59,824 nucleotides of DNA from Candidatus Peregrinibacteria bacterium (GTDB lineage Bacteria; Patescibacteriota; Gracilibacteria; Peribacterales; Peribacteraceae), in contig JACPMB010000008.1 in assembly GCA_016186175.1 (NCBI GenBank), positions 1 to 59,824 on the forward strand, in the 5' to 3' direction. Shown in pieces: positions 1 through 59,824 of the stretch. Numbering within the stretch: position 1 is the stretch's first letter; each line of letters opens with the position of its first letter. Under the pieces are notes generated by a model. That model was not told the DNA's origin. It made no database searches and saw only the letters and a list, made by a program, of their open reading frames with translations. The position numbers and the translations under genes were made by a program.

Positions 1-1
1 G

Positions 2-220
2 GCGCATATCTGCATCGCCTTCGTGGCCTACGCCGTCTGGAAGGAGCTGGAGCGGCAACTGCAACGGAACGGGGTGCGCATGAGCGCCCGGCGCGCCGCG
101 GAATTAACACACACCATGTACGAGCTGGAGTACACGCTGCCACACGCGAAACGGATGGAGAAGCACATCCTCAAGCTGGATGCTGAGCAGCAGCTACTCC
201 ACGATGCCGTTCATAGGTGA
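2..220 (+). CDS. transposase, C-terminal fragment (IS1634/IS4-like)
   Basis: The reading frame is open from the left edge and ends at a TGA, so only the last ~72 residues are present. The segment resembles the tail of DDE transposases of the IS4/IS1634 type: a hydrophobic strand (HICIAFVAYAVWKELE) followed by a short helical tail rich in E, K and L. The catalytic residues would lie upstream, outside the window. It marks the left border of an accessory region that also contains a recombinase. I cannot tell whether the full gene is intact. Confidence 0.55.
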   Translation, partial: AHICIAFVAYAVWKELERQLQRNGVRMSARRAAELTHTMYELEYTLPHAKRMEKHILKLDAEQQLLHDAVHR

Positions 221-594
221 GGGTGCTGCAATGTTGAAGTCAGGAAAAAGCTGCGTAATTTTGCTAATCTACTCACAAAATGGGTCATCATCCGATGGCC
301 CGTTTTGTTATGCTTCCGACTTCGTGGATCTTTGAACGATGCCAAATCGCTCACGAAGAAGGTTGATAAGGAAAGTGATTCTCTTCTCTCCCTGATCATG
401 GATATCGACCGATATGATGCCTCGCGATCTGGTTGTGTCGCAGCCGGTGATGTCCTGAATAAGACGTGCGTTTTTCCCGACATGAGCGCCCTCTGGAAGC
501 TGGATGTGCAGCATAGGGAGAGTAAGGAAGAAAATGGCGGGGTGCATGGTGAGGATTTTCCACAAATAGGTCAATCAGGCGCCTACTGCATGCT
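221..594. other. intergenic stretch without a convincing gene
   Basis: This 374-bp stretch between the transposase tail and the aminotransferase holds one clear terminator-like hairpin near its left end. Open frames exist on both strands, but none starts with a ribosome-binding site or promoter-like hexamer, and none has a recognisable protein pattern. I see nothing else in it. Confidence 0.5.
277..306. terminator. bidirectional terminator-like hairpin
   Basis: A 13-bp inverted repeat (AAAATGGGTCATC against GATGGCCCGTTTT, with two G:U pairs) closes a 4-nt loop and has A- and T-runs at its ends. It could end the transposase transcript from the left. Confidence 0.6.
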
Positions 595-1764
595 TTACGA
601 AGGAATGACCCTTCGAATCTTCTCGGCCAGCTCTGGGATTCGAGACAGGGGCACACCCGCAATATTGATTCGCCCATCATCAAGAAGAAATACCTTCTGC
701 TCATGTCTCAATCGTTCAATTTCCTGCTGACTAATCGGTAAACGCGCAAATAATCCGTTGCCTTGTAATGCAGCGACAAAACGATCCATGCCAAGAAGCT
801 CTTTGAGCAGTTGCCGTTTCGCTGTAAGCAGAGAGCGTATATTGCGAAGTTCCGACCGCCATTCTGCCTGCAATCTCTGTTGCACTATCGCGACCAATGC
901 CTGTCCGGGGGTAGGTGCGGCAGATTGCAACTCACTGCTGATGTCCGAGTAGTGACCTTCAATAATGTGTCGTGTGGATTCGTCCGGTGCAATTGCCGCT
1001 GCAAGCCCTGTTCTATAACCGTAAATACTGTGATTTTTGGATGCAGACCACGCAATGAACGCCTCCACATTTTTTTGGCTGAACAGTTCCACGGGAAAAG
1101 CATCCTGTTCGGGCTCGGAAACGAATCCTTGGTACGCAAAATCCAAGAAAGCGATTGCGTTGTATTCCTCCAGCAAACTGGCCATTTCCTCCCATTGCTG
1201 ACGCGTAAAATCCAGACCGGTCGGATTTTGTCCTCCGACTTGCAACAGCACCGCAGCTTGCCCACGTGTTTTCTGCAATGCGTCATGAATATGCTCCAGA
1301 GTCGGCGTGCCGTTTAGAATGTACTCCGTGCTCCGTAACTCCACTTCCGCACCCCTGCACAGATCAACGTGATTCCCCCATGCTGGAGTCGGCAAGATCA
1401 TGATGGGCTTTGAAACTAGCCTTTTAAGAAGCTGTAGATTCGTATGCAGTGCACCCTGTCCTCCAGCGGTAGAAAAGCTCGCCAATCGATTCTGATCGGA
1501 GGGGAGAAGAAGAGCGTGTATAGATTGCCGGTAATCCTCCCGACCCAAGATGGGGGGATAGGAAAAATCTCTTGGCTGCAATTCACTTACGCGCAATTGT
1601 TCGGCACGCTGAGTCGAATCGAGCAATAAAGGCGATCCTTCCTCGTCCATGCAAACACCAATTGTTGCATCGATGGCGTTAGTCCCCGATGCTCTTGCCA
1701 GCTTTGAGGCAGCAAAAATGGGATCGGGTTTGGGCACTGGAAGTGATGACAGGCGATTGTTCAT
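595..1764 (-). CDS. class I aminotransferase (aspartate/aromatic type)
   Basis: A 389-residue fold-type I PLP aminotransferase of the AspC/TyrB-like family. The PLP lysine is K243 in a typical S-x-S-K-N motif (SASKNHSIYGYRTG). N180 (GGQNPTG) and D208 (FLDFAYQG) match the residues that contact the cofactor. The expected reaction is transfer of an amino group between an amino acid and a 2-oxoacid; substrate cannot be read from sequence. I chose the ATG at 1764 because a TATTAT hexamer lies 5 nt upstream and the conserved region begins soon after; an in-frame extension to 1884 looks non-homologous. It is divergent from argS, sharing a ~150-bp intergenic region, and may be co-regulated with that operon. 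Confidence 0.85.
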   Translation of the reverse strand: MNNRLSSLPVPKPDPIFAASKLARASGTNAIDATIGVCMDEEGSPLLLDSTQRAEQLRVSELQPRDFSYPPILGREDYRQSIHALLLPSDQNRLASFSTAGGQGALHTNLQLLKRLVSKPIMILPTPAWGNHVDLCRGAEVELRSTEYILNGTPTLEHIHDALQKTRGQAAVLLQVGGQNPTGLDFTRQQWEEMASLLEEYNAIAFLDFAYQGFVSEPEQDAFPVELFSQKNVEAFIAWSASKNHSIYGYRTGLAAAIAPDESTRHIIEGHYSDISSELQSAAPTPGQALVAIVQQRLQAEWRSELRNIRSLLTAKRQLLKELLGMDRFVAALQGNGLFARLPISQQEIERLRHEQKVFLLDDGRINIAGVPLSRIPELAEKIRRVIPS

Positions 1765-1914
1765 GATTGATAATATCGCAATAAAAATGATCTTGTGCAA
1801 GTAATCCTCGTATAGTAAAGTTCGCGTTCGAGCTGGAATCAATTCCTTTTTATTTAATTCTAGATTTTGAATATGGAGAAACACGACTCAGAAAAAATTG
1901 GTGAAGGAGAAAAG

Positions 1915-3921
1915 ATGGAAGGACAGGTAGCCACCAGGCACGATCAAAAAGTCGTGACTCATGGTGTCGGTGAAGTTCACGAAGAAGCCACCGAGGTGAT
2001 TGGCAATGCCCTGCTTGCACGCAACAGACAACTCGGCGCACAGGTGCTCGAAACTCTTGCTCAGCGTAAAAGTGAAACAGTGGAGAGACATCTGCCTCCT
2101 CTTTCGCAATACGCATTACCCCAACTGGAAGCACAACTGCAGGCGTTATTGGTAACAAAAGGATACGAGGGAGCACAACTTAGCTTGACCGTTCCCCCTT
2201 CGTCGGCACCTGGAGCGGCAGAAACCGACCTTTGTTGTAACGTTGCTCAAACAGCACGCCGTTTGAAGCGAAATCCAATCGAATTCGCAGCAGAGGTGGC
2301 TGAATTGTTCAGAGAAAATGCGCGGATTGCATCGGTCACAACTGCTGGGCCTTTCGTAAATATTCAACTGAATCATTCGGAATTTGCGCCAGCCGTGCTA
2401 GGTCAGATTCAAGAGAACGGTGAGGGATACGGCTCATACAACGAAGGGAATGGCGATGTCGTGCTTGTAGATTACTCGGCACCAAACGTAGCCAAGAACA
2501 TGACGGTCGCTCATTTGCGATCAACAATCATTGGTCATTCTCTTTCAAATTTACATGCGGCAGCAGGGTACACACCTCTGCGTATTAATCACTTAGGTGA
2601 TTGGGGTACACAGTTCGGAAAGATTATCTATCAGTACAGGAAAGAGATTGCTCAAGAGGGGGACGTCTTCCTTCAGCGTCTTGAGGCAAACCCGACTACG
2701 GTCCTCCTGGAAATTTATCGGAAATTTGTAGCTGCCGAAAAGGAGGATCATCAGGCAGTTGAAGATGCCCGTGGGATATTCTTACAGCTCGAACAGGGCG
2801 ATCCTGAGCTTACTGCATTGTGGCAGAAATTTTTGGCATGGAGCATCAAGGATTTTGAAGAAGTCTATAAAAGATTGGATATAGAGTTCGACGCAGTGCA
2901 GGGAGAAAGTTTTTATGAGGATCGCATGGCTGCTGCCGTGGAAGAAGGATTGCAAAAAGGAGCGCTTCGCAGGAATGAAGAAGGTGCTGTCGTCTTCCCA
3001 GGACAACCCCTGTACGATCCGTCGAGCAAAAAAATCAATGAGAAAATTATGAAAGGCAAGGACGAGCAATACAGAGATGAGGTCATCCTTAAGCCCACAG
3101 GAGGCACTGTCTATCTCACCCGTGATTTGGCAGCCATTCGTTATCGAACGCAAGAATTGGGAGCAAAAAAGATTCTCTATGTCATTGGCAAAGAGCAGCA
3201 AAAGCACTGCCTAATGTTGTTTGCGATGGCTGAGCAACTCGGTTACATCAAGCGCGGTCAGGCCGAACATATTTCGTTTGGCCACCTCAACGTTGATGGG
3301 AGAAAAATGAAATCACGAGGTGGAAAAATGGCATTGCTTACCGATGTATTGAATGAGTCGATTGAGGCAGCTGGTGCAGTGATTGCCAAAAAAAACACCG
3401 GCGAGGGAAGCGAATCGGAAGCTGTACCTTTGGCGACTGATGCTCAACAGGAAACGGCGCGGCAAGTTGGAATCAGCGCGGTCATCTTCAATGATTTGCG
3501 CCAAGATAGAACGCGGGACATCGAATTCGTTCCCGATGCTGCTCAGCACGTTGAATCGGGCCAGAGCCCTTACCTGCAATACACGTATTGTCGTCTGAAG
3601 GCTATTATGGAGAAGGTCGGAGATGTGGGTAACGTGGATCGAACGCCCGAGCAACTTTCGGCCATGGAGAGGGAAATTCTTGTCGAGCTTTCCATGTTCC
3701 CAAGCGTGATTCAGGAAGCGGTTACCAATAATGCTCCTCATCGCATCGCAACGTATATGACGGATTTGTGCCAACTGATCAATAACTTCTATACAACCCA
3801 TCCGGTAGCCAAAGCTGAGGGTGACAGTCAATCATTCCGATTGGCTCTCGTCACGGCATGCCAGCGTGTGCTTCAAAATGCAGCACATCTCCTGCACATC
3901 GATTTGCCTGATCGAATGTAA
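1915..3921 (+). CDS. argS: arginyl-tRNA synthetase
   Basis: Class I aminoacyl-tRNA synthetase that charges tRNA-Arg. At 668 residues it is longer than the usual ~560 because of an N-terminal extension of about 60 residues. The HIGH-equivalent is VAHLRS near residue 200, the KMSKS-equivalent is KMKSRGG near residue 464, and the C-terminus has the typical ArgS ending (DLPDRM). I chose the ATG at 1915 because a strong Shine-Dalgarno (AAGGAG, 5 nt spacing) precedes it; in-frame TTG/ATG codons at 1867 and 1873 are alternatives. This is one of few clear ribosome-binding sites in the window. It leads a run with the M20 enzyme 12 nt downstream. It may be the only ArgS of the cell or a paralogue tied to the island; the window cannot decide. 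Confidence 0.95.
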   Translation: MEGQVATRHDQKVVTHGVGEVHEEATEVIGNALLARNRQLGAQVLETLAQRKSETVERHLPPLSQYALPQLEAQLQALLVTKGYEGAQLSLTVPPSSAPGAAETDLCCNVAQTARRLKRNPIEFAAEVAELFRENARIASVTTAGPFVNIQLNHSEFAPAVLGQIQENGEGYGSYNEGNGDVVLVDYSAPNVAKNMTVAHLRSTIIGHSLSNLHAAAGYTPLRINHLGDWGTQFGKIIYQYRKEIAQEGDVFLQRLEANPTTVLLEIYRKFVAAEKEDHQAVEDARGIFLQLEQGDPELTALWQKFLAWSIKDFEEVYKRLDIEFDAVQGESFYEDRMAAAVEEGLQKGALRRNEEGAVVFPGQPLYDPSSKKINEKIMKGKDEQYRDEVILKPTGGTVYLTRDLAAIRYRTQELGAKKILYVIGKEQQKHCLMLFAMAEQLGYIKRGQAEHISFGHLNVDGRKMKSRGGKMALLTDVLNESIEAAGAVIAKKNTGEGSESEAVPLATDAQQETARQVGISAVIFNDLRQDRTRDIEFVPDAAQHVESGQSPYLQYTYCRLKAIMEKVGDVGNVDRTPEQLSAMEREILVELSMFPSVIQEAVTNNAPHRIATYMTDLCQLINNFYTTHPVAKAEGDSQSFRLALVTACQRVLQNAAHLLHIDLPDRM

Positions 3922-3933
3922 TCCTCAATTCTC

Positions 3934-5169
3934 ATGAGCAAAGCAGCACCCCACCTTTCGCATCCCGAATATTCAGTCGCACGCGAACTGATGTCGACGA
4001 TGGTAGAAAACAGCCAACGTCCAGGCGAAGGCAATGAGGCATTTATGCAGGCGATGTCGGCGATATTGAAGAAGTACCCATTGCCATTTACTCAGCACCA
4101 AGACCCTGCCTACAACAATCGCTCTATCATGGCGGTTGATGTAGGTGATCCCGAGGGTGAACAGGTTTTGGCGACAGTCAGTCATAGTGATGTCGTCGGT
4201 GTTGATGGTCAGCATTGGTCCAGCATGCCTTGGAAGTTGCGTGAAACCGATGAGATGTGGTTTGGACGCGGAACGTGCGATACCCATGGAACAGGAGTCA
4301 GTATGTTGCTCGCTGGGTTGCGACCAGAAGTACAAAGAAAGCTTCTACAAGCACGCAAGAAAGTCACAATCATTTTTAGCTATGACGAAGAGGCAGCGTC
4401 GGCGGAATTTTCCATGAGAGGCGCACGAATGGCTGCCGGACTTCTTGGTACCGAATCAGTCATCAAAACGAAGAATTTCGTCGCAGGTGAACCCACTGAG
4501 CTGGACGGCATAATCACACCCATGCGCGCGCACAAAGGAAGGCTTCTCGCACATTTTAGAGTGAAAGCCCCGCATGCTGGCCATGTGTCGAACACCTCTC
4601 AGAATGCTTTTATGGCTGGATCGAGTATCGTTCATGAAATCGGGGAATATGGGCGCATGCTTCATTATGGAAGCAGACGTGACGCCGAGGCCCAAATCTT
4701 CGATCCTCCCTATTCTACGGTCCAAGTTTCTGCAGGGGAGGTGAAGACAGGCGATTATTCAACGGCCCCACAGAATGCTCGTTTCACGTTGGATATGAGA
4801 ACGCTCCCCTTCGTACATCGATTGCGTGTGGATGAAATGATCGATTTGATTACCTCTCAAAAACTGCATGGCGGCGAAGAAGCCACGATAGAGATTGTGA
4901 AAGATGGAGAGGGATCAATGACTCCTGCTGATGCGCTGATTGTGAGGATTGCGGAGGCAGTGACCGGCCAAACTGCGCGGGGATTCAACGGCGGGGACGA
5001 AGGCCGCATTTTCAGAAACAGCGCGAACATGGAAGGTGTTACAATGGGGCCGGGTGATCTGGTTTACGCTCATCAACCTGACGAGCGCATCCGCATCGCT
5101 TCAATTTTTACTGGTGCTGATGTCTACAGCAAATTATTCCTGCGATCCGCAGGCTTACCCCTCGAATGA
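3934..5169 (+). CDS. M20 family metallo-amidohydrolase (ArgE/DapE/LysK-like)
   Basis: A 411-residue zinc hydrolase of the M20 family, which removes acyl groups from amino acids or cleaves dipeptides. Metal and catalytic residues are visible: H84 and D86 (SHSDVV), the bridging aspartate D116 (GRGTCDTHG), the catalytic pair E152-E153 (DEEAAS), a later acidic ligand region (AGEPTEL) and a C-terminal histidine (YAHQPDE). The lid domain carries the usual conserved segment around KAPHAGH. It starts 12 nt after argS and its stop lies 1 nt before the next start, so co-transcription is very likely. Neighbouring PLP enzymes suggest an N-acylated amino acid or dipeptide substrate, but this is inference. 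Confidence 0.85.
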   Translation: MSKAAPHLSHPEYSVARELMSTMVENSQRPGEGNEAFMQAMSAILKKYPLPFTQHQDPAYNNRSIMAVDVGDPEGEQVLATVSHSDVVGVDGQHWSSMPWKLRETDEMWFGRGTCDTHGTGVSMLLAGLRPEVQRKLLQARKKVTIIFSYDEEAASAEFSMRGARMAAGLLGTESVIKTKNFVAGEPTELDGIITPMRAHKGRLLAHFRVKAPHAGHVSNTSQNAFMAGSSIVHEIGEYGRMLHYGSRRDAEAQIFDPPYSTVQVSAGEVKTGDYSTAPQNARFTLDMRTLPFVHRLRVDEMIDLITSQKLHGGEEATIEIVKDGEGSMTPADALIVRIAEAVTGQTARGFNGGDEGRIFRNSANMEGVTMGPGDLVYAHQPDERIRIASIFTGADVYSKLFLRSAGLPLE

Positions 5170-5170
5170 T

Positions 5171-6142
5171 ATGGCCATCGAAAGCAAACCTGATGAAACA
5201 GCATCAGTCACCAATGGCAACGGTGCCGAAATGCCGATTCTTACGCGATTCAATCAGCAATTCTTTCTGAAACGAGTGAATCACGTTGTCCTCCAAGCCA
5301 ATCATTACAACGGAGCTCTTTCCACCGTCTGGGAAAAGATTGAGCAAGAAAATGCAGGCCGCGTTCCCGAAGAGCCAATCAAATCAGATATCATTGAACA
5401 CGACAGCGAATCAGCCATGCATATCGATCAGTTGCAACAGCGCATCAGAAATGCAGGAATTCTTAATGTTGTTTTAGAAGCAGCACATGCCTATGCCTAT
5501 CAAAGCATGGATGATGACGATTTTGTACGCTCTATGGAATTCCAATATGAGGAAACCAACAAACTCGCCGCTCTTCTCATGCAGCAAAGGGTACGAATGA
5601 CCCGCGTCTTATTCATCGACAATTACAACCATAATCCTGCTTCGGGCATTCGGGAGGATAATCTGGATATTGAAAAATACCTCACGTTTGCGAAGGATCA
5701 CGGTTTCCCTCCTGATTATCTAATCTGGGAAGCAGATATGGCACCTCTGGCCAAAGCAATGATCGAATATATGCAGAAATATCAGTCGCTCGTGGTTGAA
5801 AAGGAGAACGGAGACAACGGGAACGAAAGGAAACTTCATCTCGATCACAGAGGCATTGAATTGTTTTCTCCCGAAAAGGATAAAGTAAGCTGCGCTGCCT
5901 TGGATACAGCTCTTTCCCTCGTCAAATATCAATATCTTGGACAGGGCATCGCAAACATCCTCCCAAAGCGGCAGGTTGGAAATGAATTTAGTTTTCGTGG
6001 CCAACAGAAGAAAGTCCGCCAGATTTTGATGGATCACTTGGGAGTCCGTGTCATGCCCTTCTTCAATATTTTCACTTCCGAAACTGAAGACGATCCCCAT
6101 TCTTCTGGCGCACACAATGCCTTCCGCAAAAAGCCTCGTTGA
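5171..6142 (+). CDS. unrecognised 323-residue protein in the argS/PLP operon
   Basis: I do not recognise this family. The protein is soluble in appearance, mixed alpha/beta, with no signal peptide or membrane segment. Conserved-looking islands are RVLFIDNYNHNP near residue 145, PPDYLIWEADM near 180, and a C-terminal block containing SCAALDTALSLVKYQYLG and RGQQKKVRQILMDHLG. The start ATG lies 1 nt after the M20 stop, and its end overlaps the following PLP-enzyme gene by 26 bp, so it is an integral operon member. A longer in-frame start at 5036 would overlap the M20 gene and is unlikely. Its partners suggest a role in amino-acid chemistry, for example ligation or transfer; I assign no function. 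Confidence 0.7.
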   Translation: MAIESKPDETASVTNGNGAEMPILTRFNQQFFLKRVNHVVLQANHYNGALSTVWEKIEQENAGRVPEEPIKSDIIEHDSESAMHIDQLQQRIRNAGILNVVLEAAHAYAYQSMDDDDFVRSMEFQYEETNKLAALLMQQRVRMTRVLFIDNYNHNPASGIREDNLDIEKYLTFAKDHGFPPDYLIWEADMAPLAKAMIEYMQKYQSLVVEKENGDNGNERKLHLDHRGIELFSPEKDKVSCAALDTALSLVKYQYLGQGIANILPKRQVGNEFSFRGQQKKVRQILMDHLGVRVMPFFNIFTSETEDDPHSSGAHNAFRKKPR

Positions 6143-7259
6143 ATACGAGGAATTGACCACCGGCTCACGCGCATTTGATATGCGGTCGCTTCCTATCGCA
6201 AGAAAGGGCTATGACTCGTGCATCGCCCACATGCCAAAACCCGAACGATTATTCGATGTGGGCAAGCATGGTATTTCTCGGTATTTATCAGTATTGCCAG
6301 TGGGAGAAATTCTAATCTCACTGGGGGAGGGAGAAACACCGCTTATCCAATCGAAGGTGTTTTCAAATCTTCTCATTAAAAACGAAGGCATGAATCCGAC
6401 GGGAAGCTTCAAGGATCGCGAGAGCGCCCTGACCCTTGCGTATGCACAGGAACAGGGCTGGAAAGAGCTTGCCATTGCCTCATCGGGAAATGCCGCCCTT
6501 TCTGGAGCGTTGTATGCGCGCCTCTATGGAATACACATGACGTGCTACATTCCGAAGAACACATCGAAGGGAAAATTGCAGATGATTGAATTGTTTGGCG
6601 GACGTTCTCACGAAGTAGGGCAGGATTACGAGGAGTCGTATCACTATCTTTTGGATAATCTCCCTACTGGCTCGATTAATATCACTTCTGGTGCATTCTC
6701 ACTACGTTCCGAGGGAGCCAAGACTATTGCCTACGAAATTTGGGAAGATATGGGTTCAGTGCCTGATGCAGTGATCTGCTGTGCGGGAAACGGCTCGGCA
6801 CTGGCCTCTATTTACCATGGATTTGCCGAATTGAAAGAATGGGGATTCACCGACAAAGTGCCCGCGATGATTTGCGTGCAGATCAAAGGAGCAGATCCAA
6901 TCAATCAGGCATGGAAACGCGATGAATGGATAAGAGTTTTGGATGATATTCCTGCCTCAGAATGTGAGGCTATCGTGGCGAAAGAATCGTTTTGTTGTGC
7001 CAAAGCCGTCCATGCCCTGCGTGAGAGTGGCGGTTTCGGGATCTCCGTGACCGACGATCAGGTGATCAGCGGTTTACAGCACGCTGTTGAACGAGAAGGT
7101 ATTTTGCCTGAATTCTCTTCCGCCAGTGTCTTTGCGGCATTTTTGGAGAATACCGAGAGAATCGCTAAGCTCGGCGAGAAGATCGTCATCATTAACACAG
7201 GCAATGGACTCAAAGAAATTGATCTATTAAGCAAGTTTTTGAATAGCAGTGGATTGTAA
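6117..7259 (+). CDS. threonine-synthase-like PLP enzyme (fold type II)
   Basis: A 380-residue fold-type II PLP enzyme. The Schiff-base lysine is K99 in NPTGSFKDRES and the cofactor-binding asparagine follows in ASSGNAALSGA, both typical of threonine synthase and relatives. Classical threonine synthase converts O-phosphohomoserine to threonine. Related enzymes make diaminopropionate or act as dehydratases, so the substrate is open. The ATG at 6117 overlaps the previous gene by 26 bp in another frame. No other threonine-pathway gene is visible in the window, which makes a stand-alone biosynthetic role for this operon more likely than a standard pathway. It is the last gene before the recombinase on the opposite strand. 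Confidence 0.85.
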   Translation: MPSAKSLVEYEELTTGSRAFDMRSLPIARKGYDSCIAHMPKPERLFDVGKHGISRYLSVLPVGEILISLGEGETPLIQSKVFSNLLIKNEGMNPTGSFKDRESALTLAYAQEQGWKELAIASSGNAALSGALYARLYGIHMTCYIPKNTSKGKLQMIELFGGRSHEVGQDYEESYHYLLDNLPTGSINITSGAFSLRSEGAKTIAYEIWEDMGSVPDAVICCAGNGSALASIYHGFAELKEWGFTDKVPAMICVQIKGADPINQAWKRDEWIRVLDDIPASECEAIVAKESFCCAKAVHALRESGGFGISVTDDQVISGLQHAVEREGILPEFSSASVFAAFLENTERIAKLGEKIVIINTGNGLKEIDLLSKFLNSSGL

Positions 7260-7266
7260 TATTTCC

Positions 7267-7731
7267 TCAAATGGATTTTTCTTGCTGCGTCAGGTAAATA
7301 GAGCCATTTTTCAGCAATATTTTGCTTGTGAAAGACGCAAGCAGCTCCCGTTTCTCCGTCATCGTCCCGTTTGTGAGAAGATATTCCACGTACTTTCTCT
7401 GATTAATCTTCTGTGCCTTCTGCTGGTCGGTGACGCCTAGAACGTCCAACGCGAAGCGGGAGAACCGCTTGAATTCATCGTCGATTTTCCGCTTCACTGC
7501 CGAGGCATTCAGGGAGAGGCCGTCGAGAATGTCGATAAGTTGTTTGATCAACTCTTCCTCTCGGATACCCGGTGCATGACACGCAATATTCCTTGAGTGG
7601 GTGCATCGATAGTAGACGTAGCTCTTCATGGAACCGTTCTTCATCTGCCTACGCTTCTCATCGGCAGTCACTCCTGATTTACAGTGTCCGCACGTCATGA
7701 GTCGCGTGAAGGCGAATTCCGTCACACCCAT
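7267..7731 (-). pseudogene. large serine recombinase, C-terminal part after a frameshift
   Basis: This 154-codon frame continues the recombinase encoded just upstream on the same strand. It starts with the conserved EFAFTRLMTCGHCKSG region, carries the zinc-ribbon cysteines (CGHC, then a later YYRC), and ends in a coiled-coil-like tail typical of large serine recombinases. It overlaps the N-terminal frame by 10 bp and is shifted by one base. Ordinary proteins of this family run without interruption across this point, so I read the pair as one gene broken by a one-base change. A sequencing error, or two separately translated pieces coupled at the overlap, are alternatives. Confidence 0.7.
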
Positions 7732-8606
7732 TCCCGCTCCTGCCCGGTGGAGAGGAAGTGCTGCACATCATCGAAGAGTTGCTGACTGATGAGCGGCTCG
7801 TGCGTTCCCTGATACCAATTGCCTCCACCTTTCGGATACTCGAACATGCCGTAGTAGAAGGGGTTGTTGAGAATCCTGTACACACCCGAGAGTGTTATCC
7901 GCTTGTCGCCTCGCGTCTTGAAATTCGCTTCCGTGTTCAGCCATTTGAGGAGCGTTCTGCCGCTTGCGCCTCGTTCCGCGACGAAACGGAAGAGCTGCTT
8001 GATCGTCGGAGCGCGGATTGGATCGATGACGATCTTGCCTTTGTTTCGGTCGAGACTCCGCTCATTCAAGTAGCCCAGAGGTGCAACACCCGGACGGACG
8101 TCCAGCTCGCATTTGTTCTTCAGTCCACGTTTCACATTGATCCCTCGGTTATCATTCTCCAATTTTGCCTGTGAGCAGAGAATCATGAGGAGGAATTTCT
8201 CGTTCGGAGAGTTTGTGAATTTCTGTCCGGTCGTTCGGATCTCCTTCAAGACTCCTTGGTCCATCAAATCAACCAATGATCCCAGATCACCAGCGTTTCT
8301 GCTCAGCCGATCCGGTGCCCACGTCACGATTCCCGTGAACACTCCACTTCGGATATCTGTCAGGAGCTGGCTGAAGACCGGACGTTGCCCGGAATCCTTT
8401 GCTGAATGGCTCTCACGCCGGATCTCGACGATGTCCAATCCGTCTCTTTTTGCGACCGCCATCATCTCTTTGACTTGGGAGTCGATGCTGAGCGCTTGCC
8501 GTTCATCGTCCTCGGAGGATTTTCTCGCGTAAAGGCAGTAGCGAATCGGCTCAGTCTCGCTGCTTGTTTTCTGTTGTTGTTCTTCCAATATTGCCGAAGG
8601 GTTCAT
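7722..8606 (-). pseudogene. large serine recombinase, N-terminal part (resolvase plus recombinase domains)
   Basis: Catalytic half of a site-specific serine recombinase. The resolvase domain starts with YCLYARKSSEDDERQ, S30 being the likely nucleophile, followed by VTWAPDRLSRNAGD with the active-site arginine. A recombinase domain follows (GYLNER, then SGVYRILNNPFYYG). The frame stops after QEREWV, exactly where the zinc-ribbon part resumes in another frame. I chose the ATG at 8606; an upstream TTG at 8714 would add 36 non-homologous residues and overlap the helicase remnant. Such enzymes integrate or excise mobile elements and invert DNA. Its presence supports the mobile nature of the neighbouring island, although the break suggests it is now inactive. 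Confidence 0.75.
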
Positions 8607-8710
8607 AGGGAAAGGGGTAAGAATGGACACGTCAAGCAATGCCGCTACACGCTCAAGAAGGCCAGGCAAAATCAACACAAGCAGCTCAATTTTCTCTGCA
8701 GTTAAACGCC

Positions 8711-9063
8711 TCAAAACATCGCCAATTGCCCTTCGGGGATAGATCGTTTTGCTTTACCCATTCTTTCCTGTCGGATTTCAATCTGAAGTGCTCGATAGGT
8801 ACGAAGGCGCTGGAAATGCATCCCTTTAAGCATGGGTACATCGAAATCCACGTAATCATAGACATGCGCATGTGACTTTCCCGGAACTGTTCTTTGTACT
8901 CGCCCGATGTACTGTACGAGCTTCCCCTTCCAAGAGAAAGGAGGAAGCTCTTGCCGATACCGGCTGCGCCGGTGAGGAAGACGTTCCCTTGGCGCTCAAG
9001 CACGTCGAGTCCTTTTGTTTGGCAACTCGTGAGCGCAGCCTGATTTGGAGAAGTTTTGTCCAT
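8711..9063 (-). pseudogene. helicase remnant: PIF1/RecD-like N-terminus joined to an SF2 helicase C-terminus
   Basis: The 5' part reads in one frame as the start of a PIF1/RecD-type helicase, with a Walker A motif in NVFLTGAAGIGKSFLL. Near 8925 homology jumps to another frame. That frame encodes the C-terminal end of a superfamily 2 helicase: motif VI QYIGRVQR, then HVYDYVDFDVPML and a basic tail ending in QLAMF and TGA at 8711. The two halves come from different helicase types and the frames do not match. This is therefore a deletion scar fusing two genes, not a working protein. A continuous 125-codon frame runs through it, but its second half is meaningless. Confidence 0.7.
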
Positions 9064-9105
9064 AGAATGGAGCGAATTTTAGCAGAATGTGAGATGGTTT
9101 TGTGC

Positions 9106-9111
9106 TATAAT
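9106..9111 (+). promoter_or_regulatory. extended -10 promoter of the 61-codon gene
   Basis: A perfect TATAAT preceded by TGC gives an extended -10 element. It ends 6 nt before the ATG at 9118, so transcription should start at or next to the start codon (leaderless). No good -35 is visible. Confidence 0.6.
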
Positions 9112-9117
9112 CATTCC

Positions 9118-9303
9118 ATGACATTCGGTGCAGGCACCAGACTCCGGCAAATCTCTCCCATCCTCAAGAATGAGGATGCACGTCATCAGATGATTCTGCG
9201 GTGTGTCGAAAATAACAGCGTTATCGAGGGGTTACCTGCTTTCAGCAAAACAACGAAACAAGATTGCTTGCAGGAACTTAGGGAGATCGCCTCGAAGCAC
9301 TGA
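9118..9303 (+). CDS. 61-residue protein with Fic-antitoxin-like motif
   Basis: A small basic protein that I do not find in a named family by eye. Residues 33-38 (NSVIEG) closely resemble the inhibitory helix motif of Fic antitoxins and class II Fic proteins, [S/T]xxxE[G/N], with E37 and G38 present but Asn in place of Ser/Thr. VbhA-like antitoxins show a similar S-V-x-x-E-G-L pattern followed by a short helix, as here. I chose the ATG at 9118 because an extended -10 lies directly upstream; longer in-frame starts read antisense through the helicase remnant. It is convergent with the Fic gene and overlaps its 3' end by 26 bp. This is unlike normal Fic operons, where the antitoxin precedes the toxin. 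The antitoxin role is inference. Confidence 0.55.
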   Translation: MTFGAGTRLRQISPILKNEDARHQMILRCVENNSVIEGLPAFSKTTKQDCLQELREIASKH

Positions 9304-9910
9304 GCGCCGAAGCGATGATTGCGATCATAGGTTCGTAGTTCTGTAGCATCGCAGCTTTTGCGGCCTCGATATAGCGATCTCGACCAGCATCTGATGGATC
9401 GTAGACGAGAGCGAGACGGCCTGTCTGCACGGCCAGCAAATCCGTGACGAGCTTGATTGTTCTGGCATTGCCTTCGCGGAAGGGATGAATGGCGAGAAAC
9501 TCCCCCTGAATATGACCGACTGCTTTGCAGAAGAGATCGTCCGGCGTAAGTGATTTTGCGGGGAACTTTGAAAGTACACCCTGTTCAAATGCGATCATTG
9601 CCTCGCTAAGGTAATCCGGAGGCGGCCATGCGGTTCCTTCTTTACTGATCGATACGGTTCTCCATCGACCGGCCCACTCATACAGGTCGCTGAAAATGCG
9701 GCCATGAACATGTTTGATCAAGTCCGATGAAATGGGAGTGTCTGATCTCATCTCGTCGAGAAGCAATTCGTATGCTCTGGCCAGAGCCTTTTCTTCTTCG
9801 ATAAAGAGCGCGTGCAAATCAGCGATGCCCTTCTTGTTTTTCAGGATTGTCTGCTCCAAATCCATGTACTCGTTCTCACTGCGGCCGACCGAATATCGAG
9901 ATACTGTCAT
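9278..9910 (-). CDS. Fic/DOC-family protein (probable AMP transferase)
   Basis: A 210-residue Fic-domain protein. The core motif is HPFREGNARTIK with catalytic H142; the usual second Gly of GNGR is Ala. The preceding YEWAGRWRTVSISKEG is the typical flap/target-positioning region. Fic proteins transfer AMP, or other nucleotide parts, to target hydroxyls. No inhibitory [S/T]xxxE[G/N] motif is visible at either end, so a separate inhibitor would be expected, as in class I Fic systems. The ATG at 9910 is preceded by TATAGT with a 6-nt gap and no Shine-Dalgarno, suggesting a leaderless transcript. It may be a toxin, a host-interaction factor or a defence gene in this accessory region. Confidence 0.85.
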   Translation of the reverse strand: MTVSRYSVGRSENEYMDLEQTILKNKKGIADLHALFIEEEKALARAYELLLDEMRSDTPISSDLIKHVHGRIFSDLYEWAGRWRTVSISKEGTAWPPPDYLSEAMIAFEQGVLSKFPAKSLTPDDLFCKAVGHIQGEFLAIHPFREGNARTIKLVTDLLAVQTGRLALVYDPSDAGRDRYIEAAKAAMLQNYEPMIAIIASALSASRRSP

Positions 9911-10043
9911 ACAAGCACTATACTGCCAGAATTATCTGATTGCTCGTGATTTTTACCATTTGAGACACACCCCTATTGAACTGTCTTATTTGTCTCGTTT
10001 GCTCCTGCAATCTGACCATCCAAAGGTTGTCTGGGAAGCCCCA

Positions 10044-10155
10044 AAGTACTGTAACATTTGTCACATTCAGCTCCCGAAGTAGTGTTCCATTTGTTCCATT
10101 CAGACCCTCCTAAGTATTGTTCGGTTATGTTCGGATTACCCCCTCAAAGTACTGT
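10044..10155. repeat. array of degenerate ~34-bp direct repeats
   Basis: The 9-mer AAGTAnTGT recurs at 10044, 10077, 10112 and 10147, giving spacings of 33, 35 and 35 bp. In the first two units it is followed by paired TGTnnnATT blocks and a pyrimidine-rich spacer; later units diverge. A weaker related unit lies near 9978. Spacing is too regular for chance, but units are too diverged and too short for a CRISPR array. Possible readings are multiple protein-binding sites or fossil transposon ends. Confidence 0.6.
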
Positions 10156-10314
10156 CCAATTCACCCCCTCCTAAACCTTCTGAATCCCTTCGAATTGGCA
10201 TCCGACCCACCCTCCTCAGCCTATCCGTTTCGACCCCCCGAAAGGGCTCCGAAAATCCTCGCTGAATTGGGCTCTGGACTCACCCTCTCCGCCATCCGGC
10301 TTCGTGCTGCGGCA

Positions 10315-10349
10315 CTACGCCGCGATGTGCCTTCAAAGGCGCGGCGTAG
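10315..10349. repeat. GC-rich inverted repeat (REP-like)
   Basis: A perfect 10-bp inverted repeat, CTACGCCGCG against CGCGGCGTAG, with a 15-nt loop. It sits just past the 3' end of the SLH gene on the minus strand and could work as a terminator or be a mobile REP-type palindrome. There is no T-run. Confidence 0.6.
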
Positions 10350-10406
10350 CCCGAAGGCGGAGCCGGCTGGGCCTAATTCCGGCCACGATGATTTTTCGTC
10401 GGGTGC

Positions 10407-11429
10407 TCACTTCGGAGATGCCTGCGCGCCTTCTTTGAGCATCTCACGCGCCTGATCAGCCATGTTCTTGGCGATTGTCTGCACGCGCGTTGCAAGGTCT
10501 TGCAGTTCGGGACTGATCTGCTTGGCCTTCTCCGCAAGCGCCCAGGCTTCTTTGGCAAGCGAGAGCGCGTCATCAAACTGGCCATCCGATCCAGCCATGT
10601 ACGCGCGCACCAGGGCACGGAACGATTCGCTGATCTTCACGGCGGATTGCACTATCGGGACAGAAGGCTTGCTGGCGTGAGCCCCGCGCGCGGCGAGCAG
10701 GGCGCGGGCAGACGCCATTTCGGCCTGTGCGACGTTTTTTACCTCGAGCATCTTAAGAATGTTGACGAGTTCGCTTTCTTCTTCAGATAAAAGAGCCTGG
10801 GTTCGCTTGCCTGCCTTGTACATCGCCAAACGATAAACGAGTTCAGCAGCGTTCGCCCGTGTCAATTCCTTATCCGGACTTAATTTCCCGTCTTGCTGTA
10901 CTTGTATCAGAGCATTAGCGATTCCAAGGCGCATCCATGTGTAAAACCATGTGTCCGGATCGCTTGCATCGGTTGCCAGTGGCAATCGAATCTCACTGAA
11001 GGCGCCGGGATCAAATCCCTGGGATGAGAGCAGCATCTTTAGGAACTCCGCTTGTTTCACGGTTCTGTCGCCGTTGAAGGAAGGCGCCGAACCCACAATG
11101 CCGGTGATGCGGGCAGCTTCGGCGTATACCCTGTACCATGCGTCATCTGGGATATCGCCGAACGTGCGCTCGCTGACTGCTTTCACCTGCGCGTCGGACA
11201 TCTTTGTAAGCACGAGGACTTTGGCCGCCGCGGCACGGGTGAACGGACTCCCGGGCTTGAAGGTTCCATCTGGATTTCCCGTCATGATGCCTTGGGACCT
11301 GACAAATTCTATGGCGGCGGATTCCGGAATCTTTTCCGAAACATCCGAAAAAGAAGATGCCGCGAAGCACGGCCCCGAGAGCGCCGCGATGGCAAATGGA
11401 ATGATGATGTAACGAAGCAGAAGGCGCAT
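10407..11429 (-). CDS. secreted S-layer-homology (SLH) domain protein
   Basis: A 340-residue exported protein. Residues 1-~24 form a signal peptide (MRLLLRYIIIPFAIAALSG, cleavage after CFA). About three SLH-type repeats follow, visible as FSDVSE...IEFVRSQGIMTGNPDGTFKPGSPFTRAAAAKV, FGDIPDDAWYRVYAEAA, and WFYTWMRLGIANAL...LTRANAAELVYRL (each quoted in part). The C-terminal third is helical and charged, probably coiled coil. SLH domains bind secondary cell-wall polymers, so this protein likely sits in the envelope. I chose the ATG at 11429 because it begins the signal peptide directly; an in-frame start 12 codons upstream adds nothing. It is divergent from the fibre-like locus, and I infer a role in surface anchoring there. 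Confidence 0.85.
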   Translation of the reverse strand: MRLLLRYIIIPFAIAALSGPCFAASSFSDVSEKIPESAAIEFVRSQGIMTGNPDGTFKPGSPFTRAAAAKVLVLTKMSDAQVKAVSERTFGDIPDDAWYRVYAEAARITGIVGSAPSFNGDRTVKQAEFLKMLLSSQGFDPGAFSEIRLPLATDASDPDTWFYTWMRLGIANALIQVQQDGKLSPDKELTRANAAELVYRLAMYKAGKRTQALLSEEESELVNILKMLEVKNVAQAEMASARALLAARGAHASKPSVPIVQSAVKISESFRALVRAYMAGSDGQFDDALSLAKEAWALAEKAKQISPELQDLATRVQTIAKNMADQAREMLKEGAQASPK

Positions 11430-11540
11430 ACAGAAGCGTCCCAATGGTAGAAAATTCCCATGCAATAGGGCAAAGGATTATGATTGCGCATTGCTGGAAT
11501 CCAAGTCCCGCGTGATATAGACATAAATATAAAAATATGC

Positions 11541-11546
11541 TATAAT
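11541..11546 (+). promoter_or_regulatory. -10 element of the proline-rich/fibre operon
   Basis: TATAAT preceded by TGC (extended -10) lies 25 nt before the TTG start at 11572. A short AT-rich tract precedes it. Confidence 0.55.
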
Positions 11547-11571
11547 AACATGAAAACTCATCAAAACCACA

Positions 11572-12522
11572 TTGAAGAATCAGTCAATTTTCTTCCGGTT
11601 TCTAATGTTACTCGGCGGAGTACAGATAATTTTGTTTACCGCCGGACGAGCGAACGCGATGGAAAGTCCGTCGTACCGCCTGATTCGAGATGACCGGCAT
11701 GCACGAAACACGCCGATGATCGGCCAGAATTTTCGCATAACATTCGAACTCCCTGAGTTGCCTGCGCCGCAGGAGGAGGAACCTCTTGTTTTTGGATATG
11801 CGCGCCCGTACAGCTTTTTCCCTCCAGCGACGCCTGGTTCCGACGTTTCGGCCCCGGTGCTTGTTTTGCCGCCTTTGCCAGTAATTGCTCCATCCGAAGT
11901 GTTGCCTGTCGGCAAGCCGCGTGCTGCGATAAATCCGTATGCGCCAATCGGTTCCAGAAATGCTCCGGTAATGATCAATGGCGTTCCGCAAAGACGGCTG
12001 ATCCACCAGCAAGCGCCGCAGACGACTGTTACACCGATCCCAGCGAAAGCAACGCTGTTTCCGTCGGCCAAACCGGATATGTATCCTGCGCCGCGGTCCT
12101 TCCCAAGCCCGGCGCTGACGATCCCGCGCGGTCAATTTTCCAAGGCGTCCCCGTCCAAACCGGCGACCGCCCGCGGGTCGTATCTGCAAAAGCATCCTGC
12201 ATCCATCCCCGCGCCGGCAATTACGCCCAGCATCCGGCAAGTTCCAACCAAAGAATCCGATGCGCCGCTACTGATGAAAAAGGTGGGCGATCGCATGCGC
12301 AAGCGGCAGCAGGCTGGAGGGCTGCAATTCGCTGCATCGCTGTTCATGGATGGGAACCATGATCTTGACCCCGTTCGCACGGGCCTTCTGGCCATTTCTG
12401 TGTTCCTCTCGATTTGCCTGCTGCACGCCCGGTGGCGCCTGCGGCTTTTATCCGCGCCGCGCCCGCGACGGCGTTTTGCCAATACTGCATTTCGCCGCTT
12501 GTGCCGATCCAGATCATCATGA
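11572..12522 (+). CDS. secreted proline-rich protein with C-terminal membrane segment
   Basis: I do not recognise a named family. The 316 residues begin with a signal peptide (KNQSIFFRFLMLLGGVQIIL, cleavage near GRANA). A long, probably unstructured region rich in Pro, Ala, Ser and Arg follows. A hydrophobic segment near residue 275 (TGLLAISVFLSICLL) is followed by a very basic tail. This topology suggests an envelope-spanning linker with a cytoplasmic basic anchor. The start is a TTG at 11572; an internal ATG at 11605 would leave a shorter signal peptide. An ATG at 11550 in another frame sits closer to the promoter but gives no sensible protein. Its TGA overlaps the next ATG (ATGA), so the two are translationally coupled. 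Confidence 0.65.
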   Translation: MKNQSIFFRFLMLLGGVQIILFTAGRANAMESPSYRLIRDDRHARNTPMIGQNFRITFELPELPAPQEEEPLVFGYARPYSFFPPATPGSDVSAPVLVLPPLPVIAPSEVLPVGKPRAAINPYAPIGSRNAPVMINGVPQRRLIHQQAPQTTVTPIPAKATLFPSAKPDMYPAPRSFPSPALTIPRGQFSKASPSKPATARGSYLQKHPASIPAPAITPSIRQVPTKESDAPLLMKKVGDRMRKRQQAGGLQFAASLFMDGNHDLDPVRTGLLAISVFLSICLLHARWRLRLLSAPRPRRRFANTAFRRLCRSRSS

Positions 12523-13805
12523 ATAACCGGTTCGCGATCATCGGCTGGACGACGATCTGCCTGCTTGCAGGAAGCCTTCCTATCCTGCGCGGCTCCGTTC
12601 TTGCCGCTTCGTCCGTGCCGCCCATCTATCTTTATTCCGGGTATCTGATGACTGCATCCGGAAATCCACTTAGCGGTCCGTACCGCATGCGATTCAGTTA
12701 TTGGAACAATCCAGATGCGCTTGCAGGCGATCTTCTGACATCCGGCGAAATCAATCCCGCCGCCGCGGGCTACCTTGGATGGCAGGAAGCCGACACGGTG
12801 ATTCCGGGCAACAAGGGAGCATTTACGGTGTATCTGGGAAGCCAGAACCCGCTGCCGTCTTTCGGAATGTTTTCATCGGGTGATCTAAGCACCCTACACC
12901 TTCAAGTCGAGGTGAGGCCGGAAAACGCGCCAGATACATCCTATGAACTAATGGATCCAGACGTACAAAACCAGGCATTGGATCGTTCCCCGGTGCCTGC
13001 CGCGCCATTTGCGACAAATGCGCTCTTGCTCGACCGCCGCGGCATAGGAACTGGGAGCGGGTCCGTGCCGTTGCTCCTTAGCGGAGGCATGCTTCCGGTC
13101 TCCGCCATTCCAGGGAAGACGAACGCTGACAGTTTTACGATTGATGCGGATGCATCTTCCACGCAGGACGTTTCGCTAAAGTTCGGCGAGACACTCGGGA
13201 AAACTCTGGCTTACGATGTCCTCGGCAGCCGCTTCGTCTTTAACGCAGATCTTCACATTCAGGGGAATCTCACAGTCACCGGACTGGTGAACGGAGTTAA
13301 CTTGTCCGCTATCGCCAGCGGGACAGGGTCTGTTCTCGCGGTTCTCCACCCGGAATTTGCTGCGGCGTACCAGGGAGACGGAGAGAACAATGTCGGCCAA
13401 CTCTCCGTACGGCACGATGGCGGCCCGCGGACCAACTACTACGCATGGACTAGCAGTCGCTCCAGTCTTCAGGATTACGACGTGATCGTTCGATTGACGC
13501 TGCCGCAACGCTTCGAACGATGGAGCAGTACGCCGATTGTTATGAATCATCGTACGCAGTCTGCTTCGGCAGGAGATGGCAAGCTCGATCTATTGTTGTT
13601 CGATACGGCCGGCAACGCGGTCGGCGTCAACGGCGGCAGCGGACTCGCGTCGGCGTCCTGGGCAGCCGCAGGAATCACCTTCTCGGGCTCGCCAACGTGG
13701 ACGCCGGGACAATCGTTCCTCCTTAAGGTGAAGTTTTCATCAAAGAACGGAATTGAAGCTGCGCTCGGAGACATAGAATTTCGCTATGTGGAGCGCGTGC
13801 ACTGA
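12519..13805 (+). CDS. secreted fibre-like surface protein A
   Basis: A 428-residue exported protein. The signal peptide spans residues 1-~31 (WTTICLLAGSLPILRG, cleavage near VLAA). A beta-rich N-terminal domain follows. Around residues 207-255 lies a module shared with the next two secreted proteins (KFGETLGKTLAYD, then RFVFNADLHIQGNLTVTG). The C-terminal beta domain has LHPEF near residue 278 and YYAWTSS near 310, matching protein B. The pattern resembles phage tail-fibre and trimeric adhesin stalks, but no named family is certain. It begins at an ATGA overlap with the proline-rich protein. I infer a surface appendage or adhesin. Confidence 0.7.
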   Translation: MNNRFAIIGWTTICLLAGSLPILRGSVLAASSVPPIYLYSGYLMTASGNPLSGPYRMRFSYWNNPDALAGDLLTSGEINPAAAGYLGWQEADTVIPGNKGAFTVYLGSQNPLPSFGMFSSGDLSTLHLQVEVRPENAPDTSYELMDPDVQNQALDRSPVPAAPFATNALLLDRRGIGTGSGSVPLLLSGGMLPVSAIPGKTNADSFTIDADASSTQDVSLKFGETLGKTLAYDVLGSRFVFNADLHIQGNLTVTGLVNGVNLSAIASGTGSVLAVLHPEFAAAYQGDGENNVGQLSVRHDGGPRTNYYAWTSSRSSLQDYDVIVRLTLPQRFERWSSTPIVMNHRTQSASAGDGKLDLLLFDTAGNAVGVNGGSGLASASWAAAGITFSGSPTWTPGQSFLLKVKFSSKNGIEAALGDIEFRYVERVH

Positions 13806-13901
13806 GACGCGCAAGCATAACACAGTTATGCAATTTGTTCTTTATGACATATTTTGTGATGTAGTCCATATTATATTGAAGAATATAAAAGAAAAGTTTG
13901 C

Positions 13902-13907
13902 TATACT
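13902..13907 (+). promoter_or_regulatory. extended -10 promoter of fibre protein B
   Basis: TGC-TATACT lies 21 nt before the ATG at 13929, in an AT-rich intergenic region of 123 bp. No ribosome-binding site is visible. Confidence 0.5.
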
Positions 13908-13928
13908 GCTGCGATACCCCAAACACAT

Positions 13929-15098
13929 ATGATCATCTTCTCTAATATTTGTATCCGCTGCAGACGTTTTCTCGGGTTTGCGCCGGGAATCGTAATGCTA
14001 TTCCTCATGGCGTCGAATACGGCGCATGCCGCGTCATCCTGGAACCCCACGCTGCTCGTGAATACGGAATCCTTCGAGATGCTTGACGAAGGAGACAGCA
14101 CGACAAATATAGAGATCCGGTTCGGACAAACGCTCAACGAGAAGCTGATCTACGACAGGACAAACAACCGGTTCGTCTTCACTCGCGGACTCCTGGTCGG
14201 AGGCAATCTTACCGCCACCGGTTCGCTAAGCGTAAAGAAAAGCATCTCGGGCGCCACGCTTCGAATTGACGGCAATGCTGATATCTGGGGCGCGCTCTCG
14301 GCGACGGGGTCGCTCAAGACGAAGTCCGATCTAACGATCAACAGCGATGCGGACGCCAGCGATGCCACTGCCACATTCGGCAACGTGTCCGGGAACCAGA
14401 CGTTGAAGTTCCTAAACGGCGCGCAGGAATTTGAACTCAGTAAAGGCACACGAGTCAACGGCGCCATTTCCGGTTCCGGCACTTTGAACATACAGAACAA
14501 CATCAATACCAGAGCAGACATCAAATTGAACGCGGATGGCGGCGCCGCGGACGCCACGCTGACGTTCGGCAACGCCACGTCGGACCAGACTTTGAAGTTC
14601 AGCAATGCCAATCAGAGATTCGAATTCAGCAAGGACGTGAAAGTCACAGGCGGCGTGCGTGCGAGCGGCAACCTCTCCGGTTCCACTCTCACAGTTGACG
14701 GCAACGTAAACATACGCGGTCAAAATCTCGCGTTCCCGAACTCCGCCGGCGCCGCCAATCAGTTCCTTAAGACGGACGGCGCCGGAGGACTGTCGTGGTC
14801 CGCTCCAGTTGTTGGCAACAGCAGCGGCAAAATACTATCCCTGCACCCCGAATACCCGAACGCGATCTACACGCAATCTGGTTCCGCAGCGGTCGGAACG
14901 CTCACGTACGGATACGATTCGACCAACGCGGAGAACTTCTACCGGTGGACAACCAGCAAGGCCGCCATTCAGGACTACTGGACAGCCGTCCGCGTCCAAG
15001 TGCCGAAGAACTTCGCCTCCTGGGATCCGTTCAAGCCGCTGCAGCTGCGTCTGCGCACGACATCCACGTCGTCTGCGAGCAACCACATCAATTCCTGA
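13929..15098 (+). CDS. secreted fibre-like surface protein B, possibly C-terminally truncated
   Basis: A 389-residue exported protein with a signal peptide (GIVMLFLMASNTAHA). The shared module starts near residue 45 (RFGQTLNEKLIYDR). It is followed by repeated ~55-residue stalk units of the form TFGN-x-QTLKF-N-x-FE(L/F)S-K-x-VxG, seen near residues 145 and 220. The C-terminal domain (LHPEYPNAIY, then FYRWTTSKAAIQDYW) matches protein A, but it stops about 85 residues earlier than A, after SSASNHINS. The following ~60 bp before the terminator carry no matching sequence in any frame, so the end may be naturally short or lost by deletion. A likely partner or variant of the neighbouring fibres. 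Confidence 0.7.
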   Translation: MIIFSNICIRCRRFLGFAPGIVMLFLMASNTAHAASSWNPTLLVNTESFEMLDEGDSTTNIEIRFGQTLNEKLIYDRTNNRFVFTRGLLVGGNLTATGSLSVKKSISGATLRIDGNADIWGALSATGSLKTKSDLTINSDADASDATATFGNVSGNQTLKFLNGAQEFELSKGTRVNGAISGSGTLNIQNNINTRADIKLNADGGAADATLTFGNATSDQTLKFSNANQRFEFSKDVKVTGGVRASGNLSGSTLTVDGNVNIRGQNLAFPNSAGAANQFLKTDGAGGLSWSAPVVGNSSGKILSLHPEYPNAIYTQSGSAAVGTLTYGYDSTNAENFYRWTTSKAAIQDYWTAVRVQVPKNFASWDPFKPLQLRLRTTSTSSASNHINS

Positions 15099-15155
15099 AT
15101 GTCAACTGGTCAACAACGACTCCGTAATCGTCAGGATCTCGCGCCTGTAACGACG

Positions 15156-15184
15156 AACAGCGGCTCTACAGAGCCGCTGTTTTT
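15156..15184 (+). terminator. rho-independent terminator
   Basis: A perfect 11-bp stem (AACAGCGGCTC against GAGCCGCTGTT) with a TACA loop, followed by TTTT. It ends the fibre-protein-B transcript before the propeller gene. Confidence 0.85.
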
Positions 15185-15270
15185 GTACAGGGCAATAGAC
15201 ATTGTAAATCTGGATACTACTTTTATCGGCTGCTCAATGTCCCGAACGGGCCGTAGTGCCAGTTTTCTGT

Positions 15271-15276
15271 TATACT
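15271..15276 (+). promoter_or_regulatory. -10 promoter of the propeller protein
   Basis: TATACT lies 11 nt before the ATG at 15288. An AAGG about 5 nt before that ATG could be a weak ribosome-binding site. It follows the terminator at 15156, so this gene has its own promoter. Confidence 0.5.
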
Positions 15277-15287
15277 GCAAGGATTTT

Positions 15288-18200
15288 ATGACACATTTTC
15301 CATGTCATGATCGAGGGATTGGCGGCGCACTTAGAGTCGTGCTCTCGCTGATGCTCGCAGTCTGCATGATGTTGCCAGTGAGCGCCACAGGCAGCTCGTG
15401 GAATCCCACATTTCTGGTGAGTACGGAAGCATTTCAAACGATTGATGATATTGATACCGCCGCAAATGTCCAATTGCGGTTCGGACAGACTTTGAATGAA
15501 AAACTTCTCTACGATCGCGCCAATGTTCGATTCAAGTTCACCCGTGGGCTGTTCATCAGCGGCGGTCTTACCGTCACCGGCGCGACGATTCTCAACGTCG
15601 GCAATTCCACGGCCGCGCCGGATGCGGGGATCGCTCTGGAAGTCATCGGTACCGCATCGGGAGACGTTCTCCACGCGCAGCGACGACTTGAATCGTCCGG
15701 CTCTCTCGCGGTCTTCGGCTACGGCAAGTTCGACGGCGGCACGCTATTCATCGATTCGCTTAATAACAAAGTCGGCGTGAACAACTTGGTTCCGAAGACC
15801 GACCTCGAAGTCATCGGCACGATGTCGGGTGGGAACCTGACCGTGACCGGTCTCAAGAGCTGCGATACCATTGATACGAACGGCAACGGCGTTCTCGCTT
15901 GCGGAACGGATGCGGGAGGGGGCGCAGGGTTGACGCAAACCGATGCGGATGCGCGGTACGTGAATATCGCGGGTGACACGATGACCGGCGGCCTGATGAT
16001 CAGGAATGGCGGAGGTTTCAACGCCTCAGGGGCGCTCCTCACGAACAGCGATGCGACGATCAACAGCGATCGTGGCGCCGCCGATGCTGTGCTGACCTTC
16101 GGCAATGCCACGCTCAATCAGACGATCAAGTTCCTGAATACCTCGCAACGCTTCCAGTTCAGCAGCAATGTGAGTGTTCTCGGCAACCTATCGGGTGCGA
16201 CGCTCAACGTCAACAGCCTCCAGAACTGCGACACCATCGACACGGATGCGGCCGGACGCCTCGCGTGCGGAACGGATGCGGGAGGGGGCGTGGGCATGAC
16301 CATAGCAGACGGCGACGCGCGGTACGTTCGCACCGCCGGCGGCACGATGACTGGCTCGCTCATCGTGAACGGCACAACGGCAAATCTCGTGAAAACGACC
16401 ACCGGCACGGCGAATTCCACAGACTTCTCCCTTGCCGGATCCACACTCACGAACGTCACCTCGACGAATGATCTCGTCACGATCAACGACGGCACGGTGC
16501 CAGCATCCGGTGCGGGAACGATGTCCACCTCAACTGTCACCACGAGCGTCGCAGTCGGCGCGGGCGGACACACGATCCTCCGTGAGGATGGCAAATACAT
16601 CATCATCCACGGCGGGGCCGCGCTGACAGGGTCGGTCTGGGACGGTTCTACGACAGGCGCAATGAGCGCGTCACCGACCGCGCCGAGCACGTCCGCAATC
16701 GGCGCAGGCGCGATTTCGCTCAAGCGTCCCGACGGGCGGTATCTCGTGATCAATGCGGGAGGGAGCCTTGGGACGACGTCGCTCTTCGATCCGCGCGGCA
16801 TCACGGCAACGGCCGCTGGTCCGGCGGTCTGTGGAGCAGGCGCGACGACGACGGGCACGAACGCGTTCCTTCGTAACGACGGGAAATATGTCATCCTCTG
16901 CGGAGGACTCACAGCGTGGGGAGTTTACGACCCTACGGCGAATACCTACACGGCTGGCACGGCCGTCGGTGTGGCGTTCAACGCCGGCGCGCACGCCATT
17001 ATGCGCGACAACGGAACCTTCCTCGTGTTTGCAGGGGGCAACGTCACGACGCACTGGCTCTACAACCCCTTCACGAACACGATGACCTTGAACCCGATCA
17101 CAACGAGCCCGCCTACGATTACGACGGGTGCGTTCTCCCTGCGTCGCAAGGATGGCAAATTCCTTGTTATTGGCGGGGCCATCAATACGTCATCCATCTA
17201 CGATCCGACTGAGGGGGCGACGAACGGCGGCGCCGGCACGATGACAGCGCAATCCGGCGTCGGATTCGGTCCCACGGTCGCGCTCGCGGACGGTGCGCAG
17301 GCCGTCTGGCGTCAGGACGGGAAAATGCTCCTGATCATCGGCGCCGGTTCTACTGTCACCAACATCGTCGATCCGTCCGTTACAACGAGTTCACAGTTCA
17401 TGGCCGGTCCGACTCTTGCCGGCGCCATAGGCGCCGGATTTCACATGTTCCTGCGTCCCAACGGCCAGTACCAACTGATCCGCGGCGGGGCGACCACGAC
17501 AACCGATACGTATGACATGGGATTCATCATCGGCGGCAATACATCTGGCACGCAGCTAGCGAGTTACGAAACGGAATGTATGACGGCGACGTCGCTCAAC
17601 GCGTCTTCGCGTCTGTTCTGGAATATCAACCAGGAAGGCTATGTCACGTTCCAGGCGAAGACAGGCAACGGCGCATGCAGCGGCAATTACAAAGATATTC
17701 TCAACAGCGGCGACCTGATCGGTGCGGCGAACGGCGATAACCGCGTCCAAGTGAAAGTCTTCTTCAAGCGGCAGTTCCCGAACTTCGCCGACCAGGAGTG
17801 GAAGCTCCGGCGCGGACTCGGGCAGACGCTCTACCGCCGCGTCAATCCCGATCCGTCGCTCTACGATTTCACGGTGGATAACTCGACGATGGTGCATCGG
17901 ACGCAGTTCGAATTCGGCAACAATGCCAATCCTTCCGGTCCGATTGCGATCAACATCGTCAACGACAAGGACAAACAGATTGCTATTTCCCTCGCCGCGG
18001 GCGTCGGCTACGGGACAACGATCAACGCGGCGAACCCGCAGCTCTACAATGGAGCGTGGGGCACACACACGGTCCTCACGACTTCAGCGACAGCCGGGAC
18101 AGTCGTGATGCGCAGGCCGGATGGGAAGTTCATTGTAATTTCCGGCAACACCGCGACCGCGAACGCCCAAGTATACGATCCTGTCGCACAAACCTTCACA

Positions 18201-19973
18201 GCGCTCGGCACGACGCCCGCCGCGGGAACCGGTCTCGGTGCTCTTGCGTTCAAGCGTCCGGATGGGAAATTCCTGATCGTCCTCGGGAACGCGACGACCA
18301 CGACCAGCATCTTCGATCCAATCGCGAACACATTCACCGCCGGGCCGGCACTAACCGCCGCAGCCGGGCGTGGCGCGCTGGTCATCCCCTTGCCGTCCGG
18401 ACGCGTGCTGATTCTGCACGGGAACTTCACGAACACATCGTCAATATACGATCCGTTCCAGAACACCATGGTTGCTGGCCCAACCCCATCCGCGGTCATA
18501 GGCGGCGGCGCGATGGCGATTCCCCGTCCGAACGGGACATACTTCGTCGTCTTGGGGATCGCGACGGAAGCCTGCACCGCTCTCAACACGACGACGAACA
18601 ACTTCGATCCCTACACGATGCAGTTCGTCGCGACGGGCTCTCCTGCGATCACGACAGGCGTCGGACCGGGGGCGTTCGCCTTCCAGCGCGGCGACGGTCA
18701 GTGGGTGATCGTCCACGGCGGCGGCACTGTCACGACGTGCGCGGGCGTCACCCGAACGCAGATCTATAATCCCTTCACGAACAAATCCGTCGTCGGCCCC
18801 GTGCTTTCGGCGGCAGCGCAGCACGGAGCGCACGCGATCCCGCGTCCAGACGGCACATGGCTTGTGGTGCATGGCGGCGCTCTGGCCACCACTTCCATTT
18901 ACATGGAGAAAGCGGGAGCATTCACGGCGGATGGCGCCAGTAACATCGGCGTCTTTGTCGCCGGTCCGGCTCTGGTGACGGCGGCGAGCGCCGGGGCGAT
19001 TTCGTTCCAGCGCGACGACGGAAAGTTCGTCACACTCATTGGCAATGCGACAACCACCACCCATCAATATGACGCCGGCTGGGTAGACCGGGGTATGTAT
19101 AAGTCGGAGCAGTTGAATTTGACCGATCTCGACAGTGCGTCAACGCTCAGTTGGAGTGGATCACCGGATCTCACCGGCATCTCCGCCGAAGTGCGCACCG
19201 CGACGTCACAACTTGGTCTGCAAACAGTATCGTCTCGTGACGTCCCGTACCCCGGAGCTCGCATCAATCCGGGCGCCAGCGAAACGTGGATCAGAGTGCA
19301 CTTCAACTTCAAGCGCACGTTCCCGAGCTACTCCGGCATCTTCACCGATGTTTGGTACAACGGCGGATCGTCGAACCTCTGCACACAACGGACAGTGCCG
19401 ACTCCTACGCTCACGGAATTCAGCATCAATAAAGATAAAGATCTCGTCAGCCTCAAATCCGATTCCCGCAGCGTTTTTCGCGTCAATTCCAACGGTGATA
19501 TCTACACGGGACCGACCAGTTCCATCCTCACCGGTGGAGCCGACGTGGCTGAGCGGTACAGTTCGGACCAGGAACTGAACCCCGGGGAACTCGTCGCCAT
19601 CGACCGGGCGAATGACCATGGCGTCATCCGCTCGGCGACCCCCTATCAAGATGATGTACTCGGCGTCGTCTCCGGCAATCCGGGCGTCGTTACCGGTGCC
19701 GATACGGCGAATTCGCACCCGATCGCTCTCATTGGCCGCGTGCCTGCGAACGTCACGACGGAGAACGGCGCCATCCGCGCGGGTGATCGCTTGACCGCCT
19801 CCGGTATTCCAGGGTACGCAATGAAGGCGACTAAGGCCGCGCGCGTCGTCGGAATGGCGCTTCAAACTCTCGATCCTGAATCGCTCAGGCCGTGTACTGC
19901 GAATCCGCGATTCCAGTGCGGGGTTGTGATGATGTTCGTAGACCTCAGTGATTGGCCTGGTGAAGCTCAATAA
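15288..19973 (+). CDS. giant secreted protein with two seven-bladed Kelch-like propellers and a self-processing-like C-terminus
   Basis: About 1,561 residues. A signal peptide (VVLSLMLAVCMMLPVSATG) is followed by the shared fibre module (RFGQTLNEKLLYDR, ~45-95) and stalk repeats to ~400. Residues ~424-744 hold seven repeats of the form G-A-x-x-(L/I)-R-x-DG-(K/R)-(Y/F)-(L/I)-V-I-x-GG-x-T-x-(S)-(I/V)-Y-(D/N)-P. A beta domain comes next, then seven more blades at ~920-1265. These resemble Kelch/galactose-oxidase propellers. A second beta domain precedes the C-terminal region from ~1415 (GGADVAERYSSDQELNPGEL, then DDVLGVVSGNPGVVTG). That region resembles the intramolecular-chaperone/peptidase G2 domains of phage appendages. 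I chose the ATG at 15288 because the signal peptide follows; the longer frame to 15099 crosses the terminator. Probably a surface adhesin or sugar-binding protein. Confidence 0.8.
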   Translation: MTHFPCHDRGIGGALRVVLSLMLAVCMMLPVSATGSSWNPTFLVSTEAFQTIDDIDTAANVQLRFGQTLNEKLLYDRANVRFKFTRGLFISGGLTVTGATILNVGNSTAAPDAGIALEVIGTASGDVLHAQRRLESSGSLAVFGYGKFDGGTLFIDSLNNKVGVNNLVPKTDLEVIGTMSGGNLTVTGLKSCDTIDTNGNGVLACGTDAGGGAGLTQTDADARYVNIAGDTMTGGLMIRNGGGFNASGALLTNSDATINSDRGAADAVLTFGNATLNQTIKFLNTSQRFQFSSNVSVLGNLSGATLNVNSLQNCDTIDTDAAGRLACGTDAGGGVGMTIADGDARYVRTAGGTMTGSLIVNGTTANLVKTTTGTANSTDFSLAGSTLTNVTSTNDLVTINDGTVPASGAGTMSTSTVTTSVAVGAGGHTILREDGKYIIIHGGAALTGSVWDGSTTGAMSASPTAPSTSAIGAGAISLKRPDGRYLVINAGGSLGTTSLFDPRGITATAAGPAVCGAGATTTGTNAFLRNDGKYVILCGGLTAWGVYDPTANTYTAGTAVGVAFNAGAHAIMRDNGTFLVFAGGNVTTHWLYNPFTNTMTLNPITTSPPTITTGAFSLRRKDGKFLVIGGAINTSSIYDPTEGATNGGAGTMTAQSGVGFGPTVALADGAQAVWRQDGKMLLIIGAGSTVTNIVDPSVTTSSQFMAGPTLAGAIGAGFHMFLRPNGQYQLIRGGATTTTDTYDMGFIIGGNTSGTQLASYETECMTATSLNASSRLFWNINQEGYVTFQAKTGNGACSGNYKDILNSGDLIGAANGDNRVQVKVFFKRQFPNFADQEWKLRRGLGQTLYRRVNPDPSLYDFTVDNSTMVHRTQFEFGNNANPSGPIAINIVNDKDKQIAISLAAGVGYGTTINAANPQLYNGAWGTHTVLTTSATAGTVVMRRPDGKFIVISGNTATANAQVYDPVAQTFTALGTTPAAGTGLGALAFKRPDGKFLIVLGNATTTTSIFDPIANTFTAGPALTAAAGRGALVIPLPSGRVLILHGNFTNTSSIYDPFQNTMVAGPTPSAVIGGGAMAIPRPNGTYFVVLGIATEACTALNTTTNNFDPYTMQFVATGSPAITTGVGPGAFAFQRGDGQWVIVHGGGTVTTCAGVTRTQIYNPFTNKSVVGPVLSAAAQHGAHAIPRPDGTWLVVHGGALATTSIYMEKAGAFTADGASNIGVFVAGPALVTAASAGAISFQRDDGKFVTLIGNATTTTHQYDAGWVDRGMYKSEQLNLTDLDSASTLSWSGSPDLTGISAEVRTATSQLGLQTVSSRDVPYPGARINPGASETWIRVHFNFKRTFPSYSGIFTDVWYNGGSSNLCTQRTVPTPTLTEFSINKDKDLVSLKSDSRSVFRVNSNGDIYTGPTSSILTGGADVAERYSSDQELNPGELVAIDRANDHGVIRSATPYQDDVLGVVSGNPGVVTGADTANSHPIALIGRVPANVTTENGAIRAGDRLTASGIPGYAMKATKAARVVGMALQTLDPESLRPCTANPRFQCGVVMMFVDLSDWPGEAQ

Positions 19974-20018
19974 TTTGATCACTTTTATTATTCATCTATA
20001 AATGAATGGACGCGATGA

Positions 20019-22361
20019 CTATGTAATCCGTTTCCTCAATTCCTCGCTGGTCGGCAGCTTCAAAGGATCAATCCCGCGCTTTTTCCACTTCTCCCGCAGG
20101 GCTTCCATGTAGCCTTTTTCGGAGGACAGACGTTCGATGAACGGGAGGACACTCTTGTGGAAGCGACTCTTCTTCGCGTTGTCGCTCACGGCGTACACCG
20201 CGGTCACGAAGGCATCCTCGCCCCCGCGGATTTCCGTCCGGACTTCATCGAGCGCCGCCTGAGCGATGCTTTCGCTGTCCAGTCCGGCCATGAACTTCAA
20301 CTCCTCGTCGGTTCCGGATGGGAAGTAGTGGTTCACGCCGAGCCGCCGGAGGGAGCAGGGGAGCTGGAAGTCGGCGACGGCGTCGGCCACCTGGGATGCG
20401 AGCCCGCCCTCGGAGCAGTGATCTTCCGCGACTATCAGGTGTCCGGTTTCCAGAGCAGCCTGGACGATGGCGGCTGCATCAATGGGGCGGACGCACGAGA
20501 CGTTCAGGACGCGGACGCGGATAGGTCGCAGGTTGCCGGTTGCAGGTTGCAGGAGCATGTCTGCGGCGGCGACCGCGTCATGGACTGGAATCCCAGTCGC
20601 GATGATCGTCGCGTCGTCGCTCATGTCACCCGCGCCGCGGACGATATCAATGTTGCCGTCGAAGACGTAATCCTTTCCGTAGATTACCTCGCCTTTCGGG
20701 GTTTTGAGCTGCTCGTGGGAACTTCTCGGGAAGAAAACGTACACGCTCTGACTACCGTCCGCGATGATCTCCATTCCCCGCTCAGCCGCCGCCGCCGCCT
20801 GATTGCTGTCCGCCGGCATCCAAATCTGCGTGTGATCGAATGGGATGTTCAAATAATTGCGTTCCTGGTGCGTTTCTCCGTCTTCGCCGACGGAGAGCCC
20901 GGCGTGAGTGCAGTCGTGGAGCACGCCGCAGCGGGTGTGGCCGCAGTTGATGTCAATCAGTCGCGCATTGGCGCGCGCCTCGTTCGTTCCGAACGCCGCG
21001 AAGGTGTAGGTCACGGGGAGGAGCCCCGCCTGCCGCATCCCCGCCGCCATCATGTACATGTTCGCCTCCGCAACGCCGACGTTGATAATTCGTCGAGCAA
21101 TCTGTTCGTCAGAGAATTCCGCTTGCCCTGAGACCGGCGCTTTGCGCCACGTAGAAGGGTCGAAGCCGCCCGATCCGGCGAGATCGGCGTGCAGAACGAC
21201 GATGCGCGGGTCGGCCTTCATCAGCGTCTTGAGGTGGACCGCGCCGAAGTCCTGGCGCGCGGCGGATTTCCCGGCGGTGATGGCGCGCCCGTAGTCCTTG
21301 AGGTTCTTGATCGAGAAGGGGAGGGGAGGTGGTAGTGGGTGGGGAGTAAGGGGTAGTTTCTTTCTGAATGTTTCGTATTTTTTTGTGAGTTCATCCAGCG
21401 GCGGGAGTTCCTTCAACGCTGCGGCGGCGATTTCATCTTTGAGCGGGCTGCCGTGATAGTTCGCGGAGCCGGTGTTCGAGCCCTCTTCCATGATTTTCAC
21501 GCCGTGGCCCATGGTCGTGTAGTAACAAACGAATATCGGTTTGCCTTTCCCCAGGAATCCGTCGGCCAGATCCAAAGCCGCGACGACCTGCCCGGGGTCA
21601 TTGCCGTTCTGAACCTCGATCACGTTCCACCCGGCAGCCGCAACGATCGTCGCCATGTCCGCGGCGACGATCCTGCTTGGCATGTCGCCGAGCTGTATGT
21701 CGTTGAAATCACCGTGAACCATCAGGTTATCGGCTTTCAGGCGGGACGCGAGACGCACGGCCTCCATCACCTGTCCTTCCTGGCAGTCGCCGTCGCCCAG
21801 GAGAACGTCAACGATCCCCGGCAGACGGAGGTACGTGAGGCCGAAGGCCACGCCGAGGGCGTTGCTCAATCCCTTGCCGAGCGGCCCGGCGCCGAACGGG
21901 ATGTCGCCGATGCCCGCCTCCACGTGTCCGGGGAGCCCGCCGGGCACGCGGAAGGCGCCGATGATCGCCTGCGGGGACGCAAGGCGCGGGTCGTTGCCCT
22001 CGCGGTGCATGATCCACTGCATTCCGTATGCGAGCAGGCTCAAGTGCCCCGCGCTCATGCGAAAGGCGGGATCAACTTCGGAATTTCTCCTCTTATGAAC
22101 GAAGTACGTGAATGTAAACGCGGAGAGCGGGCCGCCGGGATGTCCGGATTTATGTTTGGTCGGCGCCTGGATGCACAGGTGCGCCATAATCTGCCGTGCG
22201 AGCGCGTAAGCCTCAAGTTCGTCCTCTGGCAGTTTCTTCGCGTCCTTCGGGCCGATCCAATGGCGTTCGCCGGGCGACGAAGACGCCGCGATGCGTTGCA
22301 GGGACATGGGAACCTCATCAGGATCCTTGCCGATAAGATTCTTTAGATCAGGACGCGTCAT
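20019..22361 (-). CDS. tkt: transketolase
   Basis: Thiamine-diphosphate enzyme that moves two-carbon units between sugar phosphates in the pentose phosphate pathway. At 780 residues it is ~100 longer than usual. Visible features are the N-terminal substrate-binding HKSGHPGGPLSAF, the TPP motif GDGDCQEGQ...ND, a pyrimidine-domain region (NVGVAEANMYMMAAGM) and the C-terminal domain. A low-complexity proline stretch at ~335-350 (LTPHPLPPPLPF) sits in the linker between the PP and Pyr domains and looks like inserted repeat DNA. Its start overlaps the stop of the upstream C39-like gene by 4 bp (ATGA), so the two are coupled. FSA-type transaldolase and Gnd nearby make up a pentose phosphate cluster. 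Confidence 0.93.
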   Translation of the reverse strand: MTRPDLKNLIGKDPDEVPMSLQRIAASSSPGERHWIGPKDAKKLPEDELEAYALARQIMAHLCIQAPTKHKSGHPGGPLSAFTFTYFVHKRRNSEVDPAFRMSAGHLSLLAYGMQWIMHREGNDPRLASPQAIIGAFRVPGGLPGHVEAGIGDIPFGAGPLGKGLSNALGVAFGLTYLRLPGIVDVLLGDGDCQEGQVMEAVRLASRLKADNLMVHGDFNDIQLGDMPSRIVAADMATIVAAAGWNVIEVQNGNDPGQVVAALDLADGFLGKGKPIFVCYYTTMGHGVKIMEEGSNTGSANYHGSPLKDEIAAAALKELPPLDELTKKYETFRKKLPLTPHPLPPPLPFSIKNLKDYGRAITAGKSAARQDFGAVHLKTLMKADPRIVVLHADLAGSGGFDPSTWRKAPVSGQAEFSDEQIARRIINVGVAEANMYMMAAGMRQAGLLPVTYTFAAFGTNEARANARLIDINCGHTRCGVLHDCTHAGLSVGEDGETHQERNYLNIPFDHTQIWMPADSNQAAAAAERGMEIIADGSQSVYVFFPRSSHEQLKTPKGEVIYGKDYVFDGNIDIVRGAGDMSDDATIIATGIPVHDAVAAADMLLQPATGNLRPIRVRVLNVSCVRPIDAAAIVQAALETGHLIVAEDHCSEGGLASQVADAVADFQLPCSLRRLGVNHYFPSGTDEELKFMAGLDSESIAQAALDEVRTEIRGGEDAFVTAVYAVSDNAKKSRFHKSVLPFIERLSSEKGYMEALREKWKKRGIDPLKLPTSEELRKRIT

Positions 22362-23104
22362 TTCTCCAAGATTACCATGGCTTTCCCGCCGCTACGAATC
22401 TCCTCTTTCAACCCCGTCCAGTCGTGAATCGCTTGCAGAAGCGTCTCGGCGCGGTACGCGTAACTCTCCCCGCGCTTCGTGCCCGGATCGTTGGTGATGA
22501 ACCGGTCGCCAGTCCATCTCTCCCTGTACCCGATGATGACCAGCGCGTGGTACCACGGCCCTTCACCGCTGAAGTACGGATTCCCCAGGTCGCGTCCCGC
22601 CGCGGGAATTATCACCGGGTTTCCCGCTGCGAGTTCCTCTATGATTGTATCCGCAGTCACGTCCGTTCTGACGCGCGCATGTAATCCGAATTTCTTCTCT
22701 GCCACCTCGGCCATCTGCGCGGCGGTGACGTCTTGCGAGTAGCCGTTCTCCGTTTCCCATGCGACGAGATCGAGAATGTCCCGGTTGGCAATCTCCGGCG
22801 TGAACGGCGTTCCGTTCAAAAAATGCACGACCATGAGGATTGCCGCCTCTTCGCAGGCTTCTTCGTGCAGAGCGTCCCAATTCGCAAATGGGGCTTGTGG
22901 AGTGAAAGGCACGTCCAGTGCGCCGACCGAAGGAACGGATGGGGCGGAAGAGTCTGGAGAGGCGACAGAGACGGCAGAGACGATAGAAGCGATAGAGGCA
23001 CTTGATGCCGATGGTGAAAAATTGTTCCCAGTGTCATCGCGTTGCATAGTCGTGCAGGAGGCGCCGACGAGCGCGCCGATGAATAAGATGAATGTCCTGC
23101 GCAT
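22358..23104 (-). CDS. secreted C39-like cysteine peptidase
   Basis: A 248-residue exported protein of the C39-like peptidase (Peptidase_C39_2) family. The N-terminus is hydrophobic and ends in a cysteine (LFIGALVGASC), possibly a lipoprotein signal with an atypical lipobox. A Ser/Ala-rich spacer follows to ~60. The catalytic cysteine is C84 in HEEACEEAA, the histidine is in GPWYHALVIIGY, and an Asn-Asp follows in FITNDPG. The family cleaves peptides or processes leader peptides; the substrate here is unknown. The long open frame to 23764 reads antisense through the transaldolase gene and is not real. I chose the ATG at 23104. It is coupled to transketolase by a 4-bp overlap and divergent from the aldolase. 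Confidence 0.8.
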   Translation of the reverse strand: MRRTFILFIGALVGASCTTMQRDDTGNNFSPSASSASIASIVSAVSVASPDSSAPSVPSVGALDVPFTPQAPFANWDALHEEACEEAAILMVVHFLNGTPFTPEIANRDILDLVAWETENGYSQDVTAAQMAEVAEKKFGLHARVRTDVTADTIIEELAAGNPVIIPAAGRDLGNPYFSGEGPWYHALVIIGYRERWTGDRFITNDPGTKRGESYAYRAETLLQAIHDWTGLKEEIRSGGKAMVILEK

Positions 23105-23159
23105 GGAGCAGGAGTTTGCGCTCCTTGTGTCGGCGAAGCAAAAGGGAGAGAATCCTCGC

Positions 23160-23801
23160 ATGAAGCTCTTTCTGGATACGGCGAACGTGCGGCACGTCGC
23201 GGAAATTGCGGCATGGGGCGTACTGGACGGCGTGACGACCAATCCTTCACTTGTTGCGAAGGAGGGCAAAGCATTCAAAGCGACGGTGCTCGAGATGTGC
23301 AAGCACGTCCCATGCGTCAGCGCGCAGGTTACGGAAACGGACGCCAATGGAATGATCAAGCAAGGTGAGGAATACAGCTCGTGGAACAAGCATGTCGTCG
23401 TGAAAGTCCCGATGACGACCGAAGGCCTCAAGGCTCTCAAGCGCTTCCGTTCCAAGGGCATCAAGACGAACACGACGCTGGTGTTCTCCGTTTCGCAGGC
23501 GATCCTGGCGGCGAAGGCCGGAGCGAATATCATAAGCCCCTTCATAGGGCGGCTGGACGATGCGTCGGAAGACGGGATGGGATTGATCGCGGATATCATG
23601 GAAGTGTGGCATCGGTACGATTTCGACTGCGAAGTCCTTGTGGCATCCACGCGGCACCCGCGGCATATCGTTGAAGCGGCGCTCCTGGGGGCGCACATCT
23701 GCACGGTTCCATACGAGGTTTTTGCCAAACTCCCGATGCATCCGCTCACGGACGTCGGGCTCAAGAAGTTTTTGGAGGACTGGAAAAAGACAAATCAATG
23801 A
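23160..23801 (+). CDS. tal: transaldolase / fructose-6-phosphate aldolase family protein
   Basis: A 213-residue class I aldolase of the small TalC/FSA subfamily, shorter than classical transaldolase. It starts MKLFLDTANV and has GVTTNPSLVAKEG, with the Schiff-base lysine K82 in HVVVKVPMTTEG. The C-terminal region PHPLTDVG is rendered here as MHPLTDVGLKKFLEDWKK. It transfers dihydroxyacetone units in the pentose phosphate pathway or cleaves fructose 6-phosphate; the subfamily does both, so activity is uncertain. I chose the ATG at 23160 because homology starts there and a purine-rich GGGAGAG lies about 10 nt upstream. Transketolase and Gnd flank it, consistent with a pentose phosphate role. 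Confidence 0.9.
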   Translation: MKLFLDTANVRHVAEIAAWGVLDGVTTNPSLVAKEGKAFKATVLEMCKHVPCVSAQVTETDANGMIKQGEEYSSWNKHVVVKVPMTTEGLKALKRFRSKGIKTNTTLVFSVSQAILAAKAGANIISPFIGRLDDASEDGMGLIADIMEVWHRYDFDCEVLVASTRHPRHIVEAALLGAHICTVPYEVFAKLPMHPLTDVGLKKFLEDWKKTNQ

Positions 23802-23807
23802 GCCTCT

Positions 23808-24161
23808 TCAGGGTGCGCTCTCGGGTTTGAGGCGGCGGCAGAGTTTTAAGGCTTTTGCCCGGCATAGGGCAAGTCCCAATCGAATCTTCAAACGCAAATG
23901 GAGCGGGACGGGTCGCTGCCAGTCTGTCTCATCCACGTCGCCTTCCGGATATGGGATCCCTTTCAGTGCAAAATTGTAGAGCGTGGCGAGTTCGCTGTGG
24001 ATGTTGGCAATCGCTTGCAACTCTTCTTCTGCGGCAGGCGGGCATTTGGACTCAGTGGTGTCAATGATTCCTGCGGTCTCATCAAATTCACTGCTGAGAT
24101 CGGCAAAGGTGAGCGCTCCTCCAAGAGAACGTTCGGCGAACTGGACAGATTGCATGCCCAT
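23808..24161 (-). CDS. small conserved-looking protein of unknown function
   Basis: A 117-codon frame between the aldolase (convergent) and gnd (divergent). I do not recognise it. The N-terminal half is acidic (SSEFDETAGIIDTTESK); the centre has a helix, ELQAIANIHSELATLYNFAL, followed by GIPYPEGDVDETDW; the C-terminus is strongly basic. No signal peptide or membrane segment is seen. It fills the gap exactly and shares the short promoter region with gnd, which favours a real gene. Confidence 0.5.
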   Translation of the reverse strand: MGMQSVQFAERSLGGALTFADLSSEFDETAGIIDTTESKCPPAAEEELQAIANIHSELATLYNFALKGIPYPEGDVDETDWQRPVPLHLRLKIRLGLALCRAKALKLCRRLKPESAP

Positions 24162-24190
24162 ACATCCAGTGTGCCGTGTATGCTGTTTTC

Positions 24191-25612
24191 GTGCAAATCG
24201 GTGTCATCGGTCTCGGCACAATGGGAGCGAACCTCGCTCGCAATGCCGCGCGAAACGGCGCGCAAGTCGTGTTGTTCAATCGTACGACAAAAAAAACAGC
24301 GGAATTCATCGAGCGGTACGGCACGGAAGGGAACTTGATTCCTGCGATGACACTGAAGGAATTTATGAAGGCGCTAAAACCGCCGCGCATCGTTCTATTG
24401 ATGGTGAAAGCCGGCAATGCGGTGGACAGCATAGTCACCGAATTGCTGCAATCCGCAAACTGCAAGCTACAACCTCGCGACACTCTGATAGACGCCGGCA
24501 ACAGCCACTATCGCGATACGGAACGCCGCGGGCTGTGCCTTGAGAGGAAGGGAATCCGATTCATCGGCATGGGCGTAAGCGGGGGTGAATATGGCGCACT
24601 AATGGGGCCGAGCATGATGCCGGGAGGAGACAAAAATGCGGTCATGAAAATTATGCCGTTCCTGAAGAAAATGACCGCCGGGGATGGTTCTGGCGGCCGG
24701 TGCGTCACGTACATCGGGCCGGGCGGCGCAGGTCATTTTGTGAAAATGGTTCATAACGGCATCGAATACGGAATAATGCAGTTGATCGCCGAATGTTACG
24801 ATTTGCTCAAGAGCATAGGGAAAATGAAGAACAAAAATATTGCGCAATTATTCGCCCAATGGAGCAGAAGCGCCGAACTTGGATCGTTTTTGACTGAGAT
24901 CACCGCGAAAATTTTTACAGTTAGGGATTCTGAGACCGGAAATGACATGATTGACGTCATCGGCGACGCGGCTGGTCAAAAAGGAACCGGAAAGTGGATG
25001 ACGGAAGCTGCGATGAACCTGGGAATTGCGATTCCGACGATCAACGCTTCGGTGGACGCCCGCATGCTCTCCGGCGAAACCGAGCGCCGCGGCAGGCTTC
25101 GTCGCGAATTGCCGGCAGCGCTCATTGCATCCGATGCGGTTTCCGCCAACACATTCGCCGCCTCAGTCCGATCGGCGCTGGAACTTTCCGTCATCTGCAC
25201 GTACGCGCAGGGTTTCGAGTTGATGGAAAAGGCGTCTTCTGTAGAAGGCTGGAATCTGCATCTGGGAGAAGTGGCCCGCATCTGGCGCGGGGGATGCATA
25301 ATACGGTCCGCGTTCCTCGAGAAATTGCAGCGGGCCTACGGAAAAAACACCGCGACTGCCGCAGCGGCATCAAAGGAAATATTTTCACGCTTCGCCGGAT
25401 CGCGCCAGAAGCAGTGGAGGCGGCTCATCGGCCTGGCGACTGATCGCGGCGTGCCGACCCCGGCGCTATCTGCTTCGCTGTGGTTCTACGACAGCCTTCG
25501 CCGCGAGCGGCTGCCGCAAAATTTGATTCAGGCGCAGAGAGATTACTTCGGATCTCACGGATTCCACAGAACGGACCGTCCCGGGACGTTTCATGCAGAT
25601 TGGAACAGTTGA
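24191..25612 (+). CDS. gnd: 6-phosphogluconate dehydrogenase (decarboxylating)
   Basis: Converts 6-phosphogluconate to ribulose 5-phosphate with NADP+. The 473 residues begin with a Rossmann motif (QIGVIGLGTMGANLARNAA). Substrate and catalytic regions follow: GMGVSGGEYGALMGPSMMPGG, and GGAGHFVKMVHNGIEYG with the catalytic lysine. The C-terminal tail ends FHRTDRPGTFHADWN. I chose the GTG at 24191 because it starts the Rossmann strand directly and a TATGCT hexamer ends 6 nt upstream, so the transcript is probably leaderless. An in-frame GTG at 24176 adds five residues. It completes a local set of pentose phosphate genes; glucose-6-phosphate dehydrogenase is not in the window. Confidence 0.95.
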   Translation: MQIGVIGLGTMGANLARNAARNGAQVVLFNRTTKKTAEFIERYGTEGNLIPAMTLKEFMKALKPPRIVLLMVKAGNAVDSIVTELLQSANCKLQPRDTLIDAGNSHYRDTERRGLCLERKGIRFIGMGVSGGEYGALMGPSMMPGGDKNAVMKIMPFLKKMTAGDGSGGRCVTYIGPGGAGHFVKMVHNGIEYGIMQLIAECYDLLKSIGKMKNKNIAQLFAQWSRSAELGSFLTEITAKIFTVRDSETGNDMIDVIGDAAGQKGTGKWMTEAAMNLGIAIPTINASVDARMLSGETERRGRLRRELPAALIASDAVSANTFAASVRSALELSVICTYAQGFELMEKASSVEGWNLHLGEVARIWRGGCIIRSAFLEKLQRAYGKNTATAAAASKEIFSRFAGSRQKQWRRLIGLATDRGVPTPALSASLWFYDSLRRERLPQNLIQAQRDYFGSHGFHRTDRPGTFHADWNS

Positions 25613-25622
25613 TGGTTGAAAG

Positions 25623-26393
25623 ATGTATGATTCCCATGTGCCGCGCTTGAAGACTTCCCCCGGCGTCCGCTCGCGTAATATTTTCGATCCTGCGTCGCCG
25701 GATCCGTTCAAGCTCAGCCGCAGCAAGCTGGAGCTGTTCCTGCGCTGCCCGCGGTGCTTTTACCTGGATCGCCGTTGCGGCGTCGGACAGCCGTCGCAGC
25801 CGCCGTATACTCTAAATAACGCGGTGGACCAGCTGCTCAAGCGCGAGTTTGATTATCATCGCGCGCGTGGGGAGCCGCATGAGCTCATGAAGGAATACGA
25901 TGTCGCCGCGGTGCCGTTCAGGCATCCCAGCCTCGATGAATGGCGCGAGAATTTCCGCGGCGTCCAGGCACTGCACGAGCCGAGCAATTTCCTGTTTACC
26001 GGCGCCGTGGACGACATATGGCAGGATCCGGACGGCAACCTGATCGTTGTTGATTACAAGGCGACGAGCACGCCAAAAGTCATATCGCTAGATGACGAAT
26101 GGAAGCAGGCGTACAAGCGGCAGATGGAGATGTATCAGTGGCTGCTGCGCAAGAACGGCTTTTCCGTCGGCGACGTCGGATATTTCGTTTTCGTGAACGG
26201 GGACGCGACGAAGGGGCATTTCGGCGGAGTGCTCAGCTTCACGCCGACCATCATCCCGTACAGCGGGGACGATTCCTGGGTAGGAGACGCACTGACGGAG
26301 GCCCGTGCATGCCTGTGCCGCGCCAGTCCGCCTTTGGCGGCGCCGGATTGTGAATGGTGTGCGTATAGAAAAGCGGCGTCTTGCATCGAGTAG
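25623..26393 (+). CDS. PD-(D/E)XK nuclease, Cas4/RecB-like, with probable iron-sulfur cluster
   Basis: A 256-residue nuclease of the PDDEXK_1 (RecB/Cas4-like) group. The N-terminal motif is SRSKLELFLRCPRCFYLDRR with C42, C45 and C52. The active-site strand is in GAVDDIWQD and VVDYKATS, followed by the QMEMYQWLL helix (QxxxY motif). The C-terminus has a cysteine cluster (DCEWCAYRKAASC). N- plus C-terminal cysteines are typical of Fe-S-bearing Cas4/AddB-like nucleases. No CRISPR array or cas1/cas2 gene is in the window, so a repair role is more likely than adaptation. It starts 11 nt after gnd and may be co-transcribed with it. Confidence 0.8.
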   Translation: MYDSHVPRLKTSPGVRSRNIFDPASPDPFKLSRSKLELFLRCPRCFYLDRRCGVGQPSQPPYTLNNAVDQLLKREFDYHRARGEPHELMKEYDVAAVPFRHPSLDEWRENFRGVQALHEPSNFLFTGAVDDIWQDPDGNLIVVDYKATSTPKVISLDDEWKQAYKRQMEMYQWLLRKNGFSVGDVGYFVFVNGDATKGHFGGVLSFTPTIIPYSGDDSWVGDALTEARACLCRASPPLAAPDCEWCAYRKAASCIE

Positions 26394-26730
<337 letters not shown>

Positions 26731-26776
26731 GCGGTGATCGCAGTATACGAGAAAAGCAAGCGGTCGCTACGAGTTT

Positions 26777-27388
26777 TCAACTCCTCCCGTCATCGCCGGA
26801 TACGTAGAGCAGGCTTTCCAGCGCGGCCTGCGCGTCATTGGTAGTGATCACCTTCATGTTGCCCCCGTTTGCGTCGAACGTTCGTTCGATTACGTCCATC
26901 ATCTTCTCGGTTACGACGATGCATCCCATTGAGAAGTAACGCTCGTCTTCCTGCATCCAGTCCGCGACCTTGAAATAGCTGTGTATTCCGTAAGGGGAAC
27001 TTTCCCCGTTGCGAAACAGACGAATGAATCTGCCGCTCACCCCGAAGGTGCGGCGGTCGCCCTTGATCTGCTTCTGCCGAGCTGTCCACGAACGGATCGG
27101 CGTATCGGCTTTGTAATATCGCCCGATGTACGAAACGTATTCCCTGCGGCCCGTCGCGACAGGGAACTGCAGAGCGCGTCCGTCCTCGTGGACCAGGTAT
27201 CCCGTACTTTGTCCCACGTCCACCAACAAAATATCTCTGGCCCGGGGTTCCCATAAGGTTGCGTCTGTCTCGGCGAGGCTCCGCAGAAATTCAGACGACG
27301 TCGCATCGGCGGCATCCGCGGGCAATGCGGAGAATATGAGGAGCGACAGCGCAGCGATGCCGAAGAAGGACAGAAATCTTCGGTACAA
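26777..27388 (-). CDS. L,D-transpeptidase (YkuD domain), exported
   Basis: A 203-residue exported enzyme that would crosslink peptidoglycan or attach proteins to it. The signal peptide covers residues 1-~26 (FFGIAALSLLIFSALPADA). The YkuD active site is visible: H136 in YGIHSYF, and S153 and C156 in YFSMGCIVV. The usual motif is S-H/x-G-C-I/V-R; the arginine two residues after the cysteine is replaced by V158. The start is a TTG at 27388, with TATAAT 13 nt upstream on that strand. It is divergent from rsmH. In this lineage such enzymes fit with murC and murJ found further along. Confidence 0.85.
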   Translation of the reverse strand: MYRRFLSFFGIAALSLLIFSALPADAADATSSEFLRSLAETDATLWEPRARDILLVDVGQSTGYLVHEDGRALQFPVATGRREYVSYIGRYYKADTPIRSWTARQKQIKGDRRTFGVSGRFIRLFRNGESSPYGIHSYFKVADWMQEDERYFSMGCIVVTEKMMDVIERTFDANGGNMKVITTNDAQAALESLLYVSGDDGRS

Positions 27389-27575
27389 AGTATGCTATTT
27401 TATTATAAGTCATTATTTAGTCAATAGTCTCGAATATGGCTGTATACAGGCTTGATCGGCAATTTTAATGTCAATGGAAATATAAAGCGTGAATATATTT
27501 TGTATACAAGAATATCCCGCCTGTTCCGCAAGTCCGTTCGATTGCCGAAATATAAAAAATCCATAGAATTTCCCA

Positions 27576-28490
27576 ATGCTTAAACATACCCCGGTCCTTA
27601 ACACTGAAGTCCTGGAAGTTATTTCTCCGCGATCCGGCGAAAGCGTTCTTGATTGCACGATAGGCTTGGGAGGACATGCAGCTTCGTTTCTTAAGGCAAC
27701 ATCTCCGGACGGAAGATTAATCGGCATTGACGCGGATCGGAAAAATCTTGAGGTTGCCGAAAGGAATCTTAAGCAATTCGGCGGCAGGATAAAGCTGCAT
27801 TGCATGAATTTCCGCGACGCAGACGCTTTAAGCGGGCTCCCTGTGGATATCGTGTTTGCCGATTTGGGACTGAGTTCCCCGCATGTGGACGACCCCGAAA
27901 GGGGATTCACTTTTCGCGCATCCGGCCCGCTGGATCTCCGATACGACAGATCGTCCGGGCGCTCGGCGGCGGAGTTTCTGCAATCTGCTTCCGAGGATGA
28001 AGTAGCAGGGATTCTTAAAGAATTCGGCGAGCTGCCGAGGAGCAGGGCGATGGCCAAGGCGCTCCGCGTCTGCTTTAAGTCGGAGAGCTCCGATGCTGGC
28101 GGATGTACGACCGATGACGTGGTTCGATGCGCGGAAAATGTCTTCACGTACAGAACTTCGAAAATGTTGCCACAAGTTTTCCAGGCGCTTCGCATAGCGG
28201 TGAACGACGAGCTCGGCGCTCTCAGGGCTCTGCTTGACGCGGCGAACTCGCTCCTTAAGCCCGGAGGACGGTTCGGGATCATCAGCTTCCATTCACTGGA
28301 AGATCGTATGGTGAAGCGGGCGTTCCGGGCTCTTGCGGCTCCAACGATCAATGAGCTCACAGGGCAGGTCAAGACGGACGCAGCATGGGAGCTCCTCACG
28401 CGCAAAGGAATCACTGCATCTGCCGGCGAACTCTTATGCAACCCGCGTTCCCGAAGCGCGCGCTTGCGTGCGATAAGAAAGCGTATGTAA
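27576..28490 (+). CDS. rsmH: 16S rRNA m4C1402 methyltransferase RsmH
   Basis: S-adenosylmethionine-dependent methyltransferase that modifies C1402 of 16S rRNA. At 304 residues it has the family's usual length. It begins KHTPVLNTEVLE, has the SAM-binding strand LDCTIGLGGHAASFL, ADLGLSSPHVDDPERGF, and the conserved C-terminal FGIISFHSLEDRMVKRAF and RSARLRAIRK. The ATG at 27576 is preceded by TAGAAT with a 6-nt gap and no Shine-Dalgarno. It is followed 72 nt later by an ftsL-like gene, the classical mraW-ftsL order, but ftsI and mur genes do not follow here. Confidence 0.96.
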   Translation: MLKHTPVLNTEVLEVISPRSGESVLDCTIGLGGHAASFLKATSPDGRLIGIDADRKNLEVAERNLKQFGGRIKLHCMNFRDADALSGLPVDIVFADLGLSSPHVDDPERGFTFRASGPLDLRYDRSSGRSAAEFLQSASEDEVAGILKEFGELPRSRAMAKALRVCFKSESSDAGGCTTDDVVRCAENVFTYRTSKMLPQVFQALRIAVNDELGALRALLDAANSLLKPGGRFGIISFHSLEDRMVKRAFRALAAPTINELTGQVKTDAAWELLTRKGITASAGELLCNPRSRSARLRAIRKRM

Positions 28491-28562
28491 TCGGCTGCCT
28501 GGCCGCGCCGGAGATTGAAATCCGCCGCCGCTGAGTTCATACTCCCATTTACGATTCAAAGC

Positions 28563-28919
28563 ATGTTAGTGTTTTCATTTCTCCGGCCGGAGTCCGAAAT
28601 GCCGCGCCGAGCTTCGCTCGGCCGGATGGTGACGCAAAGCACGGCGCTGCTGATGGTCTGCATAGGCACGCTTATTCTTGGGCTCGCTCTGCTGATACTT
28701 TTTCACGAGAACGCGAACGCGACGAAGGGTTACAACCTGCGCAAGCTTGAGAATCAGCGCTCGATGCTTCTGCTGGAACAGGAAGTGCTCAATATGCAGA
28801 TTGCAGAGGCTCAGGCTCTTGAACATCTGCAGCAGGACGCCTTGATACAAGCTATGATTCCGATGAACAAATTGAAGTACATCGAACAGAGCCAGGAAGT
28901 GGCACTCATTACCGAATGA
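28563..28919 (+). CDS. ftsL: FtsL-like cell division protein
   Basis: A 118-residue bitopic protein. A short basic N-terminus is followed by one membrane segment (~residues 25-46, ALLMVCIGTLILGLALLILF) and a heptad-like coiled coil (NLRKLENQRSMLLLEQEVLN). This topology and its place right after rsmH match FtsL, which links FtsB/DivIC and the septal synthase; sequence alone would not prove it. I chose the ATG at 28563; a TTG at 28515 is an alternative. The DivIC-like gene at 46854 is a possible partner. Confidence 0.7.
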   Translation: MLVFSFLRPESEMPRRASLGRMVTQSTALLMVCIGTLILGLALLILFHENANATKGYNLRKLENQRSMLLLEQEVLNMQIAEAQALEHLQQDALIQAMIPMNKLKYIEQSQEVALITE

Positions 28920-28937
28920 ATGACACGGCAGACGAAG

Positions 28938-30365
28938 CTAGGCGATTTTCCGAATTTGAATCGTGCTCACATATTTGTCATGCGCCTTGGCATCCGATAC
29001 AAGGGCGATCTCGGAACCCTTTCGCAGCAATCCGGCCTTCCTGGCCAGTGCGACGCCGGCGGACAGAGTGGCTTCGGGATCGCTTTTGAATGGCGTAACA
29101 AGCGGGATGACGCCGAAGGAAAGCTGAAGCGCCCTCTGCACGCGCCGGTTTGGCGCAAAAGCGATAATCGGCATGTGCGGACGGAACCGCGCGATCTCGC
29201 GCGCCGTCCTGCCTGTTCTGGTTACGACTGCAATCGCAGATGCACTCGACGCGATTGCGTCCGTCACGACTGCTTTTGCCTGGGCGTCCCGATTGTTCCG
29301 TATGGTCGCGTCCAGCATCCTGAAGCCGGCTGCCAAATGAGCTTCTGTTTCACGTAGAACGCGATCCATCGCGTCGAGGGCGAGCAGCGGATGCGCGCCG
29401 CTCGCTGTTTCCCCGGAAAGCATCGTCATGTCGGACGATGTCATGGCTGCATGCGCGATGTCGGTGACTTCCGCGCGCGTCGGGATCGGATTTTCCACCA
29501 TGCTCTCGAGCATGTGCGTCGCAATAATCACCGGCTTGCCCGCCGCGCGGGAACGCAGCACTATCTCGTTCTGAGCCACTGGCAGTTGTTCGAATGGAAT
29601 TTCGGCTCCCAGATCGCCGCGCGCCACCATGACGGCATCCGAAACTTCGATGATCTCCTGCAGATTCTGCAGACCCTGTCGTGTTTCGATTTTTGCGATC
29701 AAACAGATGGACTTTTTCCTCCTGGCAAGCCACGCGCGCACATCCTCGATTTCCGATGCCTTCCGTATGAATGATAATCCCAGGAAATCCACTCCTTCAT
29801 TTGCCGCATTGGCGATGCTTTCCCAGTCATCTTTAGTGAGGGATGGCATGTCGAGATTGGCGCCAGGCAGATTGACGTGACGGCGCGAACCCACGACGCC
29901 CTTCTGCCTCGCCCGGGCGACAACCGAGCCGTCGGCGCGCGCCGCGACGAGTTCAAAGGACATCTTTCCGTTATCGAGCAGTATCTGTTCGGCTTGTCTT
30001 GCGTCTTTTGCGAATGTCTTGTGATTGACAATGATCACCCGGCGTTTTTCCTTCGGCAGCGCGTGCGGCGAAAAGATGACTAATTCGCCTTTCCGGATGC
30101 TAATGACTTCGCTTACTATTCCTGTTCTGACTTCGGCTCCTCTAGTGTCCAGAAGAATGCCGACGCATGACGGCAATTTTCCGCTGGCGGCAAGCTTCCG
30201 GTTCAATGTTTTGACTATGCGGATTGTCTTGCGGTGTTCAGGCCATGTTCCGTGTGCCAGGTTGATGCGCGCGATATTCATCCCTCCACGCGCCAGCGCC
30301 GCGACCTGCGCGGGAGTGCAAGAAGTCGGCCCCAATGTGCAGATGATTTTTGTCAGGCGGAGCAC
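28938..30365 (-). CDS. pyk: pyruvate kinase
   Basis: Glycolytic enzyme making pyruvate and ATP from phosphoenolpyruvate and ADP. The 475 residues begin TKIICTLGPTS, with NIARINLAHGT, the catalytic lysine in LIAKIET, and the signature VMVARGDLGAEIPFEQLP. SGETASGAHPLLALD and a C-terminal regulatory-type domain (AIAVVTRTGRTAREIARFRP) follow. The usual DTKGPEIRTG is DTRGAEVRTG here, a notable but conservative change near the metal site. The start is a GTG at 30365 with TACCAT 7 nt upstream, suggesting a leaderless message. It is convergent with the ftsL-like gene. Confidence 0.95.
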   Translation of the reverse strand: MLRLTKIICTLGPTSCTPAQVAALARGGMNIARINLAHGTWPEHRKTIRIVKTLNRKLAASGKLPSCVGILLDTRGAEVRTGIVSEVISIRKGELVIFSPHALPKEKRRVIIVNHKTFAKDARQAEQILLDNGKMSFELVAARADGSVVARARQKGVVGSRRHVNLPGANLDMPSLTKDDWESIANAANEGVDFLGLSFIRKASEIEDVRAWLARRKKSICLIAKIETRQGLQNLQEIIEVSDAVMVARGDLGAEIPFEQLPVAQNEIVLRSRAAGKPVIIATHMLESMVENPIPTRAEVTDIAHAAMTSSDMTMLSGETASGAHPLLALDAMDRVLRETEAHLAAGFRMLDATIRNNRDAQAKAVVTDAIASSASAIAVVTRTGRTAREIARFRPHMPIIAFAPNRRVQRALQLSFGVIPLVTPFKSDPEATLSAGVALARKAGLLRKGSEIALVSDAKAHDKYVSTIQIRKIA

Positions 30366-30386
30366 GAGGTCAATGGTACCCGCGCT

Positions 30387-32057
30387 TCAGAGGTTTTCCA
30401 ACGCCCGTTTGATTTCCGGATCATCCCGGATCAGTTGAGGAGCCAGCTCGAACGCCCGGCGGTATTCCATCAGCCCTTCTTTATACAGCCCTTTTCGTCC
30501 CAGCGCCGCGGCGAGATTGATATGCGCTTGAGCGAATCGTTCGTTGAGAGAAATTGATTTCCCGAATTCCTCCATTGCTCCGTCCACATCGCCCTGATCC
30601 ATCAGAATGCTGCCGATGGTGTTGTGCGGTTCTGGCGCTCCAGGATCGCTTTCAATCGCAAGACGCAACATCTCCAGTGCGTTTTCGGTTTGACCTTCTT
30701 CCTTGAAATACACGCCGAGATTGCCCAGGGCTTTTGAATGTTTCGGGTCAATCGCGAGCGTTTTGCGGTATTCCTCGAACGCGTAAACGCGATTTCCGCG
30801 CCGATGTTCGAGCACTGCCAGATTATAGTGCATGACAGCGCTTCCGTCGTTCTTTTTAAGCGCGTCGCGATATAGAGTTTCGCTGTCTTTCCAAAGCAGG
30901 CTCTGCGAACGCGCAGACCAAGCCAGCAGAAAAATCGGCGCTGACGCGACTATCATGCCTGCGGTCGCCATAGCTCCGTTCAGTGCGCGACGTCTGAGAA
31001 AATCAACGGCGCAGCCGATCATGAACAGCAGGCCAATCTGCGAGATGTAGATATATCTGTCCGAGAAGAAGTAAATATCGTCTTTCGCGAAATTCGAGAA
31101 CGACGGCATCAGAAATAACATATAAAACAGCGTCGAGAACATCACTATTCTGGTTTTACGCAGCGACTGCCATGCCAACAGTCCGGCCGCCGCCAGGACG
31201 ATCGCCGGAACAAAAAACTGCGCCAACGATATGTCGATCGGACCGGTTTGGAGATAAATCGGCGATAAACCACCCGGCCAGATGAATTTCTGCACCGAAA
31301 AAACCGTGCTCTTTACGGCAAGCAACATGGTTTCCGTCGCGGTGATAGCGAAGACATTCCTGCTTTTTCCGTAGAGTCCTATTAAAAGGAAAATTCCTCC
31401 GAGCATGAAAAAAGGCATTGTTGCGGCGGCGGCGCGCAGAGGCGAGCTCCGGCGCTCCTTCCAGTCCAACAGAAGAAACGCCAATGGCAGGGAAACAGCG
31501 ACGGGCTTGCTGAGAAGCGCGAGCAGCATGCACGCGCCTACGACCCAGAACCATTTCTTCGATCCATTAGACAGCCATTGCAGGTAAGAAAGCATCGCGC
31601 CCAAAGAGAACGACGCCGCAAGAAGATCTTTGCGCGCGCTCACCCAGGCCACTGCTTCCGCGTTGATCGGGTGAACGGCGAAAACGAGCGCCATGATGAA
31701 TGCAGACCGTCGTCTCAATCCGAGACGAACAAATAACAACAGCGCCAGCGCCGTATTCGCCGCGTGCAGCAAAAGATTATCGAGGTGGAAGAAGAACGGC
31801 ACGAACCCGAACAATGCGCGTTCCGCCTGAAAACTCACGATGGTGAGCGGAACGTAGAGTTCCGGGTCGTACGAAGAAAATGCGCCTATGAAATTTTTCC
31901 AAGTCAGGCTCTGCGTCAGTGGATTCAGGTATACAAGAGAATCGTCATCCCAGATGACGAAGTCGTTCCAGAGCGAGCTCGCGTAGACGATCAGCGCCGT
32001 CGCGATAAGCAGCGCGAAAGACAGGGAATGCGACCGAAGAATCCTCTTCCACTGCAT
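30387..32057 (-). CDS. TMTC-like GT-C glycosyltransferase with C-terminal TPR repeats
   Basis: A 556-residue integral membrane protein. About ten membrane segments fill residues ~10-380. The first loop carries an acidic motif (FVIWDDDSLVY) typical of GT-C transferases, and FAVHPINAEAVAWVSARKDLLA follows (quoted as VHPINAEAVAWVSARKD), typical of the TMTC/PMT-like group. From ~395 come four or more TPR units (MHYNLAVLEHRRGN, ALGNLGVYFKEEGQ, PHNTIGSILMDQGD, AHINLAAALGRKGL). These proteins may transfer sugars from polyprenyl carriers to proteins outside the membrane; substrate is unknown. TAAAAT lies 6 nt before the ATG at 32057. It could glycosylate the abundant secreted proteins of this genome, which is inference. 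Confidence 0.75.
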   Translation of the reverse strand: MQWKRILRSHSLSFALLIATALIVYASSLWNDFVIWDDDSLVYLNPLTQSLTWKNFIGAFSSYDPELYVPLTIVSFQAERALFGFVPFFFHLDNLLLHAANTALALLLFVRLGLRRRSAFIMALVFAVHPINAEAVAWVSARKDLLAASFSLGAMLSYLQWLSNGSKKWFWVVGACMLLALLSKPVAVSLPLAFLLLDWKERRSSPLRAAAATMPFFMLGGIFLLIGLYGKSRNVFAITATETMLLAVKSTVFSVQKFIWPGGLSPIYLQTGPIDISLAQFFVPAIVLAAAGLLAWQSLRKTRIVMFSTLFYMLFLMPSFSNFAKDDIYFFSDRYIYISQIGLLFMIGCAVDFLRRRALNGAMATAGMIVASAPIFLLAWSARSQSLLWKDSETLYRDALKKNDGSAVMHYNLAVLEHRRGNRVYAFEEYRKTLAIDPKHSKALGNLGVYFKEEGQTENALEMLRLAIESDPGAPEPHNTIGSILMDQGDVDGAMEEFGKSISLNERFAQAHINLAAALGRKGLYKEGLMEYRRAFELAPQLIRDDPEIKRALENL

Positions 32058-32080
32058 GCGGCGATTTTATCATCTGTCCA

Positions 32081-32109
32081 TTGATATATGTACCTATATC
32101 ACCTATAAT
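32081..32109 (+). promoter_or_regulatory. promoter and palindromic operator of the toxin-antitoxin pair
   Basis: A -35 TTGATA (32081) and a -10 TATAAT (32104) are separated by exactly 17 nt. An inverted repeat TGATATA-TGTACC-TATATCA (32082-32101) covers the -35 and spacer, so a bound repressor would block the polymerase. This matches the autoregulation known for type II systems. Confidence 0.75.
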
Positions 32110-32131
32110 GCAGAACGTTTTCTGCAATTTT

Positions 32132-32380
32132 ATGGCCAAGATCATCACCACTTCACAACTTCAAAAGACCATCGGCCGGCTTCTCGCCTATGTAACGCAA
32201 TCTTGGTTGGTCGTCACCAAAAAAGGGAGACCAACAGCCATCATGCTTCCATACTTCGACGACAACGAAGGCGCTGTTGCGGAGTATCTGGAGGAATACG
32301 AGATGCACATGAACAGAGGAGCGTTGGTTGCCCGATACAACAAATCCGCAGAAAGCGGCAAGTCCGCACTCGCGATATAA
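32132..32380 (+). CDS. Phd/YefM-like antitoxin
   Basis: An 82-residue protein beginning MAKIITTSQLQKTIGRLLAY, with the TKKGRPTAIMLP strand typical of the DNA-binding N-terminal fold of Phd/YefM antitoxins. The C-terminal half is charged and helical, as expected for toxin binding. It ends 2 nt before the toxin gene. The ATG at 32132 lies 22 nt after the -10. It should repress its own promoter through the palindrome over the -35 region. Confidence 0.8.
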   Translation: MAKIITTSQLQKTIGRLLAYVTQSWLVVTKKGRPTAIMLPYFDDNEGAVAEYLEEYEMHMNRGALVARYNKSAESGKSALAI

Positions 32381-32382
32381 AA

Positions 32383-32643
32383 ATGCAGATTTCGTTCGTT
32401 TTCACATCCTTCGCCGAAAGCAAGTTTCGGAAACTCGACAGGATGTTGCGGGAACGAGTGCGGTCGAAATTGCGAGAACTAAAAAAGCATGATGATATCG
32501 GTTCGGTTCTTAAATCGCTGACGAATTTCCATCCGGCCACCCATCGTCTTCGCATAGGCCAGTATCGCGTGATTCTTCAAAGAGTGTCCGAGCATGAGTT
32601 TCTTATTCTCGATATTGGGAATCGGAGCAACATTTATAGATGA
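32383..32643 (+). CDS. RelE/ParE-family toxin
   Basis: An 86-residue basic protein of the RelE/ParE fold: an N-terminal strand and helix (FAESKFRKLDRML), a central lysine/arginine-rich helix, then THRLRIGQYRVILQR and a final strand LILDIGNRSNIYR. The R-x-G-x-Y-R-V/I pattern is typical of RelE-like mRNA interferases. It follows the antitoxin by 2 nt and ends 17 nt before tRNA-Arg. RelE (ribosome-dependent mRNA cleavage) and ParE (gyrase) activities cannot be separated by eye, but the YRV/I pattern favours RelE. Confidence 0.82.
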   Translation: MQISFVFTSFAESKFRKLDRMLRERVRSKLRELKKHDDIGSVLKSLTNFHPATHRLRIGQYRVILQRVSEHEFLILDIGNRSNIYR

Positions 32644-32660
32644 TGTATTATTGAAAATGC

Positions 32661-32736
32661 GCCCCCGTAGCTCAGCGGATAGAGCAGTGGGTTTCTAACC
32701 CATTGGCCGCAGGTTCGATTCCTGCCGGGGGTACCA
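32661..32736 (+). tRNA. tRNA-Arg (TCT)
   Basis: A 76-nt cloverleaf. The acceptor GCCCCCG pairs with CGGGGGT, the anticodon loop is TTTCTAA (anticodon TCT), the T loop is TTCGATT and CCA is encoded. It decodes AGA and AGG. Confidence 0.95.
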
Positions 32737-32766
32737 TTTTCGCGATTGCGCTGTATACTGAGCCGG

Positions 32767-33315
32767 ATGAATCAGTCGGGAACTCCGCCATCGGATGATC
32801 CGCAACGGCAAATGGGCGCGGACACGGCCGGCAGTCCGGACAAAACCGACATAGAACAGAACAAAGATATCGCGGCATTCAGTTATCTGTGGATCATGTC
32901 CGTTGTGGTCTATTTTCTGCGTCGCAAATCGCCATTCGTGCGGTTCCATGCCAGGCAGGCGATGGCGCTGTTCATTCTGTCGGTAGCGGTGTTTTTCGTG
33001 CCTGTAATCAGCAAGCTGCTTGAACTCGGCGTGCTGGCGCTGATGGTGCTCGGCTTCATAAATGCCGCGCAGGGGCAACGTAAGGACGTTCCGATAGTCG
33101 GCCCGCTCTCGCGCCGCGAAATCACAATCCGTCAGGCCTGGCAGCAGATCGTCGGCGCGCTTGCGAGGTTGATGAAATCTTGCCGGTTCAATCAGCAACC
33201 CGCCACAACGCCCGATCCACACTGGCAACAGGCGCCGTCCAAGCCGGAATCTCCTGCGCCGCAGCCTGCTTCATATCCTCCGTCTGAACCACCGCCTTCT
33301 GCGCCGGCGTCGTAA
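32767..33315 (+). CDS. small membrane protein, DUF4870/Tic20-like
   Basis: A 182-residue protein. The polar N-terminus is followed by IAAFSYLWIMSVVVYFLRRK, then SPFVRFHARQAMALFILSV and a further hydrophobic region LLELGVLALMVLGFINAAQG. The FVRFHARQA motif between membrane helices is characteristic of the DUF4870/Tic20-like family. The C-terminal ~60 residues are proline-rich and disordered. The function is unknown. TATACT lies 7 nt before the ATG at 32767, so it is probably leaderless. It sits between tRNA-Arg and pyrH. Confidence 0.7.
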   Translation: MNQSGTPPSDDPQRQMGADTAGSPDKTDIEQNKDIAAFSYLWIMSVVVYFLRRKSPFVRFHARQAMALFILSVAVFFVPVISKLLELGVLALMVLGFINAAQGQRKDVPIVGPLSRREITIRQAWQQIVGALARLMKSCRFNQQPATTPDPHWQQAPSKPESPAPQPASYPPSEPPPSAPAS

Positions 33316-33350
33316 TTCTGCATTCAAATGTGCAATTTCCCATCCGGTCT

Positions 33351-34055
33351 ATGTCCTACAAACGAATAATGCTGAAACTTTCCGGCGAAGTCTTTTCAGC
33401 GAAAAACCGCGATGGCATTGACCATGAGTCGCTGATGCACGTCGCCAGGCAGATCATTCCGCTCGCGAGGATCGCGCAGATCGTGATAGTTGTCGGCGGC
33501 GGCAATATATGGCGATATCGCGACACCAAAGACAGCGGAATAGAGCGCACGGTAAGCGACGCGATGGGCATGCTGGCGACAATCATGAATAGCGTCGCAC
33601 TGCAATCGGCGCTCGAGGCATTTGACATTCAGACCCGCGTGCTCTCGGCGATTGACGTGCCGCAACTCGCAGAGGCCTTCATTAAAAGGCGCGCGATACG
33701 GCATCTGGAAAAGGGGAGAGTTGTAATTTGCGCGGGGGGCACCGGAAACCCGTACTTTACCACTGATTCCGCCGCGGCGCTCAGGGCGCTGGAACTGGGC
33801 TGCGACGTGTTCCTTAAGGCCACGAATGTGGACGGTGTATACGATAAAGACCCGAAGAAATACAGGAACGCAAAGCTTTATTCGAAAGTAACCTACCAAG
33901 ATGCGCTGGAACAGCATCTAAATGTAATGGATCAAGCGGCGTTCAGTTTGTGCAGCGACCAGAAGCTCCCGATTGTAGTTTTCAATTTCTTCAGTAAAGG
34001 AGCTCTTCTAAAAGCAGCGAAGGGTGAGAAAGTCGGGACAGTGGTGCGCGAATAA
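33351..34055 (+). CDS. pyrH: UMP kinase
   Basis: Phosphorylates UMP to UDP in pyrimidine synthesis. The 234 residues begin YKRIMLKLSGEVF, with IVVGGGNIWR, the substrate-binding GMLATIMNSVALQSALE, GTGNPYFTTDSAAALRA and KATNVDGVYDKDPKK. I chose the ATG at 33351 because the family starts there. It lies 57 nt upstream of frr, the usual pyrH-frr pairing, although rpsB and tsf are absent upstream. Confidence 0.95.
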   Translation: MSYKRIMLKLSGEVFSAKNRDGIDHESLMHVARQIIPLARIAQIVIVVGGGNIWRYRDTKDSGIERTVSDAMGMLATIMNSVALQSALEAFDIQTRVLSAIDVPQLAEAFIKRRAIRHLEKGRVVICAGGTGNPYFTTDSAAALRALELGCDVFLKATNVDGVYDKDPKKYRNAKLYSKVTYQDALEQHLNVMDQAAFSLCSDQKLPIVVFNFFSKGALLKAAKGEKVGTVVRE

Positions 34056-34112
34056 ACGCCGGTTTGCGCGCGAATGTTTTCTGCTACGATCTTCGAGTTT
34101 CCATAATTTCTT

Positions 34113-34652
34113 ATGATTGACCAGCGTATCGCAGCTTTTGTCGCCGAAGCAGACAAGGTTCTGGCCCACCTGAAAATCTCGTACGGCAGGCTCCAGACAG
34201 GCAGGGCCAACGCCGCGCTAGTCGAACACATAATTGTTGATGCCTACGGGCAGAAGCAGAATCTGCGCTCGGTTGCCGGAATAAGCGTTGACCAGCGCAG
34301 CATCGTAATCCAGCCATGGGACAGGTCTCTGTTGGGCGTCGTCGAGAAGGCGGTGCAGCTTGCAGATTTTGGAGCCTCTCCGATCAATGACGGCGTTGCG
34401 ATACGCATCACACTCCCCCCCATGACGGAAGAGCGTCGCAAGCATCTGCAGAAAGCCGTTCATCAGCTGTCTGAAGACGCGAGGGTATCGCTTCGCAAGC
34501 ACCGGCAGGTCGCGCACGACGCAATCAAGCCGGAGAAAGACGAGGACGTAAAAGAGACTCTGAATCAATCGCTGCAAAAAGGAGTTGACGAATACAATGG
34601 AAAAATCAATGAGATGGCGAAGAAAAAGGATGAAGAGGTGATGAGAGTGTAG
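34113..34652 (+). CDS. frr: ribosome recycling factor
   Basis: Splits post-termination ribosomes together with EF-G. The 179 residues have the conserved LQTGRANAALVEHI, SIVIQPWDRSLL, PINDGVAIRITLPPMTEERR and a C-terminal helix. Length is close to the usual 185. It follows pyrH in the typical order. Confidence 0.95.
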   Translation: MIDQRIAAFVAEADKVLAHLKISYGRLQTGRANAALVEHIIVDAYGQKQNLRSVAGISVDQRSIVIQPWDRSLLGVVEKAVQLADFGASPINDGVAIRITLPPMTEERRKHLQKAVHQLSEDARVSLRKHRQVAHDAIKPEKDEDVKETLNQSLQKGVDEYNGKINEMAKKKDEEVMRV

Positions 34653-34698
34653 ATGACAGCAATTTGGCCGTTGCCCGGAGTTTCCTTAGAATGAGGAC

Positions 34699-35976
34699 AT
34701 GAGAAAGCCGATCGTCGCCGTTGTATCGTTTCCAGGAAGCAACGGAGAAGTGGAGTCAATGCGCATCGTCCGGAAAACCGGAATGGAGGCGATGTTTTTT
34801 CGCTGGAACGACGATCGCGGCAAACTTAAAGACGTTGACGGATATTTTGTGCCTGGCGGCTTTTCCTACGAGGACCGGGGGCGGAGCGGAATGGTGGCAG
34901 CGCGCGACAATTTGATGGAATTCATCGATTCGGAGGCGGAATCCGGCAAGGTCGTGATCGGAATCTGCAACGGGGCGCAAATTCTCGTGGAGAGCGGCCT
35001 GATTCCGAACGGCGATGGACTCCGGATGTCTCTCGCGCGAAATGCTGTCAGGACTCCGGACCGGGCGAAAGAACCTCCTTTTTTGAGCGAGTGGATATGG
35101 ATCACGCGCAGTTGCGCGAAGGACCGGTGCGCTACAAGCTGGTGGGATGGCGTGATGAAAATTCCGATTGCGCACGGAGAAGGACGATTCACCACGCGAG
35201 ACGCCGAACTCATCAACGAGCTGAAGAAAAACGACCAGATAGCTTTCTCGTACTGCAACGGCAACGGCGACGTAAGCGACGATCCTGAAGTCACGCCGAA
35301 CGGATCTCTGCACGCCATTGCCGGAATATGCAATCCTGCGGGGAACGTGATCGCGCTGATGCCGCATCCTGAGCGCGCGCAGGGCGGAGGAGACATGTAT
35401 TTTGAGTCCATGAGGCGATGGATGGAAAAGAGAAAAAGTGGAAAAAGGGGACAGAAGAGGCAAATGGCACAAAAGGAATACGCGAATGTAGTTTTGCGGG
35501 ATCGCGTGCATCTGCCAATTGGTTCAACGGCAAATGTGGAGATTTTTATCGAGACGCTCATCGTTAATAATGAAGAACGCACGGTGGAGAAGGCGGCCCG
35601 GCGCATCATTCCTGCGCTTGCGCTGAAGCAGTGGAAATACCTTTCTGTGGAAGAAGGCGCTGTCGGGAATATCATGTCTGATCTCACTGTTTTTAATTCA
35701 AATAAAGAACGGGCGTTTCTACGTAGGGGAAAGCTGTTTTCCCAGTGGGATCACGACAGCAAATCAGAAGCGGCCATATCATCCTTTTTTGCGGGAACAG
35801 TGCTAATTCGTCGTGATATTCCTGATGCTTTTTGTTCCGCATTTATGAATGGTGCTGAAACCGGAACAGCCTATGGGATAGAAAATATTTCCGAGCAAGA
35901 ATTGTGTTCAAACAGGCTGCTTGAGATCTTTGCCAATCCGCACGCCAGCACTCTGGAGCGCCTGATTCTGAAATGA
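34699..35976 (+). CDS. purQ: FGAM synthase glutaminase subunit PurQ with an extra C-terminal domain
   Basis: Residues 1-~250 are PurQ, the class I amidotransferase that supplies ammonia to PurL in purine synthesis. It starts VAVVSFPGSNGEVES, has the nucleophile in VIGICNGAQIL, HGEGRF, and the His/Glu pair in LMPHPERAQGG. A very basic linker (KRKSGKRGQKRQ) joins an extra ~165-residue domain I do not recognise (starting YANVVLRDRVHLPIGSTANV). It is not obviously PurS. TAGAAT lies 6 nt before the ATG, suggesting a leaderless message. An internal ATG near 35464 could allow separate expression of the tail. PurL is encoded at 50055 on the other strand. The stop overlaps the SpoU start by 4 bp. Confidence 0.9.
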   Translation: MRKPIVAVVSFPGSNGEVESMRIVRKTGMEAMFFRWNDDRGKLKDVDGYFVPGGFSYEDRGRSGMVAARDNLMEFIDSEAESGKVVIGICNGAQILVESGLIPNGDGLRMSLARNAVRTPDRAKEPPFLSEWIWITRSCAKDRCATSWWDGVMKIPIAHGEGRFTTRDAELINELKKNDQIAFSYCNGNGDVSDDPEVTPNGSLHAIAGICNPAGNVIALMPHPERAQGGGDMYFESMRRWMEKRKSGKRGQKRQMAQKEYANVVLRDRVHLPIGSTANVEIFIETLIVNNEERTVEKAARRIIPALALKQWKYLSVEEGAVGNIMSDLTVFNSNKERAFLRRGKLFSQWDHDSKSEAAISSFFAGTVLIRRDIPDAFCSAFMNGAETGTAYGIENISEQELCSNRLLEIFANPHASTLERLILK

Positions 35977-36515
35977 AACGTCGTATCTGCCTGCTGGCCC
36001 ATAATGTGCGTTCCCTATGGAATGTCGGCTCGTTTTTTCGCACATGCGACGCATTTGCGGTGGAAAAAATCTATCTTACCGGTTACACAGGGCATCCGCC
36101 TCGCAAAGAAATCGCGAAAACCGCGCTCGGCGCCGAAGAATCGGTTCCTTGGGAGTATTTGCAGGATCCTGTCACGATCGTGAACGCTTTGCGCAGCGAT
36201 GGATGGTCAGTCGTCGCTCTCGAACTAATCGAGACGGCAGTTGAACTTCGCACATATTCTCCTCCCGAACAAATATGCCTAGTGGTCGGCCACGAGCTTT
36301 CCGGCGTGCCGCAGGAAATTCTCGGCCTTGCAGAAGCCACTATCAAAATCTCCATGCTCGGGACGAAGGAGTCATTGAATGTCGCGGTTGCCGCGGGGAT
36401 AGCGCTGCATCACCTGAGGAATGCTAAGCCTTGCCTTCCAGCGACACTCTCGCCCAGGCGCCGCCGACGGCTCCCACGACCGGACCGAGAATTTCCATCG
36501 GGCCGAACGCGTTGA
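35973..36515 (+). CDS. SpoU/TrmH-family RNA 2'-O-methyltransferase
   Basis: A 180-codon SPOUT enzyme. Motif 1 is LAHNVRSLWNVGSFFRTCDA, motif 2 is CLVVGHELSGVPQEIL, and motif 3 is SLNVAVAAGIALHHL. It methylates ribose 2'-OH of tRNA or rRNA; the exact site is unknown. It is translationally coupled to purQ (ATGA overlap). The last ~30 residues read antisense through the 3' end of the aquaporin gene and are low-complexity, so the natural protein may have ended earlier and lost its original stop. Confidence 0.88.
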   Translation: MKRRICLLAHNVRSLWNVGSFFRTCDAFAVEKIYLTGYTGHPPRKEIAKTALGAEESVPWEYLQDPVTIVNALRSDGWSVVALELIETAVELRTYSPPEQICLVVGHELSGVPQEILGLAEATIKISMLGTKESLNVAVAAGIALHHLRNAKPCLPATLSPRRRRRLPRPDREFPSGRTR

Positions 36516-37020
36516 TCGAAAGGGCGACGGCGGGATTGAGTATTCCGTTGCTGAATACGGAGGCGATATATGCGCCTACCATCAGTGAGCCGCCTACAAC
36601 GAGTCCGCTGGCGGCCGGAGGCACTTTTTGCAATGCTGCAGACAAGACGCCGAAGGCCAAAACGGAGGCTCCGATCGCTTCGGCGACGCCGGCCTGGACA
36701 GTGGTCGCGTATGCGACGGAGGCCTGCCCGCCAAGCAATCGTCCGACAGTCATCGCCACGGCGGCGCCTGCAAGCTGGCAAACTATATACATAACCGCGT
36801 CGTTCGTCTTGATTTTTCTGACGCTTAGCATGCCGATCGTCACAGCAGGGTTCAGATGGGCCCCGCTGATTCCGCCAACCGTGTAAACGAAAAGGCCAAG
36901 CGTGGCGCCTGCTGCGACAGGGACGATCAGAAAATGCACTTGCAGCGCCATTGACGCCCAAACGGCGAACGCAAGCGCGAACGTGCCAAGGAACTCCGCA
37001 GCGTACTTGTGATAATGCAT
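36424..37020 (-). CDS. aquaporin/MIP-family channel
   Basis: A 198-residue six-helix channel protein. The first half-helix motif is SGAHLNPAVTIG (NPA at 57-59) and the second is NGILNPAVALSIN (NPA at 162-164). The arginine that normally follows the second NPA, part of the selectivity filter, is V165, so water/glycerol selectivity may be altered. I chose the ATG at 37020 at the start of the first helix (KYAAEFLGTFALAFAV). It is convergent with the SpoU gene and overlaps it by 92 bp. Confidence 0.9.
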   Translation of the reverse strand: MHYHKYAAEFLGTFALAFAVWASMALQVHFLIVPVAAGATLGLFVYTVGGISGAHLNPAVTIGMLSVRKIKTNDAVMYIVCQLAGAAVAMTVGRLLGGQASVAYATTVQAGVAEAIGASVLAFGVLSAALQKVPPAASGLVVGGSLMVGAYIASVFSNGILNPAVALSINAFGPMEILGPVVGAVGGAWARVSLEGKA

Positions 37021-37111
37021 AGATGATGAGTAATTGAGGAACACGCTACCACTCCTTGAGCGTACTTCTATCGTCTCAGCTTGTAGATCGAACGCAATTG
37101 TGATGTGTTAT

Positions 37112-37232
37112 GGAACCTCTGAAAAATGCCTCCTGCTTCGTCAGCTGCGCCAAAATTTCGCTCAACGTATGCCGATACGCCTCGCGAAATTTTGGCTTGC
37201 TTCCTCGCATGAGGCGATTTTTGAGAGGTTCC
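37112..37232. mobile_element. 121-bp hairpin element (MITE-like)
   Basis: The ends form a long inverted repeat: GGAACCTCTGAAAAATGCCTC at one end matches, in complement, GAGGCGATTTTTGAGAGGTTCC at the other with few mismatches. A second perfect inner repeat (GCCAAAATTTCGC against GCGAAATTTTGGC) extends the hairpin. No frame inside codes for a plausible protein. The terminal GGAACCTCTG is shared with the two neighbouring repeat copies. This is what one expects of a miniature inverted-repeat transposable element. Confidence 0.65.
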
Positions 37233-37299
37233 TTCCCATCGTGATGTTTTGGTTCCCATCGTGATGTTTTGGTGGTGCGTATCATTTTGCAGGGGTTCC
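37226..37299. repeat. IS-end-like repeat, copy 1 (with internal duplication)
   Basis: Contains TTCCCATCGTGATGTTTTGG twice in direct order, then a segment ending ATCATTTTGCAGGGGTTCC. A second copy with the same order lies at 39961-40016. The two copies flank priA and the DUF4383 gene. Confidence 0.65.
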
Positions 37300-39444
37300 T
37301 TAGATTGTTTCCACCGGGTCAATGTCAACAACGATTCCTTTCATGTCGAATCGCAAGAGCAGCTCGCGAGGATCCGCTCCACGCAGCAGAACCTGCCATT
37401 CCCGGCCTCCGCCGAAGATCGTGGGGCCGACTGAGATTTTGATTGCGCCGCCTTGCCTGAAATTCGCCCCCATTATGCTGACATAAAGGCGATTTGCCTT
37501 CTCAGACGCGCCGGGCCCGCGAATCAAGAGACGGATCATGGAAGCCGCAGGGGGATATCCGGCATGGAGACGAACCTTTATCTCATCGTCCAGGTAGCGC
37601 TCCGTGTCGTGCGTGGCGGCGGCGACCACTTCGGCGGCGGCCGGACGGAAAGTCTGGATAATGACTGCCCCGGGTTTTGATCGTCCACTGCGTCCGGTCA
37701 GCTGCGTGAGTAGCTGCATGATCCGCTCGCCGGCGCGGAAGTGGGGGAGTGAGAGGCCGACATCGGCGATCAATACCGCAGCGAGCGTCACGTTCGGAAG
37801 ATCGAGCCCCTTAACCACGCTCTGAGTCCCAATCAGAATGTCTGCCTCGTTTTTTTTCATTTTCTGCAGAAGCGAGCGCATCTGATCCGTCGTCGCGAGC
37901 GTGTCGCTGTCCGCGCGCAAGATGCGCGCGTCGGGAAAGATATTCTTCAAAATCGCCTCGATTCGCTGCGTGCCGGCGCCGATTTCGCGTAGCGCCGCGC
38001 TGCCGCAATGCGGACAGAGAGCGGGAACAGGGGCACGGACGCCGGTCGCATGATCCATCAGATATGGCACGCCGGATTTATCGTGATGGACTGTGAACGG
38101 CAGTTGCGACTCCGGAGAAATCACTCTGCGACGGCATTGGAGGCACAAGAGCGCGGAAGCCGCGCCGCGGCGGTTTAAAAACAGAACAGACTGCTCCTTC
38201 CGTTTCAATTGCACGGCGATCGCGGAGATCAGTTGGGCGGTGAAAGGATAATTACCTCCGAATTCAGCTCCTGCGAGATCAATAATCGTCACATGAGGAA
38301 GCGGATTGCCGCCATACCTGTCAGGAAGCCGCACAAGGCTGTAATTGCCGCTTTTGGCTCTTGACCACGATTCCAGCGAAGGAGTCGCGCTGCCGAGCAG
38401 CAATTTTGCTCCGGCGTTGCGGCACAATTCTTCCGCAGTTTCCCGCGCGTGATATCGCGGCGACTGCTCGTTCTTGTACGTCCACTCGTGTTCCTCGTCC
38501 ATGATCACCAATCCAAGATTCCGTAGCGGAGCGAATAGAGCGCTGCGCGAACCAATCACCAGACTCACTTCTTCGCGATGAATCCGCCTCCATTCCTCTT
38601 TTCGTTGCCGGTACTTGAGGCGGCTGTGCAAAATCGAGATGCGATCACGCGGCATCATCTCCGCGAATCTGTCAATGACGTTTTCCGCCAGGAAAATTTC
38701 CGGGACGAGAAGAATAGCCTGTTTGCCGTCACGGACCGCGTCGGCGATCAGCGCAGCGTATATTTCCGTTTTTCCGCTGCCTGTGACGCCGAAGAGCAGA
38801 GATGGGCGGCGTTCATTTTTGATGTTCCTGTATGCCGAGCTTTGCGCCGGGGTCAGAGATGTTCGCAAGAAGGTGCTTGTTTCCGGCAGCGGGTTCCGCA
38901 TTACAGGATTTATATGGCGCCGCTCATTCAAAAACCCTTGCCTGGCCAGTCTTTTGATTACTGCAGCGCTTCCCTCAATTTCGCGGATGATCTCTTCGCG
39001 CGGGACGTTGTTTTTTCCCATGAGGAATTCCATTACGGCACGCGCTTTCTTCCCGCGCGGCGGGTCATTTTTCGCACTGGTGAACGTCACGATCTCCGAC
39101 GGCAACAGCCGCGACCACGGCGGAGGCGGAAGCCAGGCTTGGAGCGCCTGACGCAGCGTGCAGAAGTAATAGTCCGCCATCCACCGGACGGTTTTCATCT
39201 GCGCTTCGGTGAGCAGCGGCGATCCGCCGAGGACGTTCTTTATTGTTCGGAGGTCAAACTCAGTCTTCATCTTCTTTTCCATTACCTCTATCACGATGCC
39301 CTCGACGATTCGCTTGCGCAGCGGCACCCTGACCGCCGATCCGGGCACGATGTCGCGTCGAGCCTGCGAAGCGTCATCGGCCTCGTAAGTCAGGCCAGAG
39401 CCGATTGCCCCGGAGCGCGACGCTGTGACTACCGTAAGGAGCAT
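37300..39444 (-). CDS. priA: primosomal protein N' (PriA helicase)
   Basis: Replication-restart helicase, 714 residues. It has the DNA-binding N-terminal domain, Walker A in FGVTGSGKTEIY, the box DEEH in IMDEEHEWTYKNEQSPRYH, and motif VI in LLTQLTGRSGRSKPG. PriA normally has eight cysteines binding two zinc ions. Here only LCLQC and ALCPHC remain; the central CxxC and CxxC pairs are lost or replaced (HH, MDH), so one zinc site is missing. I chose the ATG at 39444 (MLLTVVTASRSG); upstream codons to 39690 read antisense through the DUF4383 start. TACGAT lies 8 nt upstream. Confidence 0.92.
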   Translation of the reverse strand: MLLTVVTASRSGAIGSGLTYEADDASQARRDIVPGSAVRVPLRKRIVEGIVIEVMEKKMKTEFDLRTIKNVLGGSPLLTEAQMKTVRWMADYYFCTLRQALQAWLPPPPWSRLLPSEIVTFTSAKNDPPRGKKARAVMEFLMGKNNVPREEIIREIEGSAAVIKRLARQGFLNERRHINPVMRNPLPETSTFLRTSLTPAQSSAYRNIKNERRPSLLFGVTGSGKTEIYAALIADAVRDGKQAILLVPEIFLAENVIDRFAEMMPRDRISILHSRLKYRQRKEEWRRIHREEVSLVIGSRSALFAPLRNLGLVIMDEEHEWTYKNEQSPRYHARETAEELCRNAGAKLLLGSATPSLESWSRAKSGNYSLVRLPDRYGGNPLPHVTIIDLAGAEFGGNYPFTAQLISAIAVQLKRKEQSVLFLNRRGAASALLCLQCRRRVISPESQLPFTVHHDKSGVPYLMDHATGVRAPVPALCPHCGSAALREIGAGTQRIEAILKNIFPDARILRADSDTLATTDQMRSLLQKMKKNEADILIGTQSVVKGLDLPNVTLAAVLIADVGLSLPHFRAGERIMQLLTQLTGRSGRSKPGAVIIQTFRPAAAEVVAAATHDTERYLDDEIKVRLHAGYPPAASMIRLLIRGPGASEKANRLYVSIMGANFRQGGAIKISVGPTIFGGGREWQVLLRGADPRELLLRFDMKGIVVDIDPVETI

Positions 39445-39592
39445 GGGGGAGCATCGTACACCGAAAGCGGATGATAATCGGCTGACTGCCGGCGTTTCAG
39501 AATCTGTTGCGCCTTTGCGAATTTTGATTGCGGCTGTAGTTTCGTTTGCTAGGGTATGAAGAATCATCCTCATTTCTCCCCCCTCATCCACT

Positions 39593-39940
39593 ATGGGTTC
39601 TCTAGTTTCTCCGCTCACGCGACTTCTCGGAGTAGTCCTGGTCGCCGCCGGCCTGCTCGGATTTTTCATGGCGAGCCCGCTGTTCGGCATTTTTGAAGTT
39701 GATACGCTTCATAATATCGTGCACCTCGCCTCTGGCGCCGTGGCGCTTGTTCTCGGCGGCAATCAGGCGATGTCCAGAATGCTGCTTGTCGTTTTCGGCG
39801 TCGGCTACGCCGCGATAGCCATTGCAGGCTACATGCAGGGCGGTGTTTTCGGACTCTTCGCGGTCAATGCCGCGGATAACGTGCTGCACGCGGCGATAGG
39901 CGCGGCGTGCCTGGTCGTCGGGTTCGGGAGCAAGTCCTGA
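39593..39940 (+). CDS. DUF4383-type membrane protein
   Basis: A 115-residue protein with four predicted membrane helices (for example LLGVVLVAAGLLGFF, ALVLGG, LLVVFGVGYAAIAIAGY). The conserved DTLHNIVHLASGAVAL and NAADNVLHAAIGAA segments are typical of DUF4383. The family has no established function. It is divergent from priA and followed by the second IS-end-like repeat. Confidence 0.75.
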   Translation: MGSLVSPLTRLLGVVLVAAGLLGFFMASPLFGIFEVDTLHNIVHLASGAVALVLGGNQAMSRMLLVVFGVGYAAIAIAGYMQGGVFGLFAVNAADNVLHAAIGAACLVVGFGSKS

Positions 39941-39960
39941 TCCGCTGCTTGTTGTCTATA

Positions 39961-40016
39961 GAGGTTCCTTCCAATCGTGATGTTTTGGTGATGCGTATCA
40001 TTTTGCAGAGGTTCCA
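39961..40016. repeat. IS-end-like repeat, copy 2
   Basis: Matches the repeat at 37226-37299 (TTCCAATCGTGATGTTTTGG, then GCGTATCATTTTGCAGAGG) with a few changes and without the internal duplication. It is bounded by GGTTCC at both ends and sits 20 bp before tRNA-Pro. Confidence 0.65.
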
Positions 40017-40036
40017 TTGCTATATCATCGCCATAT

Positions 40037-40113
40037 CGGGACGTAGCTCAGTTGGCTAGAGCGCCTGGTTTGGGACCAGGAGGCCGTGGGTTCGAGTCCC
40101 TCCGTCCCGACCA
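40037..40113 (+). tRNA. tRNA-Pro (TGG)
   Basis: A 77-nt cloverleaf. The acceptor CGGGACG pairs with CGTCCCG, the anticodon loop is TTTGGGA (anticodon TGG), the T loop is TTCGAGT and CCA is encoded. Confidence 0.95.
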
Positions 40114-40226
40114 TCCGGCTTCGTCCTCCTGAAAATATCTCAAAAATTTGGTCTGGTTTGGTGTCATGATGCCTTGCGCCAGATTCGTTATTGCGGCGTC
40201 CGTGCGCGGCTGTACAATCGGCTTCC

Positions 40227-41123
40227 GTGGCGAAACGCAGGAATATCTACGGCTCATTCCCGGTCGGGACCGGCTACGACCTCGCCCGCATGCTAAAGGG
40301 CGGCGTGATCATGGACGTCGTGACGCCGGCTCAGGCGGTCATTGCGGAAAAGGCCGGCGCGTGCGCGGTGATGGCGCTGGAGCGCGTTCCCTCCGATATC
40401 CGCTCGCAGGGCGGAGTTGCGCGCATGAGCGACCCCAAGCTCATCAAAGCGATCCAGAGAGCCGTCAGCATCCCCGTGATGGCCAAAATCCGCATCGGGC
40501 ACACTGCCGAGGCGAGAATTCTCGAAGCGCTCGAGATAGACTTTATAGACGAGTCCGAAGTCCTGACTCCCGCCGATCCGTTCGCTCACGTCAACAAGCG
40601 CCTGTTCAGGATTCCCTTTGTCTGCGGCGCGGTCAATTTGGGCGAAGCACTGAGGCGCATTAACGAGGGCGCGGCGATGATACGCACGAAAGGGGAAGCG
40701 GGGACGGGGAACGTGATTGAGGCGGTCCGGCATCTGAAATTGATAAGGAAGGAGATCGCCAGCCTTAAGGAGATGTCATCCGCTCAGCTCGGGAAGTGGG
40801 CCGAAAATGAACGCGTGCCGATTGAGATCGCAGGCATGGTGAAAAAAGATCAGCGGCTCCCAGTTGTTACGTTCGTCGCCGGCGGCGTCGCGACGCCGGC
40901 GGACGCCGCCCTGCTGATGGAACTCGGTGCGGAGGGCGTCTTCGTCGGATCGGGCATCTTTAAGTCCGCCGATCCGCGGCGAACCGCCAAAGCGCTCGTG
41001 CAGGCCACTGTGCACTACAGGGATGCAAAGAAGCTCGCGGAAATCTCCACCGGGCTCCCGCAGCCGATGGCGGGGCTGGAGATAGGCACTCTGGAGACAA
41101 GAATGCAGGGTAGAGGATGGTAA
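40227..41123 (+). CDS. pdxS: pyridoxal 5'-phosphate synthase, synthase subunit PdxS
   Basis: Builds pyridoxal phosphate from ribose 5-phosphate, glyceraldehyde 3-phosphate and ammonia. The 298 residues show [20 protein letters not shown] with the first catalytic aspartate, [14 protein letters not shown], the lysine region MAKIRIGH, and [20 protein letters not shown] chose the GTG at 40227 because homology starts there and a TACAAT ends 8 nt upstream; in-frame codons to 40191 are not homologous. PdxT follows 21 nt later and supplies the ammonia. PLP from this pair would serve the PLP enzymes near the left end of the window. Confidence 0.95.
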
Positions 41124-41144
41124 TCATTCCTGTATTGTGTCTAC

Positions 41145-41705
41145 ATGACTGTCGGTGTTTTGGCATTCCACGGCGACTTCGCCGAACATCTGGAGGTTCT
41201 GAGGAACCTGAAGGTGAAGTGTATCGAAGTCCTATCACTGGATGATCTGAAGAAGGTCAGTCACCTCATCATCCCCGGCGGCGAGAGCACTGTGATCGGC
41301 AAGTTCCTGGAGTCCACCGGCGTCGGCGCTGCCATCAAGAAGCGCGTGAATAAGAGGAGTCTGGCGATCTACGGCACCTGCGCGGGAGCGATCCTTCTGG
41401 CCCGAACGGTGAAGGGCAAGAACCCCCCGAAAAGTTTGAAACTCATGAATATCACGATCGAGCGCAACGCGTACGGATCGCAGATGCAAAGTTTCCAAGC
41501 GGATATCGGCGTCAAAGGCTTGGCAAAGCCGCTGCCTGCGACATTCATCCGCGCGCCGATCATCCTTGATCATGGCAGCGCTGAAATTCTGGCGGAATAC
41601 GGCGGCCATCCAGTGCTAGTAAGAGAGGGGAGAATCCTCGCTGGCACGTTCCATCCCGAAGTGCGCGGTCAGGAGCAGATCCACCGAATATTCCTCACGA
41701 TGTGA
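41145..41705 (+). CDS. pdxT: pyridoxal 5'-phosphate synthase, glutaminase subunit PdxT
   Basis: Class I glutaminase that feeds ammonia to PdxS. The 186 residues begin VGVLAFHGDFAEH, with HLIIPGGESTVIG, the nucleophile in IYGTCAGAILLA, and the His/Glu pair in AGTFHPEV. TATTGT lies 6 nt before the ATG, so it may also have its own leaderless start. Its 3' end overlaps the convergent hydrolase by 11 bp. Confidence 0.95.
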   Translation: MTVGVLAFHGDFAEHLEVLRNLKVKCIEVLSLDDLKKVSHLIIPGGESTVIGKFLESTGVGAAIKKRVNKRSLAIYGTCAGAILLARTVKGKNPPKSLKLMNITIERNAYGSQMQSFQADIGVKGLAKPLPATFIRAPIILDHGSAEILAEYGGHPVLVREGRILAGTFHPEVRGQEQIHRIFLTM

Positions 41706-42255
41706 TTTCACTCAGAATGAGGTCTCGAAGCAGTGGGAATTGCCTGTAGCCCGCCGCAGTGTTCAGATGGCCTCCACGGGGAATCTCGACGAGATCGATT
41801 CCCAGATGCACGGCCAGGGCCGCGGACTTCTCATGCCGAATGTACGGATCATCGCCGCCATGGAGCACGGTGAAGCGATCGCAATATTTGCGAATAACGT
41901 TCCAGTCGTAGGGAGCTTCGGTGAAGCCCTTCATCAGCGGGTCGAACTCGTTTCCCATTACCTCCCACACCGGAGAGGCGAGGTAGCAGGCATAGATGTG
42001 TTGATGCATGCGACCAATCAGGCGTAGCGCGAATGCCGCGCCTAGGCTGTGGCCGACGAAGGTCGTTTCACTATCGACATCCTTCTCATACTTCTCTATG
42101 TGCCGCATCCACTCGTCGAGTATGGGGCGGTCGAAGTTCGGGAATGCCGGGACGATCACCCGGTGACCGCTTTTCTCAAGTTCGCCTTTCATCCACGGGA
42201 ACCAGTTCTCTTGTGGCGTGCCGTAGATGCCGTGGAAGATGAAGACAGTGGACAC
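41695..42255 (-). CDS. RBBP9/YdeN-family serine hydrolase
   Basis: A 186-residue alpha/beta hydrolase. It begins TVFIFHGIYGTPQENWFPWM; the nucleophile elbow is TFVGHSLGAAFALR, the aspartate is in HGGDDPYI, and the histidine in PRGGHLN. This pattern and length match the RBBP9/YdeN group, whose substrates are mostly unknown. The start is a GTG at 42255 with TACACT 8 nt upstream. It is convergent with pdxT. Confidence 0.85.
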   Translation of the reverse strand: MSTVFIFHGIYGTPQENWFPWMKGELEKSGHRVIVPAFPNFDRPILDEWMRHIEKYEKDVDSETTFVGHSLGAAFALRLIGRMHQHIYACYLASPVWEVMGNEFDPLMKGFTEAPYDWNVIRKYCDRFTVLHGGDDPYIRHEKSAALAVHLGIDLVEIPRGGHLNTAAGYRQFPLLRDLILSEITS

Positions 42256-42384
42256 TGGACGAGTGTATCACCGACATGTTTCGACAAGCTCAGCATGACA
42301 TTGCTACAATTTCGGCATGGAGACCAGAAATTCCTGCCCGGCTTCGCCTGCGGGCTTCGCCACGGCCAGCACCACCAGCTAATT

Positions 42385-44292
42385 ATGGAGATAAGAAATT
42401 TCTGCATCATTGCCCACATTGATCACGGCAAATCCACCCTGAGCGACCGGATGATCGAGATGACGGGGACGCTCGAAAAGCGCGAGATGAAGGAGCAGAC
42501 GCTGGATATGATGGACCTGGAGCGCGAGCGCGGGATCACGATCAAGCTCACGCCGGTGCGCATGCGGTGGTATAAAGGAAACGACCCTTCGCTCCGCTCA
42601 GGGGCGACTGGCTCTGCGGAGCCGGTCGAGCTAAATTTGATAGACACCCCCGGGCACACGGATTTCCGCTACGAAGTCAGCCGCTCCCTCGCGGCCTGCG
42701 AGGGCGCGATCCTCCTCGTGGATGCCTCGCAGGGCATTCAGGCCCAGACGATCGCGGTTCTCACGATGGCGATGGAGCACGACCTAGCGATCATACCCGT
42801 CCTCAACAAGATTGATCTGCCGGCGGCGGATCCGGAGCGGGTGGGTGAAGAAGTGGTGAAGCTCCTGGGGTGCAAAAAAGAGGACATTCTTCTCATTTCG
42901 GCGAAGGAGGGTAGGGGAGTGCCGGAAGTTCTGGACGCCATTATCGAGAGGCTCCCTTCCCCTGATCTCATTCCCGACTCCTCTTCCGCAACCCCTCTTC
43001 GCGCCCCGCGCTCCGAAGGCGGGAGAGAGGAGGCCAGGGCACTTATTTTTGATGCGATTATGGACTCCTACCGCGGGGCTGTAGGGTACATCCGCGTGAT
43101 TGAAGGTGAGTTCAGGCGCGGACAGAATGTCCATCTCCTTGGCACGAAGACTCCGTTTGAAGTGTTGGAAGTCGGGCATTTCTCTCCGAAATATGTTTCC
43201 GATGACGTCATCGGTGCCGGTCAGATCGGCTACATCGTTTCGGGTCTGCGGGACGTGAAGCATCTGCGCGTCGGAGACACGGTCGCTTCATCTCCTAAGC
43301 TCGCTGCCCTTCCCGGGTACAAGCAAGTTCAGCCGATGGTCTTCGCGGGACTCTACCCGTCCGAAGCAGATGACTATGCGGATTTGCGTGAGGGTCTGGA
43401 AAAGCTCTCGCTCAATGATGCGGCGCTCCAGTGGGAGCATGAGCGGAATTCGGCTCTGGGAAACGGCTTCCGCTGCGGCTTTCTCGGGCTGCTCCACCTC
43501 GATATCGTCCAGGAGCGTCTGGAGCGCGAGCACGGCTGCAATCTGGTGATCACGGCGCCAAGCGTGCTCTACGAGGTCAAATTAACGGCTAAGAACCCGG
43601 GAGAAGTAGTGCGTACGAGCCTCCTTAAGCTTGATGAACCGGACGTCGCGCGCATCTCAAATCCTGCGGACATGCCCGATCCCACCTACATCGAGGAGAT
43701 CCGCGAGCCATGGGTGAAGCTCGAGATCGTCTGCCGTGAGCAGGACATCGGCGCGTGCATGAAGCTGGTCCAGGATCGGCGGGGCATGAACAAGGCCATG
43801 CAGTTCCTGGACGCCGACCGTGCGCTCCTGGAGTTCGAGGTGCCCCTCCAGGGCATAGTCCTGGATTTCTTCGATCACCTCAAGTCCGCGTCCTCAGGCT
43901 ACGCGTCCATGGGCTACGACCACCTGGGATACCGAAAGGGGGACCTCGTTAAACTGGACATCCTCCTCATGGGCGAACCGGCGGACGCCCTCAGCACGGT
44001 CGTGCACCGCTCGGAGGCCCATGACGTCGGCAGCATCATCTGCAAGCAACTCAAGGACGTCCTCCCCAAGGCGCAGTTTCCGATTGCGGTCCAGGCAGCG
44101 ATCAGCGGCAAGATCGTAGCGCGCGAAACTGTTTCCGCCCTCAGGAAAGACGTCACCGGCTACCTGTACGGCGGCGACGTAACGCGGAAGAACAAGCTCC
44201 TCCAGAAGCAAAAGAAAGGGAAGAAGCGGCTGAAGATGATGGGGAAGGTGACTCTTACACAGGACGCATTTTTAGCGGTTTTGAAACGCTGA
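42385..44292 (+). CDS. lepA: elongation factor 4 (LepA)
   Basis: Ribosome back-translocation GTPase, 635 residues. G1 is AHIDHGKST, G3 is DTPGHTDF, G4 is NKID, and the C-terminal domain ends with the basic KKGKKRLKMMGKVTL region typical of LepA. Two segments look inserted compared with ordinary LepA: ~63-83 (YKGNDPSLRSGATGSAEPVE) before G3, and ~192-212 (DSSSATPLRAPRSEGGREEA). Both are encoded by DNA resembling the intergenic repeats. I chose the ATG at 42385 (MEIRNFCIIAHIDHG); upstream codons read through a CTTCGACAAGCTCAG-type repeat unit. The thpR gene follows 9 nt later. Confidence 0.95.
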   Translation: MEIRNFCIIAHIDHGKSTLSDRMIEMTGTLEKREMKEQTLDMMDLERERGITIKLTPVRMRWYKGNDPSLRSGATGSAEPVELNLIDTPGHTDFRYEVSRSLAACEGAILLVDASQGIQAQTIAVLTMAMEHDLAIIPVLNKIDLPAADPERVGEEVVKLLGCKKEDILLISAKEGRGVPEVLDAIIERLPSPDLIPDSSSATPLRAPRSEGGREEARALIFDAIMDSYRGAVGYIRVIEGEFRRGQNVHLLGTKTPFEVLEVGHFSPKYVSDDVIGAGQIGYIVSGLRDVKHLRVGDTVASSPKLAALPGYKQVQPMVFAGLYPSEADDYADLREGLEKLSLNDAALQWEHERNSALGNGFRCGFLGLLHLDIVQERLEREHGCNLVITAPSVLYEVKLTAKNPGEVVRTSLLKLDEPDVARISNPADMPDPTYIEEIREPWVKLEIVCREQDIGACMKLVQDRRGMNKAMQFLDADRALLEFEVPLQGIVLDFFDHLKSASSGYASMGYDHLGYRKGDLVKLDILLMGEPADALSTVVHRSEAHDVGSIICKQLKDVLPKAQFPIAVQAAISGKIVARETVSALRKDVTGYLYGGDVTRKNKLLQKQKKGKKRLKMMGKVTLTQDAFLAVLKR

Positions 44293-44301
44293 GAAGCATG
44301 C

Positions 44302-44865
44302 ATGATGATCAATAATGAGACGACTATGAACATGCATTTTCCTCTTCACTCCGTATTCCTCGCAATTCCGCTTGAAGGTCCGGCGAAGAACGCCTTTCGG
44401 GAACTCCAGCGCCGCTTGGAACAGCACGGCGACATCTTGCTGTTTCAGAATCATGAGACGCCCCATCTGACGCTTCAATTTTGGAAAGAAGTGATGGAGA
44501 TCGAGTACTTCCAGATCACTACGCAAGCGAAGAAAATTGCAGATGCATCGGCGCCGTTCATGCTGAAAACGCAGGGAATCTCTATGTTCGGTTCGCGCGG
44601 CGAGGATCGCATCCTCTATCTCGATGTTCCGTTCAGCGAAGAGCTCGCGCGGCTCAAGAAGCGGTGTCCGTGGACTTCGGGTGAGCAATTTGCTCCGCAT
44701 GTCACGCTTGCGCGTATCAGGCATCCGCAGAAGTTCGCCGTGCGAAAGAAGAAGATCATGAAACTCATCGGAGATGCGGCGTTTGAGGTGACAGTGGATC
44801 GTTTAAGGCTGTACGCTGCAGTCGGTGGGGCGAATCAAACGATGATTGATGAGTTTCTTTTCTGA
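44302..44865 (+). CDS. thpR: 2'-5' RNA ligase / 2H phosphoesterase (ThpR/LigT)
   Basis: A 187-codon two-histidine phosphoesterase that hydrolyses 2',3'-cyclic phosphates on RNA. The first HxT is in TPHLTLQFW and the second in APHVTLARI, separated as usual for the family; it begins SVFLAIPLEGPAK. The exact start is uncertain among in-frame ATGs at 44302, 44326 and 44332. It follows lepA by 9 nt and is probably co-transcribed with it. Confidence 0.85.
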   Translation: MMINNETTMNMHFPLHSVFLAIPLEGPAKNAFRELQRRLEQHGDILLFQNHETPHLTLQFWKEVMEIEYFQITTQAKKIADASAPFMLKTQGISMFGSRGEDRILYLDVPFSEELARLKKRCPWTSGEQFAPHVTLARIRHPQKFAVRKKKIMKLIGDAAFEVTVDRLRLYAAVGGANQTMIDEFLF

Positions 44866-45082
44866 ATGACATTTTCTTTGTTACCCTTCGACAAAGCGCG
44901 GCTGCTTGCAGCCGCGTCATGAATGATGTTGTCCTTCAGGGGCGAGCTCTCTTCGAGTCTGAGCCTGAGGGCTCAGCCCTCAGAGTCGAAGACAGGGTGA
45001 AGCGCGGGGGCTTGTTTACACTGAGCACAGTCGAAGTGCCCCCGCGTGCTTCACGCGGCGAAGAAAATGGCAGGATATGCCG
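44866..45082. repeat. intergenic palindrome and repeat cluster
   Basis: No gene is visible in this 217-bp stretch. It contains a CCCTTCGACAAAG repeat unit and several hairpins: GCGGCTGCTTGCAGCCGC, TGAGGGCTCAGCCCTCA, and CGCGGGGGC pairing with GCCCCCGCG further on. Some may end transcription of the convergent genes on either side. Confidence 0.6.
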
Positions 45083-45835
45083 TCACGATTGATCCTCGTC
45101 GGAAAGCTTTTCGTTATTGCCGGGTTCTTTTTTGTTTGCGGGAAGCTCAACAAGATTCAGGAACGGTTCAAAAATCGTTTGCAGGATACTGATTGTCAGG
45201 CCCTGCAGCTGCTCAAACTGCGCGCTGCGGCCTCCGCCGTCTTTGGATTTAAAGAATTCCTGCAAAATAAACGTCGCGAGCTGCAAGACAGTGCCGTCAA
45301 TGCTGTGCGGATCAACCATGAGCTTGCCCAGAATCCTGCGTGCGTCGCGCGACATGACCATCTGCATCCTGGTGATCCATGCGATGAGAATCCGGTTCGC
45401 ACGCGCGTCCAGAGCTTTGCCGGACCCGGCGTCGTCGGATTTTCCAGCGACGACCTGCATGTCGTCGCCAATGATGTCTGATGCGGCCGCTTCCATGTCG
45501 TGCTGCACTTCCTCAAGATATTCCTTCACCACAGTCCTGCAGTCCTCGTTGATCAGCGAAAGTATCACGAGAATGAAGACTGAAGGACAATCGCGCGCGA
45601 CGAGCCGCGAGATGAGTATGAAGAGATGCGCGTATCGGTCGTCGTTCAAAAACTGGAGGATCGTCCGAGCGACGCGGGTGTCGCGTTTCTTGCTGCGCTT
45701 CTCCTCACGCCGAATCTGAATCATCGCGGCCGCCGACGCCGCGAAGCGCTGCTTGGCTTCCTCGCTCAGGCTCTCGGATACTGCTCCGGCGCCTTCCCCC
45801 GGGCCGAGGATTTCCGCACCGGCGAATTCGGACAT
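45083..45835 (-). CDS. unrecognised helical protein
   Basis: A 250-residue protein I do not recognise. It is largely alpha-helical, acidic at the N-terminus, with a basic KRSKKRDTRVAR segment near residue 50. Hydrophobic helical stretches (YAHLFILISRLVARD, SVFILVILSLIN) resemble packed helices rather than membrane spans. TAGTAT lies 6 nt before the ATG, supporting a real leaderless gene. Confidence 0.65.
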   Translation of the reverse strand: MSEFAGAEILGPGEGAGAVSESLSEEAKQRFAASAAAMIQIRREEKRSKKRDTRVARTILQFLNDDRYAHLFILISRLVARDCPSVFILVILSLINEDCRTVVKEYLEEVQHDMEAAASDIIGDDMQVVAGKSDDAGSGKALDARANRILIAWITRMQMVMSRDARRILGKLMVDPHSIDGTVLQLATFILQEFFKSKDGGGRSAQFEQLQGLTISILQTIFEPFLNLVELPANKKEPGNNEKLSDEDQS

Positions 45836-45912
45836 GACGGAATACTACAGGATTCGGGAAACGCCGTGGAAGTTCCCAAGGAGTGAACATGACGGGCAGG
45901 CTGATCAGTTCT

Positions 45913-46176
45913 TCACTTGAGTTTGCGCTCAATTTCCGCACGGAGTTTAGTGATTAAGCTCTCAATGTCCGTCACGTTCGCCAGACTGTTCTGCAGATGT
46001 ATCGTATCCTCAGGAGATGTGTCTCGCATGTCTTGCAGAGCCTGCATCGCATCAGAGAGTGAAAAGCTGGCAACGCCGGTTTTCAGACGGACGATGGTGC
46101 TATCTGGAATATCGCGTGCACTCACAGAAATCATTCTGTCATAGGACCATGGACAGGGCAACCATGATCTGATCAC
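45913..46176 (-). CDS. small unrecognised protein coupled to rpmA
   Basis: An 87-codon frame starting at a GTG that overlaps the rpmA stop by 4 bp (GTGA). An internal ATG at 46134 would give a 73-residue form. The C-terminal part ([20 protein letters not shown], then a charged helix ending ERKLK) is predicted helical and soluble. No family is recognised. The stop-start overlap suggests translational coupling to ribosomal protein L27. Confidence 0.55.
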
Positions 46177-46460
46177 CGTGCCGCAACCGGCTCCACCGAA
46201 ACGACCGTGCAGCGGTCGCGGGAGCCGTCGAACTTAATTCTGCGCTTGTGCGCGAAGGCCACTTTTCCGGCGACGTTTGCGTGGATCGTCCAATCCTTGC
46301 CAACGTGCGTGTTGGCTCCAGGGCAATACCAATAGCCTTTCTGCCGTATCAAAACCTCGCCCGCGTTTACGAGCTGGCCGCCGAAACGTTTTACGCCTCG
46401 GCGCTTGGCTACGCTGTCTCTGCCGTTCGCGGTGGATCCGCCTGCCTTCTTATGCGCCAT
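46173..46460 (-). CDS. rpmA: ribosomal protein L27
   Basis: Large-subunit protein, 95 residues, beginning [20 protein letters not shown], with [19 protein letters not shown] and [21 protein letters not shown] chose the ATG at 46460. The family's N-terminus starts directly at AHKK here, with no cleavable extension of the kind known in Firmicutes. rplU (L21) is not adjacent. Confidence 0.93.
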
Positions 46461-46531
46461 TGCATCGCATTGTAATGAGGTTTTTCTTGCTTGCAAGGGC
46501 AAAACTCATGCTTCAAAATCAAACCGTCCGG

Positions 46532-46608
<77 letters not shown>

Positions 46609-46622
46609 TGAAAGAATCGCTC

Positions 46623-46807
46623 GCAGCGAAGCGAGAAGCGATTATTTCATGTCCCGAGCGAGCGAACAGGGTGAGCGAGACGAGGGACATGGCACGCCAT
46701 GCAGCGAAGCGAGAAGCGATTATTTCATGTCCCGAGCGAGCGAACAGGGTGAGCGAGACGAGGGACATGGCACACCATGCAGCGAAGCGAGAAGCGATTA
46801 TTTCATG
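46623..46807. repeat. 78-bp tandem repeat directly after tRNA-fMet
   Basis: Units start at 46623 and 46701 (78 bp each), with a partial third at 46779. Each unit begins GCAGCGAAGCGAGAAGCGAT and contains CATGTCCC and GGGACATG as an 8-bp inverted repeat about 28 nt apart. Units 1 and 2 differ at one base near the end. An open frame on each strand crosses the array because 78 is a multiple of three; I do not consider these genes. Confidence 0.8.
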
Positions 46808-46853
46808 CTTTGTCGCTACGCGCCGTACTGCGCCGCGAACGAATCGAGGAGCT

Positions 46854-47300
46854 TCACAATCCTCTCTTCAGTTCCTCAATCTTCTCTCTCTCAAACAAAA
46901 ACATCTTCCAATGCTGATAGACGGGAGTTTCGCGCAATATCTCTTCGTAAGCAGCCTGCTGCCGTTCCGTTGGAGTGAATTCCAGAGAGGCGTTAAGGTC
47001 CGGAGATTCCGCGCGTTGCGTGATAATCAGCGCCTTTTCCCCGGGATTCAGGCGGCCAAGAATTTCTTTGGCATATTTGTCCTTGTATTGAGCGGAGCGG
47101 TAGTAATCCAGGTCTTCCTGTTCCGCCTGTATTTGCAAAGCGAGTTCTTCATTCCGCCGGGCGATCTCACCGAGATACTCGTCGAATAATATGTTTCGAT
47201 AATACGAAAGCGCCAGGCCGAACGCCATAAAGCCCACTACAGTCAGGCCCACCACGATCGTGATCTGCTTGCTGATCGGCTCAAGGCTCCTGTAAGGCAT
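46854..47300 (-). CDS. FtsB/DivIC-like septum formation protein
   Basis: A 148-residue bitopic protein. The N-terminal membrane segment (ITIVVGLTVVGFMAFGLALS) is followed by a coiled coil (EIARRNEELALQIQAEQEDL) and the DivIC/FtsB-type motif YKDKYAKEILGRLNPGEKAL. This family bridges FtsL and FtsQ in the division complex. The C-terminal ~45 residues are extra. It is divergent from murC and could pair with the FtsL-like protein at 28563. Confidence 0.8.
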   Translation of the reverse strand: MPYRSLEPISKQITIVVGLTVVGFMAFGLALSYYRNILFDEYLGEIARRNEELALQIQAEQEDLDYYRSAQYKDKYAKEILGRLNPGEKALIITQRAESPDLNASLEFTPTERQQAAYEEILRETPVYQHWKMFLFEREKIEELKRGL

Positions 47301-47388
47301 CCCCGGCAGGATACTATGAATGACTGATCTTCATAATTCCACGGCCCGACCTGTTCCGGTCTTGTCCGGCAGTGCATACTTCTCTTCC

Positions 47389-48765
47389 ATGAAAATATAC
47401 TGCTCCGGAATCGGAGGAATCGGCTTGAGCGCGTATGCATCGCTGCAAAGGGCGGCGGGCAACGATGTTTCCGGCAGCGACAGAAACGACAGCGCTTTGC
47501 TGGAAAATCTGCGTTCTCAGGGCATTGCCGTGAGTTTTAACCAGTCCGGAGACGATATTCCGGAGGATTGCGATTTGTTCGTCTACTCCGAGGCCATTCC
47601 ACGCGATGCACCGGAACGAATGCGCGCGTCCGGACTTGGCATCCGCCAGCAATCATATCCGCAAGCGCTCGGCGACCTCTCCCGAGGGTATTCTCCGGTG
47701 ATCGCCGTATGCGGCACGCACGGCAAGTCGTCAACGACCGGCATGGCCGCGAGGCTGCTATTGCACAGCGGGAGGGATCCGACTGTAGTTGTGGGAACCA
47801 AGCTGCGCGAGCTTTGCCCGCCTTCGCCGGAACTGCGAGATACAATCGGCCGGAACTGGAGAAAAGGAAGGTCGGGCGGAACGTTCCTGCTCGAAGCCTG
47901 CGAGTACCGCAACTCATTTTTTGCGTACGATCCGACCATCATTCTGCTTACAAACTGCGACGGCGATCACTTCGATTTTTTCCGGTCTGTGGAAGACTAC
48001 CGCGCGGCCTTCGCTGCGTTCGTCGCAAAATTGCCGGACGGCGGCGCACTCATCACGCATCTCTCGGATCCAGACTGCGCAGCAGTCGCGGACGCCGCCG
48101 GAGAAAAGGTCATTGACGCGGACATGTTTCCGCTCATAACTCTGAAAACGCCCGGCAAACACATGCAGAAGAATGCGCAGCTGGCCCTGGCACTCGCAGA
48201 TGCACTCGACATTCCGCCAATGCAGGCGCAAGCCGCAGTCTCGGGGTACGCCGGCAGCTGGCGCCGGATGGAGCTTAAGGGTATTCTCATCCTCCCGCCC
48301 GGTCCGGTTTCGCATGGCTCCACGGAACAAGCAGCACAGAATGACAATGGCGACATTCCAGTCATAGACGATTATGGGCACCATCCGCGCGAAATCCGCG
48401 CGACGCTTGAGGCGATGGCAGGCGAATATCCGGGGAGGCGCATCATCTGCGTCTTCCAGCCTCATACGCACGATAGGACGCTTAAACTGTACGCAGATTT
48501 CACGTCCGCCTTTCGCGGCGCCGGCGCGGTCGTGATTCCGAACATCTACGAGGCGCGCAAGGATATCGAAAACGCGCGCGTGGACCTGCCGCGATTCGTC
48601 CGCGATATTGCTGAGAACAGCGGGACGAAATGCCTGGATGGAAAGTCGCTCGCGGAAACCGAGAATATGCTGCGGGAGGAAATTCTGCGGCCGGGAGACG
48701 TACTGGTATGCATGGGAGCTGGCGATATAACAAATTTTGCGGAGCGCATTGTCAGGACACAATGA
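47389..48765 (+). CDS. murC: UDP-N-acetylmuramate-L-alanine ligase (MurC)
   Basis: Adds L-alanine to UDP-MurNAc in peptidoglycan synthesis. The 458 residues begin KIYCSGIGGIGLSAYA; the ATP site is VCGTHGKSSTTG; LEACEYRNSF is the MurC-typical metal region; VIDDYGHHPREI and FQPHTHDRT follow. A ~22-residue loop at ~300-322 (PPGPVSHGSTEQAAQNDNG) sits just before VIDDY, where other MurC proteins have a short link. I chose the ATG at 47389, which starts the Rossmann strand; CATACT ends 8 nt upstream. Confidence 0.93.
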   Translation: MKIYCSGIGGIGLSAYASLQRAAGNDVSGSDRNDSALLENLRSQGIAVSFNQSGDDIPEDCDLFVYSEAIPRDAPERMRASGLGIRQQSYPQALGDLSRGYSPVIAVCGTHGKSSTTGMAARLLLHSGRDPTVVVGTKLRELCPPSPELRDTIGRNWRKGRSGGTFLLEACEYRNSFFAYDPTIILLTNCDGDHFDFFRSVEDYRAAFAAFVAKLPDGGALITHLSDPDCAAVADAAGEKVIDADMFPLITLKTPGKHMQKNAQLALALADALDIPPMQAQAAVSGYAGSWRRMELKGILILPPGPVSHGSTEQAAQNDNGDIPVIDDYGHHPREIRATLEAMAGEYPGRRIICVFQPHTHDRTLKLYADFTSAFRGAGAVVIPNIYEARKDIENARVDLPRFVRDIAENSGTKCLDGKSLAETENMLREEILRPGDVLVCMGAGDITNFAERIVRTQ

Positions 48766-48773
48766 ATGATTTG

Positions 48774-50042
48774 TCATTTGTCATCATCGCCGCTCACCTG
48801 ATATTTCTCCCTGATTATGATGAGAATCTTCGCGATCTCCGCGCGCGCGATCGGGTCAGTGGGATGAAACAAGCCTGTTGGCGTTCCATTTTCATCGGAG
48901 CTGCCCGACACGATACCCTCCGCTGCCGCTGTTTCGATCTCGCTCGCATACGGGGTCTTGCGCAGGACATCCGTAAATCTGTCTCCCCTTGCCCATTTCA
49001 CCGGAATATCCAGCACTTGCAGCAGCGTCGCGACGACCTCGCCGCGAGTCGCGGGGCGGTTCGGGTCAACTGTGCCTCCAATAAACACAGACCATCCGCG
49101 CTCTTCCGCAGACGCGAAATATCCGGCGAACCACTTCCCTAATGCGAGAGGATTAAGCGGGATCGCAGTCGCCTCATTATCGTTGATCTTCATGGACGTA
49201 TGAGCGATTTTCGCAAGTTGCGCGATTGTCACAGGATCGCCGGGCCCGAATCTGCCGCTAAAGCCGCCGTCCGCGTTGACGTAGCCGGACATGACGCCGC
49301 GGCTGACGATCGTTGTGATGTACGGGGCGAACCACGATTCCGGATGAACGTCGCTAAAGACCATGGTTTTTCCTCCTAATTCGACGGTGACGGCTTTTGG
49401 CTTGGTCGCCTGCTCAACAGGGCGGAAATTCTTGCAGATTATTTTGATCATGAAGTTGATGCGCCCGTTATGATCGAGCACTCCTGATTGCTGCGGCGGA
49501 CGCGGACAGCCGTCCGGTTTGAAAGTGACGCTGTAGTTGCCGATTGGCATGGGGGAAAATTCCACCGGCGTAACGCCTTGCCTGAGCATCCCGTTCGGTC
49601 CGACCATTTCGAACGGCACTCCAATCGGATCACTCCCCACTCCGATCTTGCCGAAAATAGTCAACGAATAAGTTATGACCAGTTTAAGCGTCATTGTGTC
49701 TTTGATTTCAAAACTTATCTGAGGGGTATCGGATGAATATGTCACGTCGTCGCCAAGGAATATGTCAATGTGGGCGGTCGTGCCGTCCGGCGGGACGGCA
49801 AAAAATGAATACTGGCCTGGAGCGAGATCGGGCACGGAAAGCGACGCGTCCGTTCTGTGGAACGACTCGTGATTGGGACGCAGCAGCGTCCATTTCCCGA
49901 CGGCGTCAACTTCGCTTTTTTGCTCCACGATCAGCGTGCCGGACGGAACGGCAATCGTCTGCTCGTCCTGGGCGTGCATGGAGAACGGCGACAACAGAAA
50001 CAGCAGCAATGCGGCTGCGGCAAACCGGGTGAAGTCGCTCAT
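48774..50042 (-). CDS. secreted protein with Ig-like N-terminus and SLH domains
   Basis: A 422-residue exported protein. The signal peptide spans ~1-24 (FAAAALLLFLLSPFSMHA). Residues ~30-205 look like two beta-sandwich domains (for example PVEFSPMPIGNYSVTFKPDG). From ~228 to the end lie about three SLH repeats (FSDVHPESWFAPYITTIVSR, WFAGYFASAEERGW, FTDVLRKTPYASEIETAAAE). It should bind the cell wall through the SLH domains. TAGAAT lies 9 nt before the ATG. It is downstream of purL on the same strand, 12 nt apart. Confidence 0.8.
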   Translation of the reverse strand: MSDFTRFAAAALLLFLLSPFSMHAQDEQTIAVPSGTLIVEQKSEVDAVGKWTLLRPNHESFHRTDASLSVPDLAPGQYSFFAVPPDGTTAHIDIFLGDDVTYSSDTPQISFEIKDTMTLKLVITYSLTIFGKIGVGSDPIGVPFEMVGPNGMLRQGVTPVEFSPMPIGNYSVTFKPDGCPRPPQQSGVLDHNGRINFMIKIICKNFRPVEQATKPKAVTVELGGKTMVFSDVHPESWFAPYITTIVSRGVMSGYVNADGGFSGRFGPGDPVTIAQLAKIAHTSMKINDNEATAIPLNPLALGKWFAGYFASAEERGWSVFIGGTVDPNRPATRGEVVATLLQVLDIPVKWARGDRFTDVLRKTPYASEIETAAAEGIVSGSSDENGTPTGLFHPTDPIARAEIAKILIIIREKYQVSGDDDK

Positions 50043-50054
50043 AACGGCGGGATT

Positions 50055-52583
50055 CTACTCCTGGTCTAAGCGGGCGGCGAGAGCCGAATCCCATTTTTTG
50101 CGCGCTTCCGGATGATCTTCGTCCAGAACGGCATTAGAGCCGTTCCTGACGACCATCCGTCCGCTTCCGTCGGTAAATCCGATATCACTGGCATGGACGC
50201 CGAGGCGTCTGGACAATTTCATGAGCGTTGCTACGGAATCGGGATTTATCTCAATCAGGAACCCCGGCGTCTGCGAGAATAACAGGCGATCCGGCGGCAG
50301 CGAACTCTCCATTGCGTCAAGACCCACTTGGATGCCGAGCTTGCTGTCTTCCCTTCTGTGCGGACACAGAATTTCGAAGAGCCCCAGCATAAGCCCCCCG
50401 TCGCTGATATCGTGACACGAAAGAACAAGGCCTTTTCCAATGGCGTCAATTATGAATCGCATCTGCCGCGCGGCTTCGGCAAAGTCAGGCTGCGGCAGAT
50501 TCGATCCGATCAGAGAATCGCGATCCGCTCCAATTAGATCCTCCAAAATTTCGTAATACGCCGATCCGCCGCATTCGTCTTTACGGTCCCCGACCAATAT
50601 CAAACGCGATCCGGATTTCTTAAGCTGCATGGTTATGGCCTTAGTCGCGTCCGGAATTACGCCTATGCAGCAGACGATCGCAGATGGAGGAATGGCACTG
50701 AGCGCATGCGAGGTATCTGGAAGAGAGTTATAGAGGCTGACATTCCCTGAGATGACGGGCACGCACTCGCCGTCGAAGGTGATCGCCCGCGCGGCGTCAC
50801 TTATGCCTTTCACTCCTTGCTCGAGCGCGGCCAGGTGCCCGGGGACTTCCGGGTTGCCGTAGTTAAGGCAGTCGGTGAGCGCGCGCGGCGTCGCCCCGAT
50901 GGCGGCCACGTTCATCATCGCCTCGAGCGCCGCAAGCGAGCCCTGCCAGTACGCCGAAATCCTGCCGTATCTCGGGTTGCCATCGGCGGCGAACGCCGCC
51001 CCGACCTTTTCATCCGCTGCGTCGAGTTTCCAGTCTGGATGTGAGCCTCCCGGCAAATAGGACGCCAAATCGCGCAACGGCATTATCAGCGACGCATCCG
51101 CTTCGCCGGCCTCCACAATCGTGTTTCCGATAACCGTTTTGTCGTAGTGTCGAAAAACGCGGGATTTGGAGGCGTAATTTGGGTGTGAAAGCATCGCGTG
51201 GAATACTTCGGGGATGGTCGTCCGAAAGGTCCCCGCCCGGACGACCGTTCGGTTTTGCTGGCGTCCCTCTCCACCATCACACGCTCCGCTTGGGAAAGGG
51301 GAGGGGATGGCGATCGCTATATTTCCGCGTTCGTCGCATGATATATCCGGTTCCGTTCGCTTTCTTTCCGCCAGATTGGTTGGGCGGTTGTAGAGCAGGC
51401 CACTCGTGATGTCCCGCGAGCGCGCTTCGCAGACCGTCACGCGATTATGCGTGAGCCGGTACAGCCCGCTGCCGTTCACTTTTCCTATCACGCTGGCGCG
51501 CGCGTTTTCGGCGACTCCAGGGAGATCCCAGTCCTCGTTGTAGTGCCTGACGATATGTTGCGTGAGCGACGGATGGCACATCCAGCAAAACCGCTCCTGC
51601 GTTTCGGCGCATGCGATCACTTCCGGCGGCAGGTTTGGGATCGAGACGTGCACCCGCGAGAGCTCCATGTCGGCGCCGTAGTTCCTCCCCGTCACTTGCT
51701 CCACCGTCGCGCACACCACTCCGCCGGCGCCAAGGTCTTTGAAGCTGACCCTGTGCATATTATTGGTTTCGGCGAGCCAGTCGAATAAAGCATAGGAGGA
51801 TATCAGGAGATGGCGTCCGAGAAACGGATTGGGTTCCTGCACGGCGCCTGTATTCTGTTCTTTCTTCTCTTTTTCCATTGAGGCGCTGGCGAAAGCCGCG
51901 CCGCCAAAGCCGCTAAAGTCCGTCGGCTTTCCCACTATTATGATGTCGTAGGCCTCCTCCGCCGCCTCCTCCGGAACCTCGCTGTGAATCACTTCGTCTT
52001 CGCGGACGATGCCGATGGCGACTGCATTAACCAGACAGTTGCCATTGAATCCTGCGTCGAAAACTGTGTCTCCTCCAAGATTCGGCACGCCAAGCGGATT
52101 ACCGTAGCCTCCCACGCCGCGCATCACCTCTTTGGAGATCCCGCGGGATTCAGGCGTTTTAAGATCGCCCAGCCTGAGCATGTCCATACAACCGATCACG
52201 CGCGCGCCCATGCACGCGACGTCGCGCACCGTTCCGCCGACGCCCGTAGCGGCTCCCTCGAATGGCACGACCTGCGACGGATGATTGTGCGATTCGTGCG
52301 ATACGACGATTCCCCATCTGCGTCCTGGCGGCCCGTCAGTCAACGCCACGATTCCGCTGTCTTCCTTTGGTCCGAGAATGACGTGCTTTCCTGTTACAGG
52401 CAGCATCTTCAAAAATCTTCGCGATGATTTGTAACTGGAATGCTCGCTGCCCTGGATTCCCCAAATTACTGCTTCAACCACCGTCGGCGGGCGTCCTAGC
52501 AGAGATTCCACCTTTCTTGCTTCATCCACGGTCAGTCCTATCGAGTATTTATCCAAAGACTCCTTCACCAGAACGTCGCTCAT
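50055..52583 (-). CDS. purL: FGAM synthase subunit PurL
   Basis: ATP-dependent formylglycinamidine ribonucleotide synthase, working with PurQ (34699). The 843 residues have GSEHSSYKSSRRFL, the conserved SHESHNHPSQVVPFEGAATG, DLGAGG and the second half with GGSAYYE and LSCHDISDGGL. It is longer than the ~740 of the small PurL type. One contributor is a loop at ~418-461 containing IPSPFPSGACDGGEGRQQNR, whose DNA (GGGAAAGGGGAGGGG on the plus strand) resembles repeat sequence. I chose the ATG at 52583. It is divergent from murJ with ~95 bp between starts. Confidence 0.95.
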   Translation of the reverse strand: MSDVLVKESLDKYSIGLTVDEARKVESLLGRPPTVVEAVIWGIQGSEHSSYKSSRRFLKMLPVTGKHVILGPKEDSGIVALTDGPPGRRWGIVVSHESHNHPSQVVPFEGAATGVGGTVRDVACMGARVIGCMDMLRLGDLKTPESRGISKEVMRGVGGYGNPLGVPNLGGDTVFDAGFNGNCLVNAVAIGIVREDEVIHSEVPEEAAEEAYDIIIVGKPTDFSGFGGAAFASASMEKEKKEQNTGAVQEPNPFLGRHLLISSYALFDWLAETNNMHRVSFKDLGAGGVVCATVEQVTGRNYGADMELSRVHVSIPNLPPEVIACAETQERFCWMCHPSLTQHIVRHYNEDWDLPGVAENARASVIGKVNGSGLYRLTHNRVTVCEARSRDITSGLLYNRPTNLAERKRTEPDISCDERGNIAIAIPSPFPSGACDGGEGRQQNRTVVRAGTFRTTIPEVFHAMLSHPNYASKSRVFRHYDKTVIGNTIVEAGEADASLIMPLRDLASYLPGGSHPDWKLDAADEKVGAAFAADGNPRYGRISAYWQGSLAALEAMMNVAAIGATPRALTDCLNYGNPEVPGHLAALEQGVKGISDAARAITFDGECVPVISGNVSLYNSLPDTSHALSAIPPSAIVCCIGVIPDATKAITMQLKKSGSRLILVGDRKDECGGSAYYEILEDLIGADRDSLIGSNLPQPDFAEAARQMRFIIDAIGKGLVLSCHDISDGGLMLGLFEILCPHRREDSKLGIQVGLDAMESSLPPDRLLFSQTPGFLIEINPDSVATLMKLSRRLGVHASDIGFTDGSGRMVVRNGSNAVLDEDHPEARKKWDSALAARLDQE

Positions 52584-52677
52584 TGCCGAAAATCGCAGAA
52601 TCGGGGCTTCTATGTTTAAAAGATACGCAAAGAAGACGATCAAGGCAAAGCGTGGGCATTGCGGTATTCTGTCACGG

Positions 52678-54021
52678 ATGCGCCTTCCGCACTTCCTACA
52701 TCAACACCGCCTGCTCGGAGGCGCGATGGCTCTTGCTATCACGCAATTCGGAGCCTCGTTCGCCGGATTGATCCGGGACAATCTTCTGGCGCGGACATTC
52801 CCTGGTCTCGGCATCGTGGACGTTTATATAGCGTCATTTCATCCGAGCGATCTGCTCTTACAAATATGCATCATGTCAGCGCTCGGAACAGTTTTTGTGC
52901 CGATTCTCGCTGCGCATAGGGCGCATGGACGAAAGGAGGAGATGTCGCAGGTGCTGTTCGGCACGATGGCGATAGGAGGGCTCCTCTTCGGTGCGATAGC
53001 CCTCGTCACGACAATCGCCATGCCGTGGCTGGCTCCGCATCTCGTGCGCTTTGAAGGCGGGCAGCTCTCGCTCTACATCCATTTCGCCCAGTTCACGCTT
53101 CTCACCAATCTCCTGTTCGTGTTCGGGAATGCTTTTGGTCAGGCGCTCATTACGGAGCAGCGGTACTGGATTTACGGACTTACGCCGATTATCTATACCG
53201 CAGGCACAATTTTCGGGACGCTGTTCCTGACGCCCGTCGTTGGCGTCTACGGCCCGATGGTGGGAACCGTCCTCGGAGCACTCCTCTTTGTCATCTGGCG
53301 GGCCGCCGGAGTGTTCCGCGCCGGCTACCGCCTCCCGAGGCAATTCTGGCATCCCGATCTCCACGAAATGGGCATCCTCATGCTCCCACGCATGTTCGCG
53401 TTCGGGGCGGTGCAGATGCAATTGTTGCTGTTCGACACCATTGCCTCGGGGCTCGATCGCGGCTCGATAACGATCAACGCATACGCGAGGAACTTCCAGA
53501 GCGTTCTTGTCGGCGTTGCCGGCATAGCGCTTGCCCAGTCGGCTTATTCACTGATGTGCCAGGCGGCCGCCAAAGGCGAATCACGGCGGTTCCGAATCTA
53601 CGTTGAAAAAGGCCTATTGACGATGGCGCTGCTGATAGTGCCGGCCAGCACGATCCTGATTTTTGCCGCTCCTCTTGCGGCGCGGCTGGTACATCTGAAT
53701 TCGGAGACATGGTATCCCGCCTTCCGCATCGCACTCATGCTGTATGTCGTGAGCGCAACCTTCGAGAGCGCGTCGCATTTGCTCCTTCGAGGATTCTACG
53801 CGTACAAAGACACGCTGGTGCCGGCGATTCTGATTGTTGGATCCGCATTCCTTTCAATTGGCGTTGCGTGGCGCTTTACGGACCGTGTCGGGGTCTACGC
53901 GTTGCCGATCGGATATTCGCTTGGACAAGTTGTCCAGGCGGTTGGCCTTGGAATCCTTCTCATGAGGAAAGTCAACGCAGGATCTCGAATGACGTCAGAT
54001 GTTTCTCCGGATCCTCCGTGA
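52678..54021 (+). CDS. murJ: lipid II flippase MurJ (MviN) family
   Basis: A 447-residue integral membrane protein of the MOP superfamily with about 13-14 hydrophobic helices. The N-terminal region FAGLIRDNLLARTFPGLGIVD matches the MurJ signature, where the conserved arginines line the lipid II cavity, and SALGTVFVPILAAH follows. It should flip lipid II across the membrane. I chose the ATG at 52678; TATTCT lies 7 nt upstream. A longer frame from 52612 overlaps the purL start region and adds a basic non-homologous stretch. Confidence 0.9.
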   Translation: MRLPHFLHQHRLLGGAMALAITQFGASFAGLIRDNLLARTFPGLGIVDVYIASFHPSDLLLQICIMSALGTVFVPILAAHRAHGRKEEMSQVLFGTMAIGGLLFGAIALVTTIAMPWLAPHLVRFEGGQLSLYIHFAQFTLLTNLLFVFGNAFGQALITEQRYWIYGLTPIIYTAGTIFGTLFLTPVVGVYGPMVGTVLGALLFVIWRAAGVFRAGYRLPRQFWHPDLHEMGILMLPRMFAFGAVQMQLLLFDTIASGLDRGSITINAYARNFQSVLVGVAGIALAQSAYSLMCQAAAKGESRRFRIYVEKGLLTMALLIVPASTILIFAAPLAARLVHLNSETWYPAFRIALMLYVVSATFESASHLLLRGFYAYKDTLVPAILIVGSAFLSIGVAWRFTDRVGVYALPIGYSLGQVVQAVGLGILLMRKVNAGSRMTSDVSPDPP

Positions 54022-54133
54022 CTGCGACCGCGGAAAAACACACTTTGCACTTTTCCAGCGATTAAGAGGCGCACGGCCGACACAATCACATGGTAAAGCC
54101 ATTGTCCCATTTTGTACCTCGCCATAACATCTG

Positions 54134-54679
54134 TCACTTCTTTTTCACCTGCGTGAAATCCAGCTCGACCGGAGTCTCCCGATCGAAGATCAGAACAAGT
54201 ACATTGAGCTTGCCTTTGTTCACGTCAACGCTCTGCACTGATCCGTCGTAGTTTTTGAACGGCCCGTCTATGATCACGACAAGGTCGCCGACCTGGAAGT
54301 CGCTGCGGAACTTGGCTTGCTCCTCGCCGATGCGGCGCTCGATGACGCCGAATTCCTCGGGGCTGACAGGCACCGGAATGTTCCCCGAGCCGACGAAGCC
54401 GGTGACGTTGGGGGTGTTGCGGACGGCGTACCATGATTCGTCGGTCACTATCATGTTCACGAGCACGTAGCCCGGAAAGAGCTTGCGTTCCTCCTCAACG
54501 GGTTCGCCCCTCTTGAAAACCAGTTGCTTCTCCTTTGGCACCATCACGGTGAAGATGTAATCCTGCATGCCGAGCGATTCAATGCGCTGCTCGAGCGCCT
54601 GTTTGACGCTGTCCTCGTAGCCTGAATACGTGTGAAGCACGTACCAGTTGCGACCGGCGCGCGGATCCTGCTTGCCCAT
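54134..54679 (-). CDS. nusG: transcription termination/antitermination factor NusG
   Basis: A 181-residue factor that binds RNA polymerase. The NGN domain starts WYVLHTYSGYEDSVKQALEQ and has FPGYVLVNM and NTPNVTGFVGS. The KOW domain has VGDLVVIIDGPFKNYDG. It lies 2 nt after secE, the normal secE-nusG order; ribosomal proteins L11/L1 do not follow. Confidence 0.96.
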   Translation of the reverse strand: MGKQDPRAGRNWYVLHTYSGYEDSVKQALEQRIESLGMQDYIFTVMVPKEKQLVFKRGEPVEEERKLFPGYVLVNMIVTDESWYAVRNTPNVTGFVGSGNIPVPVSPEEFGVIERRIGEEQAKFRSDFQVGDLVVIIDGPFKNYDGSVQSVDVNKGKLNVLVLIFDRETPVELDFTQVKKK

Positions 54680-54681
54680 GG

Positions 54682-54876
54682 TCAGAAGGCGAGAGAAAGG
54701 AGAAAGCGGACGACTGAGCTCAGGATAAAATCAACGACTCCGAATGCGGCGGAACTGACAAGAGTGAAAGCGAGTACGACGGCGGAAAGTCGCACTGCCT
54801 GCTGGCGTGTCGGCCATCTGACCAGCTCCAGTTCCTGAATTGCCTCGTCGATGTAAGCGAATGTCGCGTTGAGCAT
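54682..54876 (-). CDS. secE: protein translocase subunit SecE
   Basis: A 64-residue single-span protein: an amphipathic helix ending ELVRWPTRQQAVRLS, with the conserved WPT, and one membrane helix (VVLAFTLVSSAAFGVVDFIL). This is the short SecE type. Together with SecY and SecG it would form the export channel used by the many signal-peptide proteins in this window. Confidence 0.92.
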   Translation of the reverse strand: MLNATFAYIDEAIQELELVRWPTRQQAVRLSAVVLAFTLVSSAAFGVVDFILSSVVRFLLSLAF

Positions 54877-54892
54877 GGTTAACGGCGATATG

Positions 54893-54912
54893 AAAAAAGC
54901 CCCGAGGGGACT
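54893..54912 (-). terminator. rho-independent terminator after lepB
   Basis: Read on the minus strand, AGTCCCCTCGGGGCTTTTTT forms a short GC-rich hairpin followed by six Ts. It lies between lepB and secE. Confidence 0.55.
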
Positions 54913-54964
54913 GCCTTCATGCTACATGGATGGCTGGATGACGCAAGGCAATCGGCAGTAGCAA

Positions 54965-55591
54965 TCATAATCCGTATTCCGGCGCTTCCAACGCGTGAAT
55001 TTTAGTAATTGGAAGGGCGATAAACCAGACTCTTCCCTTTATATCGCCTTCCTTGACGAATGGCGTTGGCTCCCCGTCGGATCCAATGAAGCTGCGCGAA
55101 TCCAGGCTGCCCTGACGATTGTCGCCCAGCAGGAAGTATTCGCCCTCCGGCACTTTGTAACTGACCGCCGCGCGGTCGCCGCTGCCGGGAGGATGGCGGT
55201 ACGTGTGCCCGAGATTCTTCTGATTCAAATAGCCGGATTCGTCCAGCAGTCGTTCCTCCTGATCCTCCTGCGTCTTAACTTTCACGAAGCCGTCATCAAT
55301 CACTATAGTATCGCCCGGCGTTCCGATCACCCGTTTGACGTAGTATTTGCCGGGGTCGTTCGGCGGGCGGAATACAACGACGTCTCCGCGGGACGGATTG
55401 CCGACAAGAAAGGCGAACTTGTTTATTATGATGTATTCCTTGTCTGACAGAGTGTCTATCATCGAGCCGCCTTCGACTTGAAAAGGCGAAACCAGGAACG
55501 TTCTGACGCCGGCCACAATCGCCACTATCACGACGATATTGAAAGCTACGTCCAGGAGGTGATACCGGAATCCGTGTTTCTGCAAGCGCAT
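54965..55591 (-). CDS. lepB: signal peptidase I
   Basis: Membrane serine protease that removes signal peptides. The 208 residues have one N-terminal membrane helix (VAFNIVVIVAIVAGVRTFLV), the catalytic serine S43 in EGGSMIDTL, the lysine K86 in YYVKRVIG, and the box GDNRQGSLDSR. TACAAT lies 8 nt before the ATG at 55591, suggesting a leaderless message. Confidence 0.95.
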   Translation of the reverse strand: MRLQKHGFRYHLLDVAFNIVVIVAIVAGVRTFLVSPFQVEGGSMIDTLSDKEYIIINKFAFLVGNPSRGDVVVFRPPNDPGKYYVKRVIGTPGDTIVIDDGFVKVKTQEDQEERLLDESGYLNQKNLGHTYRHPPGSGDRAAVSYKVPEGEYFLLGDNRQGSLDSRSFIGSDGEPTPFVKEGDIKGRVWFIALPITKIHALEAPEYGL

Positions 55592-55659
55592 GCCGGAACA
55601 TTGTACGATCCGGCGCCCTCGGTGTACAGAGTATTACGGCAGGGGATACACTGCCATGC

Positions 55660-56328
55660 ATGATGGACGGGTATCTGTTCAGAAAACATCTGGAAAACGA
55701 TGAAGAAATCAGAATGGTGGTGCACAAGCACTGGCTGATCGGAATGCGTTATCTGATACTGCCGACCATTTCGTTCCTTCTTTCCGCTGCGCTGCTCACG
55801 CCAATGTCTTCTCAGGCGGCCGCGATTCTTGGAGCGATTTGGGCGATCGCGTCGCTCGTCTGGTGGCTGCGTAATTTCTCTGATTACTATTTGGATGCCT
55901 GGATCATAACTAATCACGGCATCATAGATCTGGAATGGCTCGGCTGGTTCCATAGGCAGTCCGCGCGCATTCTGTACAGCGATATTCAGGGCGTGAGCAC
56001 GGAAATACAGGGAGTCGCCGCGACGCTCTTGCGTTACGGCAAGGTTGCCGTGGAAAAGATATCTACCGGATCCGCCATTTCCATCGCCCATGTTCCACGC
56101 CCGCGCAGAATCGAATCGGCGATATTGATGAACATGGAGGCCTATCTGCACGCCAAGAATCTTAAAAACGCGAAGCACGTCGAGGAGCTGATCTCGCAAT
56201 TCGTCTCGCAGCGCGTGCAGGAAGGCGATCTGCGGCAAAATTCCAACTCAGCGTCCTCCTCCGTAAATCAGACGCGCCGCCGGTCAGGCAGGGCGTCGTT
56301 CACATCGTCCAGGATCGGATCGCCATGA
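55660..56328 (+). CDS. membrane protein with bacterial PH-like domain
   Basis: A 222-residue protein with two membrane helices (ILPTISFLLSAALLTP and ILGAIWAIASLVWWL). A domain resembling bacterial PH (YdbS-like) folds follows: DAWIITNHGIIDLEW, then SARILYSDIQGVSTEIQG and YGKVAVEKISTGSAISIAHV. The C-terminal ~50 residues are polar. The function is unknown. The stop overlaps the pth start by 4 bp (ATGA). Confidence 0.7.
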   Translation: MMDGYLFRKHLENDEEIRMVVHKHWLIGMRYLILPTISFLLSAALLTPMSSQAAAILGAIWAIASLVWWLRNFSDYYLDAWIITNHGIIDLEWLGWFHRQSARILYSDIQGVSTEIQGVAATLLRYGKVAVEKISTGSAISIAHVPRPRRIESAILMNMEAYLHAKNLKNAKHVEELISQFVSQRVQEGDLRQNSNSASSSVNQTRRRSGRASFTSSRIGSP

Positions 56329-56885
56329 AGCCGCACCTCGTTATAATCGGTCTGGGCAATCCTGGAATGGAGCATAAGAACTCAAGGCACAACGCCGGTT
56401 TCCGCGCTTTGGACCTGCTATCGGAGAAATTCGGGGAGGGGGAGTGGCTCTGCAGCCAAAAGTTCCTGTGCCGGATGCAGGAAGCAAGGATCATCACCGT
56501 CCCCGTTCTGTTGGTGCAGCCAACCACGTACATGAATCGTTCAGGAGAGTGCGTGCGCAAGATGGTCGAGTTTTACAAACTGAACCCGCGTCAGCAAATT
56601 CTCGTCCTATGCGACGACATTGACCTGCAGGCGGGCGAAATGAGGCTTCGCATGACCGGCGGGCCAGGGACGCATAACGGACTGCGTTCGATAGTCGTTG
56701 TTCTCGGCGAGGAATTCCCGCGAATAAGAATCGGCATAGGAGGATCGCAGCCAAGCGGTGATGACCTGTCGGCGTGGGTCCTAAGCGCGCCATCCGAACA
56801 TGAACAGAAAGCAATAGCCGGCGCCATATCCGGGCTGCCGGAAAAAATAAAGAAATTCATTATGGATCGCGCGGATGACGCGTAG
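56325..56885 (+). CDS. pth: peptidyl-tRNA hydrolase
   Basis: Releases tRNA from stalled peptidyl-tRNA. The 186 residues begin HLVIIGLGNPGMEHKNSRHN with catalytic H22, then QPTTYMNRSG, LVLCDDIDLQAGEMRLR and GTHNGLRSI. It is coupled to the PH-domain gene by a 4-bp overlap. Confidence 0.95.
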   Translation: MKPHLVIIGLGNPGMEHKNSRHNAGFRALDLLSEKFGEGEWLCSQKFLCRMQEARIITVPVLLVQPTTYMNRSGECVRKMVEFYKLNPRQQILVLCDDIDLQAGEMRLRMTGGPGTHNGLRSIVVVLGEEFPRIRIGIGGSQPSGDDLSAWVLSAPSEHEQKAIAGAISGLPEKIKKFIMDRADDA

Positions 56886-56903
56886 GGCAAATTATAGAAA
56901 CTT

Positions 56904-58769
56904 CTATATTTCGTCGGGCATGAATTTTCTGCCCGCGACCACGCCACCGGCCAGTCCGGCGGCAATTACGGCGATCCAGATGAACGCCGGCACACCGTCT
57001 CCGCGCGCGGCTGCGGCGACCGGCCTAAGAAACCGTCTTGTGTTCTCCGTTGCGCCGAAAAAGTCTCCGATTCCTGTTTGCGGCAGATATGGATAATCGC
57101 CGTCATTGCCGTAATCGCCGTCGGTGTTGGACGAATCGCTGATATCCACGGTGGAGTCTGCAGTAGGAAGGTAATCAACATCCGAACTGAAGGCGCGCGC
57201 CGTATTTCGCACTTCGTGGCCTGCGCTGAGCGAGTCGGACAGCCTGCCGCTGTAACTGAAGACGCGATTCTCGCCAGGCCGGAGGTGATCTATGTGCCAG
57301 GCTATCCTGTCTCCGCGAACGTCGCCGGAACCGGCGTCCGTCACCGTGAATTCGGACGTGCTGTACGCGTCGTAGACGCCGATATTGCGAATCTCGCGGT
57401 CATGTGTGTTGCGTACGCTGATCGTGTACGAGACGGAGCTCCCCGCAGTAGCGGTCAGGCGGTCGCTTGATTTTTCGACTTCCAGCGGTCCGGCGTAAAG
57501 ACGATCGGCGCGGTAGCTGCTCAAGCCGCCGGCAACATGCGTCACATCGCTTGTCACGTCCCCCTGCACCATGGCGGTCGCGCGGATCATGGCGCCATCA
57601 GGGGCGTCGCTGCGGACCCTGACGGTGAATGTAAGATCGCGACTGCCGTCCGGCGCGACGGTCATATCCAGCCACCTGACATTTCCCCTCTCGCGGACGC
57701 CGCCCTCGGTTGCCGAGACGAATTCGGAGTACATCGGAATGGCTGCGTCAATATTGGCGTTGGAGTAGAGCCTGCCGGACGAATTTTCAATGTGGATGAC
57801 GTATGTGAGCAAATCGCCCCTGCCGGCCTCGTCGCGGTTGTCGCTTATTGACGATGACAAAGCATACGGCTCGCCGCCAGTCGCCGTTCTGTCGTATGCG
57901 ACCACGTTTCCGGCTCGCGCCGTCACCTGAATGAGGTAACCGCTTGGCACTCGGTCGTCCAAGACGGCGCTGAACGCGAATATCCGCTCGGCGCCAGGAT
58001 TAAGCGTCACGTCCCTCCATACAAGCTCGTTGTCCATTATCGCCGCGCCAGGAGCGTCAATTTGGCGCAGTGCTACTGGTAGCTTAACCCGCACGTGCGT
58101 CACGACGCCGTTCGGCTCCGGATTGCGGACAGCCACGACGTAATCCAGCGTGTCACCGGGGCCGGTGCGGTCGCGGTGATCGGTGACGCTCACATTCAGC
58201 TGGTTCTGCGGATACGGTATCGGCATGCCGCTTACCATTGTCGTGTCGGTTGCCTCGCTGCCATCAGCGATCACGCGGGCGATGAGCATGTGATTTGCAG
58301 GCGCGTTCGGGCTCACGGCTACATGTACCGACAGCCGCCTCGTTTCGCCCCTGAATACGGCGACCTTGTTCCATCTTATGCCGCCGTCCTGACGGACGCC
58401 GTCGTCGCTGACTGATACGATCGAATTTTGCGCCGGCACGTGAAGCGACACATCCACTAGTTTTACCGCCTCCCGCTGCTGCTTAAGAGTAATGACGTAT
58501 ATGAGCGCGCCGCCGGCGGAGACAGTCTCCCGGTTGTCGGTAACCATCACAAAGACGCCTTCGTTCGCGGCTTCGTTGTTGTCATCCAGAGAATCGCATT
58601 CGTTGTCGGCTGGATAATCCGTGCGCCCGTCCGAATCGTCGTCGCTGCCGTTGCTGCACTGCGAATGGCTCGCGTATGCCGTGTCTGCAATGAACGTCCC
58701 GCCCGACGAAAGCAGCAGGCTTAGCGCGACCATTGAATTTAAGACACGAAACAGTGCGGAGGTACGCAT
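56904..58769 (-). CDS. large surface protein with DUF11-type repeats and an LPQTG tail
   Basis: A 621-residue exported protein. The signal peptide (LNSMVALSLLLSSGGTFIAD, cleavage near YASH) is followed by an Asp/Asn-rich segment (CSNGSDDDSDGRTDYPADNE). Four DUF11-like beta-sandwich repeats follow, each with the pattern V-(S/T)-D-N/H-R-x-x-x-x-x-G-x-x-L/V-x-Y-x-(I/V). Near residue 562 lies LPQTG, followed 30 residues later by a hydrophobic segment (FIWIAVIAAGLAGGVVAG) and RKFMPDEI. This is the layout of a sortase substrate, although the gap between motif and helix is longer than usual. No sortase gene is in the window. Confidence 0.8.
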   Translation of the reverse strand: MRTSALFRVLNSMVALSLLLSSGGTFIADTAYASHSQCSNGSDDDSDGRTDYPADNECDSLDDNNEAANEGVFVMVTDNRETVSAGGALIYVITLKQQREAVKLVDVSLHVPAQNSIVSVSDDGVRQDGGIRWNKVAVFRGETRRLSVHVAVSPNAPANHMLIARVIADGSEATDTTMVSGMPIPYPQNQLNVSVTDHRDRTGPGDTLDYVVAVRNPEPNGVVTHVRVKLPVALRQIDAPGAAIMDNELVWRDVTLNPGAERIFAFSAVLDDRVPSGYLIQVTARAGNVVAYDRTATGGEPYALSSSISDNRDEAGRGDLLTYVIHIENSSGRLYSNANIDAAIPMYSEFVSATEGGVRERGNVRWLDMTVAPDGSRDLTFTVRVRSDAPDGAMIRATAMVQGDVTSDVTHVAGGLSSYRADRLYAGPLEVEKSSDRLTATAGSSVSYTISVRNTHDREIRNIGVYDAYSTSEFTVTDAGSGDVRGDRIAWHIDHLRPGENRVFSYSGRLSDSLSAGHEVRNTARAFSSDVDYLPTADSTVDISDSSNTDGDYGNDGDYPYLPQTGIGDFFGATENTRRFLRPVAAAARGDGVPAFIWIAVIAAGLAGGVVAGRKFMPDEI

Positions 58770-58879
58770 ATGGCTGAAAGAAGGAAAAAGGCCATTTTAT
58801 AACATGTAATATTTATTTTGTCCAGCACCGATTATAATTTTGTCGTAAACCGGCAAAATCAGCGTCAAACAGGGAAATG

Positions 58880-59824
58880 TCAGCTATTCCTGTTCATTGA
58901 ACTTCGCATATGTTTTCTCCTTTTCCTCATCCAGGCCACTGCTCCGGATGCTGCTCCGGCAATCATGATCGCGAGCATTCCCGGGCCTGTTTTTCCTGCT
59001 GGAGCGCGCCCTGATGTTGCGGATCTTCCGGTTTGCGCGTTGTACGGAGTAACTTGCGAATCAATCGCGATCGCCCGTGTTCCCATTCGGCCAGACTGAT
59101 CGCAATCGCCGCCATAGCAGGTTCCGTCAGGTTCAAGGAGACCGGCGAACATTCTGCTCGCGGCGCCGTAGAGAACTTTAGTTTCTGGAATCGCGATGTC
59201 CGGCGGATGCAAGCTGGCGCTTCGCAGGCGGCAGTCAATATCCGAGTCGCACACGCCAGTGCCGGGGCCGGGCATAGCGACGCACGAGCCGAACCGGCAC
59301 TCTCCGTGAGTTTTGGCGCAATCAGCGTCTTTGCCGCAAAGATTCGAGCCCGCGCCGGGGCGCATGACGCAGGAGTTGCGGAAGCACTCGAGGTGCCGGC
59401 CCCTGGCGCACTCAGCGTCGGTCGAGCACTGATTGAAGCCGGCTCCGGCGCCCGCCGCGCAAATATCTCCGAGGCACACCGTGTGAACGGCACTGCAATC
59501 GCCGTCCTGACCGCACAGATCGCGGCCGGGGCCGCTGAGAAGGCGGCAGGCGCTCATTATGCATTCCAGATGACGGTTTTTTGAGCAGTCCGAGTTGCTG
59601 TTGCATTGATTCGCGCCAGGACCGGCTTTAATTCTGCATTGCCTGTCCGAGTCGCATTCCGCGTGGGTTGCCGGCGGCGGGAAAATCAGCGGAGAACCGG
59701 CGGATGAATCCGAGAAGTTTATATTCGGAACGGAATAGGATTGTGACTGGCGAGAAATAGAACTTACAGATGCTCCAACACCACCACCTTTTCCTCTTCT
59801 TCTTCCTCCTCCTCCACTTCCTCC
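58880..59824 (-). CDS. cysteine-rich repeat surface protein (5' end outside window)
   Basis: The frame is open to the right edge, so the N-terminus is missing; 314 residues remain. It begins with a Gly/Arg-rich stretch (GGSGGGGRRRGKGGG). About five ~35-residue cysteine-rich units follow, of the form C-x-x-D-x-D/E-C-...-H-x-x-C-...-C-x-x-x-P/A-G-x-G (for example NLCGKDADCAKTHGECRFGS). The C-terminus has one membrane helix (GMLAIMIAGAASGAVAWM) and a basic tail (RKRRKHMRSS). The cysteines are probably disulphide-bonded outside the cell. It lies just upstream of the LPQTG protein on the same strand and may share its operon. A Met at 59557 is internal, not the start. Confidence 0.65.
   Translation of the reverse strand, partial: GGSGGGGRRRGKGGGVGASVSSISRQSQSYSVPNINFSDSSAGSPLIFPPPATHAECDSDRQCRIKAGPGANQCNSNSDCSKNRHLECIMSACRLLSGPGRDLCGQDGDCSAVHTVCLGDICAAGAGAGFNQCSTDAECARGRHLECFRNSCVMRPGAGSNLCGKDADCAKTHGECRFGSCVAMPGPGTGVCDSDIDCRLRSASLHPPDIAIPETKVLYGAASRMFAGLLEPDGTCYGGDCDQSGRMGTRAIAIDSQVTPYNAQTGRSATSGRAPAGKTGPGMLAIMIAGAASGAVAWMRKRRKHMRSSMNRNS

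Follow-up and report, generated by a model that had tools for sequence, protein, structure and literature searches.

A conserved gene set in Peribacteria predicted to build surface fibres with phage-tail-like parts, with a likely regulator in relatives

To our knowledge, how uncultured and supposedly attached CPR bacteria bind and sense other cells is little understood beyond type IV pili. Large exported proteins have been suggested for attachment in Candidatus Peribacter riflensis (PMC4736985). The proteins described here come from the same class and are likewise large and exported, whereas the candidates of that study are described, in the portion of the paper at hand, as cysteine-rich or generally large, with no operon, module or regulator described there. 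The other close comparisons are the phage tailspike and neck-appendage proteins (phi29 gp12, Dpo31 and a PA5oct virion protein), the Sap-type SLH envelope proteins, the transmembrane regulators ToxR and CadC (PMC10269533), and the mammalian MyRF, a membrane transcription factor that contains a phage tailspike chaperone (PMC8326128).

The locus lies in a 59,824-nucleotide stretch of a Candidatus Peregrinibacteria contig (the window), whose genome is 82% complete and whose lineage we place in Candidatus Peribacteria. Judged from gene content and homology, Peribacteria appear to carry a conserved gene set for surface fibres with phage-tail-like parts. We found no earlier description of this surface-appendage system in the literature, and the evidence suggests that the appendage is a regulated one. 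Its features, in window positions, are as follows.

10407–11465, minus strand: P4, exported; three SLH repeats form the N-terminal domain and the C-terminal part is helical (Pfam SLH, Sap match, divergent orthologs)
11518–11546, plus strand: promoter-like site of the anchor–fibre operon, TAGACA-17-TATAAT (11 of 12 positions as in the consensus, top site of the region)
11572–12522, plus strand: P5, proline-rich membrane anchor (signal peptide, C-terminal transmembrane segment at residues 268–286 by hydropathy, basic tail)
12519–13805, plus strand: P1, exported fibre protein with an N-terminal domain (NTD), one module and a jelly-roll C-terminal domain (start within the overlap with P5)
12603–13034, plus strand: P1 NTD (41 other copies in named loci)
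13122–13295, plus strand: module copy of P1 (94.7 bits)
13335–13787, plus strand: P1 C-terminal domain, a predicted beta-sandwich resembling CBM61, CBM6, CBM35 and tailspike tips (AlphaFold model, Foldseek, family alignment)
13815–13831, plus strand: terminator-like hairpin after P1 (automatic scan)
13929–15098, plus strand: P2, exported fibre protein with three modules and a truncated C-terminal domain (ortholog comparison)
14061–14234, plus strand: first module copy of P2 (98.7 bits)
14322–14492, plus strand: second module copy of P2 (84.6 bits)
14511–14681, plus strand: third module copy of P2 (90.2 bits)
15095–15127, plus strand: out-of-frame remnant of the P2 C-terminus, LNVNWSTTTP-stop (sequence against ortholog ends)
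15158–15179, plus strand: terminator-like hairpin then T5, between P2 and P3 (read by eye; the automatic scan did not list it)
15288–19973, plus strand: P3, exported, 1561 residues (two modules and phage-fibre linkers, a pair of kelch-like propellers and a C-terminus like that of tailspike chaperones)
15420–15590, plus strand: first module copy of P3 (96.3 bits)
16044–16211, plus strand: second module copy of P3 (83 bits)
16536–17522, plus strand: P3 propeller 1, seven repeats at ~48-residue spacing (repeat positions 432–723)
18060–19082, plus strand: P3 propeller 2, with seven repeats (a regular expression found five and reading by eye the other two)
19491–19868, plus strand: C-terminal domain of P3, a homologue of the C-terminal chaperones of phage tailspikes, with a DxAE motif (profile match)
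20019–22361, minus strand: neighbouring transketolase gene (named by eye), which bounds the cassette and lies close to P4 in fibre-less genomes

The three consecutive exported proteins P1, P2 and P3 do share a repeat, as a sequence-only reading of the locus had proposed. The module spans about 57 residues (pairwise BLASTP 7e-16 for P1–P2, 1e-38 for P2–P3 and 1e-9 for P1–P3) and occurs six times in the window, three times in P2, twice in P3 and once in P1. It is new in that Pfam, PHROGs and NCBIfam return no match to it, again in line with that reading. A profile search confines it to the fibre locus within the window genome, while about half of the relatives carry it (29/59) and it is rare outside the class. 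The domain said to be common to the C-termini of two of these proteins is indeed present in P1 and P2; the P2 copy, however, is cut short by an apparent deletion and frameshift, and the end of P3 differs. P2 orthologs not cut by a contig end are ~60–80 residues longer and end like ...FNWSTTTP. Because P2 stops at 15098 while another frame, at 15095–15127, reads an ortholog-like end, the gene appears damaged, with a part missing and a frameshift, or else the assembly is wrong. The start of the third open reading frame at 15099 is spurious, and P3 begins near 15288, past the second hairpin. Given the terminator-like sites after P1 and P2, the P1, P2 and P3 genes are not one coupled unit.

P5 and P1, which had been read as coupled, overlap by ATGA at 12519–12522, and the two are fused in several genera. 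By position and N-terminus (ESxSYxL) P5 is the equivalent of the P5N proteins of relatives; its sequence is too diverged to match the P5N profile. The TAGACA and TATAAT hexamers of the promoter-like site upstream of P5 also occur in two other loci (L065 and L066).

The P1 NTD is 37–56% identical to other copies in an alignment of 16, and a search of viral contigs found no viral relatives of it. Neither the NTD profile nor the P1 tip profile gave anything significant against the PDB. The genome-contig scan gave matches with the P1 alignment as query and none with P0002 alone; matches of P0002 in viral contigs were set aside as module homology, as they cover mostly a common fibre motif around residues 258–300.

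For the C-terminal domain of P1 and P2 the model gives a jelly roll that looks like carbohydrate-binding modules and the tips of tailspikes. Mean pLDDT of the P1 AlphaFold model is moderate (66.6) and reaches 71–93 per ten-residue block over most of this domain. Foldseek matches the tip to CBM61 (2xon, E 9e-5), 8iq9 (1e-4) and CBM6 (2cdp, TMt 0.59), with low whole-query TM-scores, a model of moderate quality and a class of folds, the CBM-like ones, that is common. A CBM-like tip would make glycan binding plausible, and we take it no further than that.

Beside the operon, P4 is divergent and carries SLH repeats, as had been proposed, scoring 51.8 bits against a Pfam cut-off of 20.8. Residues 50–209 align with the SLH domain of the Sap S-layer protein (3pyw, E 7e-6), a three-repeat wall-binding domain. 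P4 thus resembles Sap-type envelope proteins in its three SLH repeats, and the window genome contains one gene of the pyruvyltransferase family (PF04230, E 2e-24), the family to which a CsaB-type enzyme for a pyruvylated wall polymer would belong but which also matches in genomes without SLH anchoring. Unlike those proteins, P4 is small, has a helical tail, diverges from the fibre operon and is retained after fibre loss. Taken together, signal peptides, membrane anchor, Sap-like SLH repeats, pyruvyltransferase-family gene and phage-fibre homology give good support to the earlier proposal of an envelope-anchored appendage.

Conservation among relatives bears on whether the module is merely scattered in single genes, which it is not. 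The divergent SLH gene adjoins the fibre genes, in the order SLH, anchor–P1 and usually then P2, in 35 of 41 named Peribacteria and Gracilibacteria loci. Module and SLH ortholog also co-occur, both within the family (both in 20 genomes, module only in 0, SLH only in 8, neither in 8; p=4e-4) and in other families of the class (8, 1, 0 and 14, respectively; p=2e-5). Since SLH orthologs persist in eight genomes without fibres, the SLH protein is a neighbour with an independent role and is not dedicated to the fibres. The fibre system itself is dispensable, given the variable fibre genes and the absence of the module from half of the relatives.

Host contact by the fibres is a plausible proposal. 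The strongest competing explanation is that, instead of attaching to a host cell, they serve biofilm formation, self-aggregation or the capture of nutrient polysaccharides. The resemblance of the tip to polysaccharide-binding CBMs would suit such a role, as would the survival of half of the relatives without the module; on the other hand, Peribacteria are inferred symbionts that lack many biosyntheses and have large exported attachment candidates (PMC4736985). We regard this explanation as possible, if somewhat doubtful.

In many relatives, a transposase-type helix-turn-helix (HTH) protein is encoded just 5' of the membrane anchor and fibre, or is fused to both. These proteins have two HTH domains, with HTH_32 and HTH_28 scoring above cut-off, and the structural model resembles PAX paired domains and TnsB (paired-domain fold match, E 0.05). 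All 22 strong HTH matches are fused to, or lie directly 5' of, a large fibre-type gene. DNA-binding domain and transmembrane segment share one chain in L046, L049, L054, L057, L059, L099 and others; many HTH proteins are soluble, so membrane tethering is not universal. A signal-peptidase-like AxA site is present at every fused junction (31/31). The window genome, at 82% completeness, shows no HTH protein and no site array, so the regulatory part of this account describes the relatives.

The promoters of the HTH-bearing loci contain directional arrays of a 26-bp motif, with sites ~70 bp apart and the last just before the -35 box; in most loci this proximal site starts 18–19 or 27–30 bp before it. 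The motif search used a bounded site number, a Markov background, shuffles and leave-one-out. In leave-one-out, 53 sites fall in 7.5 kb (7.06/kb, against 0.27/kb elsewhere, a 26-fold enrichment), 50 of them in the same orientation, and loci lacking the HTH stay at background level. Sites recur outside the training set in L057 (two genes), L099, L115 and L120. An alternative AT-rich pattern, with a higher total likelihood but half as much information in each site, was set aside. For seven of the loci with arrays Rfam returned only tRNAs, which leaves the arrays without a known RNA to account for them. A genome-wide search for other motif targets yielded mainly the operon itself and near-background singletons, the best other match lying among unrelated ORFs. 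The HTH protein is therefore a likely regulator in relatives, as predicted from sequence, and the 26-bp motif its predicted binding site.

RodZ has an HTH–transmembrane–exterior topology. Its likeness to the fused proteins raises the idea that the HTH part is a cytoplasmic scaffold, structural or RodZ-like, and holds the fibre anchor in position; many HTH proteins, moreover, adjoin the membrane protein rather than being part of it. A scaffold is nevertheless improbable, as the directional arrays occur in HTH-bearing loci only, are in phase with the promoter and turn up again in front of HTH genes that had been held out.

A transcription factor remains the preferred reading of the HTH protein, and two known designs come near it. 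Like ToxR and CadC, the fused protein of relatives holds a DNA-binding domain, a transmembrane segment and an exterior part in one chain (PMC10269533). It differs in its transposase-type paired HTH, in an exterior part that is an appendage, in the signal-peptidase-like site after the transmembrane segment and in its long same-orientation operator arrays, and the window genome has no such regulator. MyRF similarly combines a DNA-binding domain and a membrane segment with tailspike-type beta structure; its chaperone, however, is cytoplasmic and frees the DNA-binding part, whereas the Peribacteria fibre lies outside and a separate protein usually carries the chaperone-like domain (PMC8326128).

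That domain is found at the end of P3. Its profile matches a phi29 gp12 fragment (3gqh, E 6e-4) and Dpo31 D4 (28nb, E 8e-4), and tblastn relates it to a PA5oct virion protein (1e-9). The DxAE motif has the same D and E in all 7 sequences compared and lines up with the start of the solved gp12 fragment. Pfam gave no tailspike-chaperone family up to E 1, so we call the domain homologous in sequence and motif and do not class it as a member of the chaperone family. Within propeller 2, P3 residues 991–1061 match a kelch protein (6ryw, E 4e-4). Homologs of the P3 propellers are few.

With a homologous C-terminal domain and tail-fibre linker motifs, the locus could be a domesticated phage piece, either prophage tail-fibre genes or a phage-derived particle. 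We consider this very unlikely. In contrast to phage tailspikes, the window proteins each have their own signal peptide and sit in a cellular genome with a membrane protein as anchor. Among the neighbouring ORFs inspected there was no gene for a head, tail tube or packaging function, and across many genera the genes keep their order next to one of S-layer type. P3 further differs from phage tailspikes in that its propellers lie inside the chain and its C-terminus matches no Pfam model for the chaperone domain. Another alternative takes the HTH protein and its sites for what is left of an IS-type transposon and its end repeats, as the transposase-type domain family and TnsB-like fold might suggest. 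It is scarcely credible, since the proteins scanned showed no catalytic domain, the sites are several, share an orientation and lie at the promoter, unlike terminal inverted repeats, and in several lineages the HTH runs in frame into a fibre anchor.

From the observed gene content, order, co-occurrence, homology and site arrays, we think it probable that the locus encodes a Peribacteria-specific surface fibre with predicted glycan binding, autoregulated in relatives by a membrane-linked transcription factor. P5 would be the membrane anchor and P1 and P2 exported subunits, with the beta-rich module repeats forming the shaft and the CBM-like jelly roll a tip that probably binds glycans. P3 would be a long accessory fibre with two propeller heads, whose tailspike-type C-terminal domain probably drives trimerisation and may cleave itself off, and the SLH protein probably joins the envelope layer that the fibres cross. 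In many relatives, the two-HTH protein is either soluble, with its gene directly 5' of that for the anchor, or linked by a transmembrane segment to the anchor and the fibre; it probably acts at the ~26-bp site arrays to activate the operon that encodes it. The window operon, where regulator and sites are absent, is presumably driven by the plain TAGACA–TATAAT promoter. Because every fusion junction keeps a signal-peptidase-like site, the DNA-binding part should stay behind on a stub in the membrane after export, and transcription would then be tied to fibre export or to the state of the anchor. More tentatively, we propose that, in many Peribacteria, placing a transposase-derived, paired-domain-like regulator upstream of signal peptides lets fibre export or surface contact be read as transcription, and that the arrangement was lost secondarily in the window lineage. 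We found no description of such an export- or contact-coupled one-component switch in the literature.

For bacteria of this kind, the locus supplies a defined operon, a new repeat module and tips that are candidates for glycan binding; relatives add a predicted DNA motif and a likely regulator. The predictions can be tested in laboratory strains, with no need for a Peribacteria culture. If the regulator works as proposed, known signalling designs would gain one where the transcription factor is borne by the exported structure itself.

The locus is a real, conserved and lineage-specific surface-fibre operon, which lies at about 10.4-20.0 kb of the window with the SLH gene divergent from the plus-strand fibre genes:

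10407-11465, minus strand: P4, SLH gene
11572-12522, plus strand: P5, proline-rich membrane anchor with a signal peptide and a C-terminal transmembrane segment
12519-13805, plus strand: P1, exported fibre protein, ATGA overlap with P5
13929-15098, plus strand: P2, exported fibre protein
15288-19973, plus strand: P3, exported fibre protein

The operon promoter (TAGACA-17-TATAAT) is intact in the window. A repeat of about 57 residues, the module, has one copy in P1, three in P2 and two in P3, a relationship also recovered by pairwise BLASTP; no further copy was found in the rest of the 904-kb, 82% complete assembly, and the module has no description in Pfam, PHROGs or NCBIfam. Elsewhere the window encodes another SLH protein, in which the SLH repeat is matched well twice (48774-50042), and a repeat protein that is exported and has an LPQTG motif and a transmembrane segment at its C-terminus (56904-58769), possibly a sortase substrate.

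A P1 profile scan of named genomes returned 41 loci, almost all from Candidatus Peribacteria/Peregrinibacteria; the others come from a few Gracilibacteria and from two bins with unexpected labels. These bins (L084 and L096, labelled Kiritimatiellales and Woesebacteria) hold Peribacteria-type loci, and are probably mislabelled or contaminated, or else reflect transfer. The sequence-only reading took the genes to be a system rather than scattered genes, and their neighbourhood bears this out, as in 35 of the 41 loci the SLH gene and the anchor/P1 gene point away from each other; P2 usually comes after P1. The module was found in 29 of 59 relatives and, in a phylum-wide sample, in 18 of 380 genomes, 15 of them from the window's class. 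Within the family, a P4 ortholog accompanies the module in all 20 genomes that carry it, while 8 genomes have P4 only and 8 have neither; in the class's other families, 8 genomes have both, 1 has the module only, none has P4 only and 14 have neither. In genomes without fibres (L109, L111-L113), P4 is found near the transketolase-like gene that forms the cassette boundary in the window, and a member of the window's genus (L106:6910-7665) has lost P1 and P2, with a remnant of the C-terminal domain of P1 left beside P4, so fibres are gained and lost at one fixed site. The P4-P1 pair is retained beside different neighbouring genes in another family (L060, L062), which argues for a functional link between the two. 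Serine-recombinase-like and Fic-like genes, named by eye, flank the locus at 7722-8714 and 9278-9910; in relatives P4 is followed at this position by a Mur-ligase-like gene, and the cassette edge may be mobile in the window.

The P1 model is moderate overall. Its C-terminal beta-sandwich is fairly well predicted and most closely resembles carbohydrate-binding modules and K2-2 tailspike tips; against a viral library, the best matches are phage tail proteins. From these fold matches and a model of this quality, we infer that the P1 tip may bind glycan. P4 aligns to the SLH domain of Sap, and a pyruvyltransferase-family gene was found in the genome. The proposal that P1 and P2 share a C-terminal domain stands, except that the P2 copy is truncated in the window. 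P2 orthologs run on through the last strands of this domain to end in FNWSTTTP or similar; the window frame stops at 15098, within a broken region (15090-15127), and another frame at 15095-15127 reads LNVNWSTTTP-stop, an out-of-frame remnant of the conserved C-terminus. An internal piece is thus missing from P2, lost either by the gene or by the assembly.

P3, whose start is placed near 15288, contains two runs of seven propeller repeats each (two repeats of the second were read by eye), a kelch match and linkers that resemble tail fibres. A profile of its C-terminal domain matches the C-terminal fragment of phi29 gp12, for which a structure is solved, and the chaperone domain of Dpo31, and tblastn matches the domain to a structural protein of PA5oct that has been seen by mass spectrometry. 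The profile also matches the grappling-hook protein of Aureispira weakly (E 0.03), which is only a lead. In G033 (L125:3753-10466), a 2238-residue frame contains the module eleven times and has a C-terminus like a tailspike chaperone.

Many relatives' loci encode a helix-turn-helix (HTH) protein 5' of the anchor, as a separate gene or an in-frame fusion, that carries HTH_32 and HTH_28, both above cut-offs; of known folds, PAX paired domains and TnsB come nearest to its predicted one, at E-values that are not significant. The 59 genomes hold 22 strong matches (E < 1e-14), each of them either fused to a large fibre-type gene or located directly 5' of one. At the main locus, separate HTH proteins are soluble; fused forms run HTH, TM, exterior, TM, basic loop, TM, fibre, with one segment below the hydropathy threshold in some. 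One HTH-TM-module protein (G015, L114:9721-19899) has an open frame of >4100 residues. All 31 junctions in fused chains retain an AxA-type signal-peptidase-like site, which is also found in most unfused proteins, so the fused chains resemble polyproteins that contain signal peptides internally. Since cleavage there would leave the HTH part on a membrane stub, the sequences favour a putative coupling to export over a covalent fibre sensor. Transcription regulators bound to the membrane are widespread (PMC10269533); one of them, mammalian MyRF, has both a DNA-binding domain and a tailspike chaperone (PMC8326128). We found no description of the operon or of an HTH-fibre fusion in the open-licence papers searched.

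The P4-HTH stretch, measured between domains, is mostly longer than in non-HTH loci (236-1158 bp versus mostly 231-363 bp) and holds repeats of naAAAGaTCAgAnAgATnnGnnacan:

P4-HTH intergenic regions of L063, L065, L066, L068, L070, L073, L074, L077, L079, L082 and L092: 26-bp motif, same orientation, about 70 bp apart

The HTH genes downstream of these arrays are joined to fibre genes. The motif scored 604-630 (about 15 bits) in a bounded search, against at most 340 (about 10 bits) for shuffles. Leave-one-out scans gave 53 sites in 7.5 kb, 50 of which point toward the HTH gene, versus 46 in about 171 kb elsewhere in the same loci. Sites, again as same-orientation arrays, also lie just upstream of HTH genes outside the training set (two genes in L057; L099, L115, L120). 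Non-HTH intergenic regions have sites at background level only, single-HTH variants have no array, and an Rfam search of seven array loci yielded tRNAs only and thus no alternative explanation. About half of the gaps between sites measure 60-80 bp, and several others are double this length. The start of the proximal site is 18-19 or 27-30 bp upstream of the -35 hexamer in most loci; these two positions differ by one helical turn, as would be expected for an activator.

The window has no motif array and its 82% complete genome assembly no HTH gene; its nearest P1 relative, L063, has both, so the window lineage probably lost the regulator or its sister gained it. As the genome is incomplete, an HTH copy may lie elsewhere in it.

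An earlier study credits Peribacteria with large exported proteins of possible attachment role, and also with sortase, pili and S-layer proteins (PMC4736985). For the fibres described here a role in adhesion is likely, and one in host contact is plausible. The most surprising part is the regulator with its arrays, in the relatives.
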